Of a stretch of DNA of 64,000 nucleotides, positions 1-64,000 are shown in pieces. How positions within the stretch are numbered: the first letter of the stretch is position 1; each line of letters starts with the position of its first letter. The DNA is from Dicyema japonicum (taxonomy: Eukaryota; Dicyemida; Rhombozoa; Dicyemidae), in assembly GCA_011109175.1 (NCBI GenBank), contig RDEW01000023.1, positions 862,468 through 926,467 of the forward strand, read 5' to 3'. The position numbers and the translations under genes were made by a program. The notes below the pieces were generated by a model that was not told the DNA's origin, did not search any database, and saw only the letters and a list, made by a program, of their open reading frames with translations.

Positions 1-19
1 CTTACATCATTAATAGAAT

Positions 20-302
20 TTTCAAACAATTAAGACCGGGGGTGACTTCTGAAAATGGTATTTGGCTAAACGCCATTCTAATGAGTTTTGGCTACATTTC
101 TTGATGATGACTACATCTAGGATTAAAGGTCTGTGTGCCCATGCCGATGAGGAGACCACTTTGGACGAGCCGGACAATCTTCTGTACTCAAGCGACTATG
201 CCTTTGCTGATGTGACCGAAACCCACTCGATGGGATGACCATCTTTCCCTTTGAAGGCGGGAAACTTCTTGTCTGGGACGCCACTTGCATCAGAGTCTAG
301 AC
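20..302 (+). pseudogene. LINE-R C-terminal fragment, cut by a hAT insertion
   Basis: Broken frames read ENGIWLNA near 60 and FEGGKLLVWDATC near 255-290. The same motifs occur in order in several other fragments of this window (534-1201 minus, 4225-4740, 39790-40640). Family knowledge: they belong to a widespread invertebrate non-LTR retrotransposon ORF whose C-terminus has a C-x-C...H-x4-C knuckle followed by DGKRPDG...WDAT, which I infer to be a restriction-like endonuclease. The copy stops at a hAT element, and about 50 bases of likely continuation follow after 2885. It is a dead fragment with frameshifts. Confidence 0.6.
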
Positions 303-533
303 CAAGGATTCTCAACGGCGGCCCCCCAGGATTTTGGTGCGGCCCGTTTAAAATTATAAAAAAAATATTACATATTTTACATAATGCAGCCGGATTTTAA
401 CTGTGCTTTTTTTCTGTTTGTTTCGTACAATAAACTTTTTATGGTTAAAAATTTTTTACATATTTTAACTATTGTTTTTAAATAAAAATATTTTTTTAAG
501 AAATAGAATTATAAATCATATTTAAAGCTGTTA

Positions 534-1201
534 TCCATCCAAAGTGGACCCCGCCGACATTATCGACGTTGCGTTGCCTCTCACGATTGCAACAGAGATC
601 AACTGGAGTAGCCACCGGGTCTCACGTGCTTCGTGGCTTTTTAGTGTAGCTAAGCGTCCAAGTTTCTTTAGGAAGCGAAGCGATTTTCCACTTATTCCTC
701 CAGTTGTCTCGACCACTATCGGATAAAACGCGAATCGGTCGCGTAGCGCTTCGTATTTCTTCTCCTTTGCCCTCATCGTTTTTTCCGCGGAATACAGTGT
801 GTCTACCGCGCTCCCGACAATGTTGGACGGGCAAAGCGTGTCGAACAAGTAGCGTCCCAGACCAAAGGTTTTCCCTCTTCGAATGGGAAAATTGTGATTC
901 CGTCGGGACGTTTTCCGTCTCCTCTGTCCAGACCAACAGGTTCTAGTATGGCTGGGTATCCCGCAGACTCCAGGGCTCGCTTGACAATTCCGTTGATCGC
1001 CTTGTGTCTTGAGAATCGTCCTGCACTCCTTCGACAAGAGAGGGAATGGAGTCCATAACAATCGACGGTTGCGCCACATCGGCATTTGTGGGTCCGGCAA
1101 ATCTCCAGTCCAAGTCTGGTGGAGATGCCGATGCTGACAGTATCGTCGTCAAGGTGGGTCCCGACACTGCCAACTGGAGTGCATTGCCACTCGATTCGCA
1201 T
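534..1201 (-). pseudogene. LINE-R C-terminal domain nested inside the hAT
   Basis: This is the best-preserved LINE-R C-terminus. In order it shows SIGISTRLGLEIC, CRCGATVD...GLHSLSC (the C-x-C...H-x4-C knuckle), RHKAINGIVKRAL, EPVGLDRGDGKRPDG and LVWDATC. A frame change near 850-870 follows. The second frame continues with RFAFYPIVVETTGG, FLKKLGRLA, RETRWLLQLISVAIVRGNA and a stop at 534. The two frames together match a single protein tail, so one indel separates them. An RT core is absent, so this is a 5'-truncated insertion. The endonuclease reading of DGKRPDG...WDAT as a PD-(D/E)xK-like core is inference. Confidence 0.7.
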
Positions 1202-1310
1202 CTTCCAGTGACTAGACAGGCACGTCTGTGTTGGTTTGATTGGTTCAGAAGCCTCTCATGTTTTTAAATTAAATATTTTTTGTATTAAATTTTAATTAAT
1301 ATTGCTTGTG

Positions 1311-2757
1311 ATGTCTGGAAAACATGTTAAAAGAAGTAGAAAAATTAAGAAATTCGTGCCTTTAACCCCGAATGAGAGGAACAATTTTTCGTTTTTGAAG
1401 AAAATGGCAAAGCACATTGCCTGATTTGTCATTTTGTTATACGATGTCTTAAGTTATATAATGTCGAGAGGCATTATATGAAACATTCTTAAGAATATGA
1501 TTCATTTCAAGGTGAATCAAGAAAAATCAAATTTCTATCTATGAAATCAAATCGCAAACTACAAACCACTTTGTTTAAACAGCCCATGTCATCAAGATCC
1601 GCTACAATAGCTTCTTTCAAAATTTGTCATCTACTTGCAAAAAATATGAAGCCGTATTCAGATGGAGAATTTATTAAGCAGCTATCCTTATATTTACTGA
1701 AAAATGTTGTTCTTCAGAAATTAAACTAAATGTTATAAACTTACAGCTAAGCAACGATACAGTTACTCGGAGAATTGAGAGAATATCTGACGATATTCAA
1801 TGCCAGCTACTCACTGAATCCAACTTTTTCGTACACTAATCAATTGCTCTTGACACCACTAAAGATATTAGTGATACAGAACAAATGGCTGTGTTTATTC
1901 GAGGTGTCATGCCTGACTTTTAAAATTTATGAAGAATTTCTTAAATAAAACTAAATTAAATGAAGAATTTCTCACGCTACGTAACTTTCATGGTTCTACT
2001 AAAGGAGCTGATATATTCCGTGAATTTCGTGATTGCATTGAAAAGGAACATTTGGATCTTTAAAAAATGTTTTCAATTGCCACAGATGGATGTCTTTCTA
2101 TGGTTGGATGGAAAACTGGGTTTCAAAGTCTCGTAGCTGGATGGCGAGTAGATGATGAGTTGAGTCCTGTGATTTGGCATCACTGCATACTACATCAAGA
2201 AAATTTAGCTGTAAAATCTATGAAAATGGACCATGTAACAGATTGCAAGTAGAGTTACCATTCATTTTCCAATACTTTCAAACCACAGGGAAAATGAATA
2301 TGAAAAATATACCTCTGTTATTAGTGACTCAATCGATGAATTCGAAACACGGTTTAATGCTTTTAAAGAAGCTCTACCTATTATGAAAATATTTTCGTCA
2401 CCTATGGAAACAGATGCTGCAACCGCTCCATATGTATATCAGCTGGAGCTAATTGAAATGCAGGCAGATTTACAACTTACCGCGCTATTTAAGTCAAGTG
2501 AACTATTGGATTTTTGGAGTCGAATTCCACAATGGAAATATCCGAACTTGGTCAATAATGCTCAAAAAAATGCATCAGTCTTCGGATCAACGTATGCATG
2601 TGAAGCTCTTTTCAGTAAACTTACGCGAATAAAAAGTAAGTATCGAAATCGATTGACTGATGAACAACTAATTCAACTTTTACGTACATCGTCTTCGAAC
2701 TTTACTTCTTGTTTCGATAAAATAGTAGACGCCAAGCAAAATCAAGTCTCACATTGA
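1311..2757 (+). pseudogene. hAT transposase remnant
   Basis: Starts at an ATG with MSGKHVKRSRKIKKF and is followed by a BED-like stretch, then AKNMKPYSDGEFIKQ, RRIERISDDI, ALDTTKDISDTEQMAVFIRGV (DDE first acid region), ATDGCLSMVGWKTGF and CILHQENLAVK. The C-terminal hAT dimerisation block is well kept at 2383-2757: FGSTYACEALFSKLTRIKSK then RNRLTDEQLIQLLRTS. Order and motifs match the GTF2IRD2/ZBED-like hAT group. At least five stops or frameshifts lie between 1425 and 2385, so it cannot make a full transposase. An AATAAA signal sits just after the stop. Confidence 0.75.
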
Positions 2758-2929
2758 TTCTCTTATTACGTAATAAAGCCTTTTTTCTTTAATCAAATAA
2801 AATATTTTTTGTGCGGCCCGCAAAGATACTCTTAATTATCGATTTGGCCCTTGAGCTAAAAAGGTTGAGATCCCCTGCTCTAGACCCTGCCCTGCCGTTG
2901 TAAAAGCGAAACGGGCAAAGTAAGCGGTC

Positions 2930-3277
2930 CTACCTGATTATTTTTTGTCTGCTCCGCTCGCGGTTAAAACGTCGGATTCCTTTGCGTTTGCGCCCTGAAA
3001 TTCCTGAATCATATTTGTAGATAAACAGGTAATCTCCGTGAGCGCTGCTGGTTATTTGAGTTATTTCGCTCGCCATCCTGAGATCATAAATGTTAGCTTC
3101 CCGCCGGACGGGTTTTCCATTGTCCAAACCCGCCTTCAAGCCTTGCTCCTTAATGCGAAGATAGTAATGTCTTCTGGTACAGTCCTGCTTGAATGCCCTC
3201 GGGATGCAAAAGTTTATTAGGAGAATGGTCGACTCGTTCCGGCTCATGACGGAAAGGCTTAAACTCTTTAAGCACAC
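2930..3277 (-). CDS. unrecognised 115-codon open frame
   Basis: An open frame with higher GC than its surroundings. It contains CTRRHYYLRIKEQGLKAG, ANIYDLRMASEITQ and a basic C-terminus (GRKRKGIRRFNRERSRQK). I recognise no family. It lies between a LINE-R stub and the 3' end of LINE-E, so it is more likely part of a mobile element than a host gene. No splice sites or start context settle the limits. Confidence 0.25.
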   Translation of the reverse strand: MCLKSLSLSVMSRNESTILLINFCIPRAFKQDCTRRHYYLRIKEQGLKAGLDNGKPVRREANIYDLRMASEITQITSSAHGDYLFIYKYDSGISGRKRKGIRRFNRERSRQKIIR

Positions 3278-3289
3278 ACTGCCTTTTAT

Positions 3290-3935
3290 TATTATTAACC
3301 CAAGAAGACCAATAGTTAATTTAATTACTAAATTAATTAAGTGATCTCGAAGGCCTCAATCAGAATTCTCATTTTCTCCTCGTGCCCCTACTGGGATCCA
3401 ACACAACTTCTCTGTGGGCGGGGTGATTTCGGGAATAGGAATTGGAGAAGGGTGATGTATACCCTTCTCATAAGACACGTCGTGGCTGTGTATTGTTTAT
3501 AGTTGCACTGCTTGCACAGGGTAGCAAATCCCTTTCCATTTTGTCGAATAAGGTCTTCAAGTGATGAAGGTATTAGTTTTTCTAGTTTCCCGAGATTACT
3601 AATAGTAGCGGCTGTTGAGGCCTGAATGTCCCGGATTCTTTGTTGTTCGTCCAGGACGGATTGATTTCCCATGACGTACAAGCATAGCTGACAGATGGCT
3701 CAATAAATTGTTTGTACAACAATTTCAAACCTGAGAAAGGGGTTTTAATGCCACTGAAAATAGTTTTGATTATCCCTAGCTTTCTTGAGCAGCTTCCAAA
3801 TACAGCGTCGACGTGAGATTAAAAGGACATGTGTGTGTCGAAGGTGATCCCCAAGATTTTCAGTTTCTTCGAGAAAAAATATTTTTGTCTGGTTGATAAA
3901 TAAGCCACTGTCATTTGTCCAAGTCATTAGTCTGA
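3290..3935 (-). pseudogene. LINE-E: RT C-terminal part and 3' end
   Basis: Read on the minus strand, pieces in different frames give W.NDSGLFINQTK, then ILGITFDTHMSF, LGIIKTIFSGIKTPF, QFIEPSVSYACTSW, a tail ending EKMRILIEAFEIT-stop, and a 3' UTR closing with CTTGGGTTAATAATA. The block is the region after the RT core in Jockey/CR1-like LINEs. Related 3' ends occur at 11.9, 20.0, 21.7-22.1 and 34.7-35.1 kb. Several frame breaks make this copy dead. It preserves the uninterrupted sequence into which LINE-B is inserted at 22.1 kb and in the tandem array. Confidence 0.65.
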
Positions 3936-4009
3936 GGTAAAATAAAAATTAACATTTTTGTTCCCAAGATAATATTCTCATTACTGAGTTCCCTTTGTTT
4001 TCACGAGTC

Positions 4010-4215
4010 TGAATCTCTCAAATCTCTGGGGGATCATATCAGATAGACGACTGAGGAAATATTCAATATCAGTTTTTGACAGCACTGGCTAGTCCCACGG
4101 AAAGCTCCCGATAAGGTTTGAGGGAATTGGTTTGTGGTCTTCTGCTGATTTAACCATTCCATGATACCAGTTGTCCCTCGCAAGCTACTGTGCAATGGCC
4201 AACTCAATTTTATGT
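4010..4215 (-). repeat. unnamed coding repeat, copy 1
   Basis: The minus strand reads IGSFPWD...SKTDIEYFLSRLSDMIPQRFER. A diverged relative with the same spacing (IEIF...RLSD-like, then ER and KLNF) lies at 37225-37420 on the same strand. Protein-level similarity over about 50 codons suggests an interspersed element or duplicated exon. The family is not recognised. Confidence 0.35.
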
Positions 4216-4224
4216 TTCTGTTAA

Positions 4225-4740
4225 GGATTGAGTCTGGACCCTGTGTTTGACGCGGTTGTGTTACGAAGAACTTTACCTTTCAAAAGGACTGAGATGAAAT
4301 CCTTTGTAAAAAAGAAAAAACTAAATGAACTTGGAAGGTCCGCTGATACCCATCGTCGTACATATCTGAATGCAGCGTCTGCTGAGAATTCGGGGTCCTG
4401 GTTCAATGCCTTCCCGGTACGGGCAGTTGGTTATCTGCTTTACGGGAATACAATCCGTTTTGTAGTTGTTCTTCGGCTAGGCCTTGAATTCTGATTGGAA
4501 CACCAATGCCGATGTGATGGGATGGTCGACAGGAAAGGACTACACCGGTTGTCATGCATACGACAGGATTCCCTTGTTACACCATGTTAAACGGGACTGT
4601 CATGAGAACTATCGAAGACGCCGGGTTTACTTTCCTTTTAGAACTCCTCGGTCTTGACAAAGGTGATGACAAAAGACCGGATGGCGTAGCACCCATTCCA
4701 CGGAGCCTAGAGAGTTGTCTTGCTTTGGATTCAAGGTGAA
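4225..4740 (+). pseudogene. LINE-R fragment: RT tail to endonuclease-like domain
   Basis: Begins with VFDAVVLRRTLPF. It continues with ENSGSWFNAFPVRAVG and VVVLRLGLEF, which corresponds to the segment just before the knuckle in LINE-R, then HQCRCDGMVDRKGLHRLSC. After a frame change come remnants of the LEP.GL..GDGKRPDG segment near 4640-4690. The motif order matches 534-1201 and 40290-40640. No RT catalytic core is present. Several frameshifts. Confidence 0.6.
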
Positions 4741-5455
4741 AAGAAACTTTCACTAATGGGAATTTGATTAAACCGAATGTATTAAAAGGAGGAATTACAA
4801 CGACATTGTGGACCGGTTCGTTTTCCTGCTGATCTCCGTTAAGACGTCTGGCATTAATTTTATCAGGTTGAAACGGAAGGGGCGAATGACGGAATAGTTT
4901 TTCCAAAATGTTGGGCTGCGATTATGAGAGGTAACTCCCATTGCGTGCTAATCCCTGCAGGCCATAATCGAGACCTGTCATAACAACATTACTTTATGTT
5001 AATAAAATAAAATTGCTAAAAAAAGTAAAATTGACATTGATGTGCTTAACGTTAACTTTTAGGGAGGTCAATTAACATCAACAAGATCCCGCCCGTGAGG
5101 TGATGAGCCCTGGCAAGACAAAGTTGTTTAAAAAAATCTTCCTACCTTCTCTCTGACCAACTCCACTACCATTATAAAAACTCTTCTACCTAAGAATGAA
5201 TTGGTACGTGATGAAAATAGAAAAGAGTGCGTTTCAGAGATATCGAGGGATTCCGGGCTACAACACCATTGTTAAAAATACTGTAACGGAGATAGACGGT
5301 GAAGACAACCTGGAATGTGTGGATAATATTGCGTAATTAACAGAGCCAAACGGTAAAGACAGCCCCGAAACATATAGTAAGGTTTTTTGTCTATAATTAT
5401 ACAAAAGGTGATTGCAAATTTGATTTTCCTCGGGTAGACTTGAATTCCCCTTATA
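4741..5455. other. no recognised feature
   Basis: AT-rich sequence between a LINE-R fragment and the integrase region. Short open frames only, none with recognisable motifs. The last part may be coding for the integrase fragment that follows, since its first visible exon has no clear start. Confidence 0.4.
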
Positions 5456-5460
5456 AAAGT

Positions 5461-5713
5461 ATGAATAAAAAGATGGGAGTGCATCGATCGAAGTATGAAT
5501 TTAACATTGGAGATAGTGTATTCAATTTATAATTACTTAAAGGTTCGTATTCAGAAGGACTATGGAACTAATCCTTCACTACGTCTGCAAAGGTTCAATC
5601 ATCCCTACGGAGATGCTGTCACTATTGTTGCAAAATTGTCTAACAAATTTGTCAATGTTAAAGATAGTGAGGGAATTGTGAAGAAGGTGCATTCAAAACG
5701 CCTTAAAAAATAA
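5461..5713 (+). pseudogene. Ginger-like integrase C-terminal fragment (copy 1) with a 25-nt intron
   Basis: Exon 1 reads KKMGVHRSKYEFNIGDS. A GT-AG intron of 25 nt (5518-5542) is followed by VRIQKDYGTNPSLRLQRF, then SNKFVNVKDSEGIVKKVHSK and a stop. The same domain with an intron at the same codon boundary (GDQ | VRVLKDYG) occurs at 7240-7400, which validates the splice. The domain is the small beta-rich tail that follows the integrase core in KRBA2/Ginger-type integrases. This copy has lost its core and lies directly upstream of a second copy that has one. Confidence 0.6.
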
Positions 5714-5729
5714 TTATCAATTATGAGGA

Positions 5730-7450
5730 ATATGAAATAATCAAACGCATCATTAAAGACCAAGTATTTCCAAGTACCAACAGGTATAATAAATTTCGTC
5801 TTCTACAAAAAGCAAGAAATTTATGATGATCAACGACAAATGTATCTGAAAGATCAGAATGGAAATCACAAGCTTGTCATTTGTATGGACAATGACAATG
5901 AGATGGATGTTTTGACCTCAGCACTCCATAACCAGGTTCATCTTGGAATGAATAAAATAAAGGATCTCCGCAATAAACACTATTTCCACATTAAAAGAAG
6001 TGTTATCCGTAGAGTAATTAATTCTTGTGAAATCTGTAAGTTTTCTACTCCTATAAAAGTTTGTTTTTTGGTAATATTTTAATAGACAAAGAACATCATA
6101 TCATTGCGTTAAAACCAAATGAAAGGATTCAAATAGATCTTGATGATCTGAAAAGATTTTATTCTGTCAACGGTGAATACAAATGAATGCTCACTGTAAT
6201 TGATGTATATTCAAAGTTGCCATAACAAGAAAATTAAAAAACGAATCTGATTTTGAAGTAAGATGCTTAAAATCATATATTTAATTTAGGTTTCAATGGA
6301 ATTAAAAAGCATATTCTATGAATAAGCCGGGTGGCATAGTGGCTAGGTGTCGGGCTTAAGTGGCTTAGGTTACGGGTCCGATTCTCGCTGCTGTTCACCT
6401 GGTGAAAGGTTCCACGCATCTACGATGCAAAAAGGGATTGACGAGTGACGCCGTCATCAGTGGATACTCACTGCGGAACTGGATTGTCTAGAAAGGACCC
6501 ACACAAAAAAAAGTGAAGATCATACCTTGGTTCTACGATTAGTTAAAAATTAACTGTTCTTTACTTAAATAAAGAGTTTGTCCTGCCTATGCGGAGCTAT
6601 AAATACTATGGCTCTCGTGAAAAGGCTTTATTATTTTTATTCTATGAATATGGGCCTTGAATGATTTTACAATCAGACAATGGTACAGAATTTAAAAAAT
6701 CTGATATTCGGGCACTTACTAATGAATTTAATATTAAACAAGTTCACGGAAGACCAAACCATCCTCGATCTCAAGGTATTCAGTTGTTTGTATATATTTT
6801 AAGGTATCATAGAACGATTCAATCAAACCATCACACGGATTCTGTCGAAAATGATGGCAAAAAACGCTGAAAAATTTTGGATTCAAATGTTACCAAGTGC
6901 CACTTATATGCATTACATAACTGTTCATTCGTCGAGCGGACGAACACCTTTTGAGATGTATAGAGGCATTCCTGGTTTAATACTGTTACAGTAAATGATG
7001 GTTGACTTAATTTTTAAAATTTTGACATAGATTTGGAAAATGATATTTGCGACGAGACAGTAAATACTGATGTCGTTCTGTATGATGGGTCGATAGAAGA
7101 AACAAATAATGAATATACAACTCTGCATGTGAAATGGGTTACAAAAAATGATTTTAAAATTAGAAAACTTTAAACTTAAGTTCATAAAACCAAATTTGAA
7201 TTCACTTTATTTTAAGAGGATGAACAAAAAGATCATGGTAAATACACGTTTTCTATAGGGGATCAAGTTTTTATTAAATAATTAAATGTAGGTTAGAGTT
7301 TTAAAAGATTATGGAACTAATCCTTCTCTAAGGTTGAATAAATTTGAGAGTCCATACAGTGAGCATGTAGAAGTCTTAAGTTTATTATCAAACAATCGTG
7401 TAGAGGTTAGAATGTAAAAAAATATTTTTAGGTTGTTTATCAACTGGTGA
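5730..7450 (+). pseudogene. Ginger/KRBA2-like integrase gene with micro-introns, split by a SINE
   Basis: Order: an HHCC zinc-binding segment (HNQVHLGMNKIKDL...CEIC), the core start (ERIQIDLDDL, LTVIDVYSK), the second acidic block LQSDNGTEFKKSDI, then GRPNHPRSQG | IIERFNQTITRIL with the conserved glutamate, SSGRTPFEMYRG, and the tail GDQ | VRVLKDYGTNPSLRL. GT-AG introns of 32 nt (6258-6289), 28 nt (6776-6803) and 25 nt (7267-7291) restore continuity exactly where the family requires it. The domain is retrovirus-like, but KRBA2/Ginger proteins are encoded by cut-and-paste DNA transposons or host genes. A few stops (for example before LTVIDVYSK) and the SINE show that it is dead. Terminal inverted repeats were not found. 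Confidence 0.7.
6325..6637 (+). mobile_element. tRNA-derived SINE, copy 1 (perfect 13-bp target duplication)
   Basis: The head resembles a tRNA: an A-box-like TGGCATAGTGG and a B-box-like GGGTCCGATTC. The body contains CATCTACGATGC and GACGAGTGACGCCGTCATC, and the tail ends GAAAAGGCTTTATTATT. The 13-bp sequence TATTCTATGAATA is repeated perfectly at 6312-6324 and 6638-6650. It lies in the exon of the integrase remnant. Two further full copies at 33.9 and 36.8 kb share every block. RNA polymerase III transcription and LINE-driven mobilisation are inferred from the family type. Confidence 0.85.
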
Positions 7451-7540
7451 AAAAAAATATTCCAAGGTCAAGAAAATATAATTAATTTTGATGTAATAAT
7501 TTTTTTTACAAAATAATTTTTTTTAACAATTAAACAAATG

Positions 7541-7861
7541 TCAGTTGAGGAAGCCTGCTGCGTGGATTTTGAACGAGTTCCCTCGGAGTATGACTATACC
7601 AATCTTTTGTCTTAGCCATAACCCTTCTCGTTGATCCATTTTCTTTCTGGCAAGCAATCCTCCGAGTTCTCGCAAGAACTCAGCCGTCATTGGACCAACG
7701 GCTCCCGATGATTCGGTCGCAACAGGAGTAGGTAGCGATCCCCGAGGCAAGAATATTTCTTGATTTTTAGGTTCTCCGCAGTCGAAGCAGCTGCTCCAGG
7801 TGTCTGAACCGATTTGAAAATATTCGTGCTTGAGAACGTGTCTACACAAGTTGCGTCCCAT
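7541..7861 (-). pseudogene. LINE-R extreme C-terminus
   Basis: One open frame of 106 codons ending VATESSGAVGPMTAEFLREL, GGLLARKKMDQREGLWLRQK, IGIVILRGNSFKIHAAG. It aligns block by block with the tail of the 534-1201 copy (VETTGG, FLKKLGRL, RETRWL.Q.ISVAIVRGNA). The N-terminal part of the frame (CFDCGEP) is not recognised. It is a short remnant with no RT. Confidence 0.6.
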
Positions 7862-8104
7862 GTAATAAATTTTCTCTAGATTATCCTATTTCAGTAATTA
7901 ATCATGATATTGTTTGACAATATTATGACACATGACATTGATTGACACATGATTTGTTGCGCGTTGTGCATGGTTGCTCACAGTGCGCGCGACTTTTGCA
8001 CGCATTCATTCCCGGGACCAAATCCAATGTTTGACTTCCCTCTCCAGTTTATTATTTTCTCCAAAACTAATCTTGGATAGAAACTACCAAGGGTAAAACA
8101 AAAC

Positions 8105-8770
8105 TAAACCAACTCAGTGATCCTGACGCGTTCCAGCGATTCCAGAATTTGTCTCCAGCAAACCATAGATTTTACGTTATTAAGCTATACTCACTTTTTC
8201 TCGATGTTTTTTTCATCATAGACAAAATGGACTGCTAGCTGTGTTTTATTGACAGCGCTGAAGATTTTTGTTTATTACTCACAGTGACTACTCAATTTCT
8301 AGCTGTGAAAGTTTTTTTTCAAAGTTAAGATACAAACATATTTGAGGTCTTCCACGTCAAATCAGCGCCAGTCAAGTTTAACTTTGATCAGGATGAAAAC
8401 AAATTCCTGACAAGCGAGGTGTATCTCCAGGATGTCTCAGTCACTCGACTCGAAAACGCAATTTTTCAAGTCTCTCCTCTATATGGCAGTAATGTGTCAA
8501 CTTTCCGTTCAAATATTCATATCCAACTTAGAAACCTTGGACTCCCACACGTCTTTATTCTTCCTTAGGAACTTTTTTCTTGCACCTTTTATTCTACGGA
8601 TAGCCTCATGTTTCACGGACATAAACTCCTTAAGAGCCATCGTCGAGAAACTGAGGACTGCTGTTAAAGAAACACTAAAACTGGCTGGATCCAATGCAAA
8701 CTGATGATTCGCTACGAAGGAATCGGAATACGCTCACCACTAGAACTCGTTTTCCCTGCCTTTCTATCTT
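8105..8770 (+). CDS. candidate host gene, possible TRAPPC13-like fragment
   Basis: A frame open from 8105 to 8565 apart from two stops (8237 and 8328) reads DPDAFQRFQNLSPANHRFYV. It continues with FEVFHVKSAPVKFNFDQDEN, KFLTSEVYLQDVSVTRLENA and IFQVSPLYGSNVSTF. The second half resembles, by eye, the beta-sandwich segment of TRAPPC13 (…F.V..P..VK..F...…EVFLE…N.T.SP). An 18-nt GT-AG gap at about 8552-8569 would join GLPH to ELFSCTFYSTDSLMFHGHK. Micro-introns could also remove the two stops, but I could not close all frames. The identity is tentative. Confidence 0.3.
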
Positions 8771-9015
8771 CGACTAGTTTTTAACTTAGTTTTTGGATTA
8801 AAAAAATTCAAAATCACTTGGGACATAAGATCATCATTGTCATGCACTTGCCCCTGGCAACAGAAAGCTTTGACACGCCCCTGAATGGGCAGCCTTAAAT
8901 TCTATGAAAAGCCAAATTTTTACAAAAATGATCAAAAAATTCAAAATCATTAATGAGAAAAGAAATAATAGATACTACATAAGGGAAAGGACGATTCGAG
9001 CACTAAACTCATCAA
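8771..9015. other. no recognised feature
   Basis: AT-rich spacer between the two convergent host gene candidates. It may include 3' UTRs. No motifs were seen. Confidence 0.3.
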
Positions 9016-11740
9016 TTAGTGATACCGTTCAGCCGCATAAACTCCTTTGTGTCTAAAATACCTTATGCACTGTTTGTTAAGTCCCCTACTCTCAAAAAAC
9101 GGCAGAAACCAGTCTCTGTCAGCATCTAACCTCAAATTACAAACCAACATCGTTTTGATATCAATATCCCAATAATCTCCAACGAAGTAAGCTGCACACC
9201 CAAATGACAGTCGTTCTAAAGTAAAAACCCCCAAAACCAAAAACGGAACCAGAAGCGACATGAACGAAGAAATCTCGGAATTCTTTAGCAAATCCCTATT
9301 CTGGGGGAATGAGATCACACTCTTAACCAACCCAAGAATCTGAAATCAGCAAAACCCCACCATCGAATAGTAATCCTGATAACTTGAAATATTTAAGGCA
9401 CTCGAGCAGAACTTGAGAACTTTTGAGCAAAGCAAATCTTCGTCAATAACCTTTTATGGTAAAAACTAAATGAGACCGTATTAGCAGCATATTCCAACTT
9501 TTCAACCTGCTTTGGAGCGCAGCATAGATTTGTAAGTATCGAAATATGCTGAGGCAAATGCAAAATCGGGTAATTCGTAAAATGCTCAAAGAAGCTGTTA
9601 AAATATCTACCCAACAATTTGTAAACAGCATTTCGATAGTTGGCCGCCAAAACCTAACAAAATAAAAATATTAAAAAAATAAATATTAAAAAACAAAAAT
9701 TACTAAAACAGCTTAATATATTAAAAAGTTGCAAAAATTCAATTAACAACGTAAAAATCAGTAGACAAACTAAAAAAGGCATATTCAGCATAAAATCAAT
9801 TAATAAATACAACGTAACAGACAAGTATAAAAACAAAAAATCATAAAATTACAAAAGTAGACCAGTTTAAGTATAAAAAGCCGAAAACCAAAAGCTTTAG
9901 AAAAATTAAACGCAAAATTAAATAAAATACAATAAAAAGCAGATTCAAATCACAGACGAGATCACCGAAATGGTTATAAAGGTGATCAGTGTCAATGCCA
10001 ATCAAAAAATGTTCCAAGTCCTGAAAGAGACATGATATATTCAAAACACTATCCTGTGGTTGGTAAGGGAGATGTAGTTCAATCAAATTGGTTAAAAAAG
10101 TGATAACCAACCGATTCAATTTATAATCATTAAATTTAAATATCTATAATTAATTGGCGGGCAAACAAATCGATATTTGGTGAAGTCAAAAAAGTCGGTT
10201 ATATACGGCCTCAAGGATTCACTCCATTCTCTCAAAGTCACAATCAGCAGAGAGAAAAATGGCTTACTCAGTGCTTCAAAAACCGATAACTCGTGTTGAG
10301 TCAGCTTCTCCTGTCCGTAGAAGGCTTGATTATATAACACATTCAAGGCTGAACAGGCCTGCTAAGATGAATCAAGTACCTGCAAGTTGGACGTGTTTTG
10401 CCGACATTCAGAACAGAATGCCATAAATTGTAGAATATGACCCAAGTACATCACAGTCGTTGGTTGGTAGCTGATCCTGAACCAGTGACCTCGGTATTTC
10501 TTAGCTTCCGGCATCTTTAAGTTGTTCACACATGCCAGATTCTGAGTCAGGAACTCAGAGAGTCTGTTGTAGTTCTGGTCAACGTACGGAGCAAACTGGC
10601 GACACTTCTCGGACAGACTCATCCAGTAGAGAAGACTCTTGATCACGTAGCAGCCAACCACAATCTTCCCGGCTTCCTCCTTCTCGACACATGTGCACAG
10701 GATGTTAAGGGTCTGATAATAAGCACGGCAAACCTGAGATTCCAATCGCTTTGAAATTTCCGGGAATCCCGCAGTGATGATGTTCACCACACTAACTTTA
10801 GCATAACTCGAACCAGCAGGCTGAGATAGCCAGAGCTGACTGGTTAGTCGACCCCCAGTCCATTTTTCTAAGGAAGGTCTCATCAATCGAGGATGGACTC
10901 AGAGCTTCATTCAGAGAGTAGCAGAAATCGGGGTCTTCAAAGCACAACATGCTTAGCAGACTTGTCGCCGTCATCTCAGCCTACAATAAGTGGGGTTCTA
11001 CCAGCTTGGGGCCACGCAGCATCCTCACTAAGACGTCAATTAAGGAATTTTCTCTTATCAGATTCTTAAACTCATCAATTTCCTGAAGTCACCATCTCAA
11101 TTACCTCTTCCACCACACAGTCAGCCAGAATCATCACACACGTGGCCTGGGTGATCGAACCGCTTGAATGAATGAGATCCACTAGGCTCGTAAAGCGATT
11201 TCTGTCCTACGAGCAATAAAATAGTTAATTAAGCCAGTTTACCTTAAAAATCATCCCGACTGCCTCAGGGCAGGGGACCATGATCATTCGAAAGAGGATG
11301 AGCAGTTCGTGGAGGTCATCAACTTGTGTGAGTTTGTCGAAGTCTATAATTAAAACTCAGAGGAGTACCGCTTGTAAAAATAGAGCAGAACTCGTGTAGT
11401 TGCTGAATGAACGTGTCGGTCAAAGGGACCACGTTTCGCATGTGGAGAATCAGGTTGGTCGCTTGCATGAACAATTCAGTTTGGTCAGAAGTGAGGATTT
11501 TTAGAGCGCTAAAATAAGCAACGGTTTACATCTGAAAACCTCCATTTTCGTAAATTCTTATGACTACTTCGTCGTTCGTATAGCACAAGAAATTAAGATC
11601 ACTTGGTAAATAAGAATAAGTACATGAGGGCATCCTCAGTCGGAGGAATATCTGAATTGAAGAATTCCTCGACGATTTTATAAGGCAAAGTCGATTGAAT
11701 CTACAATCTAATTGTTAGGCAATACCAATTCCACATCCAT
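9016..11740 (-). CDS. multi-exon helical-repeat (ARM/HEAT-like) protein, family not identified
   Basis: ATG at 11740-11738 (MDVEL). At least nine GT-AG introns of about 18-36 nt can be removed in frame. Consecutive exons read IQSTLPYKIVEEFF..., DLNFLCYTNDEVVIRIYENG, ALKILTSDQTELFMQATNL, DFDKLTQVDDLHELLILFRM, DRNRFTSLVDLIHSSGS, EIDEFKNLIREN, AEMTATSLLSMLCFEDPDF, VVNIITAGFPEISKRLES, TLNILCTCVEKEEAGK and QACSALNVLYNQAF, then long exons to about 9840, 9393 and 9016. The repeated amphipathic helices with regularly spaced leucines indicate an alpha-solenoid of roughly 700 residues or more. I could not place it in a named family. The exons below 9840 are less certain because long AT-rich, phenylalanine-rich stretches may be intron. 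The coding sequence is clearly more GC-rich than its introns. Confidence 0.6.
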
Positions 11741-11759
11741 AAGCTGTAATATTAATATT

Positions 11760-11870
11760 AAATAATTATTTATTACAATTAGATTGAATTAATATTTATT
11801 AAAATTATTATTATTATTTTTCCTTTTTTACATTCTGTGCTTTTTTGGTTGAGTTAGTGAGGGGACTCAA
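11760..11870. promoter_or_regulatory. AT-rich region upstream of the helical-repeat gene
   Basis: About 110 nt of almost pure A/T lies directly 5' of the minus-strand ATG at 11740. It probably holds the promoter and 5' UTR, but no specific element can be named. Confidence 0.25.
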
Positions 11871-11879
11871 TTGCACCGA

Positions 11880-12050
11880 TCACGAGAATGTGGCCCTGAA
11901 AATTCAATCAGCCATCCTGTAAGTTCATGCACAAACACGAGGGAAGAACATCGGGCAAAGATGAGGTCGCTGTTAGAATGCATCGGGATCACTTGATAAT
12001 TAGTTTGGTTATACCGTGGTCTTGAGTTGTTAAATAAAAAAATAAATATG
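11880..12050 (+). repeat. LINE-E 3' end fragment
   Basis: Reads NVALKIQSA...TREEHRAKMRSLLECIGIT-stop, followed by a 3' UTR with GGTCTTGAG and TTAAATAAA. The same tail occurs at 19890-20145 and 34731-35115. A short, 5'-truncated, dead copy. Confidence 0.55.
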
Positions 12051-12059
12051 AGGCTATCA

Positions 12060-13520
12060 GGATTTTACTGTTCTATCATTTAATGTCATAGGCTTGAAGG
12101 ATATTTCCAAACGAATAATCTTATGTCAGGATCTGAATACCTACAATGCCAGTTGGAAACTTTCAAAAAAGCCAAGTGTGGATATGTGAGTTACATAATG
12201 ATTACCGAATCATCTTCCTACCATCAGAATCTCACCACTGTGGACAGGGTTTGCTATTCACAAGAGTCATTGGAATTCAATCTACTAATGTTATCGTGGC
12301 CCGGTGGCGTAGTGTAAAGAGTACAATTTAGGGGGACTAATCCCCCAGTTAAAACAGGTAGGAAATTCAATATGGATAAATCAATTCGTGTCCGCAAATT
12401 GAAACCCCATCCGTCCCCAAGTATTTCCCCAATCAAAATAGACTGGTTGTAAGTACGTTCACTGAAAAGAATGCGAGGAAAGACGGAATATGGATATATC
12501 CTCTAAAGAATCTTGGCCCAAATTGACTGCGGGTCCTTACGAACATCTGCCAGTCGTTATTGAACTCAGGATTTGTGCTATGCTCTGGAAACAGTCGACA
12601 ATAAATCGACTCTAAAACCTAACATGGACCCTAGTGATCCAGAATCCTTTCACCCAATTTCCCTATTCTTTGTTGCATCTAAGATCCTCGAGAAATATAT
12701 TCTTAACTTGATACAGCCATACCTGAATCTGTCAACTCTCAGTACGACTTCCACCTTAACCCATCTAACCAAGTTAACTGATTTTATTGCGTACGCCGTA
12801 CGCATTCAACAATTACGAACCACAATTCGTACTGTTTTGGTTTCCTTTGGCAGGACCTCCTGCCACAAAATCATTAAATTGAATATTCTTCCATTCATAC
12901 AGAGATGGGTGAAATTATTTCTGTCTGACAGATTGGAAGCACTCTGATGATGTCAAAGATCTCATGCCAGTTACCTATCAAACGGAGACCCACAAAACTC
13001 TGTCCTTTTTCCGGCTTTATTCAACCTCTACCTGTGCAGCATAAATGAGCTAGAAGATACGCTGTTCCTATCCTATGTGAATGATTTGATCCTCGCGGTT
13101 CGTAATAGAAACATCACCTCAGTCCGACTAATACCGCTTCCAATCACACTTGGATTCTCTTGAAACTTGGTTATTAGCTAATATCCTTTCTTCCTACAAA
13201 TTCAGCTGCACGGTATTCACTTCCGACCGACGTCAGCTAAACATAACGAAGGAACTGAAAATATTAAAGAAAGTCTGCCCTGTACCAAAAATACAGCAAA
13301 ACCTAGGAATAATCTACGACCACGTGGACCACATGGTTCCAAAAGCAAACAAGAAAATGAAAGCTCTCTGAGAGGTGCCGGGATCTTCTTCGACCAAGAC
13401 AAGTAAAACCTCAGAATAACCACAAACAATATATCAGGACAATCTTGAACTCCTAGGCCTCATCCTTCGCAGCCTGCCCCATCCAAAAAAATCAGACTCA
13501 AAATGGAACTCTTCCATCAA
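12060..13520 (+). pseudogene. degraded APE-type LINE: endonuclease start and RT pieces
   Basis: The 5' part reads VLSFNVIGLKDISKRIILCQ and DLNTYNASWKL, matching the start of the LINE-D endonuclease in the array (FNVRGVKSS.KKRLFCQDL). A later stretch ends AGPYEHLPVVIEL. RT pieces follow in several frames: FHPISLFFVASKILEKYILN, TVLVSF, NGDPQNSVLFPALFNLYL, LFLSYVNDLILAVRNRN (the catalytic YADD has become YVND) and LNITKELKILKKVC. Frameshifts and the changed catalytic motif make it inactive. The RT pieces look closest to LINE-C. Confidence 0.55.
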
Positions 13521-14135
13521 TGATTGATAGTTTGTACTAGGAATCATATTACTAGGGAAAAAATATCATCACAAGTGATTTCCCATACAAAAGAGGTCCT
13601 TTTGTAAATGGAGGATAATCATATTGTCAATTGGATTAATTATTATGATTGGACATCGGATTAAAATTCAAGCCACAAGATTTGGTAGCTCTATAAGACC
13701 AGGTTTAAATCTACTTGGTTTTAACTGATTTTGATGAGTATGCATTAATTACGTATTTTTGTTAACAAATTGTGAACAGATAAATTGGTGGTGAATGAGT
13801 TAAAACCCCCACGATACGAAATGCGCTGTTATCATTTTTTAAGGAAACCGGTGGCCTCAACGACGTAACTACCAATGATGGAGGTTTACATATGAGTCAT
13901 TTTATCGTGTAGCAAATTGCATACAATTGTAACCAACAGACCCACTACCTCTCTCTGCCCCATTTATTAGTTTGTTTAGTAGCTACTACGGGACAATCTC
14001 CTTACTTACGTTCCCAGTTCCTTCTATTCAGTCCATATCCATAATTATGGGAACCTATCAAGTCAAGTAAACAACCAGGCACTGTGCGTATTTTGAGACA
14101 GTTGGATTACGTGATGCCTATTGGAATCGGAGAAG
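13521..14135. other. no recognised feature
   Basis: About 600 nt of AT-rich sequence with no long frame, repeat match or RNA signal that I can see. Confidence 0.4.
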
Positions 14136-14137
14136 TC

Positions 14138-14240
14138 ACTGAAGTTCGATAAAGTAGGTACCGGTATGGAAATCGAACCCACAATCAATCGCGACACAAG
14201 TGACAGCATTAACCACTATGCTACAAAGAATAAGCTCTGT
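14138..14240 (-). repeat. tRNA-like SINE head
   Basis: On the minus strand an A-box-like TAGCATAGTGGTTAATGC and a B-box-like GGGTTCGATTTCC lie about 35 nt apart. No clean cloverleaf can be drawn, and a SINE body fragment lies just upstream, so a SINE head is more likely than a functional tRNA gene. Confidence 0.4.
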
Positions 14241-14279
14241 ATAAAATCCCACTATTTTAAAAATCTTAGTAATACTCAT

Positions 14280-14385
14280 GAATAAGCTTAGATTAAACAC
14301 TGATGACCGCGTCACTTGTAAACCCTTGAGCATCGTAGATGCGTTAAATCTTCACCGAATAGACAGCAGCGAGATTCAAAAAGGG
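14280..14385 (-). repeat. 5'-truncated SINE body
   Basis: The minus strand matches the body of the SINEs at 6.3, 33.9 and 36.8 kb: GAATCTCGCTGCTG, then GCATCTACGATGC and AAGTGACGCGGTCATCAGTG. The tRNA-like head and tail are missing. Confidence 0.55.
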
Positions 14386-14736
14386 GACAGCAATCAATCA
14401 AACGGTCGAATAATAAAATTATTTTTTTCCAAGAATTTAAAAACATAGGGCCGCGTGGCGCCATGTGGTGCTGCGTGGTTAATCAGTTGAAGTTTTCTGT
14501 TTGCTTGTCTCTTCCTCTTCTCTCTTCCTAATAGAGTGGCGTCATGTGATCCACCTGTCTAGGTGACGCCCATTGCCAGGCCGGCATGAAAAAGGATCAT
14601 TTGCTCTCCCCCACTCCACTGGAGAGGTTTCCAAAACTGCATGTAATGGATGTCTTACCTTTTATGCTGATTCTGGATGGACTCTGTTTCTGTAGAAGTG
14701 GAAACTGGATACACCTAATTAGTTGTTTACTTTAAC
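14386..14736. other. no recognised feature
   Basis: Contains a GC-richer patch (about 14448-14620, with GTGGCGCCATGTGGTG) that stands out from the surroundings but matches nothing I recognise. It could be an old repeat. Confidence 0.3.
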
Positions 14737-15881
14737 TTATTTCTCGGTATATCCGGGGTTAATAAAATAAATAAGCTTTAGATAAGAAATAAATATAATT
14801 ATACGAGATGCCAACACGTCAATGCTTATCAGAATGATTGGATGTATTGATTGCGGAAGGAAGAGCCTATATTGACACGATGGCTCTTCCAAAACATTTG
14901 GCTCACGATCATGAGGGGTAACATCTCTACAAAACACTATGGAGCCCTTTAACCTTGTATTGACATTTGAGACTGAATTATTCCAATAAAATTAACGTAT
15001 TGGACGAGATTTACGGACATAAAATGAAATTCAAAAATGTACTACAATATAGACTTATTCAAAAAATAAGAAAAAGGAAATATAGTGAATCTAAAAAAAT
15101 TCTTCAGTGGAAATATTTGTTTGGGCGTCCAGGGCGTACTTAACACCTGGATACGATATTTTCAATGGCTGGAATGGAAAAACTAATCTGATATCTTGAA
15201 ATAAAATTTTTTCATTATTCTCCGTATTCTTCACTCTAATTGATAATTTTCAAACTTCAACCTCAAAAATACACAAAACTGAAGAAAACTCTCGTATTTT
15301 GTTGGGTCTACGGTTTTGTCAATTGGGGCATAGTTAACCACGTGGCGAATGTAGACGATTGAGTTTGGCGACATGTGTGGTATTTTAAATTTTATAAAAA
15401 ACATTCTTCTAACAAAGTCTTCAGAACTAAGCAGAATCTAAGTGAGTTAAACGATAACCATTTGAATCATCCCGGATCTCTTTATTCTATAGCACGGATT
15501 CAAATCCCTAAGGTCCACATAACCCTAACAGAATTATAAACACGTGGGACCAAATATGGATAAATATTTATGTTGTTCGCATATTTTTCAAAGAAAAAAG
15601 AGATAACAGGTAGGTGGATTTCTTCAAATATTTGAGATTTTCTAGTGAAGCTAATTTTCACGGTAAATCCCATAACAAAACCAACGGGATAAAACGCTAA
15701 GCTGAGCAAATTATTCTAGGAAATTCAACCCCAAAACAACCAAATATGAATCAAGGAATCCAGTTGGTCTTTGTATAGATGTGCTCTTGATCATTTGGGA
15801 CAAAGCCCTTGGATCCCTCGGGTACTTCGAGTAGACCACGGGACTTCTACAAATAATTCTAAAACTGACGTTTCGTGTTTT
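14737..15881 (-). CDS. candidate host gene, several exons, not identified
   Basis: Exon a (15741-15881) reads KTRNVSFRIICRSPVVYSKY...GFLDSYL. Removing a 25-nt GT-AG intron (15716-15740) joins it in frame to exon b (15530-15715), which reads NNLLSLAFYPVGFVMGFTVK, EEIHLPVISFFFEKYANN and IYPYLVPRVYNS. Possible later exons read NKEIRDDSNGYRLTHLDS, then MSPNSIVYIRHVVNYAPIDK near 15330-15420 and FCRDVTPHDREPNVLEEPS near 14860-14935. Exon b has a hydrophobic stretch. Joins below 15530 are uncertain and no family is recognised. It may be more than one gene. Confidence 0.35.
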
Positions 15882-15934
15882 CTATCCCCCTCTGTCTGTT
15901 TTTTTTCGACAAAAGTCTAAATGTAATTTTGTAA

Positions 15935-16848
15935 GCTACCGAACTCGGGGACATTACAGATTTTATTCTAAAATTTCATTAAAATTACGACTTTGGAAGA
16001 TTTGGAAGAACGGTCAGTTCGTCGACGGGACCCACCGTTGCTTTCAATGGTGATAGAGTTTCGCGTTTCCTTGCTGAAGATAAATCGATTTTTTTCGTCA
16101 ACGTCTGGACTTTGAAAGGTTACTTTGAAGAGTTTGGAACCAGAAAATACGCTGGTTTTGTAATACAATGTGTTCTCTTTTACTGTTACATTTCCTCGAA
16201 GAGGAAGCCAGTCAATGACAATGGACAATGCTTCGTCTTTCTCTTCATATTTTGCCTTTGGAAAAATTATGTGTTGATTTTGATCCACAAATATTGACTT
16301 TGCTTCAAAACTGGTCGATATTTGCAGGCGATAATTTATTTGTCGATGCTGATCGATAAATTGAGATATTTCACCATTTTTGAGATAGAGATTGAGATAT
16401 TTCACCATATTGGCTGATCTATCGTTTCTACATTAAATCTGGGGATACTCTTTGAAGTTTCCGATTTTGGAAAGAGTCCATCGTTCGATCAATAATTTTT
16501 CTTCAACTTCGATTTCTTTGGTGGAATCAATGGTCATATAAGTCTCAATGTAAATTGACGGAATTTCAGACTCCGTCAAATCAAGGCCAAGCAACTCCAA
16601 AATTATATCGTTTGTGTCGGAATTCTATAAATTTTAAGGTTAAACAACTTCATCGACCCTAACTTTAGTAGAATCGAACAATTCATCTAAAGTTATGGGT
16701 TTGGCCGAATCATCCGTTCGGTTAATTCTCCAAGTTTTTACGTGGTCGTATAGATTGGAGTAAAAAACACAAAGAGCCCCTGTTTCCTGGCTTTCACCCA
16801 TTGCTTTCATGACTTTAGAAATATCGCGGTTTTTCTTTGAGAATACTA
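15935..16848 (-). CDS. host gene with three micro-introns, weak Atos/FAM214-like signature
   Basis: Putative starts are the ATGs at 16810 or 16801 (MKAMGESQETGALCVFYSN), but the frame is open to an acceptor-like TAG near 16848, so an upstream exon is possible. Introns of 39 nt (16625-16663), 21 nt (16428-16448) and 21 nt (15968-15988) restore one frame. That frame reads LDELFDSTK, NSDTNDIILELLGLDLTE, PSIYIETYMTID, KLLIERWTLSK, MVKYLNLYLKNGEI, RQINYRLQISTSFEAK, HIIFPKAKYEEKDEALS, then SSKV and NKICNVPEF. The combination IE...LLIERW.L followed by INYRLQIS.SFEAK...HIIFP is reminiscent of the Atos (FAM214, DUF4210) domain, and the IERW block also of Atg13. I regard neither as proven. The 3' end is not defined. 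Confidence 0.4.
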
Positions 16849-17345
16849 TTTTATATAAAACTTATAGCTGATGTAATAAATTGCATGATTTTTGTTATAT
16901 GATGATATTGTCACTATTTTTATCGATAATCCAATAATTTACGTAATATTTGAGTAAGAGCCTTATATGAATTATTCTGATAATCGATCTGATTGGACGA
17001 AGATTTCCTTTCGGCTCCTTACCTACTTCGAGTCAGAGGCGTTATTTGATCCACCTAACAGACCTCCAATGCCTTGCTAGTATCCAAAAAGTTCCTCTCT
17101 TACTCCAGAGGAGGAGTTACCACAATGGTGGATACTTTGAAAGAATACGACACATTCCGACAGAGGGAAATAGGACAGAGGAATAAATAGGGGAAATGAA
17201 ACCTACATCAGGGGTTATTAAATAATCGATCGTTACGCAAAAAAAACAAATTCTATAATATTCAGAGTCAACAGTTCTCTGATAGGAAATTGATTTGGTA
17301 GATTTTCAATCGATTGATTCACTAATCGGGTTCCTAGAAATTCAA
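16849..17345. other. no recognised feature
   Basis: AT-rich, with a more balanced patch around 16990-17190. No coding or repeat signal was identified. Confidence 0.3.
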
Positions 17346-17346
17346 A

Positions 17347-17665
17347 CTATTCTATGTATGTTTTCAGTGCATTTTTGCCATTATGGGATAATTTAAATTC
17401 TGTAAGAGTTTTCAGTGTTTGCGTTTTGTGGTTCAAATATATTATCTTTGAGTGAAAATAAAGTCTAGGAAGAAATACAGGAGAAATCTTATTCAATCCT
17501 GAGCTTACATAACTTAACGTTCCAACTGTTATTAATCCGTAAATATTTTTGTCGACTATACTCTTTTTGTAATCGCACAATACATCTACTTTCTCTCATA
17601 ACAGATGTAACCTCTTGTCTCCTTTTGCTATGCATATAGGCAAATCATCGGGAGACACTGGATAT
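17347..17665 (-). CDS. candidate host exon(s), not identified
   Basis: The minus strand reads VSPDDLPICIAKGDKRLHL, a stop, then after a possible 17-nt gap CDYKKSIVDKNIYGLITVG, TLSYVSSGLNKISPVF and KTLTEFKLSHNGKNALKTYI. The alternating short hydrophobic blocks suggest beta structure, WD-repeat-like at most. Splice sites and limits are unproven. Confidence 0.25.
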
Positions 17666-18316
17666 CCTAAGTTTTAAACTAATAAACTGTTGGACGCACA
17701 GATTTTAAACCTTTGAATCTCGTCCAGGACGCAAAATAGAACAATATAAGTGATTATTTACCGAATGTTGTTTAGGAAGATAGTACGATTCAACAAATAT
17801 TTCTAATATAATGAAATTAGCTTTAATCCAACTTAAAACCGAGATGTAAAACCTTTTTAAAGTTTATGAACTCTTCAACCTAATTATATGATATATTTTT
17901 ATAATCATTCAATGTTCTGAAACCCCACAACGATATTGGTTGCATCTCGGGCTCAATGCTAAGAAACTTGATGAGTTGTTTTGTGGCGATTGTTGACCGG
18001 ATTCATCCTCTTTCTTTCGCCAGGAGGTTATCTAGAACACCACCCTCAAAGAAATCAAATGTTGTCGGAAATCAGTGGGTTCGCGTCTCTAGTAAAGGCC
18101 CAAAGAGTTGACCACGGGGATGGTAGGACTTCATGAGACGACCATTTTCCATTCTCACCGTGAAGATCTCCTGTGTGAGATATCACATATAAATTGTTTT
18201 ATTTTCTAAATACCCAGACAGTGAATATTTTTCGTTAACCGACAGTCAAAAGATTGAGCTAATAAAATAGCTTGGTTTTAGGTTTTAGTACGGCATAGTA
18301 AAATCTCTTCATCTCT
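17666..18316. other. no recognised feature
   Basis: AT-rich, no identifiable coding region, repeat or RNA. Confidence 0.3.
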
Positions 18317-18605
18317 TTAAGATGAATTTGATCTCAGATGACTTGGAAACCATAGCATGCGTTGCTTCATCACTGGTTCACTTTTTCTGTCGACATTTTG
18401 TTTCTCCAAATGTTGATTATGCCGAATAGCCATAAACAAATTCACTGCATTTAATTTGGAATTCACCAGACTCTCAATTTTCTGGTTTACTTGCGAAGAA
18501 ATTATTTTTAACATTTCTGGCTTTTGAATTTGTCCGGAAGGACCTTCCAATACACCAAGGTATTTATATCCATCCATTCCCTCTAACAACTTGTTTTCTG
18601 AACTC
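18317..18605 (-). pseudogene. LINE RT C-terminal fragment (YKYLGVLE type)
   Basis: Reads EGMDGYKYLGVLEGPSGQIQ, then KPEMLKIISSQVNQKIESLV and NSKLNAVNLFMAIRHN. The block YKYLGVLE plus a following 'L.S.LN..N...AI' helix lies just after the RT core in many APE- or R4-type LINEs. Only about 90 codons remain. It could derive from LINE-D or LINE-G. Confidence 0.5.
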
Positions 18606-19237
18606 AGGCATTGCTATTTCCTCTCCAAACTTAGACTTGAACCCTTTCAAGAGAAAGCCTATCCACCTCTGGGACACGACCGAGTCTAGAGAGCGTGTTT
18701 TCAATAACCGAGGCAGCCCATTGTTCTCGACAATCAGTTGTTGTGGAAAATATTATTGCTCGTAAAACCGTAAATTTCGTGTTGTTTTGCTGAGGACGAA
18801 TCCTAAAAGTATTCGGCAGAAACATGTCGGACAAGCTCGGCGATCGTTCGATTTGGGTTTTCTTTACTCGATTCGGCACAGAAGTCCGAATAATCAGATA
18901 AATTTAGATGGTTCTTATCAACAACAGCCATTAACCAGCAACGTGTTTTTTTATTTGAAGTATTCTATTAATATTCAATTATTATTGAAGGTATTCGTTA
19001 AAAAAGCAACGTTATTATGTATAAAACGTCTAATGCAAGAAATTTGTTCCTAGCATTAAATAAGTATGCTGCCTCGCTGCTAAACTACTACATAAATCTT
19101 CAATCAATCACTCCGAAGTAAAACAATTTTCCAGTAAAAAACATAATCTCCCAACAGCTGAATTAAAATTAACTATTCTTTTTCCTTTTTCCTTATAAAA
19201 TTAATTCAATTAATATTTTTATATATTAATAATTTAA
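18606..19237. other. mostly unannotated; short repeat near 19048-19120
   Basis: Contains a minus-strand frame (18631-18879, VIENTLSRLGRVPEVDRLSL) that I do not recognise. At 19048-19120 a stretch containing CCTAGCATTAAAT and AGTATGCTG recurs, diverged, at about 32828-32890, so it is a low-copy repeat of unknown type. Confidence 0.3.
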
Positions 19238-19816
19238 ATGATTCTTAGTGGGGTTCGTTTGGTTTTAAAATTATTAGAGATTGCTAGCATTGAGAAGGCC
19301 TATAATTAAATTAAACTCGCCCAAACAGTGGTATTCGAAGAATATGAACGATTGGGAGTTAATTTATAAGGGAGCCTTCGCAATCGAGTATTAACAGTAA
19401 AAAGCTTCTCCCTCTTCACAAGTTTGACTGGTCTTGGTCTTCAAGGATTCCTAATTTTGGCGGGAAAAATAAAATTGTCCCTTTTAGGAGCTGCTGTCTT
19501 ATTTTCCTTCAATATCTTCGTTTTAATGACTCCCATTTTGCTACACGTGCTGACACGGAATTATGTGATGGCTATTTACTATAACGAGTCCAAGGACATT
19601 TATCAACTAAACACATGTTCTTTGGTTTTGAGAACGCTGAAATTTCAAGTTCGGAATACTGACGTTACTATTCCTCCGATTCCTCGGTTTTTTGAAACTT
19701 TCCGTGTCAACAATCGATCCTTTTTCACTTCAGAAGAGGGATTTTCTACACGTGCTCACTTTAAGCGATTCTTTGAAGGGGATGATGTGCTTAATAAGGC
19801 TGATGAAGTTATTTAA
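19238..19816 (+). CDS. TMEM70: TMEM70-like mitochondrial membrane protein
   Basis: ATG at 19238. A 25-nt GT-AG intron (19253-19277) joins MILSG to RLLALRRPIIKLNSPKQW, a basic start suited to mitochondrial import. Then come WELIYKGAFA and, after a one-base frame break near 19384, VLTVKSFSLFTSLTGLGL, a transmembrane hairpin, MTPILLHVLTRNYVMAIYYN, LRTLKFQVRNTDVTIPPIPR and FFETFRVNNRSFF. This is the TMEM70 domain, including the conserved 'P.LLH..T..YV..LY' and 'V.IP......F.TF' blocks. TMEM70 acts in the inner mitochondrial membrane in assembly of ATP synthase and complex I. The coding length of about 180 residues is shorter than in vertebrates. Column-by-column comparison implies exactly one missing base at the break, so I favour an assembly indel or recent mutation over an intron. 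Confidence 0.75.
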
Positions 19817-19889
19817 TATTTTTGATATTTGACTAATAAAATTTTGTTTATATTTATTGACTTGTTTTATTTTAATTCAAAATAATTAT

Positions 19890-20145
19890 CTTGGACAGTA
19901 TGTGAGGAAGATCGAGGAAATGCAAGAGGGCTTTTAGAGTGGTGGATTTGTAAGGAATATCGAACCGGGGAGCCTCTCATGAGACTGGATTCCAGAATTC
20001 AGTCCCGTAAATTCAATCAACCACCCAGTATTGTCATGTGCGGGCTTGAAGAAGGAACACCGGGCCGAGATAAGGTCTCTAATAGAACTCATCGGGATCA
20101 CGTGATAATTAGCTTGGTTTTACCGTGGTCTTTGGATGTATCTAT
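19890..20145 (+). repeat. LINE-E 3' end fragment
   Basis: Contains LKKEHRAEIRSLIELIGIT-stop followed by a 3' UTR with TTGGTTTTACCGTGGTCTT, closely matching 11880-12050 and 34990-35100. It is 5'-truncated and frameshifted upstream. The following 350 nt (to about 20500) show nothing recognisable. Confidence 0.55.
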
Positions 20146-20707
20146 CACATTACGTGGTTACCCATCATGGCTTTTAGCTAGTCCAACATTTTTCCTCACA
20201 AATCTCCTCTATTACTCACGTGTTAATTTTTTGCTATAAATTATATCTATTTCACCAAGTCTTTACTTCATTTCGTAAATTTCTGTTGCACCACGGTGTC
20301 ACTCCATTCCAAAATTCTTATTTGAACCACGTGGTTTCATTTTTACCATAAACTCTCTCTGCTACACCACGCGATCCTTTTGTCATGAGAAATCTATTTC
20401 TATTATACCTCGTGATCCTTGTTATTCTTTTAGTTATTACCAGAAGTAGCTAAGTGGATAACGAAACTGCAGAAATGACCCCATAAAAAAAACTTGACAT
20501 CGATCTTTCATATTGCTCGTAGAAATTCATTCAATTAAGTAACCTGGTCTAATTTTTGGCACAAAATAAAATACTGTGTTGAGCATTACCATGATATCTC
20601 ACAACGTTGAGTGTATGAGTATATGTTAGGTAACGAAAATGATTTATTTTTTATTAGAATGAATTTTTTGGATAATTTATAAATTTCAAAATTAAATATA
20701 TTTACAA

Positions 20708-20930
20708 ATATGGCGAGATTGGAGACCACTTTCGTTTTGTACCGGTGGCAATCGTGACGTCTGATGCCGCGGGAAGTATCACAGCTTTTTTCCTAAAGGA
20801 AATCGGGGGGAAATTGACCCACCGTAAGAAAGACGTGCGGGCGGTCTGGCTGAGATAACGAATTGGGATTGCAGTTGTCCGCGAAAACGCTTACACCGTA
20901 ATGTCAGCAGCCGCTCTTCCCCATAGTTAA
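20708..20930 (+). pseudogene. LINE-R extreme C-terminus
   Basis: Reads FRFVPVAIVTSDAAGSITAF, FLKEIGGKLTHRKKDVRAVW, then one stop, then RIGIAVVRENAYTVMSAA. It matches the tail of 534-1201 and 7541-7861. A GC-rich island in AT-rich DNA. Confidence 0.6.
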
Positions 20931-21481
20931 TAAATTATTTTATTGTTAAAAATAAAAATTTATACATTTTAATGAAATAAAAATAATATGTCAAACTTTA
21001 TCGATTATTTCATTGACACGTCAGATATCTCGATTTTTATAACCATTTTGTCGAGGCGTATTAATGTTTTTATTACTAAACCTCAACTTGAGGAGGACAT
21101 ACACTTTATTTTAAAGGGAAGAAAAGTTTTGCTGATTAATAGTATAGCAATATAAATTGTTTTAATTGCTAAACACATATTCCGCAAATACTTGTCGTTG
21201 GTCTATGCTCAAAAAGTTAATGTAGCTCGGGTGAACTACAACATAGCTCTATTCATATCTTCATCGCATCAAGTTAGAAGTGATCTTTCTTCACCTTCGT
21301 AATGGAGTCAGATAGCATCGGTAACCATAAATGTTTAAATTAATAAACATCAGATACGTCAATGTCTGGGTTAGAACACCGACTCACCCAAATTGGAGTA
21401 AATTAGATAGGATCTGTCTACGTTGGAAGGGAACAGGGGAATTGTTAGATAGTTAAAGTTAAAAAAATAATATTTTGAGGA
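20931..21481. other. no recognised feature
   Basis: AT-rich; no coding, RNA or repeat signal that I can support. Confidence 0.3.
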
Positions 21482-21718
21482 TTAAATAGAGTTTTGAGAG
21501 TAGTCCTGAGCTAAAAGGAACCTTAGAAAATTGGAATCGGCTTTGCGCAATATCAGAGAATTCTCCTCGGTTAGGAATTCCAAATGATTGGAAAGGGAAC
21601 TGTTCCAGTAATCAGCACACGCATAGGAGATGCTCGATGCAAATAAGAAATTTGTGACTAGATAATTTTCGGCCTTCCATAATTTTATGAGGTTTTTAGA
21701 CGTTAGACTTTTTCCCAC
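21482..21718 (-). pseudogene. LINE C-terminal fragment
   Basis: Frame of 78 codons with SISYACADYWNSSLSNHLEF, comparable to the SYACTSW block that follows the RT core in LINE-E. It abuts the LINE-E 3' end that begins near 21719, so it is probably a separate 3' fragment of a related family. Confidence 0.4.
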
Positions 21719-22140
21719 AATTTATTTATGTATTATTAACCCAAGAACACCAATAGTTAATAAAATTACTAAATTAATTAAGTGATCTCGACAGCCTCAA
21801 TCAGATTTCTCATCCTTTCCTTGTGGCTTCTGGGATCCAAAACAGCTTCTCAGTGATTATTTGGGGAATAAAAATTGGAGAGGGGTGATGTATGTCCTTC
21901 TCATAAGACACGTCCTAACTGTGTACTGTTGGGAGTTGCAGTTCATGCTCAGGGAGCAAATCCCTTTACATTTCGTCGGATAAGGTCTTCAAGTGATAAG
22001 GGGAATAGTTTTTCTAGTTTCCCAAGATTACTAATAGTAGTGGTTGTCAAGTACTCAATGTCGCTGATTTTTTGATTGTTCGTTTAGGAAGATTAATTCC
22101 CATGACGCAATTGCATAGATGACAGATGGCTCAAATAATT
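21719..22140 (-). pseudogene. LINE-E 3' end, invaded by LINE-B
   Basis: Nucleotide relative of 3290-3720: same order of CTTGGGTTAATAATA, the GATCTCG...CTCAATCAGA block, CTTCTCATAAGACACGTC, GGTCTTCAAGTGAT and CATGACG...CATAG.TGACAGATGGCTCAA. At 22105-22150 it passes directly into the 3' end of LINE-B, while the copy at 3.7 kb continues uninterrupted. LINE-B therefore landed in this LINE-E. The same junction recurs in every unit of the tandem array. Confidence 0.65.
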
Positions 22141-23467
22141 GTGCAATTTATTTATTTAACCCCAAGACCACCAGGAAAGATAAATCAAAACTGACTAATT
22201 AGGTGATCCCATCCTCCAGCAACATCCGAACTCTCTTCTGATTATCCAACCGCACTCCGGAAGCGTCTTCTCTTCCTTCTGCAAAGGGATTCAATCGGCG
22301 TACACTTTTTTATTACCGACCGATATCCCTCTGCATGGGCCACCTTTTCCATGAGTGAGTTTCCCAGTTCCTTGCAGAAACGTAGTAAACCCTGGCCATT
22401 TTTCAACGTTGCCTCATCAGAAACGAGGTCGCCAATGAGGATGTCCGTGTGGTGCATAATTCTCCGCCTGAGGGATTTCAAACGGTCCATTGTCGAAGGG
22501 GAAATCACAAACTTCGAAGCGGAATTGGCATATTCAATGGTCGGTACAATTACTTGTTGATAGACTCTGCTGATGCAAGCAGCCGGAAAAAATGGGCTCT
22601 TCTTTATCATCGCATTCAGAATGTTCCATTTTCGAAGACCCTTGGCAAGCAGCTTTTCCACGTGACTCGAGAACGTCAACAGAGAGTCGAATGATACACC
22701 AAGGATCTTCTGGGTCCTGCGTAAAAGGGATGGGAGTGTTTCCGATGGATATCTCAAGCCCACCTTTGAACCTGTCCGTAGTGAATAATGTGAACTGAGA
22801 CTTGGATGCTGATACACATAACATATTTGCAGATAGCCAGTCACTGATTCGGTTTAGGTGTGTCTGAAAAGTTGCTACAGCCATGGAAGGAGATTTATTT
22901 CTTGCAGCGATAATTAGGTCGTCCGCATAGGATAAAAACATAGTGTCCTGGTCATTAATAGTAGGTAGGTCATGTAGAAATAAATTGAAAAGGAGAGTAG
23001 ATAAAGGGGAGCCTTGCAGGACCCCACTGGGGAGTAGTCTTGATTTTGATGTGGTTTTGTCAATACGGACCCTTCCGCGTCGTGCAGTTAAGAAGTTTTC
23101 CAGCCATAGCTTGATGTTTGGGTGTAAGTTCGAGTTAAAAATCTTTTGAGTTAGAAGTTTCCTCGGAACATATCAAAGGCCTTCTGTATGTCGATAAATA
23201 CTAAGACCGTCCGTAAGTGTGTTCTCATGTTGAAGCCGTAAGTAATAAACTGGAAGATAGAACCCAAATGAGTCGTTGTAGAACGGTCTGCCCTGAAACC
23301 ATGTTGAAACTCTGGTAGATGTAGAACAGGAGAGATGCGCATTAACACAAGCTTTTCCGGTACTTTTGATAAAACACAAGTTATTGAGATGGGGCGGTAA
23401 GAAGAGGGAACGTCTTTTTGGTTTTCTGGGCTTTAGGATTGGCGTAATGAAAGAGTTTTTCCATATA
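22141..23467 (-). pseudogene. LINE-B, RT core to 3' end (part 1)
   Basis: On the minus strand, in several frames: KNSFITPILKP, FQHGFRADRSTTTHLGSIFQ, FITYGFNMRTHLRTVLVFID (motif A), SGVLQGSPLSTLLFNLFLHD (motif B), MFLSYADDLIIAARNKSPSM (motif C, YADD intact), LSANMLCVSASKSQFTLFTT, and a C-terminus ending NQKRVRMLLEDGIT-stop. The 3' UTR has CCTGGTGGTCTTGGGG and TTAAATAAATAAA. It belongs to the Jockey/CR1-like group together with LINE-C and LINE-E. Frameshifts and a Tigger insertion at 23468 make it inactive. It is the closest complete relative of the LINE-B pieces in the 46-64 kb array. Confidence 0.7.
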
Positions 23468-24988
23468 CAGTAAACCATCATTAGTCCGAACTTCAATAAT
23501 CCGAATTTTTTGATGAGTTAGCAACATTTTACAAAATTTCTTTACAAACAGGCTTCAATAAACCGAAAATTCATTATCCGCAATCCGAAAGACATTTATC
23601 AAATATTTCGGATTAATTTATTTTGTCTTTGTTATACATTCAGATGAATTTACACTTAAATCTAACAGTACCTAATTGTTAGAAAAAACTAATATTTGTG
23701 AAATAAAAATGTCAAATATGACTCTCAGAGAATTATCTCAAATCTGTGAATAAAAATGAACCTTTATTTGGGAATTTCTACCCTCAGAAAATTTAAAAAA
23801 CCGTAAAAGTTGGAAAACTGTGAAACTACGATTAACAAGTCAAGACAGCCAAGTGGTAAACATCAACTTAATAATTCACTTGTTGAATGGATGAAATTAA
23901 TGGTTTTATTACTGAAGATATCATCATTTCATAAGTTAAAGTATTTTGTGTAAAGCTTGGAATCAATGATTTTGAAATTAGTAAAGGCTACACAGATTTA
24001 AAAGAAGAATTAATCTTAAACTAAAAGTTCTTCACGAAGCTAGCAGCTTAACACAATATGAAATTAATTTGAATAGACAAATATGATTATTTAAAAATTG
24101 ACCATGACGTGTTGTAAAAATGGATAAAACTAGACTCTTTTTTCAATCTTACCTTTTTAAAACAATTTCATCTAAAGATAGAAATGGCATAAAGCAATCA
24201 AAAGTGAGGATTACTATAGCTCTTTGAGCTAATGAAACTGGAACAATAAAAATTAATCCTTTTTATTGGCCATTATAAAAAAACCAAGATTTTTAAAAGA
24301 TTTTGACTTTGAAAATTAATGTACTATGTAAGTAAAAGGGTTTTTGATGACAACATAACTTTTTAATGTTTTCATCAGTCATCATAGTGATGAATTAAAA
24401 TGTTACAGAAAAAAAGTTATTTTTACTGATTGATAATACTCCATGTTTAACGAAATTTTTTTAGAAAATTGAAATTTATTACTTCCAAAGAACACAACTG
24501 CACAACTTCAACCATGGATGCAGGCATAATCATGAACTTTAAGCATTATTATAGAAAAAGGCTTATTTGGATTATATACCCTTGATTTGGAAAAAGATTT
24601 TTTTGTGAATTTACGGAAAGCCATCATTATGGGATCTGACACACAAAGTAAAAGAAGGACATGAAATTGTTTTAAAAATACTGAGGCAATTAAATGTCTT
24701 GATTACTTTGCTAATGAAAGATATAATGCAAGATCCTGTTTTAAATGGGTATCGAACGAACTGAATTTGCTTATGAAAAAGAAATAACTCAAACAGAAGT
24801 GCTCGACGAGAACGAGATCGTCATTCTTTGTGAAGATTATAATGTCGACGAGGAAATTATTGATGCTAAAATGGAATGATATTATATGTGAAAACATAAT
24901 ATTAACTACAATGAAATTAATATATTTGTTTTCCTCACAATCCGAAATGCATCCAAATTTTTTTGTTCGGATTAATGAGGGTTTACTG
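23468..24988 (+). mobile_element. Tigger/pogo-type DNA transposon inserted in LINE-B
   Basis: The terminal inverted repeats are of the CAGTAAACC.TCATTA.TCC type, the form known for Tigger/pogo. The left end begins at 23468 after TA, and the right end closes at 24988 before AA, where TA was expected. A second CAATCCGAAA-type motif lies inside each end. The 1.52-kb interior carries a heavily mutated transposase on + with LLPKNTTAQLQPWMQA near 24475-24525, matching the pogo 'LP.NTT..LQPMDAG' signature. On removal, the two LINE-B halves join in frame (…HTLPN | IWKNSFITPILK). Confidence 0.8.
23720..24880 (+). pseudogene. pogo-like transposase remnant
   Basis: Starts near MSNMTLRELSQICE and shows numerous stops. 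The recognisable part is the DDE second-acid region and LPKNTTAQLQP block (24475-24525), then IIMGSDTQSK-like and FANERYNARSCFKWVSNELN near the 3' end. It cannot encode an active enzyme. Confidence 0.6.
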
Positions 24989-25150
24989 AATTAGGTAGCG
25001 TATGGTAGTTGATAAAGTCGTTGTACAGTCTTGATAGTATGGCCAAGATGTTTGAGGTGAATAGTGTAAATACTGTCGGGACCACAAGCACGAGTGGGAC
25101 CGTAGCAATTTAATAGCCTTGTCAACATCATTGGGGGTGAAGAAAGTGGA
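24989..25150 (-). pseudogene. LINE-B (part 2, upstream of the Tigger insertion)
   Basis: The minus strand reads TFFTPNDVDKAIKLLRSHSC, then SPQTSWPYYQDC-type residues in a second frame, then RLYNDFINYHTLPN. This is the segment that precedes the RT fingers in Jockey-like LINEs and continues across the Tigger element into 23467. It is cut at about 25150 by the 3' end of LINE-C. Confidence 0.6.
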
Positions 25151-25646
25151 ATATGGTTTTTAAAATTAAATTATTAACCCCGGCTTCGCCAGCAAGTGGG
25201 AAGCCGGCGACCATCAGAGAGCGTGCAGTCCGGACAGGCCGCTCCCAGAGATCCTCGACTTTTGCATCCGGTGGTCCAGGGCAGGGAAAAAGGTCCCGAA
25301 CTACTCTGCCAGCCAGAAAAGGGTGGTGTCCACATCGTAGGCGAGCCAGTCCGATTCTGATCTTCCTCGGGAGCGATTGTTCCGTTGGACTGATATCAGG
25401 GGGGAAGCGCTCCAAGACTTTGTTATATTGAAGTGTCCTAATGGCCCGTGTTGAGATGAAATCATGGATTCGGCGGGTCCAAGTTGAGTCTTCTTGAGGG
25501 GGGGTGATCTTCGACAAGGCTCTTTGTAGGTCAAAGAGGGTCCTGCGTATGTATCTGCGGTTATTGTTACTTAGCAGCGTGAACTGGGTGATTCGGGTCG
25601 AACGACTGCCGTAGGAATTGTAAATTACGCATTTCCAGGTGGTCAT
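25128..25646 (-). pseudogene. LINE-C C-terminal domain
   Basis: Reads NNRRYIRRTLFDLQRALSKI, FPPDISPTEQSLPRKIRIGL, then ARLRCGHHPFLAGRVVRDLF and CPGPPDAKVEDLW. 'LPR..R..LARLRCGHHP.L' followed by cysteine-containing sequence is the typical end of Jockey/CR1-like pol proteins. It overlaps the end of the RT frame near 25640-25700 by a frame change. The last codons of the open frame (before 25165) run into LINE-B DNA. Confidence 0.6.
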
Positions 25647-25697
25647 AGAGCGGGAGGATTTTCGACTCCCAATGTAAATGGTCGGTGGGGGTTGACT

Positions 25698-27281
25698 TTA
25701 ACAGCCAGTTATTATTCTCAGCGCCGAGTTTTGCACTTTCTGCAGTTCTTGAGAAAGGGACAAGGAGATTGAGGGGGCCCAACTTGGTGAGGCGTAGTTG
25801 AGTGTAGTCCTGATGAACTGTTTGTAGAGAAGAGTTAAGTTTTCTTTTTGCTGACCGTTTGAGTGGCCAGCTACTGCCCGTAATATGTTAAGTTTCCGCT
25901 TGGCTTTTGTCATTACTTCCTCCACTTGTCTGTTGAAACAGAGTGAAGGATCGAAGACAACTCCAAGGATCTTCGGGTATTTATTTAAGGGGAGTGGTTC
26001 GTCCAACGAGAGTGTGGGGTTTAGGTTGAATTGTCTTCGATCGGTTGTGAACAGGGTAGCTGATGACTTCGAGGTGGAAACACTCATCCAGTTTAAGTTC
26101 ATCCAGTCGGATAGCAAGTTCAGGTGGTACTGCACTTTTTCGGTGGCCAGTCGAACATCGCCACTCCTGGATGCGATTACTAGATCATCGGCATATGTCA
26201 ATAGTAACGTATTTTGGGTTGTTGGGATGTCTTTGACGTAAAGGTTGAAAAGTGAGGGTGAAAGGACTGATCCCTGGGGAACACCGTTTGGTAGGAGTCG
26301 ATATCTTGATAGATTTGAATATAGACACGTATGACCCAGTCTTCCCGAGAGGAAATTTGTGAGCCATGACTTCCATACAGAGGGAATATTTGAAGAATAG
26401 ATCTTGTTGCAGAGGACCACACGGGAGATTCTGTCGAAAGCTTTAGTTAGGTCAATAGAGGCCAAGACAGTTCGTTCCGGGGGTTTGCAGTTGTTGAAAC
26501 CGTTGGAGATGTATTGGGTTAGTGTCAGTAAGTGCGTGGTGGTCGAGTGTAAAGGACGGAAACCATGTTGTGAGTCGGAGAGGTCGAGGTAGGGGGTGAT
26601 TTCGTTAAGAATGATCCTTTCGAGGATTTTTGAGACAACAGATGTTAAGGAAATTGGCCTGAACGAAGAGGGCAAGGAGGAGGCTTTGTTGTTCTTGAGT
26701 ATTGGGATAATGTTCGACTTCTTCCATAACATCGGGATGAAACACCTGTTGATGGAGAATTCGTAGATATCTTTAAGTGCCAAGAGCCCGTTTGGACCGA
26801 GGTGCTTTAGGTGGAATATGCTGATCCGATCGGGTCCCGTGGCTGGTGAGTTTCTTGAGTTTGTAATGAGGTTTTGAACATGACTTACTGATACTTCGAA
26901 TCGTGCCTTTGTTACCCTTGGGGGTTTAGTAATATGAGGTCGATTTTCTTTATTCATTGGAATATGACTCATTTTGCAATAGTGAGTCATCAAGTCATTT
27001 GCCTGGCAGTGGAAATCTTTCGTTTGGTTGTCCTTTCCAAGTCTACCTCCATGGGTTGTGCTCGATTCGGTTTGATTTGATTGTATTTCTCTGATAAATC
27101 TCCAGAAACTTTGGGGTTTTGATTTTGGATTCAATCGAGAGACGAAAGTGGACCACTTCTCCTTTTTGAGCTCCGTAATGAGGTGGGTTATCTTCTTGTT
27201 TAGGGAAGAAATTTCATCTTGGAGTTGCTGGTTGGTTGTTCGGGAACGTTTTAGGCGTCTTCTCTCACAGATGAGATCCAA
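25698..27281 (-). CDS. LINE-C reverse transcriptase
   Basis: 527 codons without a stop, the longest frame in the window. It begins with a basic coiled-coil-like stretch (RRRLKRSRTTNQQLQDEI), then FWRFIREIQ, the fingers (LWKKSNIIPILKNNKAS, FRPISLTSVVSKILERII), SQHGFRPLHSTTTHLLTLTQ, motif A LASIDLTKAFDRIS, motif B NGVPQGSVLSPSLFNLYV and motif C TYADDLVIAS with YADD at residues 363-366. The thumb follows, with PKILGVVFDPSLCFNRQVEE and LNYASPSWAP. All catalytic aspartates are present. RT copies the element's RNA into DNA at the nicked target. The frame is open but is cut off from the endonuclease by frameshifts, so the element as found is probably not autonomous unless the indels are sequence errors. 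Confidence 0.8.
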   Translation of the reverse strand: MDLICERRRLKRSRTTNQQLQDEISSLNKKITHLITELKKEKWSTFVSRLNPKSKPQSFWRFIREIQSNQTESSTTHGGRLGKDNQTKDFHCQANDLMTHYCKMSHIPMNKENRPHITKPPRVTKARFEVSVSHVQNLITNSRNSPATGPDRISIFHLKHLGPNGLLALKDIYEFSINRCFIPMLWKKSNIIPILKNNKASSLPSSFRPISLTSVVSKILERIILNEITPYLDLSDSQHGFRPLHSTTTHLLTLTQYISNGFNNCKPPERTVLASIDLTKAFDRISRVVLCNKIYSSNIPSVWKSWLTNFLSGRLGHTCLYSNLSRYRLLPNGVPQGSVLSPSLFNLYVKDIPTTQNTLLLTYADDLVIASRSGDVRLATEKVQYHLNLLSDWMNLNWMSVSTSKSSATLFTTDRRQFNLNPTLSLDEPLPLNKYPKILGVVFDPSLCFNRQVEEVMTKAKRKLNILRAVAGHSNGQQKENLTLLYKQFIRTTLNYASPSWAPSISLSLSQELQKVQNSALRIITGC

Positions 27282-27511
27282 TATTTCTTTGTTGAAAAAT
27301 AGTTTGTAATCATGGATGAATCCTTTAGGGACGTGCTTTCTATCCGCCGAAAGGATGGCTGAGTTGAAATGTGCAATGGCTTTGTCTGGAGAGGTAAAAT
27401 TTTCACAGAGAAGTTTTCCAGCGACGTTTCGACGTCAACCGTGAAGTCGATCCATCTCGCCCTTTTGTAGTTCACATAGGTTCGCCTCGACATAGTTCGT
27501 CCGAAATGCAA
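27251..27511 (-). pseudogene. LINE-C linker between endonuclease and RT
   Basis: Contains SRRTYVNYKRARWIDFTVDV, the 'YK.A.W..F...V' linker typical after the APE endonuclease, then LHISTQPSFRRIE, which continues the element in shifted frames into the RT start. It bridges the two large frames and shows that they belong to one element. Confidence 0.5.
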
Positions 27512-27522
27512 GAAGATGTCGA

Positions 27523-28419
27523 TCAGAATAGGGTTATGATCTGAGGGTAAGTCATATCTGACATCCCAGTAGATCGATTTTGCAAGGGGAGCTGAGCATA
27601 TGGAGAGGTCGGGAGACGTGTTAGGATCCCCAGGGCGTGTTCCACATCTCGTGTGTTGGCGGGGGTTATTAATATCACTAGGTGTTCCAGTTCAGAGATC
27701 ACTTGTTTCCCTCTGTGGTCCGAATTCTGGTTTCGGAACCATAGTGGATCTTTAGCGTTTAGATCGCCGCAAATAACTATGTTTTCGTATAGTTGAAGGA
27801 ATTCTAGGTTTGGTCGGTAACTCTTCTGGCAGCAAGACGAAGGGGGAATGTAGATATTCAGAATTGTGTAAGGAGTTGACATAATATTGATGGTGATGGA
27901 TAGCAATTCCATATGTTTATCAGAAGCCGCTGTCAATGTGTGGTCAGTGGTATCCGTGAATGGGATGGAGTTGTGAATGAGGGTGACCAGGCCACCACCG
28001 TGAGATCCATTTGATCGCTCAGAACGGAGCAAAGAGTAGTTTTTGAATTTTGGTGTTTGGGAGAAGGCAGACAAACGTGACTCCTGTAGAAGGGCAATGT
28101 CAATGCGGTGTTTAACAAAGTACTCAGCCAATTCGGTATGTTTCGAGGTGATTCCATTGGTGTTAAGTTGTAAGATTCTGATGGGTCTATTCTGCGGCCC
28201 TGGGTTTAGTTCAATGTCACCGGATGTCAGGAGGGATTCTTGGGAGCGAAAGCTTCGTGCCCGCTCAATGGTCGCCATCGAGATCTCCTTGAAGAGAGAC
28301 GATAGGGAAATAGTGTGGTTCTTTTTCATGTGTGCTGTGTAGGGCACAGGCACAACCAAATGACACCTCTTGTGAGCCACAACGTCATACAAGGGGAAGT
28401 GGTTTTTGTTATAAACCAA
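27523..28419 (-). CDS. LINE-C APE-type endonuclease with N-terminal 2A-like motif
   Basis: 298 codons. Residues 67-75 are GDIELNPGP, matching the 2A consensus D-x-E-x-N-P-G-P. The endonuclease starts immediately after it (IRILQLNTNGITSKHTELAE). Active-site blocks: the N-G near residue 86, LLQESRL (catalytic E), GGGLVTLIHNSIPF, LNIYIPPSS and VICGDLNAKDPLWF (D, N). The expected C-terminal SDH becomes MSDMTYPQIIT after a frame change near 27540-27600, so the end is damaged. In other LINEs and in L1Tc of trypanosomes, 2A-like peptides cause ribosome skipping at the G/P pair. Residues 1-66 would then be released as a leader or be ORF1-derived. Confidence 0.7.
   Translation of the reverse strand: MVYNKNHFPLYDVVAHKRCHLVVPVPYTAHMKKNHTISLSSLFKEISMATIERARSFRSQESLLTSGDIELNPGPQNRPIRILQLNTNGITSKHTELAEYFVKHRIDIALLQESRLSAFSQTPKFKNYSLLRSERSNGSHGGGLVTLIHNSIPFTDTTDHTLTAASDKHMELLSITINIMSTPYTILNIYIPPSSCCQKSYRPNLEFLQLYENIVICGDLNAKDPLWFRNQNSDHRGKQVISELEHLVILITPANTRDVEHALGILTRLPTSPYAQLPLQNRSTGMSDMTYPQIITLF
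28195..28221 (-). other. 2A-like (ribosome-skipping) motif
   Basis: Encodes GDIELNPGP. Skipping would occur between G74 and P75. The preceding residues (SFRSQESLLTS) are moderately hydrophobic and polar, as is usual upstream of 2A. Activity is inferred from the consensus only. Confidence 0.65.
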
Positions 28420-28551
28420 TAATCAAATTAACAAAAATATAAAGTTCAAATTAAATTATTATTTAAAATAGTAATTTAAATTTGCTGACTTCGTGATGGG
28501 TAATAAAATCAGAACGATAAATCTGAACTCACAACTCTCCTCAAAAACGCA

Positions 28552-28940
28552 ATGAAATTGCAGTATAAAATGAAATCTTTACTAAAGCAATCCTTAGTGT
28601 CCCTGGAAAAGCAAATATACGCATTTGAAGGCAGCTATCTAGAGGAAACCTTCAAATACGGGAATATCGTCACTGGCTGGGATGACTATCTTCTAACAGG
28701 TAAGTTTTTCCCACATATCTAGCAGAATTCAATCTCCTGACCAGAAGCCGAAGAGAGTGAAGGAGAGTGATCGAATATTTTCTAATTCCTCAACTACATA
28801 CAAACAGGTTGCTATTTCGATGATTTTAGATCGTTGGAAGGGATCTCTCAAATGTGTGCACTGAAGATGAGGGGGAAACTGAAGATGTCAAAAGTGATAG
28901 AGAGGATGCCTTTGTGTATTCTTTCGACAAGCTTCGTTAA
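28552..28940 (+). CDS. MEAF6: MEAF6/Eaf6-like subunit of histone acetyltransferase complexes
   Basis: Exon 1 contains [20 protein letters not shown] and [11 protein letters not shown], a near-diagnostic match to the Eaf6/MEAF6 helix (LE..IYAFE..YLE....YGN...GW..YL). A donor GTAAG at 28700 is followed, after an intron of about 23 nt, by [20 protein letters not shown] and NSSTTYKQ. A clear 22-nt GT-AG intron (28808-28829) then gives an acidic tail ([19 protein letters not shown]) and a stop at 28940. MEAF6 is a small nuclear subunit shared by NuA4/TIP60 and MOZ/MORF/HBO1 complexes. The start at 28552 is the first ATG in frame after a stop. The frame could run on from an upstream exon. The first intron's acceptor leaves a one-base phase mismatch that I could not resolve. 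Confidence 0.75.
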
Positions 28941-29035
28941 CTTCCCCCTCCCCTTCTCTGGATAAATCCAGGAAGCGTCCATCAACTATTAGAAACTGAT
29001 TTTGATTTTTAATCTTTTTATTTTCACTTTGTGTA

Positions 29036-29160
29036 TGGCCATTCCGATCTTTTGTTGCAGCCATAACCCTTCTCGTTGATCCCTTTTTTTCTGGCAAGCT
29101 TTCCTCCGAGTTCGCGCAAGAATTCAGCCGTCATTGGAGCAACGGCTCCCGATGACTTTG
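29036..29160 (-). repeat. LINE-R C-terminal scrap
   Basis: Nucleotide match to 7617-7740 (CATAACCCTTCTCGTTGATCC, CTGGCAAGC, CCTCCGAGTTC, AACGGCTCCCGATGA). It covers about 120 nt just downstream of the MEAF6 stop. Confidence 0.6.
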
Positions 29161-29339
29161 TGTATAAATTAGTTTATTCACACTTTGACTGGCACCATAC
29201 ATCTTTGCTGTCTTCAATCGACTCAGGAGATATCGAATATAAGAATTTCACAAATTTTGTTGAAAGATGAAGGAGCGTGGAAAAGTCTGTTCTGAGGAAG
29301 AAATTATTATTTTTTAATTCTCGAACATTCTAGAAATAA

Positions 29340-30020
29340 TTTAGAATGATATCGCTACCTCCGATGAATGATTTGGTGAGGTGCGATTTATTATATTACG
29401 GAAGATGATCCTCCTCAAGATATCAATGATATTGTCTATGCTTCTCAGTGTGCATATTTGGCTTTAAATATGAAAGTAAGGACTGAGAGCATTTGCTAGA
29501 AAATGTGGAGAAGAAAATTTCAAAGTTATCATCTCAATTGGAACTTGTTAATGGCTATTTCATACAAGCTCTGCCTGTTTCGGAAAAGCAAAAAGTGATT
29601 GATGGTCTTGTTGTTATGGATACAGAAAGTCTAAAAAAGGTGAGTTGACAAGGATTAATGCTTTATTAAATAACTTGATCAGAATTAAGAATAACTGTAC
29701 ATTTTTTGAGGATGGACTTACATGAGACATTTTTATTAAGAAAATTGAATATTTACATGGTTTTTATGCACTGAGATTAATCGAATGCCAAGAAGTTGGT
29801 TTTATACAGGAATAACCTATTTAATCCCTAAAAAGATGAATTTGAGACTTCAAGGGATTTACATCTTATAACGTGTATGCCGATATTACATAAACTTGCT
29901 ACCAAATTTGTTAATGCCAAACTTTTAGATTTTGTGGATTCGTTTGGGTTAATATCTAAAATCAGCTGGAGACGAAAAACATTACAGGGAGTTAAAGAAC
30001 ATACCCTTATAATCAATGCT
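29340..30020 (+). pseudogene. LINE-G remnant (pre-RT and RT fingers)
   Basis: In shifting frames: PPQDINDIVYASQCAYLALN, KKGELTRINALLNNLIRIKN, then the RT start WFYTGITYLIPKK...YNVYADIT-type residues near 29790-29880 and a segment resembling 'QLGTKNITG...'. The two upstream blocks recur in the same order at 37.9-38.5 kb (SDITDTVYAGQRAYEAL, KKGELEKISACIQDYIKI), which defines the family. The type (YRPITC-like fingers) suggests an R2/R4-like LINE. Many stops. Confidence 0.45.
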
Positions 30021-30059
30021 TAAATAAGGAGTATGGAAACGCCCTTTATTCTCATGAGT

Positions 30060-31310
30060 TAATGTGAAGAAGACCTTTGATTCTTAACAGATAACATAAT
30101 TTATTCGCAAAACCCCAACTAAATAAACAAGGTAAGAGCCATTAACTAAAGAGGAAAGCCAAGATTTGGGGTCGTCTATATCGGGGCACTTTCATGAGAC
30201 ACCGTATGTCTCTTCTCCGTAAAAAGCCCCAATTACAATGCGAGTTTCACAAGCAATGTAATAAATCACCGATTCTTCTCGTTTTTCTTTCGTGTTCGTC
30301 ATCAAATTCAGATGGTAAATCCAATCCATGTGCGAGTTTAATTGCATAGTTTCGACTGAAGTTAAAACTTTAACTTTCCAGACTTCATCCATTTTACAAG
30401 GCATTTTCTGGCTTGATTGGTTGTTACACAACCATAGTCAGTATGTTTAGCGTTCATGTCCCCAACAAGGATTGGATATTCATTGTTTTCCATAAATTTG
30501 TCAACAGTCCATGGATACTCTCGTAGTTTTTTAGAATAGATTCCTCCGATAGTTATCCATCCCATGGTTGTTTGTAGTTGAATGCTTGCTAGTTCACTAA
30601 GATTTTCTTCATTGATCGTGGGTAGTCTTGTATTTAAAGAAGTTTTGTAGTAAATTAAAGTTCCTGTTCCAGCACAAGAACCAGTCTTACAAAAAAATAT
30701 CTAATGAGTCGTATCCATCAATTTTAAATGGTCTTTTCTTCAATTTAGTTTTGTTTATAATTAGAATATCCATCTGGATCGTGCTGGCTATAGCAACCAG
30801 CACTGAGGCCCGTTTCCAAAGAGAACAGGCATTAATCAGGGTTATCTGACTACTTCTGGTTTTTTCGGTGGCTGCCCTCTTTTCTTAAGAGAGGCACTCT
30901 CTTCTCTGTGTTGAAGCTTCTACTGTTTCTTTTTTAGAAGGTTTCTTATTATATGTCTATTCCAGCCAGTTTTAATTTCTTATTCGTTCCAATTTTGGAA
31001 ACTTCACTTTCTCCATTATGGGCAATTTCTCGTTTTAGAGATAATTTTCCATTCGATTCTTGCTTTCCTTTTGGTCAATTTTGTTTTTCTTCGCTATGTT
31101 AGCTTCAACAGCCTTGGAACATCTTCCATATTGGCAAAGTGGCTGGATGAACCGCAATTCAAACGACTTATTATTGTTTGTAACCGGACACTGCGATCTT
31201 CTATGTGGACCAGAACAAACAAGGCATCTTTCAACATATCTCCATTAGGCCTGCAGATGTTTATCAACCTCGTAGTATATTCCTTCGTCTTGTAGCATCA
31301 GTGGCACCAC
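30060..31310 (-). pseudogene. LINE-F copy 1, internally deleted
   Basis: From the 5' side on the minus strand: a CCHC zinc knuckle (CLVCSGPHRRSQC, C-x2-C-x3-H-x4-C) typical of ORF1 of Jockey/I-like LINEs near 31170-31220; the endonuclease start (TLINACSLWKRASV, DILIINKTKLKKRPFKIDGY); TTMGWITIGGIYSKKLREYP; and the VGDMNAKHTDYGC active-site block. It then jumps at about 30355 directly to the LINE-F 3' end, which matches 31320-31560 nearly base for base. The RT is deleted. Confidence 0.65.
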
Positions 31311-31319
31311 TTACTCACC

Positions 31320-32765
31320 AGTGGACTTTGATTCTTAAGATAACAGATAACATGATTTATTCGCAAAACCCCAACTAACTAAACAAGGTAAGAGCCATTA
31401 ACTAAAGAGGAAAGCCAAGATTTGGGGTCGTCTATATCGGGGCACTCTCATGAGACACCGTATGTCTCTTCTCCGTAAAAAGCCCCAATTACAATGCGAG
31501 TTTCCACAAGCAATGTAATAAATCACCGATTCTTCTCGTTTTTCTTTCGTATTCGTCATCAATTTCAGATGCTAAATCCAATCCATGTGCGAGTTTAATT
31601 GCATACCTTCTTGTCTTTTCTAATTTAGTTAGTAGGACTGATTCCTCCTCTGTTTTAAACCAACCTTGATATCCATATATTAGGAAAGGTTCAATACACG
31701 TTTTGTAGACAAACATAAAAGTATCTGGAGACAAATGAAAGCGGAGTAGGGACTTGAGCATTCCCGTAGCTTTCTCTCTTCGTATTTTGATGTGCTCTTT
31801 AAACGATCCTTTTTTGTTAATGCATACTCCAAGGTATATCAGGTTTTCCGAGAACTTAACATTCCCTGTATCAACATATTGATTCTTCCTATTTCTCGCT
31901 ATCCAGGTTACAGAACTTTTTTCTCTTGATAATGTCAATCCATTATTCCGACACCAATCTTCGATTTTCGACATATGAGCTAATGTTCTTTTCCATGATA
32001 TTGATTTATTTATACTAGTGTCCAAAATTAGAATGTCGTCTGCGTAAATTATCATTTTGGTATTGATGTGTCCGGTTTTGGCACCTCGCTCATTATACAG
32101 TTAAAGAGGAGGGGACTCAAAATTGAACCTTGTGGAACACCTCTACTTAGTTTTATCTTTTTAGAGAGCATATTTCCCACACGAATATAAGACTCTCTTC
32201 CCATAAGGAAGTCTCTAATCCACATGAGCGCCGACTTTCCAATGTTCGCTTTTGACAATGTCTCGAGAAGTCCCTCATGCCAGACACTGTCAAAAGCCTT
32301 GGATATGTCCAAACACGTTGCAGTAAGGTATTCTTTCTTACTTATAGATTCTTGAATTGACTTCCTAAGTTCTCGGATGCAGTCTTCAGTTCCTCTATTT
32401 TTACGGAACCCCCACTGATTGTTTGCAAGAAAATTGTTTTCCTCAACCACTTTTGATAATCTATTGAAGACAATTTTCTCCATAATTTTTGAAGTTGAAC
32501 AAATAAGACTAATTGGTCTATAATTTTCTGGATTAGATCTTGATTTTCCTTTCTTTCCAATCATCCGAACAATCGACTTTTTCCAGGTCGATGGAACGTG
32601 AGCAAGTTTCCACGAGGCATTATAAAGCATGGTTAATGCATCAATTAACATAGCATTTGCATTCTTGAATATTTTCATTGGGATAAAATCCCATCCAGGG
32701 GTTTTGTTCTTGCAGCTACAAATCGCAATTTTTACTTCTTCAGGGGAAATAGGGTACACATAGGA
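31320..32765 (-). mobile_element. LINE-F copy 2, 5'-truncated
   Basis: RT to 3' end only. The 3' UTR contains GGGGCACTCTCATGAGACAC, GATTTGGGGTCGTC-type sequence and a tail with TTGGGGTTTTGCGAATAAATC. The same tail ends copy 1 at about 30060, so the two copies lie head to tail. The 5' limit is in the RT fingers region. Confidence 0.7.
31489..32759 (-). pseudogene. LINE-F reverse transcriptase with one frame break before YADD
   Basis: Frame 1 (32052-32759) reads TPGWDFIPMKIFKNANAMLI, VPSTWKKSIVRMIGKKGKSR, ENYRPISLICSTSKIMEKIV, WGFRKNRGTEDCIRELRKSI, ATCLDISKAFDSVWHEGLLE (motif A) and SRGVPQGSILSPLLFNCIMS (motif B), ending PDTSIPK-stop. Frame 2 (31489-32055) starts in an overlapping ATGA and reads MIIYADDILILDTSINKSIS (motif C), IYLGVCINKKGSFKEHI and CIEPFLIYGYQGWF. 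All three catalytic aspartates are kept, and one indel separates them. The endonuclease is absent. Confidence 0.7.
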
Positions 32766-32769
32766 CCCT

Positions 32770-33105
32770 TCATTGACACCATCCTATCATAGTGATGATT
32801 ATTGCTTTTGATTCTTTTGATCATTCCTAGCATTAAATGAGTATGCTGATTTGCTACTAAACAATATAAAAATCCTTTAGTTTAATGCATATTCTGCCTT
32901 GGTAAAAGTAGCTATTTCACTAATAACATAAATCCTACCAAAAGATCAAAATTTTAAAACCGACAATATTAATGAGTATTTGATTTTATTATAGAGTTTA
33001 GTTTTGTTAATTTATTAACACTTACAATTTTTTGATTTTATAGGTAAAAAAATGTTATTTTTGCAAATTTAAAAAAAATTAATTAAAATATTAGTTTTCT
33101 AACCA
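32770..33105. other. no recognised gene; short repeat near 32828-32890
   Basis: AT-rich. The stretch with CCTAGCATTAAATGAGTATG is a diverged copy of the one at 19048-19120. Confidence 0.3.
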
Positions 33106-33109
33106 AAAA

Positions 33110-33250
33110 AATGTAGGCTATACAGAAGCCGCCTTGGTGGCTATTCCCTATCGAGACTAGAAGTATGAGCAGGAAGTCTATCATTTTCTTAAGAAACTGG
33201 GACGCCTGGTTACACATGGAAACGAGGACGTCGCAACAAGTGGCCCATGC
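33110..33250 (+). repeat. LINE-R C-terminal scrap
   Basis: Reads VYHFLKKLGRLVTHGNEDVA, matching FLKKLGRLA in the 534-1201 copy, with a weak ALVAIPYRD upstream for the 'PVAVET' block. Ends shortly after. Confidence 0.45.
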
Positions 33251-33392
33251 GTATGTGTGGGGCATGTGACATAATACATCATCTTGATGATAAAAAGTGG
33301 ACAACACATGTGTATGAGCACAAATAAAATCATAAAAACTAAACTGTGTGACATAGATAATATATAAAAAAATAACAAGACTATGAATTTAG

Positions 33393-33830
33393 ATGAAGTT
33401 CTTATTGCTAATTTTGTTTGTAATCCAAAATATAATTAGTTCTCAAATTGATGTTAATTTTTGTTATATTCAAGTTGTCCGACGAAAACGAGGACCAACA
33501 TGAATTAGAAAAAAAAGGTTGTGACAACATACTATTTAAGGATTCAGATTTTTTAAGAATCTTTTCAGGAGGAAAAAACCTTCGAGAAGACTAAGATCAA
33601 AACCACGGCTTCTAAGGAGGAGGACCAAAAAAAAATTATTAACAGAAGACAGTTCTTCAGATCGAACAATGTTTTATAATATTATGAAGGACCTTGGAGT
33701 TCAACTAATTAAAGAAATTGGAATTCCTGCAATAGCGAGTCAAGTCATTCCATCAACAAGCGGTGAGGTTTATAACACGGGGGACAATTATGGTGGGTCA
33801 AATGCAGAGATGAGTGGGGGCTCAGAATAA
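33393..33830 (+). CDS. small secreted protein: signal peptide, acidic segment, strongly cationic segment
   Basis: ATG at 33393. Two GT-AG micro-introns, 22 nt (33453-33474) and 23 nt (33518-33540), each remove in-frame stops and leave one 130-residue frame. Residues 1-18 (MKFLLLILFVIQNIISSQ) look like a signal peptide. Residues 19-34 are acidic (IDLSDENEDQHELEKK). Residues 36-66 are extremely basic (FRFFKNLFRRKKPSRRLRSK, then PRLLRRRTKKK). Residues 75-102 could form an amphipathic helix (TMFYNIMKDLGVQLIKEIGI), and the tail is Gly/Ser/Asn-rich. An acidic pro-part before a cationic part is the general plan of many antimicrobial-peptide precursors, but nucleic-acid or surface binding is equally possible. 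I recognise no family. A TATATAAAA lies about 30 nt upstream. Confidence 0.6.
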
Positions 33831-33939
33831 CATTGACTAACGTACTAATAATTAACGTTACTTAGTAAGAACGTTCGAGAATTAATAATCTAAATAATAA
33901 TTGACTTGTTCCTTTTCAAAGTCGACTAGTTAAGTTCCT

Positions 33940-34248
33940 GCTGGGTGGCATAGTGGTTAGTGTCGGGCTAGGTTACGGGTTCAATTCTCGCTGCTGTTCA
34001 CCTGATGGAAGGTTCCACGCATCTACGATGCCAAAAAGTTTGACGAGTGACGCCGTCATCAGTGGATACACACTGCGGAACTAGATTGTCTAGAAAGGAC
34101 CCACACACAAGAAAAAGAAAAAAGAAGTGATCATTCCTTGGTTCTACGATTAGTTAAAATTAACTGTTCTTTGCTTAAATAAAGTGTGTGTCCTGCCTAT
34201 GCGGAGCTATAAATATTATGGTTCTCCTGAAAAGGCTGTTATTATTAT
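33940..34248 (+). mobile_element. tRNA-derived SINE, copy 2 (perfect 13-bp target duplication)
   Basis: Same blocks as the 6.3-kb copy: TGGCATAGTGG, GGGTTCAATTC, CATCTACGATGC, GACGAGTGACGCCGTCATC and GTCCTGCCTATGCGGAGC, ending GGCTGTTATTATTAT. TAGTTAAGTTCCT is duplicated at 33927-33939 and 34249-34261. It begins about 110 nt downstream of the secreted-peptide stop. Confidence 0.85.
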
Positions 34249-34261
34249 TAGTTAAGTTCCT

Positions 34262-34530
34262 AAAAATATTTATGACACGAAATTCGAACACAGAGCATAT
34301 TGTATCTGAAACTTCACTTTGGTATATTACACTATCTCCTGGGTCGATCATTTCGTATATTCGCAACAAAAGTAAAACGAGAGGTCACATTAAACTTGAG
34401 TGGGAGATATTTCATGTGTCAATACCTCAACCATCGACTGTCCAACTCTATGCATGCTACGGTTGCTTCCAATTTACGAAGAGCCGTATTAGCTATAGCT
34501 TCTCTTAAACAAGACACACATTTTATTTAA
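34262..34530 (+). CDS. unrecognised open frame
   Basis: Reads YLKLHFGILHYLLGRSFRIF, ATKVKREVTLNLSGRYFMCQ, YLNHRLSNSMHATVASNLRR, AVLAIASLKQDTHFI-stop. The composition looks like a real folded domain. No family is recognised. It may be a final exon of a host gene, since an acceptor-like AG precedes it (near 34294). Confidence 0.3.
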
Positions 34531-34730
34531 ATAAAAAACAATTATCATAATAAATCGATAGGGAAAACCAAGGAATGCTCTGCTTTTGTAGACAATCCAG
34601 TTCGGCAGTAAATATGTTCACAGATGAGACAAACCATCTCACTATTATTGCGTTAATATTTTGTTTCAATAATTAAAACTATTAACAAATATATTGGCCG
34701 GAAAAGTCTCCAATTTACTATTTAATATGG

Positions 34731-35115
34731 AAGACAGGTACCTTGATAAACATTTACAAACAATACATCGAACCATGCTTCTCGTACGCGTGTGCTTCCT
34801 GGGGACCTTCATTATCATGGACGAACATTAAGAAAATCGAGGACGTTCAAAAGAAGGCATTCAGAATCACGGAGCGGTGGTCTTGTGGGAGACACAGAAC
34901 CGGACCGACTACTCTGGAGGCCCTCATTAAACAAAACTCCAGCATGCAAGAAATTGGCCCTGCAAATACAGTCAGCCGCCCAGTAAGAGCTTGTGTGGGT
35001 ACGAGAGAAGAGCACCGGGAAAAAATGAGGATTTTGGCGGAACGCATCGAAATCACGTGATAGTTAATTTTGGTTTTACCGTGGTCTTGGGTGTTAAATA
35101 AAATAAAAATAAATA
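34731..35115 (+). pseudogene. LINE-E C-terminus and 3' end
   Basis: Reads YKQYIEPCFSYACASWGPSL, SWTNIKKIEDVQKKAFRITE, then KLALQIQSA in a second frame and EEHREKMRILAERIEIT-stop, followed by TTACCGTGGTCTTGGG and TTAAATAAAATAAA. It is the fullest C-terminus of this family in the window. Confidence 0.6.
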
Positions 35116-35689
35116 GATCAAACTAGTGATTTTTTAAATAAAAAAAGAAAACGATCGTCAATCATAGAAAGATTCAATTAAAAAAATTTAATTGATCTAC
35201 ATCTCGAAAATTGAGCTAAATTCTTTATGCATCGTTTTTCCCCACCCATCCTAGTTTTTGTAGTCAGGCGGTATCCAGCTACAATAAATTCAAAAAATAC
35301 TGGAAGGTATCCTCTACAATGCCTCTGGAATTCTAATCCATATAAACCGAAAAGAGTGATAGTGCGACATCGAACATTCAGTTATGAGCCTTGTTGTTAG
35401 CTAAAAGTAGGAGTATTAGACCAAGTTAAGAACTCTGTTGGAGCATGCCGGGATCAATTGAGTAGTAGAGTTTAGAGACGCTCAAAGCATTTAGGATTAC
35501 ACAATGGCGATTATGAATCGGTTTTCCTAAGATTTTTGCAACAAAAATCATGTTAAAAAAGTAATCAATTTTTTCTTAGGCATCCACGAACGTTCGTTTA
35601 TCATATCAAAATAAAAAAAATCTATATATATAAAGTTTGCTATTCAAGTCTCATTTGAAAATTACTATGTGCATGTTTAATATTATTAT
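35116..35689. other. no recognised feature
   Basis: AT-rich spacer without identifiable coding or repeat content. Confidence 0.3.
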
Positions 35690-35955
35690 TATTACCCTCA
35701 GGATCACTGGGTCAAAGAGAAAGAAATAAAAGTTATCATCTAACTAAGTGATCCCAGACCGACAAAAAAGGACGAGTCCGACGGGGTCGATAATCCTGAA
35801 CAGCTCTTCTAATTGGACATGACATCGGCTCAAAATTTCTGTATGATTGTAGATAATTCGATAGTGTATGGAATAGAGGGCAGCTCGGTAAAATAGCCTC
35901 CTTTAAGAGCTTCCGTTGTAATTCGATTAAAAGTGGAGACAATAAAAACATTTAT
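35690..35955 (-). repeat. LINE 3' end fragment
   Basis: The minus strand ends coding with FLS.SGIT-like residues before a stop (GGGATCACTTAGTTAG) and a 3' UTR ending GGATCCTGAGGGTAATAATA. The GGGATCAC...TAATTAG-type end resembles LINE-B and LINE-E, but the UTR differs, so it is another subfamily. Confidence 0.4.
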
Positions 35956-36826
35956 CAGATCGCATTTTATTTGTAAATTTTTTTTAAAGAATGTAAATTT
36001 TTTAGAAAAAATATTATATTTTATCTAAAGGTATTATATATTTATCAAATTGGAAAAATATAATTTTATTAAAACTTGTCTGTCTAGCATTGTTTGTTGT
36101 GAATGCTATACTCGCATTACTTTTAATGAAAAAACTCAATGTTAATTATAAAGAAATGATGTTATTTCGTACCATCAATTCGCTGATAGATTATCACACT
36201 GTTTCAAAAATAATAAATAATCTTTTACAGAGGAAAGACAATATTTTGAAAGATTCTAAAAAATAGCAACCGGTTTTATAGTCAAACAGTTTCCAAAGCT
36301 TGAAGAGAAGCCCGCGAAAGGGTAGATAGCACTATTGATTAGTCTGTTGACTAAACTTGTAGTAGATCGGATTATGTTCGATCCCGCCACCGCTTTGCTT
36401 GCTAAGATGAGACTTTAATAATCATCAATCCTGCCGCCGCTGGAGCTGCAGAAGGATCGAATTTTATTGACAACAGACTTTTCTGAGATACCAGGAACTG
36501 GATGAATGCAAGGTAGAACAACATCAATTTAATCTATTGGCATCGGTGAGCGTTTCTTAGCGATTGTGGGCAAGGTTGAGGCCGAATATGATGCAATAGT
36601 TCCATTTGACTAAACCACCCTAAAAGATGTAAATATCCCTTTCGATTAGTTTTTGTCCAATTCTTCTATGTAGATAATTGCTTATGGTTGACTCCATACT
36701 ATTCTCAAGTCATATTAAAGAGATACCGCGAAAAAGAGATTATAATTCGGAAGAAGAGATTATAAATGTCCGCCTCCGGTCAGATAAATTTTTCCATTTT
36801 CTAAAAAGCCTGCAGTTCCTGTTTAG
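35956..36826. other. no recognised feature
   Basis: AT-rich to 36290, then a more balanced stretch (36300-36600) with broken frames only. No recognised motif. Confidence 0.3.
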
Positions 36827-37137
36827 CCGGGTGGCTTAGTGGTTAGGTGTCGAGCTTAAGTGGCTTAGGCTACGGGTTCGAATCTCGCTGCTGTTCACCT
36901 GGTGGAAGGTTCCACGCATCTACTATGCGGAAAGGGTTTGACGAGTGACGCCGTCATCAGTGAATACTCACTGCGGAACTGGATTGTCTAGAAAGGACAC
37001 TCACACAAGAAAAAGAAAAAAGAAGTGAAGATCATTCTTGGTTCTAAGAAGTGATCTTTACTTAAATAAAGTGTGTGTCCTGCCTATGCGGAGCTAATAC
37101 CACGGCTCCGTGAAAAAGGCTGTTATTAGTATTATTA
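36827..37137 (+). mobile_element. tRNA-derived SINE, copy 3 (11-bp target duplication)
   Basis: The best tRNA-like head of the family: GTGGCTTAGTGGTTAGGTG (A box) and GGGTTCGAATCTC (B box), then the shared body and a tail ending AGGCTGTTATTAGTATTATT. TTCCTGTTTAG is duplicated at 36816-36826 and 37138-37148. The orientation is the same as the other two full copies. Confidence 0.85.
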
Positions 37138-37224
37138 TTCCTGTTTAGTAATTGCGAGGAGAATCCACTTTTGATAACTTTTTATGGAAGCCTCTTTTTT
37201 TCAAAAAGTGAATATTTTACGAGA

Positions 37225-37420
37225 AGGATCTCACTGCAAAGTTCAGTTTGTTTCCTGAGTCTAATTCTTTCAAATCATTGGAGTATCTTATCAGACAGAC
37301 GACTAAAAAAATCTCAATATTCGATTTTATAACACTGGTTGGTACCAAGAAAAACTTCCGACATGGCTTAGGGTAAGTGAAATGTTCAATGTTGACGGCG
37401 CATCTTAGTTGCATTGAACC
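37225..37420 (-). repeat. unnamed coding repeat, copy 2
   Basis: Minus-strand frame with HFTYPKPCRKFFLVPTSVIK and LKELDSGNKLNFAV. It is a diverged relative of 4010-4215 (shared order of SK.-.IE.F, RLSD/RL, ER). Unknown family. Confidence 0.3.
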
Positions 37421-37699
37421 ATCAGCAGAATGGAAATGACGAGACTCGAATAAAGGGCCTTAAGGCCTTATGTCAGGCACTCGTTACACGGGGTCACCAG
37501 GAAATGAATAGTCCTCTATTGTATTCGAGATGATATCATAATGTCTACAATAAATTACTGAATTTAATCAGCATAATATAATCCTTCAAATACCTTCCTG
37601 TATATTAGGAGTTAGATATGTGAATCTATAAGTAATTAATTCTTGTGGTGATGAACACGATTGTTTTTACTAATAATAGTGGGAAATTCCCTCGGACTT
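37421..37699. other. no recognised feature
   Basis: AT-rich; nothing supported. Confidence 0.3.
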
Positions 37700-38640
37700 T
37701 CCTGTGAATAAACCGACTGGACAAAATATTGAGAACGCAGACGAGGTGGTCCGAGGGCTGTTAAGAGTACAAGAAATTGATCCAAATTCACCAACTGAGA
37801 GCAGAACAAATATCAATCTCTCCAAGCGATTATCGGCCAGGCAAATAAGGAGGACAAAGTTGATTGGGTGTGTGAGGTTTTCTGATATCCAAGGCATGAT
37901 TTGGAAGACTACCTCGAGGAGGATGGTTTTTATTAACGAAACCCTTCAATGATAAATTTCATACGTTGACGTTAGTAGCAAACTTAAAAAACTTAGTGAA
38001 ATCCGAAACAGTGTGTACCATTGGTCAAAAGGATCTGGAAACTGGGAAATGTTTCAAAAAATCAGAAATATCGTACTACAAAAATGGTATAGATGAGCAA
38101 TAGTCCACAATTCAAGTGAGGTTAATCACTCACGATGGTAGGAAACGTACAAAGAAAGTGCAATACCAACTTCTTAGAAAGGAGGATTTAATTGCTTTTA
38201 ACGCCACAATAAATAATTATATAATGTAATCTCTACCAACAAATATAAGCGATATTACGGATACTGTTTATGCTGGACAGCGGGCGTATGAGGCTCTCTT
38301 ATAATGTGCCTGAAAGAAGATCGATTGGATCCACCATATGGAAGCCAAGCTTACAAAACTGAGAAAGCAGCTTGAACAAATAACAGAGAAAACTGGACTG
38401 AGAGGAAACCAAAGATAGGACGATGAATAGATACTTTGTCAATATGGATACCGAAAGTCAAAGAAAGGTGAATTAGAGAAAATCAGCGCTTGTATCCAGG
38501 ATTACATAAAGATTGTGAGAAAAGACTTCGAGTACATGAATCTAGAAAGGAATTCAGAAGACATAATAAGTGTTTCGAACTCAACCTAAGATATTTTTAT
38601 CGTGGTTTAGATGAGAGGCATGGCTGTATAAACGTGACGG
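37700..38640 (+). pseudogene. LINE-G remnant (N-terminal and pre-RT region)
   Basis: Contains NIENADEVVRGLLRVQEIDP and LSARQIRRTKLIGCVRFSDI, then QVRLITHDGRKRTKKVQYQL, NISDITDTVYAGQRAYEALL, KLTKLRKQLEQITEKTGLRG, KERX.RENQRLYPGLHKDCE and KEFRRHNKCFELNLRYFYRG. 'RRHN..FE.N...FYR' is a typical pre-RT helix of several LINE clades. The blocks near 38240-38480 match 29.4-29.7 kb. Several frameshifts; no RT core. Confidence 0.5.
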
Positions 38641-38770
38641 TGAAAAAAGCACTTTCCTATGCTGAAAAAAGCACATCCCTACCCATTTTGGAGCCGACAA
38701 GTCTCACTAGAGAAAATGGCAAACGCGTCGATAGGAGTACAACATTTCCTTTTGCTTTTTAAGACACAAC
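38590..38770 (+). repeat. LINE-R C-terminal scrap
   Basis: Reads INVTVKKALSYAEKSTSLPI, LEPTSLTRENGKRVDRSTTF, PFAF, a diverged form of INGIVKRALESAGYPAILEP.GL...GKRPDG.T.FPF. It directly follows LINE-G sequence, so two element types are joined here. Confidence 0.5.
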
Positions 38771-39337
38771 ATGTTATAATAGATACTCTCCGAAAAATTT
38801 GCCCGCTTCAGTCTAGTCTTCATGTTCTAGCCGACTTCAGAAGATAAGGATGTACCTAACCATTTCGAGGAGCATTGTTTGTCCCGTTGCTCTTTAGAGG
38901 TGAGGAATCCTTGGCTCTAAAGCGGACGATCTAGTCCGTCGGATCGGTTCAAAGATCCAAGGGACACCAAGGATCCACTTAAGACGGAATGGCTTTGAGA
39001 GATTAAAAATGTAAGTACACAAACTAACGAATAGGATTTCAATGATTTAATATTTTTTAAATTTTCAAAACTATAAATCAAAATACAATATCACGTTTTA
39101 TATAACTTCATTTCTTTATCTTATTTTAAACTTTATTTTGACATGCACATGTCATTCTCGCCTTATGTTGAAAACGTCATAACGAAATGCGAAAAAAATT
39201 ATGTTTTGAAATGCCTCACAAGCTTCTGGAAGAACGGAAAGCATTTGTTTTGAGCATCAAATATAAACAGTCATTGAACCATTCATATCTTACGCATGTG
39301 GTATATGGGTTCCATTCATCTCTTAGACAAATGTCTT
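38771..39337. repeat. AT-rich; 39000-39120 relates to the tandem-array spacer
   Basis: From about 39010 the + strand contains ATGTAAGTACACAAAC, ATAAATCAAAATACAATATC and ACGTTTTATATAA in the same order as the minus strand of the array spacer (for example 46990 down to 46870). The rest of this stretch shows nothing recognisable. Confidence 0.45.
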
Positions 39338-39790
39338 GAACAGTGGTTCTCAACATTTTTGGTCTCCGAGCCAAATCAATAACTAACAATTGGTTCGCGG
39401 GCCGCAAATTTAAAAAAAAATTAAACTTTATTAACTGAAAATAATGTGAGAATTGAATCTGCTTTACTTGGACTATTCTTTCAAAACAGTTTTATGACGA
39501 CGTACGTAAGAGTTGCATAAGATGTTCATAAGTTAATTGGTTGCGAAATTTGGTTTTGATACGTGTGAGTCGGCTGAACAGATCTTCACAAATATACGTT
39601 GATCCAAATACAAACGCATTTTTATACGCATTCGTAACCAAATGTGAGAATAGCTTGCTTCATAAGTTTCCCTTCAATGTAGGGTTTCATATGCTTTACG
39701 ATAAGATGTTATCAATGACACCACCAAAAACAATTCGACGCGTAATGTTCTTCGCCAAGTTAATCGGGGATATTGTTATATTATTCTGAG
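39338..39790 (-). pseudogene. second hAT: 3' end and transposase C-terminus
   Basis: The end CAGTGGTTCTCAACATTTTT at 39338 and the GCGGGCCGC patch match hAT ends of the Charlie/ZBED type. On the minus strand the C-terminus reads AYKNAFVFGSTYICEDLFSR, LTRIKTKFRNQLTYEHLMQL, LRTSS, aligning with the transposase at 2600-2700. It is truncated at about 39790 by LINE-R. Confidence 0.7.
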
Positions 39791-40645
39791 AGCATGGGTA
39801 TCTGGATTATTGCACCATGGGCGGCTATCCGAGGGATGTACTGGATTGTTTGAAAAGTCTGATAGTCCAAATGAAATCCCTATGCCCAACTATAAATACC
39901 TCAAAGTGTGAAGTTATCAATTTTGGATTTCCCCAGCATGAATGGGACTCGATCCTTCCGATGTTCAGAGATATCATTCCGAAGGCCACAGAAACCAAAG
40001 CAAAACAACTTGAAATACTGGAATCAGTAACACTCAGAACAAAAGAACAACAACTAAAACAGCATTCAGACGCCTGGAGATGCTGGACGCACATACCTCC
40101 TTATTCTTTCTAAAAACTGAACTACGTTCTTCGTGGAGGGGGGAGTCACCCTGATACCTGAAAATGCAACACCTCGATGCTATCGATTTCCTCTCTTCGG
40201 ATCACTATTGAACGCATCACAATGTGAAATTTGACGGCCGAGGGTGGGACCAAGCGACCCTACCGTTAGTCTGAGCGGATTGGGAATCCCATCACTTAAT
40301 GATCAGGTCGGGACCCACCATGATGACGATACTGTCAGCATCGGCATCTCCACCAGACTTGGAATGGAGATTTGCCGGATTCAAATTCTAGTGTGGCGGC
40401 AGCGTCGACTGTTATAGACTCCATGCCCTCTCTTGTCGGACAAGTGCAGGACGATTCCCAAGACACAAGGCGATCAACGGAATTATCAAGCGATCCATGG
40501 AGTCTGCGTGTTACCTGCCATACTTGAACCTGTTGGCCTGGACAGAGGAGACGGAAAACGTCCTGACAGAATCACAATTTTCCCATTCGAAGAAGGGAAA
40601 CTTTTTGGTCTGGGATGCTACTTGTGTCGATGCAACTGGATGCAC
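39790..40645 (+). pseudogene. LINE-R, RT thumb to endonuclease-like domain
   Basis: Reads LKSLIVQMKSLCPTINTSKC, then KAKQLEILESVTLRTKEQQL, WRCWTHIPPYSF, LKTELRSSW, VGTHHDDDTVSIGIST, TRLGMEICR and ILEPVGLDRGDGKRPDRITI, FPFEEGK. It is a longer, in-order copy of the segments seen at 534-1201 and supports placing the C-x-C/DGKRPDG domain downstream of an RT. The knuckle itself is frameshifted. The next copy starts at 40735. Confidence 0.6.
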
Positions 40646-40734
40646 TCAGGTATGTCTCTTATGTGGACAATCGAATATCTGGAAATTTGAAATTAACTGC
40701 ACGCCATGTGAATCATTCGTCCATTTGGGCTCCA

Positions 40735-41880
40735 TCAAGATGGGTTAAGCTTGCGCCGAGACGCTGTCGAGTTAGCTGTTCCCTCTAGTATTAGAAAGGA
40801 GGTCCCCAGGCGAAAAAAAATAGTTCAGCCAAACTTAACACTACCGCTTACTGACCACAGTCTCTTGAAGATCTCGAACCTCCGGAAAGCCAGGAATATC
40901 CCAGTGAAAATCCTTAAAGGAGTACCTATTGCCGCAGCATTGTGTTTTTCAGATGCCATTGATCACGCACTTCTACTGAGAGTTGGGAATCCTGGATAAA
41001 ACTCATATGCTTCGCACCTGTCGCACTCGGAATACCTACAACTGAATTTGAAAAGAATTATAAAAAAACAAACTCCGGCTCAACTATCCGGGAAACTGAA
41101 AGGAAGCAAAATGAATTTTAAGCAGTCAAAACAACAAACTCAATACTTGAAAAGCCACTTAATGTCAATGAGGTCGAGACCAGAGGGGCATACACCAAAG
41201 AGTAAACCGGAAACTTCTGGAGGGCGATGTGCGTCAACCATACGGGTCATCACGTCGATGACACAGTATTGTCTTGTACCCCCGAGCTCCTGGATGCCTT
41301 TAATATTTAGCACCCAGATGCACTGATTTACTATGGAAAGTTTTTGAATATTGAAGAAACCACGGAGATAATATAACCGAATCCGAAGTCGCTGCGCAGG
41401 GTTATGTCTATGCAATATTAAGGAGCGTCAAGAGCAGCGGAGGCTTGGAAGGGTTATGTTTATGCCATATTAAGGAGCTTGGGTCCACTTACACCTCGAA
41501 GCTGGACGCTGTCTTGTCAAATCAATTACGGACCTAATCAGAAAAATGGTTAACGGTGACATCTCAGAATATGACTGAGAATTGCTCTTCTCCACAGCGC
41601 TAACATGCTTTCAAAAAACCAAATGGGGGAATCCGTCCCATTACGGTCGGAAACTATTTCAGATGACTTGCACAAAGGTAGCATCGACCCTGGTGAGCCG
41701 ACAACTTGGAAGGGAGTTCAATCCTAAACAGATGGGTGCTAGTATCCAGAACAGATGTGAGGCTGCGGATAATGCAGCAAGGCGTTTCTTCACACAGAGA
41801 AATATTTCAATTAACTGCATTGGAATCAAGTTGGGCATAACGAATGTCTTCAATTCTCCCAGAAGAGATACTTTTATTTA
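40735..41880 (+). pseudogene. LINE-R, N-terminal part and RT fingers
   Basis: In shifting frames: LRRDAVELAVPSSIRKEVPR, LLKISNLRKARNIPVKILKG, LLFSTALTCFQKTK (frame change) GIRPITVGNYF, ASTLVSRQLGREFNPKQMGA, and RCEAADNAARRFFTQ. 'GG.RPI.VG...RRL' followed by 'P.Q.G....GCEAA.HA.R' is the conserved RT start of this family. A 30-nt sequence around GGGTTATGTCTATGCAATAT is imperfectly repeated at 41399 and 41450. It ends in AT-rich DNA before the Tc1/mariner-like element. Confidence 0.55.
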
Positions 41881-41950
41881 TTCTATGATTAATAAAATTC
41901 TAAATTTCTGGTATTTTTTAAATAAGAAAAAATATCATTTTATTAACTTA

Positions 41951-42178
41951 CAGGGTTTTCCTATTTATTTAATAACTTTGTCATAAAATTTAATAACTTT
42001 GTCAAAAAATTTAATAACTTTGTCATAAAATTTAATAACTTTGTCATAAAGTTTAATAACTTTGTCATAAAATTTAATAACTTCGTCAAAATATTTAATA
42101 ACTTTGTCAAAATGCTAAATAATTTTGTCAAAATGTTTAATAACTTTGTCAAAATGTTTAATAACTTTGTCAAGGGTC
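41951..42178 (+). repeat. left inverted repeat array (about ten 21-bp units)
   Basis: TTAATAACTTTGTCA recurs every 21 bp with six variable bases (for example TAAAAT, AAAAAT, AAATGT). The inner copies carry the AAATGT/AAATAT type, the outer ones the TAAAAT/AAAAAT type. The ORF seen across it on the minus strand is a by-product of the period being a multiple of three. Confidence 0.85.
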
Positions 42179-42227
42179 AAATTAAAAAAAACCAATTTTA
42201 TAATTAATTGAAAAAAACAACTGTAAA

Positions 42228-43275
42228 TTAAAATTCTTCATAAGCTAATGCTTTAACTAAATAGCTCCGCATGTGGCTATACAAATTATTGCACACATCT
42301 GATGGAATTTCTCCGATGTTTTGGATTGCGTTTATTAATTCCTCAGAGTTCCTACAATTTTTCTTTTTGATGTTATTTTTCCAAACAGAAAAAAACTCTT
42401 CAATTGGATTGAGTTGAGGAGTATAAGGAGGCAAAAAATACAATTCATACCCTATACACGTTAAAAATTAATTGGATACCAGTTCCGAATACAACATTTT
42501 TTAATTGCTCGCTCTTGTGAATTGATGCATTGTCACATATCAATACCATGTCTTAAATATAATATATAACCATACTTTTTTTCCCTGCATGTTCAAGCTT
42601 ATAATTAAGCTGTATTACAAAATCAATGAACGTCTCTGCGCGATAAGGGGAGGAATTGATTTCGTAATGTAAAAGGCCGTCCACAGAAATAGCAGCACAA
42701 ATAGAAAAATTTTTCTCTCTTATGTTTCTAATACATTTTTTCGGAGTAACTCCTTTTATAGATCTTCCAAATTTGGATCTCATAGAACAATTGACTCCCA
42801 TTTCGTCTATAAAAATAAGCCGTTGATCAATTTCAATTATTTTTCTGGCAAATCTATATCTTTCTTCCATATTTATTGTAGAATTTCTCGCCATAGGTAC
42901 AAATTGAATCTTTTTAAAACTATATCCAAATGTATCTAGCGTCCTATTTATTGTCGATAAAGAGACATTTTTTCTTTGCACATCAAATAAAGAATTTTTT
43001 AAATTTTCAGAGTAAATGAAGCATCTTCTTCAATTTTTTTAGTCAAAAATAAGATGTCCGATGAATTAAGTTTTTTTTTTTCGTCCTCAATTAATTCTTA
43101 TTAAAGCAAAACATCCTGTATTTTTGTATTTTTTGACGATAGAAACAACTGTCTGATAGTTAATACAGATGTCTTTTCTTATTTTTGAATAAGCTAACCC
43201 TGCTTCATATTTATTTATAATAAGTTTTCGGTTTTCTTCGGATACAGTAGTATTTTTGTTTTTGTAACTATTCAT
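42228..43275 (-). CDS. Tc1/mariner-like DDE transposase with two visible micro-introns
   Basis: Starts at 43275 with MNSYKNKNTTVSEENRKLII, a helix-turn-helix of the Tc1 type (NKYEAGLAYSKIRKDI, NYQTVVSIVKKY). After a frame change near 43000-43090 it continues QRKNVSLSTINRTLDTFGYS. The first acidic block is RLIFIDEMGVN, then HYEINSSPYRAETFIDFV. A 24-nt intron (42552-42575) restores VLICDNASIH (second acid), and a 28-nt intron (42452-42479) restores YELYFLPPYTPQLNPIEEFF with the final glutamate. A stop follows at 42228. Cut-and-paste transposition at TA is the family function. The poly-A/T run near 43070 makes an assembly indel plausible for the remaining frame change. Confidence 0.75.
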
Positions 43276-43436
43276 TTAATTCATTTTGCACAAAAATTTG
43301 TATTTATAGGAACTTAATAATCCAATATATATAAATAATGATCTAATAAATATAAATAATGATCTAATAAAAATAAATAATTATCTCAATAAATATAAAT
43401 AGTAATCCCAAAAATATAAATAATAATCTTTACTGA

Positions 43437-43607
43437 GTTATTAAACATTTTGACAAAGTTATTAAACATTTTGACAAAGTTATTAAGTATTTTGACGAAT
43501 TATTAACATTTTGACAAAGTTATTAAATTTTATGACAAAGTTATTAAATTTTTTGACAAAGTTATTAAATTTTATGACAAAGTTATTAAATAAATAGGAA
43601 AACCCTG
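43437..43607 (-). repeat. right inverted repeat array (about eight 21-bp units)
   Basis: Mirror image of the left array, with the same CAGGGTTTTCC terminus and the same order of outer variants. The inner copies are more worn (one unit is one base short). Confidence 0.85.
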
Positions 43608-43609
43608 TA

Positions 43610-44955
43610 TCTTTCAATGCTTGTTGTTAACGCCAAGTTTTGTATGCTTCTATTTTTCCTCGAGTCGTTGTTCGCATCGCTATATTATAGTATATTCTGT
43701 TTTCTCGGTGTTAATTTTTAGGAATGATTTTTCAAATGTTTTTTGCCAATTTGTCGATAATACCTTCTAATTGGTAGTCTGCTGCCGTGAGATCTATGGC
43801 ATCTGCGAAGATGACTTCCGTTATATGTCTGGGGATATTATTCATGACTTCTAGTAGGATTTCCTTCAGATTTGTGATGAATAATACCGAGGATAGGGCG
43901 TCTCCTTGAGGGGTGCCTTTCTTTGTTCCTAATACACTGGAATTCTGACTTCCGAACTGGATAAATAGTTGAGTGGAGGAGAGTAGACAACGAATTATTC
44001 TGATGCAATCTTCTTGAATAGTGGTGTTAATAATTGTATCATCTTGACTACACTGATTGAGTCAAATGCCTTAGATAGGTCTATTCCCATTATGGGGTAC
44101 TCCCTTTATATTTTGGCATGAAGCACACATCCATTTGTGGCTCCAAACAGCATCGAAGTTTATCTTCTAGAGACAAACCCACTTTGGCTAGCTTCGATAA
44201 ATCAACGTAGTAGGGCTTTTATTCTGTCTAGAGCGATTCGATAGAATTTTGCTCAGTCATGTTTGATTGGTCTTAAGCTGTTTAGCTATCCTTTTTCCAT
44301 CCCCGTTTTATGTAAGGGGATTAATTTTCCGATTTCGATGTAAATTCTGGAGTGTTCCTCAAATGTTTTGTTCGGATGTGAGTAATGAGTTTTGAAACTC
44401 TTCAGGAGCGTAATTTATGAGTTCTGCATTAACAAATCTAGGCCTGGGGCTGTTAAGTTGTTTAGTCTAGTCACAGTTTTTTAACTTCTGTTAAGGTTAT
44501 CTCTGGTGATAGCTTTCTGGGGAGTCCATCAACGGATAAAGCGTTTTTTCGTTATCAAAATTGAAATATTTTTCTAAGTGATCAACTATTTCTCGCATAA
44601 TTTTATTCTTTGGATTTTGAACTCAGTTGCTTTCAATTGGTTGTGCGTGTTCATGTATTTGATACGTAGATCCTTTTGTAAATTGTAGATGTGATCTATA
44701 TGTGGGTCGTGTATACCTTTGATTGTTTTGGGAATTTTACCAATCGTGTGATTAGCCACTGATTTTATTTTGTAACGAGTTTATTCCATAAACTTCCATC
44801 AGGTAAATTGAGATTGATCGATTATATGGTATGCGATATTTTAGCTGAATAGTTATTTCTGTAGATAGAATTGTTTCTTAAGAGTTTGACAGCGTATCTA
44901 AGTTCTCTGTGTCTGTTTTTGACTCTGTTAATCCAAAATCTTTCTTGAGAAGTTT
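43610..44955 (-). pseudogene. LINE-D, inverted copy at the edge of the tandem array
   Basis: On the minus strand: INLNLPDGSLWNKLV, ITLTEVKKTVTRLNNLTAPG, IYIEIGKLIPLHKTGMEKG, NSLRPIKHD, FIEASQSGF, MGIDLSKAFDSIS (motif A), KGTPQGDALSSVLFITNLKE-like motif B in shifted frames, and ITEVIFADAIDLTAADYQLE, where motif C should read FADD. The second catalytic aspartate is replaced by alanine. It extends beyond the RT region kept in the array units. It lies in opposite orientation to the LINE-D of the array, making a large inverted repeat around 44.9-45.2 kb. Confidence 0.65.
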
Positions 44956-45185
44956 GATTACCTTTCTTGAGAAGTTTGATTACCTTTCCTTATCATTACG
45001 GATAAACCAACAGGGAAGATCTATACCGAATTAGAGATGTTGAGGCAAACCCTAGAAAGTCACAATAGTTTAACTCAATAAACAATCTAACATTTTTTTG
45101 GAACGGAACTCGAAGGTAGAATACCTCTGTTTTTTGATACACCCTCTGGATTTTGAACACTTCAAAAATTTTATTAAAAAATTAA
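44956..45185. other. unassigned sequence between inverted LINE-D copies
   Basis: Begins with a perfect tandem duplication of about 22 bp (CTTTCTTGAGAAGTTTGATT..., near 44943-44988). A short + frame reads TDKPTGKIYTELEMLRQTLE, not recognised. This is the spacer of the inverted repeat. Confidence 0.4.
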
Positions 45186-45990
45186 TAAGAACCATATACA
45201 AACAACCAGGAACCTACAGACACCATAGCTAATCACTTCGAAAAATATTTCAATTTTAATAAGAAGAATCACTTTATGCGTTTGATGGACTCGACAGAAA
45301 AGATATCACCAATGATAACCTTAACAGAATTTTAAAAACTGTGACTAGACTAAACAACTTAACAGTCCTAGGCCCTAGATTTGTTAATGCAGAGCTCATA
45401 AAATACGCTCATGAAAATTTTCTAAACTCATTACTCACATTCCGAACAAAACATTTGAGGAATACTCCAGAATAAAATTGGAATCAGAAAATTAATCCCT
45501 TTACATAAAACTGAAAAGGAAATAAAATAGCTAAACAGCTTAAGACCAATCAAACATGACTGAGCAAATTCTATCGTAATCGCTGTAGACAAAATAAAAG
45601 CCCCACTACGTTGATTTATCGAAGCTAGATTTATTTCTTGCAGAGATAATTAGGTCGTCTGCATAGGATAAAAACATAGTGTCCTGATCATTGGTAGTAG
45701 CTAGGTCATGTAGAAAAAGGTTGAAAATAAGAGAAGATAAAGGGGAGCCTTGCAGAACCCCATTGTAAAGTAGTCTTAATTTTGAAGAGTTTTGTCAATT
45801 CGGACCCTTCCGCGTCGTCAGTTAAGAAGTTTTCCAGCCATAGCTTGATGTTTGGGTGTAAGTTCGAGTTAAAAATCTTTTGAGTTAGGAGTTTCCTCGG
45901 AACATATTCAAAGGCCTTCTGTATGTCGATGAATATCTAAGGCCGTCCGTAAGTGTGTTCTCATGTTGAAGCCGTAAGTAATAAACTGCA
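45186..45990. repeat. tandem array, partial unit 0 (internally deleted)
   Basis: The + strand carries LINE-D from the TIANHFEKYFNF.KKNHFMRL segment to the 'CTACGTTGATTTATCGAAGC' region, then jumps at about 45625 straight to the LINE-B RT core on the minus strand (SARN.., YADDL). In the full units about 900 nt lie between these points. At 45991 it enters the spacer of unit 1 at the same base as all other units. Confidence 0.7.
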
Positions 45991-45999
45991 GTGTGCTTT

Positions 46000-47740
46000 T
46001 TAATAATAACTTTACTAACGTTGTTTTGCGGTGTGTTTATTATTAATAACAACGATCTACAAGAGCTATACTATTAAAATTTTGAAGAGGAGATTAAGAC
46101 AGTTCGCACATCTATATAAACATAAAAGACGTCAATTCCTTACCATTCTCTAGCTTTTGATTACTCTGGAAATGTGTTTATACAGATCTCTATTACATTG
46201 AGAATTGAGCCATCAAAATTTCTAACATGCTATACTCGTTCGACTTGACAAGGGTCAATAAGACTGAGAGACAAAGGCTTAGGTATCTTCCGAATTTGGC
46301 TAATCGATTCTAACTTCATGCTTTCGTCTTTCTTTAGACAGTCTCTCAGTTTTTTGTTTAAGGATAGCTTAATTGCAGTTCTAATCTTTTTTCCGAGGTA
46401 TAAGCACATATCACAAAAGAACCAGTCCTCGCATCAATAAAGTACTCCAAGAAACATGAGACTTGTTTTACAAATATTACTGAGTCTTACAAAAAATCGT
46501 AATACCATCTTAATTTGAAGAATACAAGTTATGGCTGTTGCATGACAAATCAGTATGGACGAGTTTATAATTATTATCTGATTCTTGTGGCTTAGTGATC
46601 GTTAAGTAGGATGACCCAAATCAAATATTTTATCACTATGGGTAGAATCTTGGTGTATACCTAGTATTACTAGTTCTATCTGTTTATGCAAGAAGGTCAA
46701 CAGATAAAAGATAGTCTCAATTTCTTCATCTTCGCAACAATTATAAAATAGAATCGAGAGACTTAAATCAAAATTATTTCATTTATAAATATATACGATT
46801 CAAATAAAAAGATTGTATTTCAAATTAACTCGAAAAATATTGATACTTATAAAATGAAGTTTAAATACTATAATAAAATGTATTTATATAAAACGTGATA
46901 TTGTATTTTGATTTATCGTTTTGAACATGTAGTTTTGTTGTTCAAAAATATTAAAATTAAAGTCATATTTTTTTGTTTGTGTACTTACATTTTTGAAAAT
47001 TTTTAATTTATTCTTGGCAAAATGATTATTCATATTATTTCTTGGAAGATCGTCTGTATTATATCCCCTAAAGTATTATAAAAACTTACTTATTATTATT
47101 TATTAAAAATTCATAATGTGACATAATTTCACTACTCTCGAAACTATAATAATAAAAATAAGTTTATACTAATAACGTGCTGATGAATACTTTGTAAATC
47201 GGATATTATCAATTTTTTCAAAATTATAAATTAAAAATTTGATTCTGTTTTTAGTTTTATCAATAAAATCGTTTTTTAAAAAATTCTATTATATTAAGTA
47301 ATCAAAAACTTTGAATATTATTTCATATGAAGTTATTCTGATAAATGTATTTACATTATTGGTTATCTCATTATCTCTATAAAAATTTAAATTTTTTTGA
47401 CAAACCTTGTCGAATCGATAAAATTTGCAGATATTATTGTGAATGAATCAGTAATATAATAATTTCTATTGCTGGATTTAAAGATATCTAAATCTTTCTA
47501 TCAATGTTTATAGTAGTGTAATACATAATAAATATGAACATTTATTGGATCTGACATTACATTGTTGAGTTTATTGCATGTTAATATACGTTGAATTATA
47601 CAAGCTTCCATAACCAACTATATAAATAAAAAACTATAAATAATTTAATTTAATATAAATTATCAATTATTAGTTTATATTTTTAAATTAAACATATTTG
47701 AACAATTATGCTTCCTTAAAAAAGTTATCACTTCTCCGCG
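46000..47740. repeat. array spacer of unit 1, with a semi-open minus-strand frame
   Basis: Very AT-rich from 46750 on. In 46160-46765 the minus strand keeps one frame with only four stops: NCCEDEEIETIFYLLTFLHK, then HATAITCILQIKMVLRFFVR, DWFFCDMCLYLGKKIRTAIK, LSLNKKLRDCLKKDESMKLE and SISQIRKIPKPLSLSLIDPC. An 18-nt GT-AG gap would remove one of the stops in frame. I do not recognise a family. The part from 46860 to 46995 relates to 39.0-39.1 kb. Confidence 0.4.
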
Positions 47741-47744
47741 ATTA

Positions 47745-49671
47745 TTTTGGTTGAGGTTGGTGACGCATCTCAAATTGCACTAATGTCTCTTTCACTCTTT
47801 CGAAACTCTCTCTTCACGCTAGCATCCTTCAACGTTCGAAGAGTAAAGTCGTCGGTCAAAAGAAGTTCACTCTGCCAGGATTTGAAACAATACAAAATTA
47901 CTAAGAGACCAAAGTCCAAGAAGGATTCAACGAACAAAATGCTGACCATGACCTTATCATGTTTCCTTCCAACTGTCATCACTAAGGAAAGGGATTTGCG
48001 GTAGAAATCAAACTCCGGGAATATATATCAAGAATATGGAAAGTGAATTACAGAATTTGCGTAATTCAATTAGAAACTGGATCTAACTCTACAATTACAA
48101 TTATAAATGTATATGCTCATACATTTCCAAAACTCTCTAAAACCCAACGGAACTGAAATATTTTAACAGTTCAATATCCACAACCCTTATGGTAATATCC
48201 ACGAGGTATGTACTTTACATAAGTGCGAGATTGGAACGCGAAAGTCGGAAAATGTGCGGAGAACTGAGCTTCATGGGTACCCATGGGTGAGGTCAGAAAA
48301 ACATGTCTGAAGCAACTATGGCCAACTTTGTGATTAATAAACAATTATTCATTTGCAACACAGCATTCCAGCACGCTGCAAGGCATATCAAGACCTGGAC
48401 TGATGAACGCCGAGACTTAAATGGACATTTAATCAAAATATATAACCAATTTGACTACATTCTGTTTCGACAATCACAGAAAACCCTATTCTCAGATTCC
48501 AGAACATATGGAAGGAACGCTAACATAGAGTGACTATAAACTATTAGTAATCACACTTCTCTTAAAGAAAAGATTTTGGATTAACAGAGTCAAAAACAGA
48601 CACAGAGAAGTTAGATACGCATTCGAATTCTAAAGAAACATTCTTATCTGCGTAAATAGCTACGCAGATAATATATCACAAACTATAGAATCGTTCAATC
48701 TCAATTTACCTGCTGGAAGTTTATGGAATAAACTCGTTGAAAAATAAAGAAAAAATCCCAGAATATCCACGAAACATTGCTACAGAACTTTGCAAATGAA
48801 GTAGGATAGTACTAACACGTATATGCATCTGTAAAGATGCTATCGCGAAAAAAGTATTCTGCAAATCTAACAGTTCATGATGAACTAGGAAGAACCATTT
48901 ACAACAACCAGGAAACCTACATACACCATAGCTAATCACTTAGAAAAATATTTCAATTTTTATAAGAAGAATCACTTTATGCGTTTGATGGACTCCCCAG
49001 AAAGCTATCACCAATTAAAACTTAACAAATTTAAAAACTGTGACTAGACTAAACAACTCAACAGCCCCAGAGCCTAGATATGTTAATGCAGAGCTCATAA
49101 AATACGCTCATGAAGATTTTCTAAACTCATTACTTACATTCCGAACAAAACATTTGAGGAATACTCCAGAATAAAATTGGAATCAGAAAATTAATCCCTT
49201 TACATAACTAAAAAGGAAATAAAATAGCTAAACAGCTAAGACCAATCAAACATGACTGAGCAAAATTCTATCGTAATCGCTGTAGACAGAATAAAAGCCC
49301 CACTACGTTGATTTATCGAAGCTAGCCAAAGTGGGTTTTCTTTGGAAGATCAACTTCCGATGCCGTTTGGAGCCACAAATGGATCTGTGCTTCATGCCAA
49401 AAATATAAAGATGAGTACCATATAATGGGAATCGACCTATCTAAGGCATTAGAGTCAATCAGTATATCAAGATAATACGAATATTAACACCACTATCAAG
49501 GAAGATTGCATCAGAATAATTCGTTATCTATTCTCCTCCACTCAACTATTTTTCCAGCTCGGAAATCAGAATTCCAGAGTATTAAGAACAAACAAAGGCA
49601 CCCCTCAAAGAGACGGCAAATCCCCGTTATTATTCATCACAAATCTGGAAGGAAATCCTACAATTGCATAG
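47745..49671 (+). pseudogene. LINE-D in unit 1: APE endonuclease and partial RT
   Basis: Endonuclease in shifting frames: ASFNVRRVKSSVKR, QEGFNEQNADHDLIMF, GKGFAVEIKLREYISRI, SNSTITIINVYAHTFPK, DWNAKVGKC (active-site D/N; the preceding G is lost in this unit), MANFVINKQLFICNTAFQHA, NQFDYILFRQSQKT. The final SDH is SDY in this unit but SDH in units 2-4. RT part: KKYSANLTVHDELGRTIYNN, FIEASQSGF, EDCIRIIRYLFSSTQLFFQL and KGTPQ, ending before motif C. The endonuclease is of the type seen in RTE/CFDP2-like elements. Dead. Confidence 0.65.
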
Positions 49672-49701
49672 CTGACAGATGGCTCAATTAATTGTTTGTG
49701 C

Positions 49702-50589
49702 AATTTATTTATTTAACCCCAAGACCACCAGGATAGATAGGTCAAAACTGACTAATTAGGTGATCCCAGCTACCAGTAACATCCGAACTCTCTTCATTTG
49801 GTCTTCTGATGATCCAACCGCATTCCAGATGCGTCTTCTCTTCCTTCTGCAAAGGAATTCTATCGGCGTGCACTTTTTTATTACCGACCGAAATCCCTCT
49901 GCATGGGCCACCTTTTCCTTGATTGGGTTTCCCAGTTCCTTTTAGAAACGTAGGAAATCCTTGCCATTTTTCAACGTTTCTTCATCAGAAACGATTGACT
50001 CGAGAACGTTAAAGAGAGTCGAAAATTACACCAATGATCTTCTGAGTCCTCGTAAAAGGGATGGGAGTGTTTCCGATGGATATCTTGACTCCACCTTTAA
50101 ATCTTCTGTCCGTAGTGAATAATGTGAACTGAGACTTGGATGCTGATACACATAACATATTTGAAGATGGCCAGTGACAACTCTTGTTAGGTGTGTCTGA
50201 ACAGTTGCTACAGCCATGGTTGGAGATTTATTTCTTGCAGAGATAATTAGGTCGTCTGCATAGGATAAAAACATAGTGTCCTGATCATTGGTAGTAGCTA
50301 GGTCATGTAGAAAAAGGTTAAAAATAAGAGAAGATAAATCGGAGCCTTGCAGAACCCCATTGTAAAGTAGTCTTAATTTTGAAGAGCTTTTGTCAATTCG
50401 GACCCTTCCGCGTCGTTCAGTTAAGAAGTTTTCCAGCCATAGCTTGATGTTTGGGTGTAAGTTCGAGTTAAAAATCTTTTGAGTTAGGAGTTTCCTCGGA
50501 ACATATTCAAAGGCCTTCTGTATGTCGATGAATAGTAAGGCCGTCCGTAAGTGTGTTCTCATGTTGAAGCCGTAAGTAATAAACTGCAG
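49702..50589 (-). pseudogene. LINE-B in unit 1: RT core and 3' end
   Basis: A 178-codon frame (50026-50562) runs MRTHLRTALLFIDIQKAFEY (motif A), LLYNGVLQGSDLSSLIFNLF (motif B), MFLSYADDLIISARNKSPTM (motif C) and TVQTHLTRVVTGHLQICYVY. Downstream come the C-terminus and the LINE-B 3' end at about 49702-49760. It starts abruptly at LQFITYGFNM, the same truncation point in every unit. Compared with 22.1-23.4 kb, the region after motif C has lost a block and changed frame. Confidence 0.7.
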
Positions 50590-52319
50590 GTGTGCTTATT
50601 AATAATAACTTTACTAACGTTGTTTTGGTGTGCTTATTATTAATAACAACGATCTACAAGAGCTATACTATTAAAAATTTGAAGAGGAGATCAAGACAGT
50701 TCGCACATCTATATAAACATAAAAGACGTCAATTCCTTACCATTCTCTAGCTTTTGATTACTCTGGAAATGTGTTTATACAGATCTCTATTACATTGAGA
50801 ATTGAGCCATCAAAATTTCTAACATGCTATACTCGTTCGACTTGACAAGGGTCAATAAGACTGAGAGACAAAGGCTTAGGTATCTTCCGAATTTGGCTAA
50901 TCGATTCTAACTTCATGCTTTCGTCTTTCTTTAGACAGTCTCTCAGTTTTTTGTTTAAGGATAGCTTAATTGCAGTTCTAATCTTTTTTCCGAGGTATAA
51001 GCACATATCACAAAAGAACCAGTCCTCGCATCAATAAAGTACTCCAAGAAACATGAGACTTGTTTTACAAATATTACTGAGTCTTACAAAAAATCGTAAT
51101 ACCATCTTAATTTGAAGAATACAAGTTATGGCTGTTGCATGACAAATCAGTATGGACGAGTTTATAATTATTATCTGATTCTTGTGGCTTAGTGATCGTT
51201 AAGTAGGATGACCCAAATCAAATATTTTATCACTATGTGTAGAATCTTGGTGTATATCTAGTATTACTAGTTCTATCTGTTTATGTAAGAAGGTCAACAG
51301 ATAAAAGATAGTCTCAATTTCTTCATCTTCGCAACAATTATATAGTAGAGTCGAGAGACTTAAATCAAAATTATTTCATTTATAAATATATACGATTCAA
51401 ATAAAAAGATTATATTTCAAATTAACTCGAAAAATATTGATATTTAAAAATGAAGTTTAAATACTATAATAAAATGTATTTATATAAAACGTGATATTGT
51501 ATTTTGATTTATCGTTTTGAACATGTAGTTTTGTTGTTCAAAAATATTAAAATATTAAAGTCATATTTTTTTGTTTGTGTACTTACATTTTTGAAAATTT
51601 TTAATTTATTCTTGGCAAAATGATTATTCATATTATTTCTTGGAAGATCGTCTGTATTATATCCCCTAAAGTATTATAAAAACTTACTTATTATTATTTA
51701 TTACAAATTCATAATGTGACATAATTTCACTGCTCTCGAAACTATAATAATAAAAATAAGTTTATACTAATAACGTGCTGATGAATACTTTGTAAATCGG
51801 ATATTTTCAATTTTTTCAAAATTATAAATTAAAAATTTGATTCTGTTTTTAGTTTTATCAAAAAAATCGTTTTTAAAAAAATTCTATTATATTAAGTAAT
51901 CAAAAACGTTGAATATTATTTCATATGAAGTTATTCGGATAAATGTATTTACATTATTGGTTATCTCATTATCTCTTTAAAAATTTAAATTTTTTTTGAC
52001 AAACCTTGTCGAATCGATAAAATTTGCAGATATTATTGTGAATGAATCAGTAATATAATAATTTCTATTGCTGGATTTAAGATATCTAAATCTTTCTATC
52101 AATGTTTATAGTAGTGTAATACATAATAAATATGAACATTTATTGGATCTGACATTACATTGTAGAGTTTATTGCATGTTAATATACGTCGAATTATACA
52201 AGCTTCCATAACCAACTATTTAAATAAAAAACTATAAATAATTTAATTTAATATAAATTATCAATTATTAGTTTATATTTTTAAATTCTTAAAAAAAGTT
52301 ATCACTTCTCCACGATATT

Positions 52320-54210
52320 TTTGGTTGAGGTTGATGACGCATCTCAAATTGCACTCATGTCTTTTTCACTCTTTCGAAACTCTCTGTTGACGCTAGCATC
52401 CTTCAAAGTTTGAGGAGTAAAGTCGTCGGTCAAAAAAAGACTATTCTGCCAGGATATGTTACGGTACAATATTACTAAGAGACGAAACTCCAAGAAGCAC
52501 TTAACGAACAAAATGCTGACCATGACCTTATCATTCTTCCTTCGGAATGTCATCAATACGAAATGGGATTTGCGGTGGATACCAGACTCCGGGAATATAT
52601 AAAAAGAATATTGAAAGTGAATGACAGAATTTGCGTAATTGAATTAGAAACTGGATCTAACTCTACAATTACAATTATAAATGTATATGCTCATACATTT
52701 CCAAAACTCTCTAAAACCCAACGGAACTGAAATATTTTAACAGTTCAATATCCACAACCCTTATGGTAATATCCACGAGGTATGTACTTTACATAAGTGG
52801 AGATTGGAACGCGAAAGTCGGAAAATGTGCGGAGAACTGAGCTTCATGGGTACCCATGGGTGAGGTCAGAAAAACATGTCTGAAGCAACTATGGCCAACT
52901 TTGTGATTAATAAACAATTATTCATTTGCAACACAGCATTCCAGCACGCTGCAAGGCTATCAAACCTGGACTGATGAACGCCGAGACTTAAATGGACATT
53001 TAATCAAAATATATAACCAATTGACTACATTCTGTGTGACAATCACAGAAACCTATTTTTAGATTCCAGAACATATGGATGGAACGCTAACATCGAGTGA
53101 TCATAAACTATTGGTAATCAAATTTCTCCTAAGAGAAATTTGGATTAACAGAGTCAAAACAGACACAGAGAACTTAGATACGCATTCGAATTCTAAAGAA
53201 ACATTCTTATCTACGTAAATAGCTATTCAGATAATATATCACAAACTATAGAATCGTTCAATCTCAATTTACTGCTGGAAGTTTAGGAATAAACTCGTTG
53301 AAAAATCAAGAAAATCCCAGAATATCACGAAACATAGCTACAGAACCTTGCAAATGAAGTAGGAATAGTACTAATACGTATATGCATCTGTAAAGATGCT
53401 ATCGCGAAGAAGTATTCTGCAAATCTAACAGTTCATGATGAACTAGGAAGAACATTTACAACAACCAGGAACCTACAGACACATAGCTAATCACTTAGAA
53501 AAATATTTCAATTTTTCTAAGAAGAATCACTTTATGCGTTTGATGGACTCCCCAGAAAGCTATCACAATTAAACCTTAACAGAATTTTAAAAACTGTGAC
53601 TAGACTAAACAACTCAACAGCCCAGGCCTAGATATGTTAATGCAGAGCTCATAAAATACGCTCATGAAGATTTTCTAAACTCATTACTTCATTCCAACAA
53701 AACATTTGAGGAATACTCCAGAATAAAATTGGAATCAGAAAATTAATCCTTTACATAAAACTGAAAAGGAAATAAAATAGCTAAACAGCTTTAGACCAAT
53801 CAAACATGACTGAGCAAAATTCTATCGTAATCGCTGTAGACAGAATAAAGCCCACTACGTTGATTTATCGAAGCTAGCCAAAGTGGGTTTGTATTTGGAA
53901 GATCAACTTCCGATGCCGTTGAGCCAAATGGATCTGTTCTTCATGCCAAAAATATAAAGATGAGTACATATAATGGGAATCGACTATCTAAGGCATTTGA
54001 GTCAATCAGTATATCAAGATAATACGAATATTACACCACTATCAAGGAAGATTGCATCAGAATAATTCGTTATCTATTCTCCTCCACTCAACTATTTTTC
54101 CAGCTCGGAAATCAGAATTCCAGAGTAATTAAGAACAAACAAAGGCACCCTCAAAGAGACGCCATATCCCCGTTATTATTCATCACAAATCTGAGGAAAT
54201 CCTACAATTG
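52320..54210 (+). pseudogene. LINE-D in unit 2
   Basis: Same endonuclease and RT pieces as unit 1. GDWNAKVGKC is intact near 52800 and the SDHKLLV block is intact near 53095. Frames after 52960 are scrambled by single-base losses. Confidence 0.6.
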
Positions 54211-54244
54211 CATAGCTGACAGATGGCTCAATTAATTGTTTGTG

Positions 54245-55117
54245 CAATTTATTTATTTAACCCCAAGACCACCAGGAAGATAGGTCAAAACTGACTAATT
54301 AGGTGATCCCAGCTTCCAGTAACATCCGAACTCTCTTCATTTGGTCTTCTGATGATCCAACCGCATTCCGATGCGTTTCTCTTCCTTCTGCAAAGGAATT
54401 CTATCGTGCACTTTTTTATTACCGACCGAAATCCTCTGCATGGCCACCTTTTCCTTGATTGGGTTTCCCAGTTCCTTTAGAAACGTAGAAATCCTTGCCA
54501 TTTTCAACGTTTCTTCATCAGAAACGATGACTCGAGAACGTTAAAGAGAGTCGAAAATTACACCAATGATCTTCTGGGTCCTCGTAAAAGGGATGGGTGT
54601 TTCCGATGGATATCTTGACTCCACCTTTAAATCTTCTGTCCGTAGTGAATAATGTGAACTGAGACTTGGATGCTGATACACATAACATATTTGAAGATGG
54701 CCAGTAACAACTCTTGTTAGGTGTGTCTGAACAGTTGCTACAGCCATGGTTGGAGATTTATTTCTTGCAGAGATAATTAAATCGTCCGCATAGGATAAAA
54801 ACATAGTGTCCTGATCATTGGTAGTAAGTAGGTCATGTAGAAATAGGTTGAAAAGGAGAGGAGATAAATCGGAGCCTTGCAGAACCCCATTGTAAAGTAG
54901 TCTTAATTTGAAGAGCTTTTGTCAATTCGGACCCTTCCGCGTCGTTCAGTTAAGAAGTTTTTCAGCCATAGCTTGATGTTTGGGTGTAAGTTCGAGTTAA
55001 AAATCTTTTGAGTTAGGAGTTTTCTCGGAACATATTCAAAGGCCTTCTGTATGTCGATGAATAGTAAGGCCGTCCGTAAGTGTGTTCTCATGTTGAAGCC
55101 GTAAGTAATAAACTGCA
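54245..55117 (-). pseudogene. LINE-B in unit 2
   Basis: RT frame split in two (54541-54804 and 54903-55091). YADDL is intact, and motif A (FIDIQKAFEY) is present. The end nearest the RT core truncates at the same base as in unit 1. Confidence 0.65.
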
Positions 55118-56854
55118 GTGTGCTTATTAATAATAACTTTACTAACGTTGTTTTGGTGTGCTTATTATTAATAACAACGATCTACAAGAGCTATACTATT
55201 AAAAATTTGAAGAGGAGATCAAGACAGTTCGCACATCTATATAAACATAAAAGACGTCAATTCCTTACCATTCTCTAGCTTTTGATTACTCTGGAAATGT
55301 GTTTATACAGATCTCTATTACATTGAGAATTGAGCCATCAAAATTTCTAACATGCTATACTTGTTCGACTTGACAAGGGTTAATAAGACTGAGAGACAAA
55401 GGCTTAGGTATCTTCCGAATTTGGCTAATCGATTCTAATTTCATGCTTTCGTCTTTCTTTAGACAGTCTCTCAGTTTTTGTTTAAGGATAGCTTAATTGC
55501 AGTTCTAATCTTTTTCCGAGTATAAGCAAATATCACAAAAGAACCAGTCCTCGCATCAATAAAGTACTCCAAGAAACATGAGACTTGTTTTACAAATATT
55601 ACTGAGTCTTACAAAAAATCGTAATACCATCTTAATTTGAAGAATACAAGTTATGGCTGTTGCATGACAAATCAGTATGGACGAGTTTATAATTATTATC
55701 TGATTCTTGTGGCTTAGTGATCGTTAAGTAGGATGACCCAAATCAAATATTTTATCACTATGGTAGAATCTTGGTGTATACTAGTATTACTATTCTATCT
55801 GTTATGTAAGAAGGTCAACAGATAAAAGATAGTCTCAATTTCTTCATCTTCGCAACAATTATAAAGTAGAGTCGAGAGACTTAAATCAAAATTATTTCAT
55901 TTATAAATATATACGATTCAAATAAAAAGATTGTATTTCAAATTAACTCGAAAAAATTGATACTTAAAAAATGAAGTTTAAATACTATAATAAAATGTAT
56001 TTATATAAAACGTGATATTGTATTTTGATTTATCGTTTTGAACATGTAGTTTTGTTGTTCAAAAATATTAAACATTAAAGTCATATTTTTTAGTTTGTGT
56101 ACTTACATTTTTGAAAATTTTAATTTATTCTTGGGAAAATGACTATTCCTATAATTTCTTGGAAGATCGTCTGTATTATATCCCCTAAAGTATTATAAAA
56201 ACTTGCTTATTATTATTTATTACAAATTCATAATGTGACATAATTTCACTACATTCTAAACTAAAATAAAAAAATAGGTTTATACTAATTACTTGGTAAT
56301 GAATACTCTGTAATTTGGATATTTTCAATTTTTTCAAAATTATAAATTAATAATTTTATTCTGTTTTTAGTTTTATCAATAAAATCGTTTTTTTTTAATT
56401 CTATAATATTAAGTAATTAAAAACGTCGAATATTATTTCGTATGAAGTTATTCGGATAAATGTATTTATACCTTTAGTTATCTCATTATCTCTAAAAATT
56501 TTAAATTTTTTGACAAACCTTGCTGAATCGCTAAAATTTGCAGATATTATTGTTAATGAATTAGTAATAAAATAATTTCTATTGCTGGATTTACAGATAT
56601 CTAAATCTTTCTATCAATGTTTATAGTAGTGTAATACATAATAAATATGAACATTTATTGGATCTGACATTAAATTGTTGAGTTTATTGCATGTTAATAT
56701 ACGTTGAATTATACAAGCTTCCATAACCAACTATTTAAATAAAAAACTATAAATAATTTAATTTATATAAATTATCAATTATTAGTTTATATTTTTAAAT
56801 TAAAAATATTAGAACAATTATACTTCCTTAAAAAAAGTTATCACTTCTCCACGA

Positions 56855-58771
56855 TATTTTTGGTTGAGGTTGATGACGCATCTCAAATTGCACTCATGTC
56901 TTTTTCACTCTTTCGAAACTCTCTGTTGACGCTAGCATCCTTCAACGTTCGAGGAGTAAAGTCGTCGGTCAAAAAAAGATTATTCTGCCAGGATCTGAAA
57001 CGGTACAATATTACTAAGAGACCAAACTCCAAGAAGCACTTAACGAACAAAATGCTGACCATGACCTTATCATTCTTCCTTCGGAATGTCATCAATACGA
57101 AATGGGATTTGCGGTGGATACCAGACTCCGGGAATATATAAAAGAATATTGAAAGTGAATGACAGAATTTGCGTAATTGAATTAGAAACTGGATCTAACT
57201 CTACAATTACAATTATAAATGTATATGCTCATACATTTCAAAAACTCTCTAAAACCCAACGGAACTGAAATATTTTAACAGTTCAATATCCACAACCCTT
57301 ATGGTAATATCCACGAGGTATGTACTTTACATAAGTGGAGATTGGAACGCGAAAGTCGGAAAATGTGCGGAGAACTGAGCTTCATGGATACCCATGGGTG
57401 AGGTCAGAAAAACATGTCTGAAGCAACTATGGCCAACTTTGTGATTAATAAACAATTATTCATTTGCAACACAGCATTTCAGCACGCTGCAAGGCATATC
57501 AAGACCTGGACTGATGAACGCCGAGACTTAAATGGACATTTAATCAAAATATATAACCAATTGACTACATTCTGTGTCGACAATCACAGAAAACCCTATT
57601 TTTAGATTCCAGAACATATGGATGGAACGCTAACATCGAGTGATCATAAACTATTGGTAATCAAATTTCTCCTAAAGAAGAAGATTTTGGATTAACAGAG
57701 TCAAAAACAGACACAGAGAACTTAGATACGCATTCGAATTCTAAAGAAACATTCTTATCTACGTAAATAGCTACTCAGATAATATATCACAAACTATAGA
57801 ATCGTTCAATCTCAATTTACCTGCTGGAAGTTTATGGAATAAACTCGTTGAAAAATAAAGAAAAAATCCCAGAATATCCACGAAACATAGCTACAGAACC
57901 TTGTAAATGAAGTAGGATAGTACTAACACGTATATGCATCTGTAAAGATGCTATCGCGAAAGAAGTATTCTGCAAATCTTACAGTTCATGATGAACTAGG
58001 AAGAATCATTTACAACAACCAGGAACCTACAGACACCATAGCTAATAACTTAGAAAAATATTTCAATTTTTATAAGAAGAATCACTTTATGCGTTTGATG
58101 GACTCCCCAGAAAGCTATCACCAATTAAAACTTAACAGAATTTTAAAAACTGTGACTAGACTAAAAAAACAGCCCAGAGATATGTTAATGCAGAGCTCAT
58201 AAAATACGCTCATGAAGATTTTCTAAACTCATTACTTACATTCCGAACAAAACATTTGAGGAATACTCCAGAATAAAATTGGAATCAGAAAATTAATCCC
58301 TTTACATAAAACTGAAAAAGAAATAAAATAGCTAAACAGCTTAAGACCAATCAAACATGACTGAGCAAAATTCTATCGTAATCGCTGTAGACAGAATAAA
58401 AGCCCTACTACGTTGATTTATCGAAGCTAACCAAAGTGGGTTTGTCTTTGGAAGATCAACTTCCGATGCCGTTTGGAGCCACAAATGGATCTGTTCTTCC
58501 TGCCAAAAATATAAAGATGAGTACCATATAATGGGAATCGACCTATCTAAGGCATTTGACTCAATCAGTATATCAAGATAATACAAATATTAACACCACT
58601 ATCAAGGAAGATTGCATCAGAATAATTCGTTATCTACTCTCCTCCACTCAACTATTTATCCAGCTCGGAAATCAGAATTCAAGAGTATTCGGAACAAAGA
58701 AGGGCACCCCTCAAGGAAAAGCCATATCTCCGGTATTATTCATCACATATCTGAAGGAAATCCTACTATTG
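56855..58771 (+). pseudogene. LINE-D in unit 3
   Basis: The best-preserved array copy for the RT start: MGIDLSKAFDSIS (motif A) near 58530-58570, IRIIRYLLSSTQLFIQLGNQ, then VFGTKKGTPQGKAISPVLFI (motif B, with K where D is usual). Endonuclease SDH intact near 57643. It stops before motif C. Confidence 0.65.
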
Positions 58772-58805
58772 CATAGCTGACAGATGGCTCAATTAATTGT
58801 TTGTG

Positions 58806-59693
58806 CAATTTATTTATTTAACCCCAAGACCACCAGGAAAGATAGGTCAAAACTGACTAATCATGTGATCCCAGCCTCCAGTAACATCCGAACTCTTTTC
58901 ATTTGGTCTTCTGATGATCCAACCGCATTCCGGATGCGTCTTCTCTTCCTTCTGCAAAGGAATTATATCGGCGTGCACTTTTTTATTACCGACCGAAATC
59001 CCTCTGCATGGGCCACCTTTTCCTTGATTGGGTTTCCCAGTTCCTTTTAGAAACGTAGGAAATCCTTGCCATTTTTCAACGTTTCTTCATCAGAAACGAG
59101 TGACTCGAGAACGTTAAAGAGAGTCGAAAATTACACCAATGATCTTCTGGCTCCTCGTAAAAGAGATGGGAGTGTTTCCGATGGATATCTTGATCCCACC
59201 TTAAAATCTTATGTCCGTAGTGAATAATGTGAACTGAGACTTGGATGCTGATACACATAACATATTTGAAGATGGCCAGTCACAACTCTGGTTAGGTGTG
59301 TCTGAACAGTTGCTACAGCCATGGTCGGAGATTTATTTCTTGCAGAGATAATTAGGTCGTCTGCATAGAATAAAAACATAGTGTCCTGATCATTGGTAGT
59401 AGCTAGGTCATGTAGAAAAAGGTTGAAAATAAGAGAAGATAAAGGGGAGCCTTGCAGAACCCCATTGTAAAGTAGTCTTAATTTTGAAAAAGTTTTGTCA
59501 ATTCGGACCCTTCCGCGTCGTCCAGTTAAGAAGTTTTCCAGCCATAGCTTGATGTTTGGGTGTAAGTTCGAGTTAAAAATCTTTTGAGTTAGGAGTTTCC
59601 TCGGAACATATTCAAAGGCCTTCTGTATGTCGATGAATACTAAGGCCGTCCGTAAGTGTGTTCTCATGTTGAAGCCGTAAGTAATAAACTGCG
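58806..59693 (-). pseudogene. LINE-B in unit 3
   Basis: 152-codon frame (59209-59667): FIDIQKAFEY, NGVLQGSPLSSLIFNLFLHD, then FLFYADDLIISARNKSP. The catalytic YADD is preserved. Confidence 0.65.
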
Positions 59694-61449
59694 GTGTGCT
59701 TATTAATAATAACTTTACTAACGTTGTTTTCCGGTCTGCTTATTATTAATAACAACGATCTACAAGAACTATACTATTAAAAATTTGAAGAGGAGATCAA
59801 GACAGTTCGCACATCTATATAAACATAAAAGACGTCAATTCCTTAACATTCTCTAGCTTTTGATTACTCTGGAAATGTGTTTATACAGATCTCTATTACA
59901 TTGAGAATTGAGCCATCAAAATTTCTAACATGCTATACTCGTTCGACTTGACAAGGGTCAATAAGACTGAGAGACAAAGGCTTAGGTATCTTCCGAATTT
60001 GGCTAATCGATTCTAACTTCATGCTTTCGTCTTTCTTTAGACAGTCTCTCAGTTTTTTGTTTAAGGATAGCTTAATTGCAGTTCTAATCTTTTTTCCGAG
60101 GTATAAGCACATATCACAAAAGAACCAGTCCTCGCATCAATAAAGTACTCCAAGAAACATGAGACTTGTTTTACAAATATTACTGAGTCTTACAAAAAAT
60201 CGTAATACCATCTTAATTTGAAGAATACAAGTTATGGCTGTTGCATGACAAATCAGTATGGACGAGTTTATAATTATTATCTGATTCTTGTGGCTTAGTG
60301 ATCGTTAAGTAGGATGACCCAAATCAAATATTTTATCACTATGGGTAGAATCTTGGTGTATACCTAGTATTACTAGTTCTATCTGTTTATGTAAGAAGGT
60401 CAACAGATAAAAGATAGTCTCAATTTCTTCATCTTCGCAACAATTATAAAGTAGAGTCGAGAGACTTAAATCAAAATTATTTCATTTATAAATATATACG
60501 ATTCAAATAAAAAGATTGTATTTCAAATTAACTCGAAAAATATTGATACTTATAAAATGAAGTTTAAATACTATAATAAAATGTATTTATATAAAACGTG
60601 ATATTGTATTTTGATTTATCGTTTTGAACATGTAGTTTTGTTGTTCAAAAATATTAAAACATTAAAGTCATATTTTTTTGTTTGTGTACTTACATTTTTA
60701 AAAATTTTTAATTTATTCTTGGCAAAATGATTATTCATATTATTTCTTGGAAGATCGTCTGTATTATATTCCCTAAAGTATTATAAAAACTTACTTATTA
60801 TTATTTATTACAAATTCATAATGTGACATAATTTCACTACTCTCGAAACTATAATAATAAAAATAAGTTTATACTAATAACGTGCTGATGAATACTTTGT
60901 AAATCGGATATTTTCAATTTTTTCAAAATTATAAATTAAAAATTTGATTCTGTTTTTAGTTTTATCAAAAAAATCGTTTTTAAAAAAATTCTATTATATT
61001 AAGTAATCAAAAACGTTGAATATTATTTCATATGAAGTTATTCGGATAAATGTATTTACATTATTGGTTATCTCATTATCTCTTTAAAAATTTAAATTTT
61101 TTTTGACAAACCTTGTCGAATCGATAAAATTTGCAGATATTATTGTGAATGAATCAGTAATATAATAATTTCTATTGCTGGATTTAAAGATATCTAAATC
61201 TTTCTATCAATGTTTATAGTAGTGTAATACATAATAAATATGAACATTTATTGGATCTGACATTACATTGTTGAGTTTATTGCATGTTAATATACGTTGA
61301 ATTATACAAGCTTCCATAACCAACTATTTAAATAAAAAACTATAAATAATTTAATTTAATATAAATTATCAATTATTAGTTTATATTTTTAAATTAAACA
61401 TATTAGAACAATTATACTTCCTTAAAAAAAGTTATCACTTCTCCACGAT

Positions 61450-63371
61450 ATTTTTGGTTGAGGTTGGTGACGCATCTCAAATTGCACTCATGTCTTTTTC
61501 ACTCTTTCGAAACTCTCTGTTGACGCTAGCATCCTTCAACGTTCGAGGAGTAAAGTCGTCGGTCAAAAAAAGACTATTCTGCCAGGATATGTTACGGTAC
61601 AATATTACTAAGAGACGAAACTCCAAGAAGCACTTAACGAACAAAATGCTGACCATGACCTTATCATTCTTCCTTCGGAATGTCATCAATACGAAATGGG
61701 ATTTGCGGTGGATACCAGACTCCGGGAATATATAAAAAGAATATTGAAAGTGAATGACAGAATTTGCGTAATTGAATTAGAAACTGGATCTAACTCTACA
61801 ATTACAATTATAAATGTATATGCTCATACATTTCCAAAACTCTCTAAAACCCAACGGAACTGAAATATTTTAACAGTTCAATATCCACAACCCTTATGGT
61901 AATATCCACGAGGTATGTACTTTACATAAGTGGAGATTGGAACGCGAAAGTCGGAAAATGTGCGGAGAACTGAGCTTCATGGGTACCCATGGGTGAGGTC
62001 AGAAAAACATGTCTGAAGCAACTATGGCCAACTTTGTGATTAATAAACAATTATTCATTTGCAACACAGCATTCCAGCACGCTGCAAGGCATATCAAGAA
62101 CTGGAACGCGCGAGACTTAAATGGACATTTAATCAAAATATATAACCAATTTGACTACATTCTGTGTCGACAATCACAGAAAACCCTATTTTTAGATTCC
62201 AGAACATATGGATGGAACGCTAACATCGAGTGATCATAAACTATTGGTAATCAAATTTCTCTAAAGAGAAGATTTTGGATTAACAGAGTCAAAAACAGAC
62301 ACAGAGAACTTAGATACGCATTCGAATTCTAAAGAAACATTCTTATCTACGTAAATAGCTATTCAGATAATATATCACAAACTATAGAATCGTTCAATCT
62401 CAATTTACCTGCTGGAAGTTTATGGAATAAACTCGTTGAAAAATAAAGAAAAAATCCCAGAATATCCACGAAACATTGCTACAGAACTTTGCAAATGAAG
62501 TAGGATAGTACTAACACGTATATGCATCTGTAAAGATGCTATCGCGAAAGAAGTATTCTGCAAATCTTACAGTTCATGATGAACTAGGAAGAATCATATA
62601 CAACACAACCAGGAACCTACAGACACCATAGCTAATCACTTAGAAAAATATTTCAATTTTAATAAGAAGAATCACTTTATGCGTTTGATGGAGTCGACAG
62701 AAAGCTATCACCAGAAAAAACCTTAACAGAAGTTTAAAAACTGTGACTAGACTAAACAACTTAACAGTCCTAGGTTTAATTTAAGTTAATGCAGAACTAA
62801 TAAATTACGCTCCTGAAACGTTTCTAAACTGATTAGTTACATTCCTAACAAAACATTTGAGGAATACAGCAGAATAACATCGAAATCGGAAAAATAATCC
62901 CCTTACATAAAACGGGGATGGAAAAAGGATAGCTAAACAGCTTAAGACCAATAAAACATGACTGAGCAAAATTCTATCGTAATCGCTCTGGACAGAATAA
63001 AAGCCCCACTACGTTGAATTATCGGAGCAATCCAAAGTAAATTTTCTCCGGAAGCTAAACTTCCGATGCTGTGTGGAGCCACAAATGGATGTGTGATTCA
63101 TGCCAAAAATATAAAGAGGAGTACCCCATAATGGGAATATACCTATCTAAGGCATTAGACTCAATCAGTATAGTCAAGATAATACGAATATTAACACCAC
63201 TATCAAGGAAGATTGCATCAGAATAATTCGTTATCTACTCTCCTCCACTCAACTATTTTTCCAGCTCGGAAATCAGAATTCCAGAGTATTCGGAACAAAG
63301 AAGGGCACCCCTCAAGGAGAAGCCCTATCCCCGGTATTATTCATCACAAATCTGAGGAAATCCTACAATTG
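61450..63371 (+). pseudogene. LINE-D in unit 4 (mosaic)
   Basis: The endonuclease part matches units 1-3 (GDWNAKVGKC and SDHKLLV intact). The segment around 62690-63190 carries variants shared with the inverted copy (ATCGAAATCGG, AAAACGGGGATGG, GGATGTGTG, ACCCCATAATGGG, AGTATAGTCAAGAT), then returns to array type with KKGTPQGEALSPVLFI. Confidence 0.6.
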
Positions 63372-63405
63372 CATAGCTGACAGATGGCTCAATTAATTGT
63401 TTGTT

Positions 63406-64000
63406 CAATTTATTTATTTAACCCCAAGACCACCAGGAAAGATAGGTCAAAACTGACTAATTAGGTAATCCCAGCTTCCAGTAACATCCGAACTCTCTTC
63501 ATTTGGTCTTCTGATGATCCAACCGCATTCCGGATGCGTCTTCTCTTCCTTTTGCAAAGGAATTCTATCGGCGTGCACTTTTTTATTACCGACCGAAATC
63601 CCTCTACATGGGCCACCTTTTCCTTGATTGGGTTTCCCAGTTCCTTTTAGAAACGTAGGAAATCCTTGCCATTTTTCAACGTTTCTTCATCAGAAACGAG
63701 TGACTCGAGAACGTTAAAGAAAGTCGAAAATTACACCAATGATCTTCTGGGTCCTCGTAAAAGGGATGGGAGTGTTTCCGATGGATATCTTGACTCCACC
63801 TTTAAATCTTCTGTCCGTAGTGAATAATGTGAACTGAGACTTGGATGCTGATACACATAACATATTTGAAGATGGCCAGTGACAACTCTTGTTAGGTGTG
63901 TCTGAACAGTTGCTACAGCCATGGTTGGAGATTTATTTCTTGCAGAGATAATTAGGTCGTCTGCATAGGATAAAAACATAGTGTCCTGATCATTGGTAGT
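63406..64000 (-). pseudogene. LINE-B in unit 4 (cut by the window end)
   Basis: C-terminal part and 3' end, with SYADDLIISARNKSP at the right edge. Same breakpoints as other units on its 3' side. Confidence 0.65.

What the first reader, a model, noticed from the sequence alone, without database searches (positions are those of the whole stretch)
45186..64000. Tandem array of a ~4.6-kb composite unit built from convergent fragments of two LINEs
Four units start at 45991, 50590, 55118 and 59694 (periods 4599, 4528, 4576). Each joins the same spacer, the same LINE-D fragment (+) and the same LINE-B fragment (-) at identical breakpoints. LINE transposition cannot make this; block amplification (unequal exchange, rolling-circle or reinsertion of circles) can. 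If the host is a dicyemid, it may relate to the repetitive extrachromosomal circular DNA described during dicyemid development, or to a centromeric or heterochromatic satellite.
Basis: partly seen in the sequence, partly recalled or inferred. Interest (0 to 1): 0.85.

Follow-up and report, generated by a model that had tools for sequence, protein, structure and literature searches.

The report
Tandem array of LINE-transposon debris
A stretch of broken LINE transposons in an animal genome, probably that of a dicyemid parasite, has been copied head to tail at least four times in the assembly; it looks like a young, local satellite repeat growing out of transposon wreckage, a known kind of event, here unusually easy to trace.

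Summary
A ~4.6-kb unit repeats head to tail from 45991 to the window end: three complete units, a fourth cut by the window edge, and a deleted partial unit upstream. Among scored candidates both composite joints are found only in this array. The unit is more mosaic than described: two fragments of a probable further LINE in the "spacer", a segment shared with contig C126, LINE-D with its 5' end, and a LINE-B 3' fragment whose flank was otherwise seen beside LINE-B only at window 22108. Outside divergent patches the units differ by 1.3-2.6%; three of four units carry clustered divergent tracts, one matching C126 at 35 of 36 diagnostic sites. This fits block amplification with later sequence exchange, as in transposon-derived satellites. 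The host is probably a dicyemid. A link to dicyemid circular DNA is not supported (described circles are ~0.7 kb), nor is a genome-wide centromeric satellite (complete units at one locus). Copy number is unproven: one unit has excess small deletions that look like sequence error, the right end was unreadable, and no reads were available. A new member of a known kind.

The parts
45187..45990 (+). U0, partial unit: unit 2900-3335 joined to 4234-4599, with an internal deletion of about 0.9 kb at a ~2-bp overlap; left edge of the array
45991..50589 (+). U1, complete unit, 4599 bp
50590..55117 (+). U2, complete unit, 4528 bp; carries excess small private deletions (likely sequence error)
55118..59693 (+). 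U3, complete unit, 4576 bp
59694..64000 (+). U4, unit cut by the window end (unit 1-4305)
46050..46292 (+). in U1: fragment of a dispersed repeat, probably a degraded LINE (unit 60-302), present in the other units too
46443..46700 (+). in U1: second fragment of the same repeat family (unit 453-710)
   Evidence: weak endonuclease match in relative L040
46865..47744 (+). in U1: segment shared in part with contig C126, up to the LINE-D 5' end; lacks a ~2.4-kb LINE-like insert that C126 carries with a shared 7-bp flank
47745..49661 (+). in U1: LINE-D from its 5' end (about unit 1755), broken at unit 3671
49661..49703 (+). in U1: 43-bp flank of LINE-B shared with window 22108
49704..50589 (-). in U1: LINE-B 3' fragment (3' end near 49704), with a ~0.23-kb internal deletion
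22108..23252 (-). LINE-B copy with the same 3' flank; likely relative of the source of unit 3671-4599
43854..44961 (-). inverted LINE-D fragment beside the array; possible partner of part of a U4 tract

Best explanation
A nascent composite satellite (short macrosatellite-like array). Illegitimate joining first brought together pieces of LINE-rich DNA: fragments of a degraded LINE, a segment shared with C126 that already held LINE-D, and a LINE-B 3' end with flank from a locus like window 22108. That composite was then duplicated head to tail by a second illegitimate joint or template switch, expanded by unequal exchange, and its units have since exchanged sequence with each other and with dispersed relatives. 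Shown: the unit, its joints, their restriction to one locus among scored candidates, their relatives and the tract mosaicism. Inferred: the order of events, unequal exchange as the expansion step, and the direction of conversion. No function is indicated.
For: Four near-identical units. The B-spacer joint is spanned at 4 places, all in the array (including the partial-unit/U1 joint), while the other 36 of 40 scored matches (142 candidates) stop at the joint. The D-B joint is spanned at 4 places, all in the array; of the other 36 of 40 scored (311 candidates), one, window 22108, also has the 43-bp flank. Full-length spacer: 4 of 48 matches, all in the array (40 of 221 candidates scored). Two joints that can be read against relatives overlap by 1-2 bp, by eye. 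Units match both C126 and a downstream copy at 98-99% just before LINE-D (unit 1600-1700), so the array's LINE-D start lies in a duplicated segment. Private substitutions cluster in U1, U3 and U4 (0 of 2000 uniform shuffles reach the observed maximum). The U1 tract (columns 1690-2110) matches C126 at 35 of 36 sites, 97.8% identity against 86.9% for U2.
Against: Copy number rests on the assembly alone. U2 shows 34 private deletions to 13 substitutions in columns 2390-4100, the other units together 6 to 108 (Fisher p 3e-18), which looks like sequence error. Mis-polishing by reads from relatives could imitate conversion tracts. The U3 donor is unclear (17 of 30 covered sites match C126, 9 match the other units) and over the whole U4 tract the inverted copy fits no better than the other units do (25 of 56 match it, 29 match the other units). 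U2 shows no clustering (394 of 2000 shuffles reach its value). The left edge lies inside LINE-D, out of phase with the unit joint, which simple tandem duplication does not predict without a later deletion; there a dispersed repeat and LINE-D overlap by up to ~16 bp, more than at the other joints. Genome searches score only some candidates: one search did not list the array itself.
Confidence: 0.75

Rival explanations
1. Reinsertion of an extrachromosomal circle: the 4.6-kb unit was excised as a circle, copied by rolling circle and reintegrated as a concatemer opened inside LINE-D.
For: Same joints in every unit; the left edge lies inside LINE-D, out of phase with the unit joint; the likely host group makes circular DNA (PMC6543705).
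Against: The described circles over 500 bp have a median of about 0.7 kb and no nuclear protein domains were found in circles; one locus only; the partial unit already has one deletion, so a deletion can equally explain the left edge.
Confidence: 0.12
2. Assembly artefact in copy number: one or two true units were strung into four by the assembler, or variants from a mixed wild sample were placed in tandem.
For: Deletion excess in U2; long N runs in fetched sequence, compatible with gaps; if the genome is the published Dicyema japonicum one, it merges Illumina and PacBio assemblies and has 1.24% heterozygosity (PMC6736024), close to the 1.3-2.6% between units.
Against: Units carry different private substitutions (70, 24, 78 and 71 up to the end of U4) and different tracts; the tandem joint occurs four times, so at least a duplication or a circle must exist.
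Confidence: 0.1
3. A functional satellite (centromere or heterochromatin) of which this is one block.
For: Satellites can grow from transposon debris (PMC12628747, PMC3648361); the surrounding window holds several LINE pieces.
Against: Complete units found at one locus only, about four copies; no transcript, chromatin or cytological data. Blocks missing from the assembly are not excluded.
Confidence: 0.03

Closest known systems
Composite satellite monomers from 'transposon graveyards' (review and hypothesis, PMC12628747; passages read)
   Same: One monomer made of successive stretches of several different transposons, tandemised inside transposon-rich DNA.
   Different: Here the monomer is long (4.6 kb), its D and B pieces are long and recognisable, relatives of several pieces are located, and only about four units are seen; the review speaks of short stretches in satellite monomers.
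Maize CRM1TR and CRM4TR (PMC3648361; abstract and section list read)
   Same: Retroelement-derived tandem repeats; the authors propose successive intrastrand deletions for the start and gene conversion as the main cause of sequence variation.
   Different: Those derive from LTR and UTR parts of single centromeric LTR-retrotransposon subfamilies; this unit mixes several LINEs and its chromosomal position is unknown.
Circular DNA of dicyemids (PMC6543705, sections 5 and 6 and passages read; Noto 2003 not read)
   Same: Same likely host group; a circle would also give identical joints.
   Different: Circular contigs over 500 bp have a median of 702 bp and only mitochondrial protein domains were found; this unit is 4.6 kb of LINE-derived DNA within a 983-kb contig.

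Membership tests
Composite transposon-derived satellite | Head-to-tail tandem monomers | tested here: met
   three complete units, a cut fourth, a partial one
Composite transposon-derived satellite | Monomer with stretches of several different transposons | tested here: met
   LINE-D and LINE-B firm; the third, spacer LINE probable
Composite transposon-derived satellite | Long arrays or many loci, as in an established satellite | tested here: not met
   full spacers at 4 places, all in this array; hence 'nascent'. The assembly or the capped search may hide more.
Composite transposon-derived satellite | Heterochromatic or pericentromeric position | not testable with these tools
   no cytology or chromatin data
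Dicyemid developmental circular DNA | Size near 0.7 kb | tested here: not met
   unit 4528-4599 bp against a median of 702 bp for circles over 500 bp
Dicyemid developmental circular DNA | No nuclear protein domains | tested here: inconclusive
   relatives of the unit's LINEs carry RT domains, but the unit's own frames are mostly broken and were not themselves scanned
Dicyemid developmental circular DNA | Shared circle motif | not tested
   given as a figure in PMC6543705; figures are not held
Dicyemid developmental circular DNA | Exists as free circles | not testable with these tools
   needs reads or PCR
Product of LINE transposition | Each copy ends in its own 3' tail with its own target site | tested here: not met
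   all four units share the same LINE-B 3' flank, unlike dispersed LINE-B copies, whose flanks differ

The most novel reading that the evidence does not exclude
The array is the chromosomal source or the landing site of a large class of LINE-containing circular DNA made during dicyemid development and missed so far, because short-read circle calling favours small circles.
Probability: 0.04. Interest if true: 0.7.

Novelty: new member of a known kind. Interest (0 to 1): 0.35.

Why it matters
It shows an early stage of satellite birth from transposon debris: relatives of several monomer pieces can be named, a related locus without a seen tandem copy (C126) and an empty site give polarity, and divergent tracts are visible. 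A satellite of dicyemids was not found described in the library searched (4 papers hold 'dicyemid' and 'satellite', none with a title about dicyemid satellites; only the listing and abstract starts were seen; supplements of PMC6736024 were not read). It also warns that short tandem blocks in such assemblies need long-read proof before any link to circular DNA is drawn.

Tried and rejected
Non-coding RNA and tRNA: none in the window at the thresholds used, so no sign of an rRNA, 5S or tRNA array. Phage collection: only 9 records, all with a match of about 70 bp, taken as chance. Simple nested insertion of B into D: rejected, since next to the B 3' end lies a 43-bp flank shared with window 22108, not D. 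One donor for all divergent tracts: rejected; C126 fits U1 well and U3 weakly, and only a sub-tract of U4 chosen after looking (12 of 14 sites, columns 3190-3300) fits the inverted copy. Identification of the host by rRNA failed, the request never being answered.

The script gave empty output, probably because of invalid BLAST settings, and was repeated with others; the alignment was used only as a hint. In the counts of private sites, columns with a gap in any other unit and columns beyond the end of U4 were dropped (with a looser rule: 82, 36, 88 and 81 sites).

Full report
Observation. The window is part of a 983,314-bp contig of a 64.67-Mb assembly in 191 contigs. Self-alignment gives the array directly: 45627-59400 aligns with 50224-64000 at 95.3%. 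Three complete units of 4599, 4528 and 4576 bp, a fourth cut by the window end, and a partial unit upstream are present. The reported starts and periods are correct.

Anatomy of one unit (coordinates within U1). Unit 60-302 and 453-710 match dispersed copies of another repeat at 73-83% and also align with one such copy in translated frames. This repeat is probably a LINE: of three frames scanned from two relatives, one has an endonuclease match (PF14529, E 5e-4, below the curated cut-off), the other two no meaningful match. Parts of unit 875-1600 match contig C126 and a stretch downstream of the array. LINE-D starts at about unit 1755: in 5 of 6 dispersed loci whose start was printed the flanks change at about that point, by eye; it is broken at 3671. 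Unit 3671-3713 is a flank of LINE-B, also present beside LINE-B at window 22108. Unit 3714-4599 is the 3' part of LINE-B in reverse orientation, with a short internal deletion. Of four frames scanned from dispersed LINE-D copies two match RVT_1 (one above the curated cut-off); of three frames from LINE-B loci two match RVT_1 (one above cut-off) and one an endonuclease-reverse transcriptase domain (above cut-off). Convergent orientation of D and B is confirmed.

The joints are private among scored candidates. A 201-bp probe over the B-spacer joint gave 40 scored matches out of 142 candidates: 4 span it, all in the array (partial unit/U1, U1/U2, U2/U3, U3/U4), and 36 stop at it. A 221-bp probe over the D-B joint gave 40 of 311: 4 span it, all in the array (U1 to U4); one further match, window 22108, includes most of the 43-bp flank, and 35 start at the LINE-B end. 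Of 48 spacer matches, 4 are full length, all in the array; 2 are pieces of C126, 2 lie downstream on the same contig, and 40 fall in the two repeat fragments. These searches score only part of the candidates, and one search failed to list the array itself, so absence elsewhere is not proven. A probe over the left edge is spanned only at its own place, 1 of 40 scored matches out of 56 candidates; there a dispersed repeat of about 120 bp and LINE-D overlap by up to about 16 bp.

A related locus. C126 carries parts of unit 875-1610, then about 2.4 kb, then unit 1600-3671; no tandem copy is seen in the 8.3 kb read. The extra stretch has reverse frames, one of three scanned matching RVT_1 above cut-off, a TTA-repeat edge and a shared 7-bp flank, by eye, as expected of a LINE insertion; the array unit then keeps the empty site. 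The downstream copy shares part of this insertion. At unit 1600-1700 the units match both C126 and the downstream copy at 98-99%. The simplest reading is an older segmental duplication containing one LINE-D insertion, from which the array later arose.

Divergence and exchange. Outside four patches the units differ by 1.25-2.59%. Private substitutions are clustered in U1, U3 and U4 beyond any of 2000 uniform shuffles, not in U2 (394 of 2000 reach the observed value). In the main U1 tract 35 of 36 private sites match C126; in a second, short one 7 of 10 do. In U3, 17 of 30 covered sites match C126 and 9 match the other units. In U4, over the full tract, 25 of 56 match the inverted LINE-D beside the array and 29 match the other units; a sub-tract picked afterwards fits the inverted copy at 12 of 14. 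U1 is therefore a good case of exchange, or of retained ancestral sequence while the others were replaced; U3 and U4 are divergent tracts without a clear donor. Consensus errors from misplaced reads remain possible.

Assembly quality. In columns 2390-4100, U2 has 34 private deletions against 13 substitutions, the other three units 6 against 108 (Fisher p 3e-18). This looks like residual long-read error, not evolution. The sequence beyond the window could not be read in full (N), so the right edge was not seen. The tandem joint is nevertheless present four times with unit-specific variants, so at least a duplication or a circle is real if the assembly is right at any of them.

Host. A locus on C115 that reads by eye as alpha-tubulin (tubulin match) has a 28-bp GT...AG intron; beta-tubulin-like loci appear to have similarly short ones by eye (identity of L042 supported). 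The assembly is 64.67 Mb, and the window with the loci fetched by then has GC 0.37. Published values for Dicyema japonicum are an estimated size of 65 Mb, GC 36.7%, 48.9% repeats and multiple copies of a LINE-1 ORF2 protein (PMC6736024, passages), and introns of Dicyema sp. have a median of 27 bp (PMC6543705, section 5). A dicyemid is likely; the species is inferred, not shown.

Interpretation. Illegitimate joining, tandem duplication, unequal exchange and conversion within LINE debris can explain the features shown; the order of events is inferred. The array resembles the composite satellites proposed to rise from transposon graveyards (PMC12628747, passages) and the maize CRM tandem repeats, where gene conversion is given as the major cause of variation (PMC3648361, abstract). 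Dicyemid circles differ in size and content (PMC6543705, section 6). A reinserted circle is kept as a rival mainly because the left edge lies inside LINE-D. Function: none is indicated.

Noticed in passing
window 41949-43609: A DNA transposon with DDE_3 (above cut-off) and HTH_Tnp_Tc3_2 (below cut-off) matches whose inverted ends are built from iterated 21-bp repeats; many copies in the genome, several near full length at 88-95% (150 matches, end pieces included; 40 of 173 candidates scored).
   Followed up: partly
window 25698-28422: A long LINE with RT and endonuclease frames in reverse; ahead of the endonuclease match the frame has a GDIELNPGP stretch that resembles a 2A peptide (resemblance recalled, not searched).
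   Followed up: no
window 2239-2757: hAT transposase dimerisation domain.
   Followed up: no
window 30085-30348 and 31341-31605: Direct repeat at 97% near reverse LINE frames.
   Followed up: no
window 31338-32805; C126 stretch of L037; stretch downstream of the array: The C126 locus begins with a piece 94% identical to the reverse LINE at window 31338-32805, and the downstream copy shares this piece, so the duplicated segment is larger than the part seen in the array unit.
   Followed up: partly
L042, L043, L045 and other tubulin matches: 26 tubulin matches (exon pieces) in the genome, many fragmentary or with stops in frame (some stops may lie in short introns); L045 looks like a disrupted beta-tubulin copy.
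   Followed up: no
window 45082-45202: A dispersed repeat of about 120 bp abuts and slightly overlaps the left edge of the array.
   Followed up: no
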